Shown one piece after another: positions 1 through 24,639 of a DNA stretch of 24,639 bases. Each line of letters opens with the position of its first letter. The first letter of the stretch is position 1. This DNA is from Jaapia argillacea MUCL 33604 (Eukaryota; Basidiomycota; Agaricomycetes; Jaapiales; Jaapiaceae). The notes beneath the pieces were generated by a model, which saw nothing but the letters and a program-made list of their open reading frames with translations, was not told the origin of the DNA and ran no database searches. Location of the stretch: the NCBI GenBank assembly GCA_000697665.1, contig KL197741.1, forward strand, positions 314,232 through 338,870, in the 5' to 3' direction. Made by a program: the position numbers and the translations under genes.

Positions 1-27
1 GTTGTTGGTACAGAGAGTTACTCGACA

Positions 28-43
28 ACGCGTCGCGACGCGT
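28..43. promoter_or_regulatory. two ACGCGT motifs (MCB-like)
   Basis: Two perfect palindromic ACGCGT hexamers lie at 28-33 and 38-43, ten bases apart. ACGCGT is the MluI cell-cycle box bound by MBF (Mbp1/Swi6) in ascomycete yeasts. Whether it works this way here, and which gene it would serve, is not visible. The likeliest target would lie left of the window. This is a sequence match only. Confidence 0.25.
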
Positions 44-1533
44 CCAAGATTCACGTGGGCGCATTTTCAATCTCAGCTACATGCCAGCCGCACAGCCGAG
101 TCGCTGGCAGGATGCCGCCGGATGCACCGCCGGAATTTGGCTGCCAGCCACACCGGAATTTACATTTCAGCTATGTCCTCACAACCTTGAGGATACCTTC
201 CGCCTCCCACCCTGAATGCTCTCAGCTCATCCAAACCGCCGATATATCGAAACTCACACCAATCATTCCTCCGCCAAACGCCGACCACCCCATTCCAACA
301 AAACCTAACCTTCACTCCGCCTCACACCCGCTCCCATCCACAACACTCAAGCCCACACCGATGCATCACGCGCAAACCCCTCCGATCTCCTACATTCACA
401 TCCAGCCTTCCCCTCAGCGACGGGTCAGGCATGACAGTCCTAGAACCCCCAAACCTCGAACGCGATACCAGCTCGCAACTCCCTCTTGTCTATCCTCCAA
501 GTTTCACGAGGGGAGGAAACGAGACGAAAGCATCAAGCTGTGGTTTAGGGTTGGGGGTTTGAATGATCGACCTCGAGGTGGAGGAGGGTTCGAAGATCGA
601 GATGCTGGGCGTACAGGATCGAGATGTGCGGTATGTGTCGAGGGTCGAATATGAGGTGCGGATCGAAGCTTGCTGTTGGAGGATTTGAGGATAGAGGTGT
701 TGGTATTAGCAGATTAAAGTGCGGATATTAGTGGATCGAGGAGGGGGAGTAGGGGATTGAGTTGAGGGGTACGAGCTGCAGGGCTTGCATGATCGCAGAG
801 CAGTATGGTTGTGTTCCAAAAATGGGATCTGACGTTGGTAGAGGCGACGCAGTCTGGCTTGTTGGTGTCCAGACGACAGTTCGAACCTCTCTGTGGCCCT
901 TCTCTTCCCCAAAACTCGATTTTGCTTCTCCCCCAAAACCCTTCTGGGGTCTCTCCTCCAAATAGCCGAACCGACGATGAACCGAAAACCGAACTCCCAG
1001 CCTCGGCCAAATCCCTCATCCAACCTCTCTCGCTACGAATGCGGCACGAGCCTAACTTCGTCCCTCACCTCCATCTCAAAGTTCACCCTTATTGCAACCT
1101 GCCGAATCGAACCGAAACATATTTAAGCATCGGTCATCGCATCGCGCTTGATGTTCACTGGTAGCGGCGAGCTTAGCCTACAGACGAAAGAATATCATGA
1201 CGGTGGACTTGTCTCGACGGAGATCCGTACCACTTGATCCATCAAGTACGTCTGTCTATGTTCTTCTATGTCCTTCTGTCCACGCATTTACCCATACTTC
1301 GTCGCTACTTCAGCCCTCCCGTTTGAGATCGTTAGAACGCCGATGTCGGCGCTATCAAAAACGACAGCCACCGCCTTGACTAATTCGCGTCTCGTTACCA
1401 TCTACATGCGAACGGCGGTCTTTCCTTCCTCGCGTCACCAAACATATGCATTACCGGAAATTCTGACAAGTCGGCCCTCCAAAATCCACTTGTGGTATCC
1501 CATCCTTCAAACCCTCTGATCAAGTTCTCTGTT

Positions 1534-1551
1534 TCTATCTATCTATCTATC
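1534..1551. repeat. TCTA microsatellite
   Basis: Four full TCTA units plus a partial one run in tandem. It is a short simple-sequence repeat with no coding context. Confidence 0.85.
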
Positions 1552-2148
1552 GCCTCACCGATCCCACCGACCGTGCTTTTTACCCTCTTGAATTCGGCGG
1601 CGGTAACCATCCACTAATCCGATCACGCCGATCTTCACGAGAAGGATTTAACCATTCTATCCGGCCATCATGGCGCTCTGCCTTTCAGGAAGGAGTTGAG
1701 GTTCAGAGTGAAGTTGGCTGGAGGGAAGTATGGGGGAGACTGTCGGCAGGGTGAGACCGAAAGTAAGTCATCCTTCATCGATCTCCTCGCGATCTCGTTA
1801 CGAATTGTCTTTCTCAGGGGTTTTTCATTCGCGTCCACCTCTGTAGTCCCTGCTTTTATTGTATAGCCAGTGATGTAAGATTTCCGGTTGTGATCACGTC
1901 GATCGAGCCCCAACAAGACTAAAATCAGATGCTGGGAAGTGTCCTCGCTCACGAGGTCAAGGATAGACGCTCGGGCGCTTGTTGCAATCGATTATGGGCG
2001 CTTCGCCCACTGCCTCTCGGGTGCCGGCACTGCCCGCACAGCAATCTTTGCTCCCACCCTCCAACGACCTGCGCTTTCACCCTCTTTCCTCCCCTCACCA
2101 CTCGCCCTCACTTTCCCTCGCGATTGAACTTCGTTTCAGCTGAGAACC

Positions 2149-2398
2149 ATGTCATCCACGACTCTCGGTGAGAATTCATCTTTCTATTGGCTTTCCTTTT
2201 GAGCTGATTGTTGGATGTTGAATCGAAATAGATTCCCCTGCCGTTGCGAACTACGATCCCCTGGAGTGCCTTTCCGATCTGAATTTCGATCCTTCAGACC
2301 TCCCCGCGGTGTTACAATACGAACAGCTTGACTATCTACCCAAAGCGAACACTTATAATAATATACAGAAGACAGTTGCAGAATACACGGATCAATGA
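2149..2398 (+). CDS. possible small protein (61 aa), unknown
   Basis: Proposed as two exons, 2149-2167 and 2232-2398, with a 64-nt intron (GTGAGA donor, ATAG acceptor). The spliced frame is open from ATG to TGA and starts MSSTTLDSPAVANYDPLECL. The product is acidic, rich in Asp, Leu and Pro, with no membrane segment or motif I recognise. Support comes from the pyrimidine-rich leader, the good splice sites and the non-random composition. It ends only 25 bases before the convergent HNH gene stop, so it may be a complete small protein or the 5' remnant of a longer gene truncated at this boundary. I do not know its function. Confidence 0.4.
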
Positions 2399-2423
2399 GA
2401 GTTAACACATGTACAGGGACACT

Positions 2424-3728
2424 TCAATGAGCGGCGACTTGGATGCGACTGTTTAGTAAAGCGACAGTTAAAACATGGGCCGAACCGCCATCATATGCCA
2501 ACACTTCCAACTCTTCAATGTCTCTGAGGATTGCATCGACGATCTGCCCCGCTCCAGAAAGATGAGCTACCTTTGCGCACGCCGCATGGAGGCGAAGAAG
2601 ATGAGGATCGGGTAAGGGAAGGTCGACGTCCGTGGTGGTGAGTTGGATCTGGGGATTGTTGGCATTAATGCCGAGTCCGACAAGATAGTCAGGATCGGTA
2701 ACGCGAACGAGATAGCGATTTGTGTCCTGGTCAAAAGACCGTTCAGTTTCACCGTTGACTAAGAAATGGACCTCGAGCCACAATTTCTTCCAACCATAAT
2801 TCAAGCCCGTCAAAATAACAATGAGCATCGTGAGACATGGTCATGACGTTTGGAAGGCGATGGATGCCTTCCTCGTTCAGCTGGTCGTTCTGAACGTCGA
2901 CCTTGCCGAAGCCTCCCAGAACTGCCCACGCGGAAGCAGGACAATCGCGCTGTATTGGTTGGATTCTGTCAGGTCGGTGAGAACTGGGGGAAAGAACATA
3001 CCTTTGAACCACCCCATTGTATATCTGCGTTCGTCGATTCGGCAATTATATGCGCAAGCTCCGTAAAACTGATAGGAGCTGGGGCTGCAAAGGTACTATC
3101 CCGTCTCTTTTGGTTGTCCGACGTGGCCTTATCGTATTTTCCCGTGATGACGCACCGATAGCCATCGCGAACAAGACACTTATGATGGAGAGAGGTCGTT
3201 ATCAAATTGGATGGAGGGTTACTGGCCATTGGCAAAATAACTCACAAGCTTCTTGGCGGCTCTATGATTTTGAGGAGCCTCCTGAAGTAGCGCGTGCTTC
3301 TCCTGTGCGGTCAGGTTCAATGACGGTCGAGAAGGATGCGTGGAAGTCGTCGGTGTGCAGCTCTTAGCCGCTTTGACTACAAACGCAAGAATCATCAATT
3401 GAGCACGAGATACAAACAGTCAAGATTTTGTATGAGCTGACTGACAGGCTCGAATGAAGTGGTCCATGTAGAACTGCGCAAGGTCTACCAACCGATCTGG
3501 GGTATCAGAGGCCATTACACAGGTTTGGATCTCCGTGGCGACGTTGCGACGGCCTTCCGGAGTAGGTGCATATAGCATCATATATCCCAAGAGACGTCCA
3601 CATAGTTGCGGCGACTGTTTACCAACTCTACTTTCCCCAGGGAGATGACTTTCCAGATTAAGACATGTGTCGTAGGCAGCTTTCTCAAGCCCGTCAAATG
3701 GATTGGAGGGGAGGGGAGTACCGGGCAT
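2424..3728 (-). CDS. HNH_2-domain protein
   Basis: Five exons on the minus strand: 3728-3446, 3376-3246, 3178-3002, 2949-2782 and 2726-2424, giving 353 aa. Introns are 69, 67, 52 and 55 nt. Residues 139-154 (CLVRDGYRCVITGKYD) open an HNH_2-type nuclease domain. It continues with LAHIIAESTN (His181) and NVMTMSHDAHCYFD (Asn231, His237, His240), which supply the H-N-H pattern. The N-terminal 138 residues are helical and basic, ending in a Pro/Ser linker, and the C-terminal 110 residues look like the usual family tail. Such proteins are numerous in basidiomycete genomes. Nuclease activity is inferred from the fold, and the cellular role is unknown. The donor of intron 4 (GTGGCT) is weak, so that junction is the least certain. 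Confidence 0.8.
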
Positions 3729-3860
3729 TGCGAGAAGGTCATGAAGATGACTGGCGGATATATGCTGTTTTCAGCGGAGTTTAAATATAGCTTAGATTCG
3801 TTGACTAAGTAGTCAAATAAAGTCAAAATACAGTCCATCGGGCGGCAGCCCAAAAAGCCA

Positions 3861-3872
3861 AAAAAAAAAAAT
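3861..3872 (+). repeat. poly-A tract next to duplication boundary
   Basis: An uninterrupted run of A sits about 30 bases left of the point (about 3903) where arm A of the inverted duplication begins to match arm B. It may be incidental, or a scar of the event that set this boundary. Confidence 0.6.
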
Positions 3873-3902
3873 ACCAAAAGAAACACCAAGCGGGAGTCAA
3901 AC

Positions 3903-4090
3903 ACGACGACTCGACTCGTGACGAACAGGTAGGCCCAAGTCATAACGGGCAAGGTTACTCAGGTGAACACAGGGCCGTTCCTCCTTCACAGCCTGTGGGA
4001 AGCAAGCGCCATCTGGAAGAGACCGTCCAGCGAAGATATTCGGCGCGTGCCTTGGAATCTGGAACGCATCCACCGTGGTGTTGGGGGTGG
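3903..4090 (+). pseudogene. relic of kinase C-terminal tail
   Basis: This stretch aligns base for base, with about two thirds identity by eye, to 23069-23250, the tail that follows the kinase C-lobe. In translation DEQVGPSHNGQGYSGEH here corresponds to DKQVGPSRDGQGSSGEQ there, and GSKRHLEETVQRRYSAR corresponds to ESLKRRREDSPSNEDTR. No kinase catalytic domain precedes it: the match stops at about 3903, beyond an A tract. It is an orphan tail left after the rest of the gene was lost. Its orientation towards R1a (tail +, R1a -, 3' ends facing) shows the arrangement both loci should have had. Confidence 0.75.
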
Positions 4091-4564
4091 AACGTCTTAG
4101 TGCGGAGAGAGCGACAGTTGAGCAGCGAGATTATGGGAGTTCTCACTTCTTGTTGTACGACACGTCTTTGGCCTGAGGGCTACATCGTTCGAGAGTTGTG
4201 CTTCCCCGCTCGTATATATCTATTACTACAGCCAGACAAGGACAAAGGATCCAATACCCGGATGAGCTCGAATGATTCGCAGTGAATTGGAAAGGCTCAC
4301 CGTCAGATACCGAATCACGATTAGACGAAACCTGTCCTTGAGCGCGACGTGACACTCGCCAATGTAGCAATGTCACGTGGGCTCAACGCTTTCTCGCTCT
4401 AGCCCATCACCAATACCTACCATACCGAGTTCCGAAGTATCATCAATCATTATGCCTTGGTGCGCAACCTGGGTTCATCGATCACTCTCTAAATATGTGA
4501 ACTGGTAGAATCTGCTCACCTACCAGCTGAACGGCCATATCATCATCAAAATCCACTTCCCACC

Positions 4565-5690
4565 TCTGCCATCGTCGGCAACTCAACTCTTCCTCGGACC
4601 CCGCCTCTGCGGGTGTGGAGAGCTGCCCTTCCCCAAAAGGCAGGAACTCAGGGTGTGCAGTTGTAGGCGTTTCTGGAGGTGGGTCGCAGTTCGCTATCAT
4701 CTTGATTCCGAGGTGGCTGAACAATCACTTGCGAGGGTCTATGATGTATGCCTATGCGAGCAACTCCGAGAGGGTAGATTGGAGTACGAATCACGCCGAA
4801 ATTCGGTGAGTCAGAAACATCAGATCGAGATAGGCGTACGAAACCGTTGGTGTCCGTGTCGTGGAAAGAATGTGAGTTGTATGCGCGGTCAATGTGTAGC
4901 CCTCTGGGGGGAATCTGTAGGGAGCATCAAAATCAACACATGTAAGAGGAACAGGAAGCGATGGCGTACCGCCGAAAAGAGGGTGACAAGTCCATCCACA
5001 GCTTAGAACGAATTCGAGCGCTACCGGGTCGAATCCGAAATCTGAACTCCAGTTCCAAACGAGCCAACCCTCTATCAATATTATCGCGCAAAACCCACAG
5101 GGTCAGTCACTTCATTCCACTCCTTCATCCCATCAAGATCCTCAACCTCCGACAAGGTTCATGCCGTCTTCGTGTCGAAGCTAATTGAGGATCGCGCCGT
5201 GCTGGTCGGATGATGACTCGTGGCTCGAGCGAGGGACGGAGGTGTCTTGAACCGAGGGAGTGCGCGATCCAAGGGGAGAGCGGACGGCAATCGTCGTCCA
5301 AACAAAATAGCTTCGAGCTGGGCGTTGGCGGCGTGCAGACCCGGGGGTCAGTGCAAGTCGAAGGTATCACCACGTCACTCGGCCCTGATGCTGCTGGAGA
5401 AGACGGTATTCAATGAGGGAACTGCAAGTGAGGGGTCAAATCAACACGTACTGGGACATCCAACCCGAAATCCGACAGATGAAACCTCTTCAACCACATT
5501 GCTCCTTTATGAATAACGCGGTGATTCATACACCATACTCCTGTATAGGTGATGTCACGAGCAAGAGCGTCGAGAGACTATGGGCGAGGAGGCAGTGAGA
5601 TGGGAGACGTCGGTGGTGGCGACGTGGGAGCAGTGATGTATTGCGTGGAATCTTGAATCAGTCGGAGTGAATCCGCAACGTGCACATCTC
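4565..5690 (-). pseudogene. R1a, decayed gene of unknown family
   Basis: Read on the minus strand, this matches 20700-21840 (R1b, plus) throughout. Shared islands are an acceptor-like CACTTGCAGTTC/TACTTGCAGTTC, a GACACCTCC(G/A)TCCCTCGCTC block, a candidate intron beginning GTGACTGACC and ending GATAG, and the translated segments VPLTCVDFDAPYRFPPEG here and VPLTYVDLNTPCRFP there. R1 would be a multi-exon gene starting about 100 bases from the CCDC137-like start (divergent) and ending towards the kinase. Neither copy gives an uninterrupted exon chain: TGA or TAG codons and frame changes fall within conserved blocks. The ancestral function is not recognised. Confidence 0.6.
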
Positions 5691-5792
5691 GACATTTCGA
5701 CGGTCGTGATGATAAATTAGCCATGTTTTCTTCAATTACCCTTTGTCGCTTCCACTATCTCGAATCACCAAAATTATCCCTTCACCACGAAC

Positions 5793-6734
5793 ATGCCTCA
5801 CAAACGAGCCAAACGCTCTGTCCGTGAAAAGGAGAGAAATGAAAAGTATGTCAGTCTCAAGTTCAATCCGCGTCCATCTGGCCCTGAAATCGATGTGTTG
5901 TCCAGAGGGCATGACCTCGCACCCAGATCTTCCAATTCCAGCTCGATGCAAGATGAGTCATTGCCGAAAGGGATGGCGAGAGTATTGAACGCTGCAAAGG
6001 TTAGGGAGGATTACCGGAAGCGGAGGTTGGACGAAGAGGACGGAGGGGAAACGAAGAAGAGACGGAAAGTTGACACGAAAGACGGGAAGGCGGAGAAAAC
6101 CAAGGCGAAGGAGAAAGGCAAGGGTGCGGTGCATATGGAGATTTTACCTGGAGAGAGCCTGTATCATTTCAATCAGTACGTTTCTGTCTTTGTCTATCGT
6201 TCCTTCGGCCTGTATTTCGTCGCTGACTGTGCGCCCAGACGTGTTGAAGATAATATGCGTCCTCTTGTCAAATCCGCTGCTCAAGCATCCTCCGCTCACG
6301 AGAGACGAAAACGAAAAGAAGCTCTGGAGTCTACCAAATCCCTAAAAACCCCCACCGGACCCAAAACGAAGGTCAAGCCAGGCCAGGACGATTCTTCCCC
6401 TCCCCCTCCAGACGAACTCCCATCATCAAAACGACACACAGGACCTACGGAATTCTTAACCCTCTCTTCCTCAGCCCCCAAAAGACTAAACGATATCGCA
6501 CAAGCACCACCCGAAATCAAGGTCAAGAAACGCAAACCACTCGATGCGACTTCATCGTCGAAGCATAAACCGAAACATGAAAACGTGTTGTCGTTGTACC
6601 AGGAGCAGATGATGGAAGAGGAGCGGGAGAAGGTCATTCGGCGGTACCGAGAGATGAAGGCGAAGAAAGTGACCGAGGGTGGTTGGGGAGGGGAGAGAGG
6701 AGGTGGTGAGGAAGATGATGAGCAGGTCGATTAA
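5793..6734 (+). CDS. CCDC137-like basic nuclear protein
   Basis: Three exons, 5793-5845, 5906-6175 and 6239-6734, encode 272 aa. Intron 1 (60 nt) has a GTATGT donor and CCAG acceptor. Intron 2 (63 nt) has GTACGT, an internal CTGAC branch motif and CCCAG. The spliced N-terminus reads MPHKRAKRSVREKERNEKGH, followed by DLAP and a second conserved-looking block, ILPGESLYHFNQRVEDNM. The C-terminus has a charged helix, REKVIRRYREMKAKK, then TEGGW. Composition (Lys/Arg/Glu with NLS-like KKRRK) suggests a nucleolar or chromatin protein. The resemblance to CCDC137 is from memory of its PGES-type motif and is moderate. A broken copy at 19440-20235 confirms the exon boundaries. Confidence 0.75.
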   Translation: MPHKRAKRSVREKERNEKYVSLKFNPRPSGPEIDVLSRGHDLAPRSSNSSSMQDESLPKGMARVLNAAKVREDYRKRRLDEEDGGETKKRRKVDTKDGKAEKTKAKEKGKGAVHMEILPGESLYHFNQYVSVFVYRSFGLYFVADCAPRRVEDNMRPLVKSAAQASSAHERRKRKEALESTKSLKTPTGPKTKVKPGQDDSSPPPPDELPSSKRHTGPTEFLTLSSSAPKRLNDIAQAPPEIKVKKRKPLDATSSSKHKPKHENVLSLYQEQMMEEEREKVIRRYREMKAKKVTEGGWGGERGGGEEDDEQVD

Positions 6735-7097
6735 CACGAGGTCTTCGCGATAGCCTTGGTGGCCCACGCTCGTGCCCTCGCTGTGGATAGCAGATGTCTA
6801 TCCTTCACGAGGGTGCGTTTGTATGCACTTCTATATTCTGGCCTATCGGTTGCGCTCACCTGGCCGCATAAGTAGCTTCGTGACGTTGACGACTTTTAGT
6901 CTATTCAGTTCGTCATTCGAGTGGGGAATTGTTCTAACAACATTAGGAGATACCCTTACGATGACATGTCTCGATGCCTGGCCTGGTAATTCGATGAAAA
7001 TGAATCAGAGCTGAAAGCGACTCCCTCCTTCCAATCAACCCGCGGCGTGACGCTCAAGCTCCCAATTAGCCCCTGCGTTAGTTCGCCTGTCTTCCTC
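6735..7097. other. intergenic, convergent 3' ends
   Basis: This lies between the stop of the CCDC137-like gene (+) and the stop of terpene synthase A (-), so it should hold two 3' UTRs. A short minus-strand exon chain starting at an ATG near 6965 was tried but gave no consistent open frame. Nothing else is recognised. Confidence 0.5.
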
Positions 7098-8644
7098 TTA
7101 CAATTGCACAAAGGTTTTGTACCCTTCGCGAACTGGATTCTCTCCATAATATCTTGCGCTGAGATAGCTAGCAATTGAGACATTGGACATCAGTTCAATG
7201 TAGACTCGGAAGAAAATGGACAAATGAAAGGTATACTTACCTCCAGTGGACCATCCCCGTCGCCATATCCTTACAGCCTCGTACAAGCAGTTGTAACTGG
7301 TCGTCACTTGCGGCGGTAAGAGGGAGTCGGCGTTCTGCATCCATGAATGCAGAATGGGCCTCTTGGACCAGTGCACACGCACGTAGAACTGCTTCTTGAA
7401 CCGAAAGATTTTCGTGATAAACAAGCAACGGGATTAGGTTGTCGACCTGATTATCACCCTGCGACCACCTGAAATTAGGGGCAGAACGGTTTCGAGGCGA
7501 GTGGTAATTACCAGTTCCTTGGGGAAGGAGACGATATCGTTGACTCTATGCCACTCTTGAGTTGGGATATCCGTGGTAAGGTGAAAGTACTTACAGGTGG
7601 ATAATCAAACAAGTTTTGTTGATGATGACTTGTGTGGCTTCGTGCGCGATTATTGAGGAGGGAAGGTCCAGGCGGTATATATACCTAGGTGTGGACTGGA
7701 GAATCAGCAACTCTCTGCCGAATAAAAAGGATTTCAATACTCAAGCAGAGCAATGCTAGGTAAGACACCGCTGCTCGTATGTCGCTGATCGAGGTGTTGT
7801 TGAACCGTCAAAATTTCTCCCTTCCGCTTGCCTTGCAACCACATCGCGGTGTTGATATATGCATGGAGTTCGTCGTGGATACGGCGCCGTGCATCTACAA
7901 TCAATCAGGAAATTACACGAATATCGCATCGGTTCGGACGGACCTTCGGAGGAATGGGGTACAATTGTTCTAGATATCTCCGCGAAAGCAGACATTATAC
8001 CATCCATTGCGGGACGAGGGCCAGAAAATGGTTGTGAACCCAGGCACCATGATACTGCATCACATGTCTCCCGATGATACTGGGCAGCTCTGAGACCATC
8101 AACATGGCCGTCATCGACGACTGTGAAGGGATGAAATACGACACTTGAAGTTCCCTCGTAAGGTTAAATACTCACCGTCATCCCAGATGAATATCTGTCG
8201 AAGGGAGGTTAGGATACTGGAAGAGGTGAATGGATTAAGTGAATACTCGCCCAGCCGTGGTAAAATGCCATCGCACGATACTCATCTGGCTCGGCGTCGG
8301 GGTAAAGACACGCAGCGAGTGAGGCGAAATCCGCTCGAATGACCCTACGACGTTCCTTATCATCTTTAACCCAACTAAACGAGTGGTCACGATGGGACTT
8401 TGGAACAGGACGATGTAGGTGGAGGTTTTTACCTGCAGAACCAATCATCGATTTCGTGATGCATCGAGGAGTATCGTTCGTTCATCCCATGACGCCAACC
8501 TGGCAAGAGCTCGTAGAGATTAGGGATGAGGACGCGGGATCCCTTGAGACGACGGAGCAAGGTCTCTTTTGCTGAGGTGCTCGACGCCGGCGGGCTCCAC
8601 GGGAAGAAAGGAATGGAAAAAGGCAAGGATACAGTCACACCCAT
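7098..8644 (-). CDS. class I terpene synthase A
   Basis: Nine exons: 8644-8433, 8374-8251, 8194-8176, 8120-7944, 7894-7741, 7684-7595, 7545-7512, 7458-7241 and 7167-7098. They give 365 aa, in the range usual for fungal sesquiterpene synthases. The metal-binding aspartate motif DDVVDD is at residues 117-122 (DDxxD), the NSE triad in NDIVSFPKE uses Asn261, Ser265 and Glu269, and the C-terminal Arg-Tyr pair is R348-Y349. The N-terminal LLPGWRHGMNE block is also typical. It should ionise a prenyl diphosphate, probably farnesyl diphosphate, with Mg2+ and cyclise it in the cytosol; the product cannot be predicted. Intron 2 has a GC donor. It is the tandem paralogue of synthase B, with a 538-base spacer. 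The open frame extends upstream to 8863 but has no ATG there, so MGVTVSL is taken as the start. Confidence 0.9.
8195..8250 (-). other. GC-AG intron (intron 2 of synthase A)
   Basis: On the minus strand exon 2 ends GGCTGG and the intron begins GCGAGT, where synthase B at the same position has GTAAGC. The intron is 56 nt, has a CTAAC branch motif 15 nt before the acceptor and ends CGACAG. Reading through it meets a stop, and the flanking exons join exactly as in synthase B (YHGW then IFIWDD). A non-canonical GC donor is therefore the best reading. Confidence 0.8.
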
Positions 8645-9182
8645 GTTCGGCGATGAGAAGGGTAGTAGTGGAACACCCAGATATAAATTGAATTGCTCAG
8701 GCGCCCAGGAACGGGTCCCATAAGGGAGAACGGAGATTTCAACGTTCCATTGGTCCAGTGACCTGAGTGCGATCGTGTATCCTGCTGGCAAGTTAAAATC
8801 ACACGCTCGGATGGGCGCTACCCACGATAAAGATAACCTGACACGGAGGAAAGTCCCAGGCACTGATACCTATAGACGCCAACCATAATCAAGCACGCGT
8901 TTGCATTTCGGGGTGATAGTCGGAGGGATTGAAGGGGAAGGAGTATTTCGGACTTGCATGGTATTCTGATGGCAAGGGAATGATGGATGGTGTTTGGATG
9001 GTTAGATGATACGAAAGGAGCTGAGACAAGAAATGAAACCCACCACTGTGACGCAAGCCCAATCACACCTTCATCAGGGAAAGCACCCAAACGAGTTGGC
9101 CGTTGAAAGCATCACACAAAATCGTCGGCAAGAAAAGGGACGTAAAGCAATGATAACGTCTTCAAGTATAGCGATCGAGAAA
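8645..9182. promoter_or_regulatory. spacer between terpene synthases
   Basis: This is the promoter region of synthase A and the 3' region of synthase B. On the minus strand a TTTATATC element lies about 45 bases before the A start codon. No further gene is seen. Confidence 0.4.
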
Positions 9183-10748
9183 TCAAAGCTGCATAAACGT
9201 CTTGTACCCTTCCCTAATTGGATTCTTTCCATAATACCTCGCACTCAAATAACTAAAAACAACCTCCCGTCAATCTTTCAAATCTAAGCGAGAGCAGGAA
9301 AAGAGCGAGCATACCTCCAATGAACAGCACCAGTAGCCAAATCCTTACATCCCTGTACAAAAGTCCGAATATTCCCATTAACTGGGAGTCGACGCTCAGC
9401 GTCGACGAACGCCAAGTGGGCCTGTCGGACTAGTTCGCAGGCACGGAGGATGGCTTCTTGTGTTGAGAGGTTCTCGTGGTGTACGAGGAGTGGGATGAGG
9501 TTGTCGACTTGGTTGTCAGCCTGTATTGTGTGATGAGGGACGTTTGGTCTTGTCTTGGGTTGATGGGGTACTTACTAGTTCCTTTGGGAAGGAAACGATA
9601 TCGTTTAGCCTTTCCATAGCGATTCGTTAGTTTATGGGCTGAAGAGATGAAGAGGCGAGGACGTACAAGTGAATGATCAAACAAGTCTTGTTAATGATGA
9701 CTTGCATCGCTTCGTGATTAATAACGGAGGGAGGGAGATCTAACCCATGAATATACCTACGCATCCACCATGAGCGCACGAAATCGCAAAAGGGGGTTGA
9801 AAGCCTTACTCTAATAAAGCGATACTAGGGAAAATCCCACTACTCTGGTTCCTCTGCTCGATATGTTCTTTCATGGATAAGATTTCACCTTGGCGTTTAG
9901 ATTGGAGCCAGGTGGCGGTGTTGATGTATGCTTGGAGTTCGTTATGGATACGTTCTCGGGCGTCTATAATTGAGGAGAGCGTTATCATGTGAAACAATGT
10001 GCGGGGGAAATTAGGACGCTAACATTGAGAACAATTAGGCACGATAGTTTTAGCGATCTCGATGAATGAAGACATGATTCCGTTCGTTGGTGGACAGGGA
10101 CCGACAAACGGTTTCGGACCCATACACCAAGAAATAGTATCGCAAGTCTCGCGATGGTACTGTGCTAATTTTGGGTCGTCGAGCGTGCCATCGTCTATGA
10201 CTGTTGTGAAGAATTAGGATTAGGATTTGGAATTGTTCAAGGTTTGGGGTGGGGATCTTACCGTCGTCCCAGATGAATATCTGGCTCGGTGATGGAGGTT
10301 AAGAAGATTGGAAGGAGGGAGGGAGGGAGGGAGGGAGGCTTACCCAGCCGTGGTAGAGAGCCATCGCGCGATATTCTTCTGGTTGGGCTTTAGGATAAAG
10401 ACACGCAGCTAACGAAGCGAAATCGGCTCGAATGATCCTCCGACGTTCAGTTTCATCCCTAACCCAACTATCCACATCAAACCAAACCGATTTCAGCGCT
10501 TTTGGAAGAATAAAAGTAGAGGCGCCGACGTACCTCAATAACCAATTATCGATCTCATCTCGCATAGACGGGTAACCTTCGTTCATATCATGTTTCCAAC
10601 CGGGGAGGACTTGGTATAGGTCTGGTATGAAGATTCTGGAGCCTTTGATACGGCGGAGGAGGGATTCTTTCTTTGATGTGTTCGATGAGGTTGGGATATC
10701 GTGAAAGATGGGGAGGGAGAGATTTGGGTTGAGAGTTAAGGTTGACAT
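9183..10748 (-). CDS. class I terpene synthase B
   Basis: Nine exons: 10748-10534, 10467-10344, 10280-10262, 10200-10024, 9963-9810, 9756-9667, 9609-9576, 9520-9315 and 9252-9183, giving 362 aa. Seven of the nine exons are identical in length to those of synthase A (124, 19, 177, 154, 90, 34 and 70 nt), proof of a tandem duplication. The aspartate motif DDVIDD is at 118-123, NDIVSFPKE carries Asn262, Ser266 and Glu270, and the Arg-Tyr pair is R345-Y346, so all catalytic signatures are present. Exon 8 is 12 nt shorter than in A. Intron 4 has a weak GTTAGC donor. Substrate and product are inferred only at family level (prenyl diphosphate cyclisation). Its 5' end faces the KEL3-like gene across 1.3 kb. 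Confidence 0.9.
9388..9406. repeat. 9-bp perfect palindrome inside synthase B exon 8
   Basis: GTCGACGCT and AGCGTCGAC are separated by a single base. It encodes part of a conserved DAERRLP segment, and synthase A codes the same residues without the palindrome, so it is probably codon-level coincidence. Confidence 0.8.
10317..10338 (+). repeat. GGGA tandem run in synthase B intron 2
   Basis: Five GGGA units plus GG. On the coding (minus) strand this is a CCCT-type polypyrimidine tract just inside the donor of intron 2. The plus strand has enough G runs for a G-quadruplex. Confidence 0.8.
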
Positions 10749-12062
10749 GATTGGGCGGATTGGGGTGAAGGAGGTGACGGTGTTGGCAGTTGATATAGTA
10801 GACGGGGCGGTTCAGAATTAACTTCGGGTTAAGGTATCCTTCTGGTGGTTCGGGAATACCGATTGGGGAAGTCGGTGTAGTGTAAACGGCGTGTTTTCCT
10901 GAAGAGGGGTTGGGACTCATGATGGTAGGGACGAATGGAGGTAGGGGGATAGGAGGTCCCACTACGGCACGGAGGCTATGGTAAAAATATCGTGTTAAGA
11001 GCGGAGGGCACGGCGATTGGGGGTTGTAGATTGACACCAGGGTACTATCGGAGTAGTTGTCGGTCCAAAAGCAGACAGTGCACATGTTGGAAGATAGAGG
11101 GCCGCGAGATGCGAGGTGTTATCTAGGCTCGAGGAGGCTCGGAGTGTCCATAAGTCAGAGGAAGAAGTTGTCTGACACTCCGCGGCTGAGGTGATGGATG
11201 ATTTATCCGGGCCGGGGTGGATTTTTGTGGGAGAAGCTCGGGCATGGTGGGAGGCGAGGTAGGGTATTGTTCGTGAGGATGAGAAATAATGGGAATGATC
11301 GAGCGAAAGGTACTGCAGAGAGAGGAAATTTGAGCGATGTGGACTGAGAATTCCCTGAAGGGAGCCGATCGCGAGATCTTGGTTGTGATAGGAGGGTGAT
11401 AGAAGGTTGACGGGGCGGAACTCACTAGGTCTCGCAAGTGTACTCGATGAAACAAACAACTCGACATCGTTATCTAGCTCAAACTCCGAGGAAGTTTCGA
11501 GATGGGATGGGAGAACCTTGGAGCAAACGGAGATATCGGGGGAAGGATGCTCGATCCTGGAAGCACAGAGGGAAGGTCTCTTTTCGCCGAGCGGTAGCGG
11601 GAACGGGCTGACGATGTGAGGATAGTGTGCGCCGTGCGGAGAGAGTGTGCCCGTCGACCCAACAACCAATTGCAGAGATAAAGGGTGTGGGTGCTTAGTC
11701 GCCTTGGTCACAGGGGTTGTGCGAGATCAGCATGCCGCCAGCTAAAGCCAGATTGATGGGACGGATCTGAGCATCCCAAAATAACGCGACGCGGAGAGGA
11801 CCAGCTGAAGCGAATAACGCGCCCGCCGCTTCTGCTGGCAACAGTGCATTCCGAGTGTCGAGTACTGCAGATCTAAATCTGATGGTCAGAGAGTGTCCGA
11901 AGGGTTCCACTGTAATCGGACACGACACTCCCAGCGAGGGAGCAAGACACGTGGCGATGATGGAGGACGACAGCTCAACATCCTCACAACTCGACAACTC
12001 GACCATCTCCGATCATCTCTCCCCAACTCCATCCTCCTACGCTCCACTCGTCTCGCCAATCC
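10749..12062. promoter_or_regulatory. divergent intergenic region, synthase B / KEL3-like
   Basis: This is the shared upstream region of two divergent genes. The last 100 bases before 12063 are CT-rich, as expected for a fungal 5' leader. A minus-strand frame at 10995-11711 is open for 238 codons and Ser-rich, but it has no internal ATG, no motif and no splice partner I could find. Another at 11695-12006 begins with ATG and encodes 103 residues with an Ala/Leu-rich stretch. Neither is supported as a gene. Confidence 0.4.
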
Positions 12063-15000
12063 ATGGCCAAGAAGAAATCCTCAACTGCAAACACGAAAGC
12101 AGAAGCAAAAGCATCCAAAAAGGCCAAAGCAGCTCAGAAAGTCGAACGAAAGGAGAAGAAGAAAGTTGGCAAGTCCAAACGACCTGAGGATGAGGATAGC
12201 GACGATGATCTGGAGAGTGTCTTGGACAAGGTGTGGATGATCTGCTGCCTGATTTCTCGAGCTCGCTTGTACATGTATACTGATTGAATGCGCGTCGCTT
12301 AGTAGCTCCGCCGCGAATGGGAAGCAGCACATAAAGTCACCGAGGAACTAGTCGAAGGTCCTCCTTCTCGTCGTGCAAATGCAACGCTAACACCATGTCC
12401 GAGTGGGAACTATCTATGGAGTATCGGCGGAGAGTTCTTCTCTGAGGATGGAAGAGCTGTGAGTATTCGTGCATCTTGGTCCTTCGTGCAGGTGTTGAGG
12501 GTGTGATCATGGATAGTATTTCTATAACGACGTCTTTCGCTACTCTCCGGAGAAGGTACGCCTCACCGTTGCCCATATACCTCTGCGCTGCAGTCTTAAC
12601 CTAGTGGACCGTCGATAGGACGAATGGCGCAAATTCGTCTCGCCAAACTGTCCAGGTCCAAGATCCGCCCACGCAGTCGTAGCCTCACCAGCAGGAGGAG
12701 GAAAGCTATGGCTTTTCGGTGAGCCCATCCGCCCCTCTATTCCCTTATCGCTCCCATTCTCATCCCGCCACCTCAAACAGGCGGCGAATTCTCCTCCCTC
12801 CACCAAACAACCTTCCACCACTACCGCGATCTTTGGTCTTTCGATATCACAACGCATACTTGGGAAAGAGTCGATACTAAAGTGAGACCTAGTGCAAGGA
12901 GTGGACATCGGTGAGTCTGCTTTACTCTGGGATTTAGGTGGTTGGGAGGCTGATGGTGGTGTGGGGTAGGATGGCGATGTGGAAACATTATATTGTGTTG
13001 TTTGGGGGGTTTTATGATCCGGGTATCACGAGTAAGTTCCTTCATTCCCTATCGCATCGTATTTCTTTTCCCTTGCGATCGATCCCCTTCTCCATTCACT
13101 CTCACCTCCCACCCTCTACTTTCCCCTCCCCCATTCATCTGTTCATCCTCTTCGCTCCCTCTCCCATCCAATTTACATCCAATCGTCTTCCTAACCTCCA
13201 CCCATAGCTCGATACCAAAATGACCTATGGCTCTTCGACACCCAAGAATACAAATGGAAGCAGCTCGAAGGGAAGGAAGGTGAGAGGTGGCCTTCGTACG
13301 TATCCGTTTCTTCACACCCGTATACTCTTATCACAACCCTATCTTATATCCTCCCGTCTCTCTCCTAACCCCCGATCACTCACCACGCTTACTATTCCCC
13401 CAGTCCTCGAAGTGGGTTCTCCTTCTTACCCACACCCGATGGTATAATCCTACATGGTCCGTCCCACTCTTCCAATTTACGCTTCCCGCCCTGATTAATG
13501 TTGATAGGTGGGTATTGTAAGGAGTACGTCAAGGGTAAGAGACCAGTCGGAGTAATGTTAGAAGACACCTGGTTCTTAAAGTGCGTACAATCCCAACCAT
13601 CTCACTCATCCTTCCTCACACAACCCCCACTCAATCAGACTTGCAATCAACACACCATCCGACCCAAATTCCACACCTGCACCCCAGACGAAGACCAAAA
13701 CGAAAGAAAAAGAGAAGGACTACGCCGCCATTACGTTTAAGTGGGAGAAGAGGAAGAAGGTGGGATATGCGCCTAGTTTGAGGAGTGGGTGTACCATGGG
13801 ATATTGGGTTTCTAAAGGTTCGTTTTCCTCGTTCCCTTCCTTCGTTTTTGTTTGTGCCTCTGCCTTCTTGCACGTCTTCCTCGGCCCCCTATTGCTCCTT
13901 AGTGTTGACCCTCATACTTGATGTTGGAGCCCTTCACTTTCTTTTGTGTTGTTTTGATGAAGCGTTGCTGATATCTGTTTGCGGTTTTGTAGGTATGGGA
14001 GTCATGTTTGGGGGTGTTACGGATGAAGATACTAGTGAGGAAGTTTTGGAGAGTGTTTTTTGGAATGATATGTATGTCATTTTGTCATTTTTCGTTTATT
14101 TCCATCATGGCGTTATCAACGCTGTTTCATCGTCACCCTCCCCCTTTGATCTTTATCCTCTCCGTCCTATCGCCTAACATCTCAACCCATAACTTCAGGT
14201 ACGGATATCAGGTAGCAGGTAACGGCCGATGGGTATCCCTATCCCTCAAACAACCAAAGAAGAAAGTCGGACAAGGGAGGAACAAGAAGAAGAAACAACC
14301 TGGTCGTCCTGACCCCGAAAGAGATTCGGAAGATGAAGGGAGTGATACTGGGGTAGGTTTTCTCGTGGAGTTCCGTACCTTGGTATTACGGTTGATATCT
14401 TGTTGTGGGAGAAGAAGGTTGAAGAGCTGGAAGTAGATCCTGATGATCCGAACTTTACTGTTCCGCTTCCGAGGTATAACGCCATGCTCGCGGTACTTCG
14501 CAACACACTTTATATGTACGTTCTCTCTCTCCGTCACCACACCTCTCCCTACTCCCCGCCTGACCGCCAACTAACCAACGCCACCACAGATACGGCGGCA
14601 TCTACGAACGCGGTTCCCGCGAATACACCCTCGATGATTTCTACGCTCTTTCGTTAGATAAGATGGATAAGTTTGTTTGTTTGAAAGAGAGCGGGGTTGT
14701 TTTGCCTAAGGAAGGGGAGGAGGTTAGTAGTAGTAGTGGGAGTGAGGATGGGAGTGATGATGAGGATGATGAGGATGAAGATGGGGAAGAGGAGGAAGGG
14801 GAGGAAGACGTGGTTGTTGAAAGAGAGGGAGGGGTGGATGGTGGAGATATGGATGAGGAGGTGATGATGGAGGAGGTGGAGGTGGAGGAAGCAGAACCTT
14901 CCGAGGCGGAAAAGGTGGGTTATCTTTTCATTATTGCTCGCCTTGACATATAGGCTCATTGCGACCCTAGGCCGCATTACGATCTCAAGCCACGGCATTT

Positions 15001-15430
15001 ATGGGTGTTTCAAAGGATGCGACCCGATCACCTGAAGATGTTCTCAGTACTCCATTACCTGGAGAAACGCTCGCGATATTCTACGCTCGTTCTCGTAAGT
15101 TCCCTTACCTTGGATTGAGAAGTACTGAACTCATTGTTTTAGGCGAGTTCTGGACTCAGAAAGCTCATGATACGAGCGATAATCGAGGGAAACTCTTGAG
15201 GCGAGATGGGTTTACAATTGCATCTGAACGTTACGGTTCGTGATTCCTCCACTTACCTCGCTCGAGGATTGTTTGACATGGGAATTTCTACAGCCGAGTA
15301 TAAACCTATTTTAGAGGAAGTTGAGAGGATCTTGGCAGAAGCAGGATTAGATGAGGAAGAGATGAGGAAAGGGGCTGCTGGAGCTGTTGGTGGCTCTGGA
15401 GCTGCGGGACAAAGTCGGAATCGAAGGTGA
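12063..15430 (+). CDS. kelch-repeat protein, KEL3/KLHDC4 family
   Basis: Seventeen exons: 12063-12230, 12306-12458, 12517-12555, 12619-12718, 12781-12910, 12970-13031, 13208-13295, 13404-13456, 13508-13580, 13639-13817, 13993-14071, 14199-14352, 14412-14515, 14590-14914, 14971-15094, 15143-15235 and 15294-15430. They encode 686 aa with no frame conflict. The N-terminus is Lys-rich. Kelch blades follow from about residue 90, seen as LWSIGGEF, LWLFGGEF, IVLFGGFYDPG, GIILHGGYC, GVMFGGVTD and LYIYGGIYE with paired Trp positions (DLWSFD, DLWLFD). An acidic linker of Asp/Glu/Ser comes next, then a C-terminal DUF4110-like segment (FYARSREFWTQKA). The first-intron acceptor chosen avoids an immediate in-frame TAG. 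Yeast KEL3 and animal KLHDC4 share this architecture; the molecular role is not established. Confidence 0.92.
14700..14910 (+). repeat. purine-rich acidic tract in KEL3-like exon 14
   Basis: About 210 bases are almost purely A/G with scattered T, encoding an Asp/Glu/Ser/Gly run between the last kelch blade and DUF4110. It is slippage-prone and intrinsically disordered in the protein. Confidence 0.75.
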
Positions 15431-15791
15431 AGACATCACTCACTTGGTTGGTGGAATCTGCTTTTTCTGTGCTTGGGAAAGGTTATAAGTGGAAAGCCGT
15501 GTGCAATGTATAACTAACGATGTTGTGGGCTGGATTTGATAAATAAATGTATTCCAATGCCCATGGCTGCTCTGCAGTTACAGAATGTCCAAGCTTCAAG
15601 CCTGAAATGTGACAATCATCTACCCAACGCACTCTCCTCGTACATAAGTTAGGAAGTCTGGGTTCGGCCAAGTCGTGACGAAAAGGAGAGATGAGAAGGA
15701 ATCGTCGGAGACGGAACACCTGATCAATCCTGGCCAAATGCACTCTCCTAGAGCGTCTCTCGCCTGTGCTAATCGCCCCGCCTTGGCCCTT
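15431..15791. other. intergenic, convergent 3' ends
   Basis: This lies between the KEL3-like stop (+) and the stop of the unknown gene (-). It contains AT-rich stretches such as gataaataaatg near 15538 suitable for polyadenylation. No gene is seen. Confidence 0.5.
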
Positions 15792-17817
15792 TCAAGCAGA
15801 GTAAACCCCCTCGCTATCTCCTTCCTCCTCTTCCTCCTCCTCGAGATCAAATCGAGCCCGTTTCCTAACTCTGGGCGACTCTGCGTCTCCTTCCTCCTCC
15901 GTGATCCTCTTGCTAGATTCAAGGCGAACTACATTGGATGTAGAAGCTTCTCCACGATTGCTGCCCTGGGGAGAGCACAAAGATAGCTGTGCTGGGTTGT
16001 CAACGCTGTCAAGACGACACATCTCTTTCACCAGGTGTCGCTCGGTGGAACGGGATGTAAGATCAGTACACCAACAACCTTCTGAAATATTCCAGAGGCC
16101 ACTGAGGAATGGTAATCCTTGTGAAGACTGATTTGCATGTATGCTATCGTATTCAAGATCCCGACAACCAGGACAAAATCGCCGACCGAGTGAGATATCT
16201 CTCTTGTAATGGAGTCCCAGGGATGGGACCTTGATAATGTTGGTTCCCTTGATGAGTGAGAGGCTAGAAACATACAATGCCCACTGGTCGTCATCGATGG
16301 CGCTGTAGCATATGTGTCCGGATTTCTTGAGACCGTCGAGGAAGAGTTGGATTTTCGAGTCACGAGGGAGAGGCGTGGATATGTGTACTGCGGGTAGGAC
16401 CCGCTGGCATTGTCGGAACCACTGTAGAAAGCAGTAACGAAACCACTCTTCATTGTGATATGCGTGATCTTTGAAACGTAACCAAAGCAGTGCACCGATG
16501 ATCGAACGGACGTCCACACTCTCCTCGAAGGGTCGAACCCGAGGTGTCGAAATAGGTGTGCGTCGAGTCGGTATGAGCCACGAATAGGTAGAGATGCAGT
16601 CGTGCCATTCGACCGGAAATTTGCTGACCCAGGTAGGGTGCCATGAGCCGGATTGTTTAACTTCATACTTCTGGAACTCCTCCTCGAGGAGAGGAAGATA
16701 TTCCACCAATGAAGACTCCGAGACGCAATCGAAGAACCTGTACAGGTCGTCTCGAATATCTTCCACGGCCTCCATCGAAACCGTTGGCGGATATACCATG
16801 AAGGAGAGGGTTTGCCAAACCGTGGGCCGGCTTTGGCTCACTTTGGGATGTAGGATCCACGGCAAACATTCCTCCTCCACCTCCTCGAGACTTCACGGAT
16901 CACACCGTCACACATCAACGTTAACATTCTCAGTCAATGGTATCAATACTGAAAGGACATACACGGATTCGCACGCGACACATCCTGACCAACAGTCTTC
17001 GTCTTCCTCTGATTCTGTGACGCCCATAGTGTCACACAAGGCGACGAGAATGGGGTAATTTTGATAGTCGTAGAGCCAGGAGAAGAGGGTAGCCCAAAGG
17101 GACGTCGGAGTATCCCAAAAGGAGCATGTATGATCACTACTCTTCCGAACGAATTCAGCGAGAGGTTCGTTTGCGAAACCCGATGATGCCAAAGGCCCTT
17201 TGGAGACACGAATCCAAGCGCTCACAAGTTTCTCTAAAGTGAGGCCAGGACCGCGAGGTGTGCTGATTGGCGACACGAGCATCAACCACATGATGGCTGC
17301 GATCCGTATAGGCGCTGTGGCGGTCCAAACCTTCTGCTTCAACGAAGCAGGCCACAAATCGGGACCCCCCTCCTCTGCTAGACGCATGGTGCGCTGCTCG
17401 TAGTCTCTTTGGTATTGTGACCATTCGTATATGGAAAGTGGCTCATCTGGGACAACGAGATGTTTGTTGTCCTCCGGACTGTCACTATCCTCAGACTGCA
17501 TGTAGTTCCGCACCCACTCCTCATCACCTGGCCTCCAAAGACTCCAGATATCTGCAATGGATCTGTGTCCCTTGATGAAGTCGCCCAACAGAGCGATCGC
17601 GATCGAATAGTGCAACCCTATTCCAAGGAACGTCCGGTATACGAAGAGCGGTATGACGGGAGGGTTTGAAGGATTGAAGTTAGGGCGACAAAGGTCCTTC
17701 AAAGGGTCGAAATCCATGCCGGGCTCCGAAGCTATCAAAAATAACCCATCGCCTCCGATCGGCACGACATCGATACAAGGAGAATGAGAGATGCTCACCC
17801 TGGCTGCCCGATGACAT
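15792..17817 (-). CDS. unknown 628-aa protein (family U)
   Basis: Three exons: 17817-17799 (19 nt), 17731-16963 and 16890-15792. Intron 1 (67 nt) runs from GTGAGC to GATAG; intron 2 (72 nt) from GTATGT to GAAG and removes two in-frame stops. The protein begins MSSGSQASEPGMDFD. The middle is Trp- and Leu-rich and probably helical. CPGC (502-505) and CWC (535-537) could bind zinc, RVRKRAR (603-609) resembles a nuclear localisation signal, and the C-terminus has a Glu run. I do not recognise the family. Fragments of related sequence occur at 24120-24317 and weakly at 20290-20456, so it belongs to a small dispersed family. The start could instead be upstream in the frame open to 17963 if intron 1 is not spliced. 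Confidence 0.7.
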
Positions 17818-17907
17818 TCGGCAACCTTGCGATGAGGACGATGATGGTTAGTTGGGGCTGAAGGATGTGGTGAGAGTGTAGGGGGGTGAAAATGTGTCGT
17901 AGCTCGG

Positions 17908-18066
17908 GGCGCCGAGTCAGCTTTTAACGGTGCTTGAGACATGAGGCGCCTTAGACGCTTCATATCACGGCGCCTGAACAAGCGCCTGAGCGCCTATGGC
18001 GAAGCTGGTTTGCGCGTTTAACCTTACCCTTGTCCCGGCAAACTCTTTCTGGCATCGTCGGGCGCC
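17908..18066. promoter_or_regulatory. GGCGCC/AGCGCC motif cluster upstream of family U gene
   Basis: GGCGCC occurs at 17908, 17945, 17969 and 18061, and AGCGCC at 17981 and 17989, all 90-250 bases upstream of the start codon at 17817. The copy at 18061 reads GTTTGGCGCC on the minus strand, which resembles an E2F-type site. Function is a guess from density and position. Confidence 0.3.
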
Positions 18067-19439
18067 AAACTACCATGTGCAGCTCCGTCAATCCAGGTAA
18101 GTGAAGCTGCGTCTTAATGCCGATGCATCAGGACGAGTACAGGTTTCCAGACACTCGATACAGTTTGCGCATCTGCGCTAATGCTTGCACAGTTTGACAG
18201 CAGTGTGGTAGACGTCCGTCACCAGATATGTTGACGCCCAGGAATGAGGCTGTGTCATGGGCGCTTACGACAACCTAATCACAGGAGGAAGACATGACGA
18301 TCGTTCCCATGAGGCCGGGCTTAAAAGACCTAGTCAGAAGCGCCCAATGGTGGCGATTATGAGAGCGAGCGCTTGATAAATGAACGACGAGCCAATCACC
18401 GAGGATCTGTATATCCATTTCAAAATGAGGCCTCCTACTCCATTCTTCCCCGTTCCTCTCGCCCTCGTGATCGTCTCCACTGATCCAATCTCGTTAATAT
18501 CCCGCGTTCGGATTCCGCTGCTCTCATGCAACTATAACTTCATTCCAATTTCGGACTTGCCGTGTATCCCTGTGATGGATTTGGGGGTGACGACTACGTC
18601 GGGTAAGGATCTTCATTCCAGTTCGAGATCGTTCTGTAGAATCGACGAAGTTTGCCTTGATGAGGATACTGGTTTCGGGGTTGGCTTAAGTTTGAGTTCT
18701 TTACCTTCGTCAAGGCTCGGTCGATAAAGCGAGGTCGTGTCGTACACATCTGAGCAAAACGCGGTTGCTGGAGAATTCATGGCCAACATGGATGAGCTGA
18801 TTGGTTTGGAAGGGAGAACGAAGGAAAGATGAACGGACGTTGCGTGGGGTTAAATAACTCGGATATTGGACAGTTTCCTTCAGTTGTCCATGCGGCATTC
18901 ATTAAACTCTTCTCTCATCGTCCTCGCATTTCCAGACCGTTCATCCACCCCTTCTCTTCCAGAACAATTCACCCCAAACAGCCCTTGGAGAATTTGAATT
19001 GCCCTGAGTTGTGCATGGAAGGTGGGAGGCCGGGCGTTCCTTGAGAAAACTGAGGAGGGTGCTGAGTATAGTTGGCGACGGCGAAACGGGTGTCATCAAA
19101 TCAAGACGTACATATTAACTGGCCATGAGCTAACTGGCGCCCCGTTGGTTCATTCATGCAACATCGTGGAGCCGGTGAAAAGTCCGCGGCGTTCGTAGTG
19201 GTGGATTGGGTTTAGGAACCGGGTGCGACTGGGACTCCAACGAGAAGCGGTATAGATCAGCTTCTACTCTGGCACGCTCAAAATCGGCGACGAAGGTCCG
19301 AGCGGCTGACTCCACCCCGGGGTGAGTTAAACAGTCATTCGGAAGTATGGAAATGTGGACGTACTCACCAACCGCTCCGTTACCAACGACTTGAGCATCA
19401 TTGGCCTCCCCGTATACCATTCGAAATTTCAGCATAGAA
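18067..19439. other. gene-poor stretch, nothing recognised
   Basis: The open frames here (for example 116 codons from 18380) show no motif and no splice-linked continuation. Homology between the duplication arms ends at its right edge, about 19440. A minus-strand frame at 19154-19320 (RTFVADFERARVEADLYRFS) looks protein-like but could not be joined to anything. Confidence 0.4.
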
Positions 19440-20235
19440 CCCCGTCTCCGAAAGATGTCAATCATCTCTCCTCGCCATCCACCCTCCGTCATTTCTTCAC
19501 CTTCGTCTCTCAATACAGCTTAAGGACCTTCTCCCTTTTCTCGTCCATAGTCTGTTTTGGCACAGCGACGGCAGCTTCGTGTTGAGTTAACGGATTGAGG
19601 CGCTGTCGATTTTTGTGGGATGGAGCTCGGTCGGATTCGTTTAGTCGTTTCGGATTGAGGATAGGGTGGTGGATTGCGCGCCAGTGGACCCCGTGCGTCG
19701 TTTGATGTGAGCTCGTCTGGAAGGAGAGAGGATAAGTCAGCGTGATGGCTGTCGTTCGGTGTTTAGTGGAAGATTTGGTTGACTCGAGAGGGCTTTTCGT
19801 ATCGTATTACCAGACTTCAGCAACCGAGAGGGCTCATGCTGCCTTCAACACGTCTGTACGCAATCAAAAAGAGATGGGCTAAGTGAGAGAGAGAGAAAGA
19901 TGGACGATAAGGATGAGGCGCACCAATTGGAATAGAATTCCGTCAACATTGTTTCGCTTCTTCCTGACCTCCATTTCTCTCCTCCCGATCTACATTTCCG
20001 ATACTTATCCTTCAATTTAATAGCAGCCAAGACCGCCATCATCCATTTCTGCAACGATCTATCGTAACTTACATCGAGTTGGAAATAGAGGATCTACATG
20101 CAACGCTCAAGTTTGGATGGAGTTCGAGGTCATCTCCTAGCTATGGTAAGCCATCAACCTTCGGGCAGATGTATATGGAAGTCAGGATCGACGTACTTTT
20201 CGTTTCTCTCTCCCTCTCGGTCCATTGCTTTAAGG
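19440..20235 (-). pseudogene. broken CCDC137-like copy
   Basis: Minus-strand sequence matches the gene at 5793-6734 through all three exons and both introns. MMAVLAAIKLKDKYRKCR parallels GMARVLNAAKVREDYRKRR, the acceptor CAG before ACGTGTTGAAG at 19853 matches that at 6238, and MDEKREKVLKLY-stop-ETKVKKMTEGGWRGEM parallels the C-terminal MEEEREKVIRRYREMKAKKVTEGGW. Disabling changes are clear. Exon 3 reads RVEGSMSPLGC then stop, another stop replaces an Arg codon in REKVIRRYREM, and the middle of exon 3 is heavily shortened. Confidence 0.85.
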
Positions 20236-20259
20236 ATACGCAGTGGTTCCGAGCCAAAT

Positions 20260-20690
20260 CGATGTCGCGGTGACTACGGCAAACGACCGACAATCACGAG
20301 ATAATCAAAGCAGTACCTTTCAGACTTGGAATGAGGAGGCCCTTCAGAGATTGTAGCCAAGTCAACCCAAGCTCGAGAATGATGGCGGTCCTCGACGTCG
20401 GCTAAGTCTGCGATGGATTGACCAGTTCGAGGGGGAGACATAGCATTGCGAACCATATATATCCTATACAATATATGACCTGGTGTGAGCGAGTGGCCTG
20501 GATGTAACGCCGGCGGTCGGTGTCGTCAAGGTTGCGTCGAGGTCAAGCCGTCAAGGAGAACAATGGTTGGAGATTGCTGGCAGCAACTTGGCAGCAACAG
20601 TCTCGCCGCCGCTGACCTCAATCCATGGCAGTCCTCACTTCATACTATGTCCTAAGTTTCTACCCACTCCTTATCATTCCTACGTATGTC
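20260..20690. other. insertion in arm B; possible family U fragment
   Basis: In arm A only about 100 bases separate the divergent CCDC137-like and R1 starts; here about 470 do. On the minus strand at 20456-20290 the frame reads GQSIADLADVEDRHHSRAWV, then DLATISEG. This is similar to GHRSIADIWSLWRPGDEEWV of the 628-aa gene (middle region). Similarity is weak, about 35-40 percent by eye over some 35 residues. It could be a third fragment of that family. Confidence 0.35.
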
Positions 20691-20699
20691 GTCCCAATC

Positions 20700-21840
20700 T
20701 CACTTAATTTGCAACCAGCATGTCCCATACGTCGTGCTAGCCCATCGCCTCTAGCGAAAGATTCAATCCCGCATCTTCACTACGACGTACATCCCCCAAT
20801 CTACGCCTCCTCGCCCATGCTCCCTCGGCACACTCTTGGGACATGACCCACACCGAGATTCTGCCATCTATGATCAACGAATCGTTGCGTTTCGCAAAGG
20901 AGGGAGGTGAATTGAAGAAGGTTCGAAGGTTAGATTTCTGCCATCGTGAGGTTGGAATTCGGGTGGGATGACAAGGTCTCTCCCCATATATATATCAGTA
21001 TGTGCTAATCTGACCTCTTACTTGCAGTTCACTCGCTCAACATCCTTTTATCTAGCAGCATTACGAAGTCGCAAGGCGGCTGGACCTTCGTTACGCCCGG
21101 TCACTCTGGCATCTACATGTCGCCTTCTCTTTGGATCGCACAGTCTCTGTTTAGGACACCTCCATCCCTCGCTCATTACGACTCGCCGTCTGATCAGGAC
21201 TATCCATGCCCAGCCAGCACGACCCATTTGGCGTATAGTTTTGGCATGAAGACGGAATGGATTTTGTCGGAGTTTGAGGGTCATGGCGGGATAGAGGGCC
21301 GGAAGGAGTGACTGACCTCGTGGATTTTGCGTTGTGATAGAGGGTTGGCGGATTGGGAACTGGATCTCCGAGGCTTTGAGGTCTAGAATTCGTTGTCTTT
21401 GGTGGATTTGCTTGTCGTCCTCACTTCGGTGGTACGCCCTTCGCTTCCCGTTCCCCTCACATATGTTGATTTGAATACTCCCTGCCGATTTCCCCTCAGA
21501 GGGCTACCCACCAACCGTGCATACGCCCCGCTTCATTTCGTAGACACCAACGCCCACGATTTCTTACTCCCTACCTCAATCCCAGGTTCCTCATGTACCG
21601 AATCTCGATAAGACTCGTGTTTCAGTCCACGCTCTCCAAGACGCTCGCACACTGCACAACGCACACCGCACACATCACAGAGCCTCGCGAGCGATCTCAA
21701 CTATTCCTCGACCCAGGATTCGAAATGATAGCCAACTGCGACCCACCGCCAGCAACACCTACAACCGCAAGCCCCGAGTTCCTGAATCTTCTAGCGACAG
21801 CTGTCTGCGCCGGTAGAGGCGAGTCCCGAGGAAGGTTGAT
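20700..21840 (+). pseudogene. R1b, second copy of unknown gene R1
   Basis: Matches R1a (4565-5690, minus). The longest coding-like part is 21052-21311, reading HSLNILLSSSITKSQGGWTF, then VTPGHSGIYMSPSLWIAQSL, then SFGMKTEWILSEFEGHGG. It follows an acceptor TACTTGCAG at 21028 and precedes a candidate intron at 21308. Later blocks give VPLTYVDLNTPCRFP and NCDPPPATPTTASPEFL. No uninterrupted exon chain from start to stop was found: an ATG near 20728 meets a stop after six codons. It may be a pseudogene, or I may have missed introns. Function unknown. Confidence 0.55.
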
Positions 21841-22430
21841 GTGCAGATGATAATAGAGATGGAAAGGGGATTTTCACGATCATATGTCATGATTATTCGT
21901 TCGATTGTAGGTAAGCGGGTTCCATCAGCTCTACGACCGAGAAAGTGACTGATTACCTCAGATTGCAGGCCAACGCACAACGATTGACTTTGGTTTCGGG
22001 CCTCGGTAAGGCAGTGGTGCTGGCAACGAGCTAGTACGAGAAAAGAGTTGAGCTTACTCGACGCTGGTACATTGGCGAAGAATGTGTCGTGCTCGAGGGA
22101 GGTGTTGGGTTAATAGTGGTTTGTGGTTTGGCATCTGATGGTGAGCCTTTCCGATTCACTGCAAAATTATTCAAGCTCATTATCTCCATCTATGTACAGA
22201 TATATACGAGTGGGGAAGAACATGACATCAATGTCTCGAACGATGTAGCCAAGATGTAGTTATAGTAAATCTGAGTCCAAGATACACCAGCCGCCATTCG
22301 TGTTATCATATTTCGCATGATCTACAAGTCAAGCCAAGGTGTAGAGGTTTAGTCCAACAAGAAGTGAAAACCCCCGTAATCTCGCCGCTCAGCTCTCGCT
22401 CTCTGCGCATTGCGATGTTCCATCACCAAC

Positions 22431-23267
22431 TAGCGAAAATGTCGTCCATGGAGATCTTCGAGGAGTAAGTGTAGCCTCATTACGTTTACATAGCTGTTGC
22501 TGATCACCTCCAGGCCAATATTCTTGTCGATAACCGAGGTCACTGCCAACTCGCTGACTTCGGTCTTGCTGCATTTGCAGAAGCAACCCAGGGAGCATAC
22601 ACAACCAGTAGCAGGCCTGGATCACCGAGATGGATGGCAGCCGAGCTGCTGTTCCCAGAAAGATTTGATATGGTTGGGACTCGCCGAACGTGTGCGACCG
22701 ACATCTATGCATATGGATGTGTCTGTATTGAGGTCAGTTGACTACCTTCTCGAATCTTGCTGCTGATCCTCACGCTACCATGTTTTTTAGCTCCACACAG
22801 GGTTGGCACCATTCTACGATCTCAACGCTGACTCGGGCATCTTGGTCAGGATCCTGTCTGGGGTTAATCCCCAGCCACCTCCTGGGAAGGAGCTACCACC
22901 GAAGATGTGGAACATTGCAGAAAAGTGCTGGCGTATGGCACCAGAAACTCGTCCGAAGGCAAAGAATATCGTGAAGGAATGTCATCGATCGTTCAACCTG
23001 GCCCAAGTCAGCAATCGAGCGGACTGATGTTTATAGCTGACGCTCTCCGAAGTGACTCGGATTCGTCGACAGATCAGGACGACTCGGGTGGTGACAAACA
23101 GGTCGGACCAAGTCGTGACGGGCAGGGCTCCTCAGGTGAACAGAAGGCGGATTCTCCTTCACATCCTTCGGAAAGCTTGAAGCGCCGTCGGGAAGACAGT
23201 CCGTCCAACGAAGATACTCGACCTCGACAGCGTCCGTTGGGGTTTTGACCGAACTGCGTTAAGGAGC
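22431..23267. other. micro-inversion splitting a kinase
   Basis: At 23266 the minus-strand kinase reads GLAYLHS and then loses homology; at 22435 the plus strand begins ENVVHGDLRG. Flipping 22431-23267 joins YLHS to ENVVHGD, exactly the kinase helix E to catalytic loop transition, and in frame. It also puts the tail next to the spacer as in arm A. The triplet AGC (AGCT at the right) is present at both breakpoints. Confidence 0.85.
22435..23250 (+). pseudogene. kinase C-lobe and tail (inverted half)
   Basis: Plus-strand exons 22435-22464, 22514-22732 and 22791-23027 encode the C-terminal half of a protein kinase. They show NVVHGDLRGANILVD (catalytic loop with HGD), ADFGLA (DFG), SPRWMAAEL (P+1 region), DIYAYGCVCIE (helix F) and a closing RPKAK block. 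Introns are 49 and 58 nt with good sites. A tail frame (DSSTDQDDSGGDKQ and a basic LKRRRED) follows. It may be joined by a 56-nt intron from about 22983 to 23038; otherwise the protein stops at 23027. There is no N-lobe upstream: sequence left of 22431 is the arm B spacer. The missing half lies on the other strand at 23266-24115. Confidence 0.85.
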
Positions 23268-24115
23268 TGTGCAAATATGCAAGACCTGATGCCACTTGAT
23301 TCAGCTGGGGGTAAAGCATTAGTATCCACATAATATGAGCAATTTAGCCACGACTGCACCATCAAATTAATCTCGTGTGCTGTGGCATTGTTCTCCGAGC
23401 AATATTTGAGGACAGTGCCGCGATCCATATAGGGTGATACCATGCAGATATAACTGGATTCAAAGAGCTCTTTGTTGACTCCTAGGCAAGGAAGGACATA
23501 TCTATGCCATAGCCCTCTCCAGATAAGGACCTCACGGCACAGCATCTATCCAGGTGATATGCCAGCATAAGCATCAAAGGTTTTCGATGACAAAGATGTC
23601 CCACCTGCTTGATCCCCTCCCGTTCGTCCAATGGGGCAATGTGAATACGTAGCCGCTTGATAGCAACCTTTCTCTTCGCCCAGAATCCGGCAAAGATGTC
23701 AGCATACCCACCACCAGCAACAAGTCCTCCACCATTGAGAGTTACTTCTCGAAGAAAGATTGAAGCTGAGAGGAGCCCAGATGCCCTTGAGAGCTTATCG
23801 ACTAGACGGTGGACAGTGGATTTGTAGTTAGACATTTCTCGTTGAGCAATAACTTCAGCAGCATTTGTGCCGTCCCTTGCCCACGAGCTACGAGGGCAAT
23901 CCAGAAACTGGAGGAATATTCATAAATGGAAAAGAATGAAAGCAGATAAGAGACTCACACACTGCAATAGATCAAGAATCCACTGCCTCTGCTTGACTCC
24001 ATTTTCTCTGTGCTGAGCAATCCATTGCGAATCACAGAGCATATCCACTACCATCCGGAGCATGGAGAGGGTCCTTAGGTTACCCTCACAGATAAATCCA
24101 TCGGGATTCACACTT
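23266..24115 (-). pseudogene. kinase N-terminal region and N-lobe (uninverted half)
   Basis: Minus-strand exons are about 24115-23959, 23907-23605, 23545-23360 and 23304-23266, with introns of 51, 59 and 55 nt, all phase 0. The N-terminal region (MLRMVVDMLCDSQWI, HRENGVKQRQWILDLLQC) precedes a Gly-rich loop, GGGYADIFAG, and the VAIKRL lysine. Then come REVLIWRGLWHRYVLPCLG, a hinge-like MVSPYMDRGTVLKY, and LNQVASGLAYLHS. The frame then runs into the inverted tail, so no catalytic loop follows. This resembles the TKL-like kinases abundant in agaricomycetes. The true start codon is not identified; the 5' end abuts a family U relic. Confidence 0.8.
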
Positions 24116-24119
24116 TGGC

Positions 24120-24317
24120 GCAGTACACTATAGTACTGGATATGGTCTACATCACAGTTAAGACAGATATGCTAATTATATCTGGCATCTTGGCTGTGAT
24201 GTAGGTTCATGACTGGGACCTCGATATCCTCCATTTTGTGAAGGGACTTGCTGGTGGCCTACAATGCCCATTCATCATTGGTGAGGACATGATGGCAAGT
24301 GTGTCGGGACTTCCTGT
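24120..24317 (-). pseudogene. relic of the family U (628-aa) gene
   Basis: Minus-strand translation RKSRHTCHHVLTNDEWAL, then a stop, then a stretch ending LHHSQDARYN. It aligns with KKSGHICYSAIDDDQWALYV and LHYKRDISLG of the protein at 15792-17817. A following ICLNC matches its FCPGC. At least two in-frame stops are present. Homology ends abruptly at 24317, where the putative LTR begins. Confidence 0.7.
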
Positions 24318-24639
24318 GTTGTGAACGTATTCGGACTCGTATATTTCATTCGTATTTGTTTGTATTTTCACCGGACTTATTCGTTTTCGTATCGTTTCCC
24401 TTGTCTACGATACTTAGTACGATTTCTCTTTATCTTATCTCATCTTATCTTATCTCAGATCCTGTATAACATCTTATCTTATCTTATCTTATCCTGTACA
24501 GCCTCGTACAGCCTTGTACAGCCCCACCATTGTTCTTAGTTTCATTGTTCTTCTTCATTGTACTTCATCCATTGTCTCAAACCTTAACTCGTTTGCCATT
24601 GTATAAGTACATTGTCTCACTCGTTATTGTTCGTCGTAC
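24318..24639 (+). mobile_element. possible LTR element, left end
   Basis: The sequence starts TGTTGTGAACG at the exact point where the family U relic loses homology. It is AT-rich and non-coding, contains repeated CTTAT units (24433-24495), three GTACAGCC copies and a TATAAGTA box near 24603, and runs off the window. This fits the U3 part of an LTR beginning with TG. The other end, target-site duplication and internal genes are outside the window. Confidence 0.45.

Follow-up and report, generated by a model that had tools for sequence, protein, structure and literature searches.

Introduction

Expanded tyrosine-kinase-like (TKL) kinases are reported for the basidiomycete Laccaria bicolor (PMC2838846), and the many related kinases in the genome of Jaapia argillacea MUCL 33604 resemble this case. 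The TKL label applied here, however, comes from matches to PF00069 and PF07714 and from RIPK3 as the best PDB match and is not a classification, and the N-terminal region seen here in gene U has no Pfam match.

The organization of the locus is similar to that of an inverted segmental duplication with asymmetric pseudogenisation, with two diverged arms in opposite orientation and a gene of which one arm has an open copy and the other a relic. Unlike in such systems, a kinase gene is split here by an additional, nested inversion in one arm, and transposon sequence meets the kinase side of both arms. In addition, one element at the locus is like known solo LTR insertions with a 5-bp target-site duplication, having TG...CA ends, a length of 559 bp, TCCTG flanks and many genomic copies.

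Results

Inverted Arms

The window, i.e. the whole stretch of DNA analysed (24,639 nucleotides), contains two arms, A (3902–6740) and B (19420–22430). Alignment of arm A with the reverse strand of arm B gave a local score of 470.5, and the same-strand (direct) comparison gave only 28.5. In 60 dinucleotide shuffles the mean score was 18.1 and the maximum was 24.5, so the inverted segmental duplication proposed in an earlier sequence-only reading was borne out. The self-comparison of the window, suggested there as a check, contained the anti-diagonal (about 3902–6700 versus 22430–19465). The following inverted pieces were aligned (arm A / arm B):

4080–4192 / 22430–22313, kinase 3' flank, 75% identity
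4178–5282 / 22250–21121, R1, 67% identity over 1180 columns, E 4e-136
5384–5622 / 21065–20777, 62% identity
5832–5922 / 20210–20122, 66% identity, weak match, E 0.001
5925–6074 / 20095–19942, 64% identity
6230–6696 / 19862–19465, 62% identity

Non-coding DNA is also common to both arms, namely the kinase 3' flank and a stretch upstream of the CCDC137-like gene. A genome-wide DNA search with part of R1 recovered arm B independently (69%, E 1.9e-72). Judged by these alignments, the arms are an old inverted segmental duplication.

The age of the arms, with an identity of 62–75% and a longest exact inverted match of 17 bp, makes a haplotype-duplicate artefact and present-day recombination between the arms unlikely. 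The identity is too low for a haplotype or assembly duplicate, which was rejected, and the divergence of the arms counters the earlier suggestion that one of them might be an assembly artefact. Live recombination was rejected on the length of the exact match; the inversion or deletion of the interior by recombining arms, as previously supposed, is thus unlikely now.

CCDC137-like Gene and R1

Two of the duplicated genes, the CCDC137-like gene and R1, lie in opposite orientation in the arms:

4178–5282, minus strand, R1 of arm A, probably a former coding gene
5793–5845, 5906–6175 and 6239–6734, plus strand, exons of the intact CCDC137-like gene of arm A (272 aa; exon boundaries assigned manually)
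19465–20246, minus strand, CCDC137-like relic of arm B
21121–22250, plus strand, R1 relic of arm B

The spliced frame of the arm A CCDC137-like gene is open. The exons of the two copies are identical at 487 of 676 aligned bases, and the arm B copy contains three stop codons and 38 exon indels, 29 of which shift the frame. This agrees with the proposal that the gene was kept in arm A and lost in arm B. Genome-wide searches with the protein and with the DNA of 5184–6740 found only arm A itself and missed arm B, so the arm B homology of this part rests on pairwise comparisons. The protein matched no Pfam family above the cutoff and no PDB entry up to E 1, which leaves the name CCDC137 unconfirmed; both libraries may lack CCDC137. 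No library tried gave an identification for R1 or the CCDC137-like gene.

The R1 ORF matched only itself and arm B in the genome. Mismatches between the R1 copies within 4536–5183 were distributed as 71/31/55 over the positions modulo 3 (p = 0.00036, uncorrected), as expected of a minus-strand frame, which suggests that R1 once coded on the minus strand of arm A. In arm B, only 12 of the 38 indels have a length divisible by three and the protein match contains two stops. The supposed decay of R1 in both arms therefore holds for arm B; for arm A a full-length frame could not be recognised, and the substitution pattern suggests past coding.

Genes between the Arms

The interior contains the following genes:

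7098–10811, minus strand, two terpene-synthase-like genes in tandem (about 7.1–9.0 kb and 9.2–10.8 kb)
15792–17993, minus strand, gene U, a relative of the N-terminal region of the kinase family without a kinase domain

The terpene-synthase-like genes form direct repeats (72–90%) spaced by about 2.1 kb. They matched Terpene cyclase 6 in the PDB (E 5.7e-4), and the Pfam match to Terpene_syn_C_2 was under the cutoff (E 0.066). The 361-aa ORF of gene U has 13 matches in the genome, its own included, six of them upstream of kinase copies, and another of its ORFs resembles the N-terminal region of a paralog (32%, E 1.9e-23). The interior had been taken for single-copy; this does not apply to gene U with its 13 matches or to the tandem terpene synthases. 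None of 10 single ORFs of the window, including gene U, matched Pfam up to E 0.1, and neither Rfam at gathering thresholds nor the tRNA scan gave a match. A short repeat at 15661–15680 resembles the kinase tail, probably by chance.

Kinase Family and the Arm A Remnant

One exon of the C-terminal half of the kinase matched PF00069 (43.5 bits, cutoff 31.7) and PF07714 (39.1 bits, cutoff 23.1); the exon of the N-terminal half gave no Pfam match, and the best PDB match of the kinase was RIPK3. At least 121 matches to one kinase exon were found on many contigs of the genome, the nearest ones being clustered on one contig. The left edge of arm A comprises the following features:

3797–3906, no strand assigned, 110-bp fragment of a foldback element
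3900–4042, plus strand, kinase remnant of arm A, the last ~140 bp of the C-terminal tail
4075–4192, plus strand, kinase 3' flank of arm A

The source of the 110-bp fragment is a near-palindromic element of about 780 bp: at 87–92%, the fragment resembles the two arms of one element on contig C35 and one on C18. Arm A begins, on the left, at the inner edge of the fragment. The arm A tail aligns with 23075–23220 of arm B in direct, i.e. same-strand, orientation (79%), and part of the flank (4075–4155) matches the sequence just past the kinase in the 194-kb copy on C33 (73%). Of the aligned bases, 117/145 (81%) are equal between the two tails, compared with 107/146, 89/124 and 98/137 (72–73%) between the arm A tail and three paralog tails. 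The arm B tail, however, is about as near to the 221-kb paralog (103/128, 80%), and the 194-kb and C9 paralogs lack the tail, so the tail alignments by themselves are to be read as no proof that the arms are sisters.

Arm B Kinase and Nested Inversion

The right limit of arm B had been set at 22430, and the kinase lies past it, on both strands:

22313–22430, minus strand, kinase 3' flank of arm B, which the nested inversion has separated from the tail
22432–23268, plus strand, nested inversion with the flipped kinase 3' half, which extends from the catalytic loop to the tail (stop codon at 23246–23248)
23269–24316, minus strand, kinase 5' part, from the ATP-binding lobe to GLAYLH, interrupted by two nonsense codons
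24317–24639, plus strand, initial 323 bp of an LTR that lies within an N-terminal kinase exon (TCCTG at 24312–24316)

Five close paralogs from the same genome align from 22435, three of them to 23248–23252 and two tail-less ones to 22985–22986. They are collinear across the break and read straight through the junction; their identity is 74–78% to the flipped half over the matched part and 73–80% to the 5' part. Both nonsense codons are in-frame stops in the tblastn match of the 5' part, and no frameshift was found in the arm B kinase exons compared. The segment 22393–22428 was found 47 bp past the tail in the 359-kb paralog on C33 (86%). Reverting 22432–23268 rejoins the two kinase halves as in the five paralogs, brings the tail back to its 3' flank, an adjacency also seen in the 359-kb paralog, and gives the order of arm A: tail, 3' flank, R1. 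Only then are gene order and orientation equal in both arms. The earlier claim of three genes in opposite orientation therefore stands for R1 and the CCDC137-like gene; the kinase tails, as the arms stand, are on the same strand (about 3902–4042 versus 23075–23220).

All 50 N-half matches listed for the genome were paired with all 121 listed C-half matches. A C-half match within 1.5 kb was found for 47 of the 50, and 45 of these pairs are collinear. Among these matches, halves on opposite strands occur in the window copy only, and the one remaining pair, located on C39 with both halves on the same strand, probably represents two adjoining genes. The inversion spans about 0.83 kb and has AGC at both ends; no longer in-register inverted repeat was found there, the best match between the 70-bp ends being 6 bp and out of register. 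A site-specific invertible switch was rejected, since the ends share these 3 bp alone and contain no inverted recombination sites.

The LTR part has at least 40 matches in the genome, counting itself, as 40 of the 138 candidates were scored. In a second copy of the LTR/kinase junction (L054), the LTR is 559 bp long with TG...CA ends and TCCTG on each side, and the kinase N-terminus continues beyond it. Judged from L054, the inserted element is a solo LTR with a target-site duplication. A full-length LTR retroelement behind the two LTR copies near the window end was rejected: each is preceded by the same 51 bp of kinase sequence, which makes a contig-end overlap the more likely source. A 374-bp stretch at the window end is found again nearby at 99%, a hint of a faulty assembly join in the vicinity; the window contains no N.

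Given the inversion, the two nonsense codons and the LTR in an exon, the arm B kinase is, by its sequence, dead.

Discussion

The evidence makes it very probable that a block consisting of a kinase end, R1 and the CCDC137-like gene, the kinase being one of a clustered family, was duplicated in inverted orientation long ago and that its copies then decayed independently. In arm A, a break in the kinase would have been filled with transposon sequence during repair, or the tail may simply be where the duplication ended. The 3' half of the arm B kinase was probably flipped after the duplication, by end joining at the 3-bp microhomology, and this kinase would have died much later than the CCDC137-like copy of arm B. 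The pattern looks like ordinary birth-and-death evolution among kinase genes that occur in a cluster.

The sequence-only reading had proposed reciprocal decay, with one working gene per arm, the CCDC137-like gene in A and the kinase in B. The CCDC137-like gene is indeed open in A alone and near-complete kinase homology is present in B alone. However, kinase retention is not reciprocal because the arm B kinase is itself broken, being split over two strands with two nonsense codons and an LTR insertion, and that of arm A stops at the junction with the foldback fragment. A working copy in each arm of the gene lost in the other was not found, and this proposal is very unlikely. It is also rather improbable that the kinase side does not derive from one duplication and that the arm A tail is a separate acquisition from a different member of the family. 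The kinases are present in multiple copies that cluster on the contig, a transposon fragment lies at the arm A junction, and the 221-kb paralog is about as near to the arm B tail as arm A is; against this, the arm A tail is nearest to that of arm B, and the two arms share the order tail, 3' flank, R1 once the flip is undone.

The nested inversion could be a local misassembly of a kinase that is truly collinear and still has its nonsense codons and LTR. The flip is known from one assembly, and the 374-bp repeat suggests an imperfect join. However, the sequence is continuous and free of N at both junctions, and the breaks are clean with only 3 bp in common. Assemblers rarely flip sequence at matches as short as 3 bp, and we consider a misassembly unlikely. 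A literature search on intragenic inversion in fungi gave no match, and we make no claim of its absence from print.

Under the preferred reading, an old inverted duplication with independent decay, function is expected to be confined to the surviving CCDC137-like gene. A read-through transcript of arm B would be antisense to the 3' halves of the paralogs, so a broken copy that tunes the kinase cluster through small RNA or antisense by putative transcription is conceivable, if extremely improbable.

The general view is unchanged by the case of arms A and B. A direct match within an otherwise inverted pair can reveal a hidden second rearrangement, and the locus offers a base-resolved case of copy loss in a clustered fungal kinase family, which would have involved duplication, an intragenic inversion at a 3-bp microhomology, nonsense codons and a transposon.

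Inverted Duplication

The window is C33:314232–338870 of a 43.7-Mb genome of 95 contigs, and all comparisons were made within this one genome. Its short introns, together with its kinase and terpene-synthase families, suggest a basidiomycete. The features considered are as follows.

Features of the window
3797–3906: 110-bp fragment from an arm of a near-palindromic foldback element of ~780 bp (near-whole copies on contigs C35 and C18, 87–92%)
3902–6740: arm A, with kinase end, R1 (putative former gene) and CCDC137-like gene
7098–10811: terpene-synthase-like genes, a tandem pair with ~2.1 kb spacing in the self-comparison
15792–17993 (−): gene U
19420–22430 and the kinase beyond: arm B, inverted copy of arm A
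22432–23268: flipped segment of the arm B kinase
24317: start of an LTR interrupting the arm B kinase (at least 40 matches counting itself, with 40 of 138 candidates scored)

Self-comparison of the window revealed the inverted duplication claimed in the sequence-only reading as an anti-diagonal between 3902–6700 and 22430–19465, with inverted pieces of 62–75% identity at sensitive settings and 73–83% at standard settings. Arm A aligned locally to the reverse strand of arm B with a score of 470.5, versus 28.5 in direct orientation; over 60 dinucleotide shuffles the scores averaged 18.1 and reached at most 24.5. Forced global alignment of the arms contained 1800 identical bases among 2340 aligned, plus 996 gap columns; exact inverted matches were no longer than 17 bp. 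The only other place found by a genome-wide DNA search with 4536–5183 was arm B (69%, E 1.9e-72). The two arms are genuine and old.

The CCDC137-like gene, for which the name CCDC137 is an unconfirmed label, has an open frame across three exons in arm A. In one pairwise alignment, the arm B relic was identical to it at 487 of 676 aligned exon bases and contained three stops, and 29 of the 38 exon indels were frameshifting, in agreement with the proposal that this gene was kept in A and lost in B. Genome-wide searches with the protein and with DNA 5184–6740 listed arm A only and not arm B. This end of the arms, resting on pairwise comparison, is the weakest part of their homology.

Searches of the genome found R1 in the two arms and nowhere else. 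Its mismatches by position were 71/31/55 in 4536–5183 (p = 0.00036, uncorrected; p = 0.014, uncorrected, for 4178–5282), a pattern as would be expected for a minus-strand gene with the third codon position at multiples of 3. The pattern was absent in the kinase 3′ flank (p = 0.47) and upstream of the CCDC137-like gene (p = 0.26). Since only 12 of the 38 R1 indels between the arms were multiples of three, R1 has decayed in at least one arm.

Nested Inversion in the Arm B Kinase

The kinase was previously described as lying in opposite orientation in the two arms. As the arms stand, the arm A remnant (3902–4042) pairs with 23075–23220 on the same strand, because the halves of the arm B kinase read on opposite strands. 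Translation placed the 5′ half on the minus strand (YKSTVHRL to GLAYLH, ending at 23269) and the 3′ half on the plus strand from 22432 (HGDLRG, an intron, and ANILVDNRG onward to the tail).

Five close paralogs (C33 at 194, 221, 295 and 359 kb; contig C9 at 296 kb) were aligned separately to each half. In all five, the end of the 5′-half match and the start of the 3′-half match were at most 5 bases apart on one strand, the junction reading GCAC-xxx-GAAAATG in three and GCAT-xxx-GAAAAT in the other two. In the window, the 5′ half ends GCAC-AGC and the 3′ half starts AGC-GAAAATG. In addition, 22393–22428 matches a stretch 47 bp past the kinase tail of the 359-kb paralog, and 4075–4155 of arm A matches a stretch past the kinase of the tailless 194-kb copy. 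A single inversion of 22432–23268 (837 bp, AGC ambiguous) accounts for both junctions and leaves arm B collinear with arm A; it could not be seen in the sequence-only reading.

All 50 5′-half matches were paired with all 121 listed 3′-half matches within 1.5 kb. A partner was found for 47, of which 45 were collinear; the other three had no 3′-half match. The two non-collinear pairs were the window copy, whose halves lie on opposite strands, and two matches on one strand of contig C39 that resemble neighbouring genes. Apart from AGC, the inversion ends have no inverted repeat in register, which suggests that the segment was inverted by end joining.

State of the Two Kinase Copies

Alignment to the 194-kb paralog showed two in-frame stops and zero frameshifts in the arm B exon adjoining the LTR. 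At the first stop position, the 194-kb, 221-kb and C9 copies have a sense codon and the other two (295 kb and 359 kb) are not alignable; at the second, all five copies have a sense codon. Between the window and 194-kb kinases, two exons differed by codon position at 6/5/17 and 8/7/25 sites with no indel (third-position excess, p = 0.0087 and 0.00046, uncorrected), and one exon compared with the 359-kb copy had a single 3-bp indel. Selection acted on at least one lineage in each compared pair, and this signal, with the absence of frameshifts, suggests a fairly recent death of the arm B copy.

A second copy of the kinase/LTR junction was found close by, in L054, with the whole LTR (559 bp) flanked on both sides by TCCTG. 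Beyond it lies the N-terminal region of the kinase family (residues 3–155 of the 194-kb stretch, 46%); the window carries residues 157–271. As the 374 bp common to 24266–24639 and L054 (99.2%) include 51 bp of kinase exon, they probably reflect an overlap between contig ends and not two insertions.

In arm A, kinase homology starts at 3900–3902, and with the foldback fragment at 3797–3906 the arm ends at a sharp junction. Arm A may once have had a full kinase, later deleted, or its copy may have ended within the kinase tail from the start. Its tail is identical to that of arm B at 117 of 145 positions, versus 107/146, 89/124 and 98/137 for the other tails tested. The arm B tail is about as close to that of the 221-kb paralog (103/128), and tail similarity by itself therefore does not decide whether the arms are sisters; that relation rests mainly on the common order of tail, 3′ flank and R1. 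A minus-strand gene lies at 2424–3770, and its part 3401–3731 has three closely spaced relatives on contig C44 (80–81%). A 20-bp kinase-tail match downstream of gene U (15661–15680, plus strand; 85% to the arm B tail in the self-comparison) is probably due to chance.

With the arm B kinase flipped, carrying two stops and interrupted by the LTR, and that of arm A ending at its junction, neither arm has an unbroken kinase; contrary to what had been proposed, the decay is therefore not reciprocal.

Kinase Family and Genes between the Arms

The kinase belongs to a large family in this genome: one 3′-half exon matches at least 121 places (150 of 190 candidates scored), one 5′-half exon 50, and the flipped segment, as DNA, eight, the window included. 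At ~194–368 kb of C33, mostly beyond the window, eight kinase-exon matches of at least 62% to the window copy, itself included, form a cluster among the matches listed; they are in mixed orientations, and two stop codons interrupt the one at 304.5 kb. A large TKL number is reported in the basidiomycete Laccaria bicolor (PMC2838846).

The genes between the arms, previously taken as single-copy, include the terpene-synthase-like tandem pair and gene U, whose 361-aa ORF had 13 matches in the genome, its own included (two pairs resemble pieces of single loci). For six of the 13, a kinase copy follows downstream on the same strand: C33 at 221, 295, 359 and 368 kb, C9, and L054, the last being the N-terminal end of the kinase in the window itself. 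Neither of the two ORFs of U matched Pfam, and U corresponds to the N-terminal region of the kinase family without the kinase domain.

The events at the locus are all of known kinds. The inverted duplication is real and its decay asymmetric, the first reading being corrected by the nested inversion.
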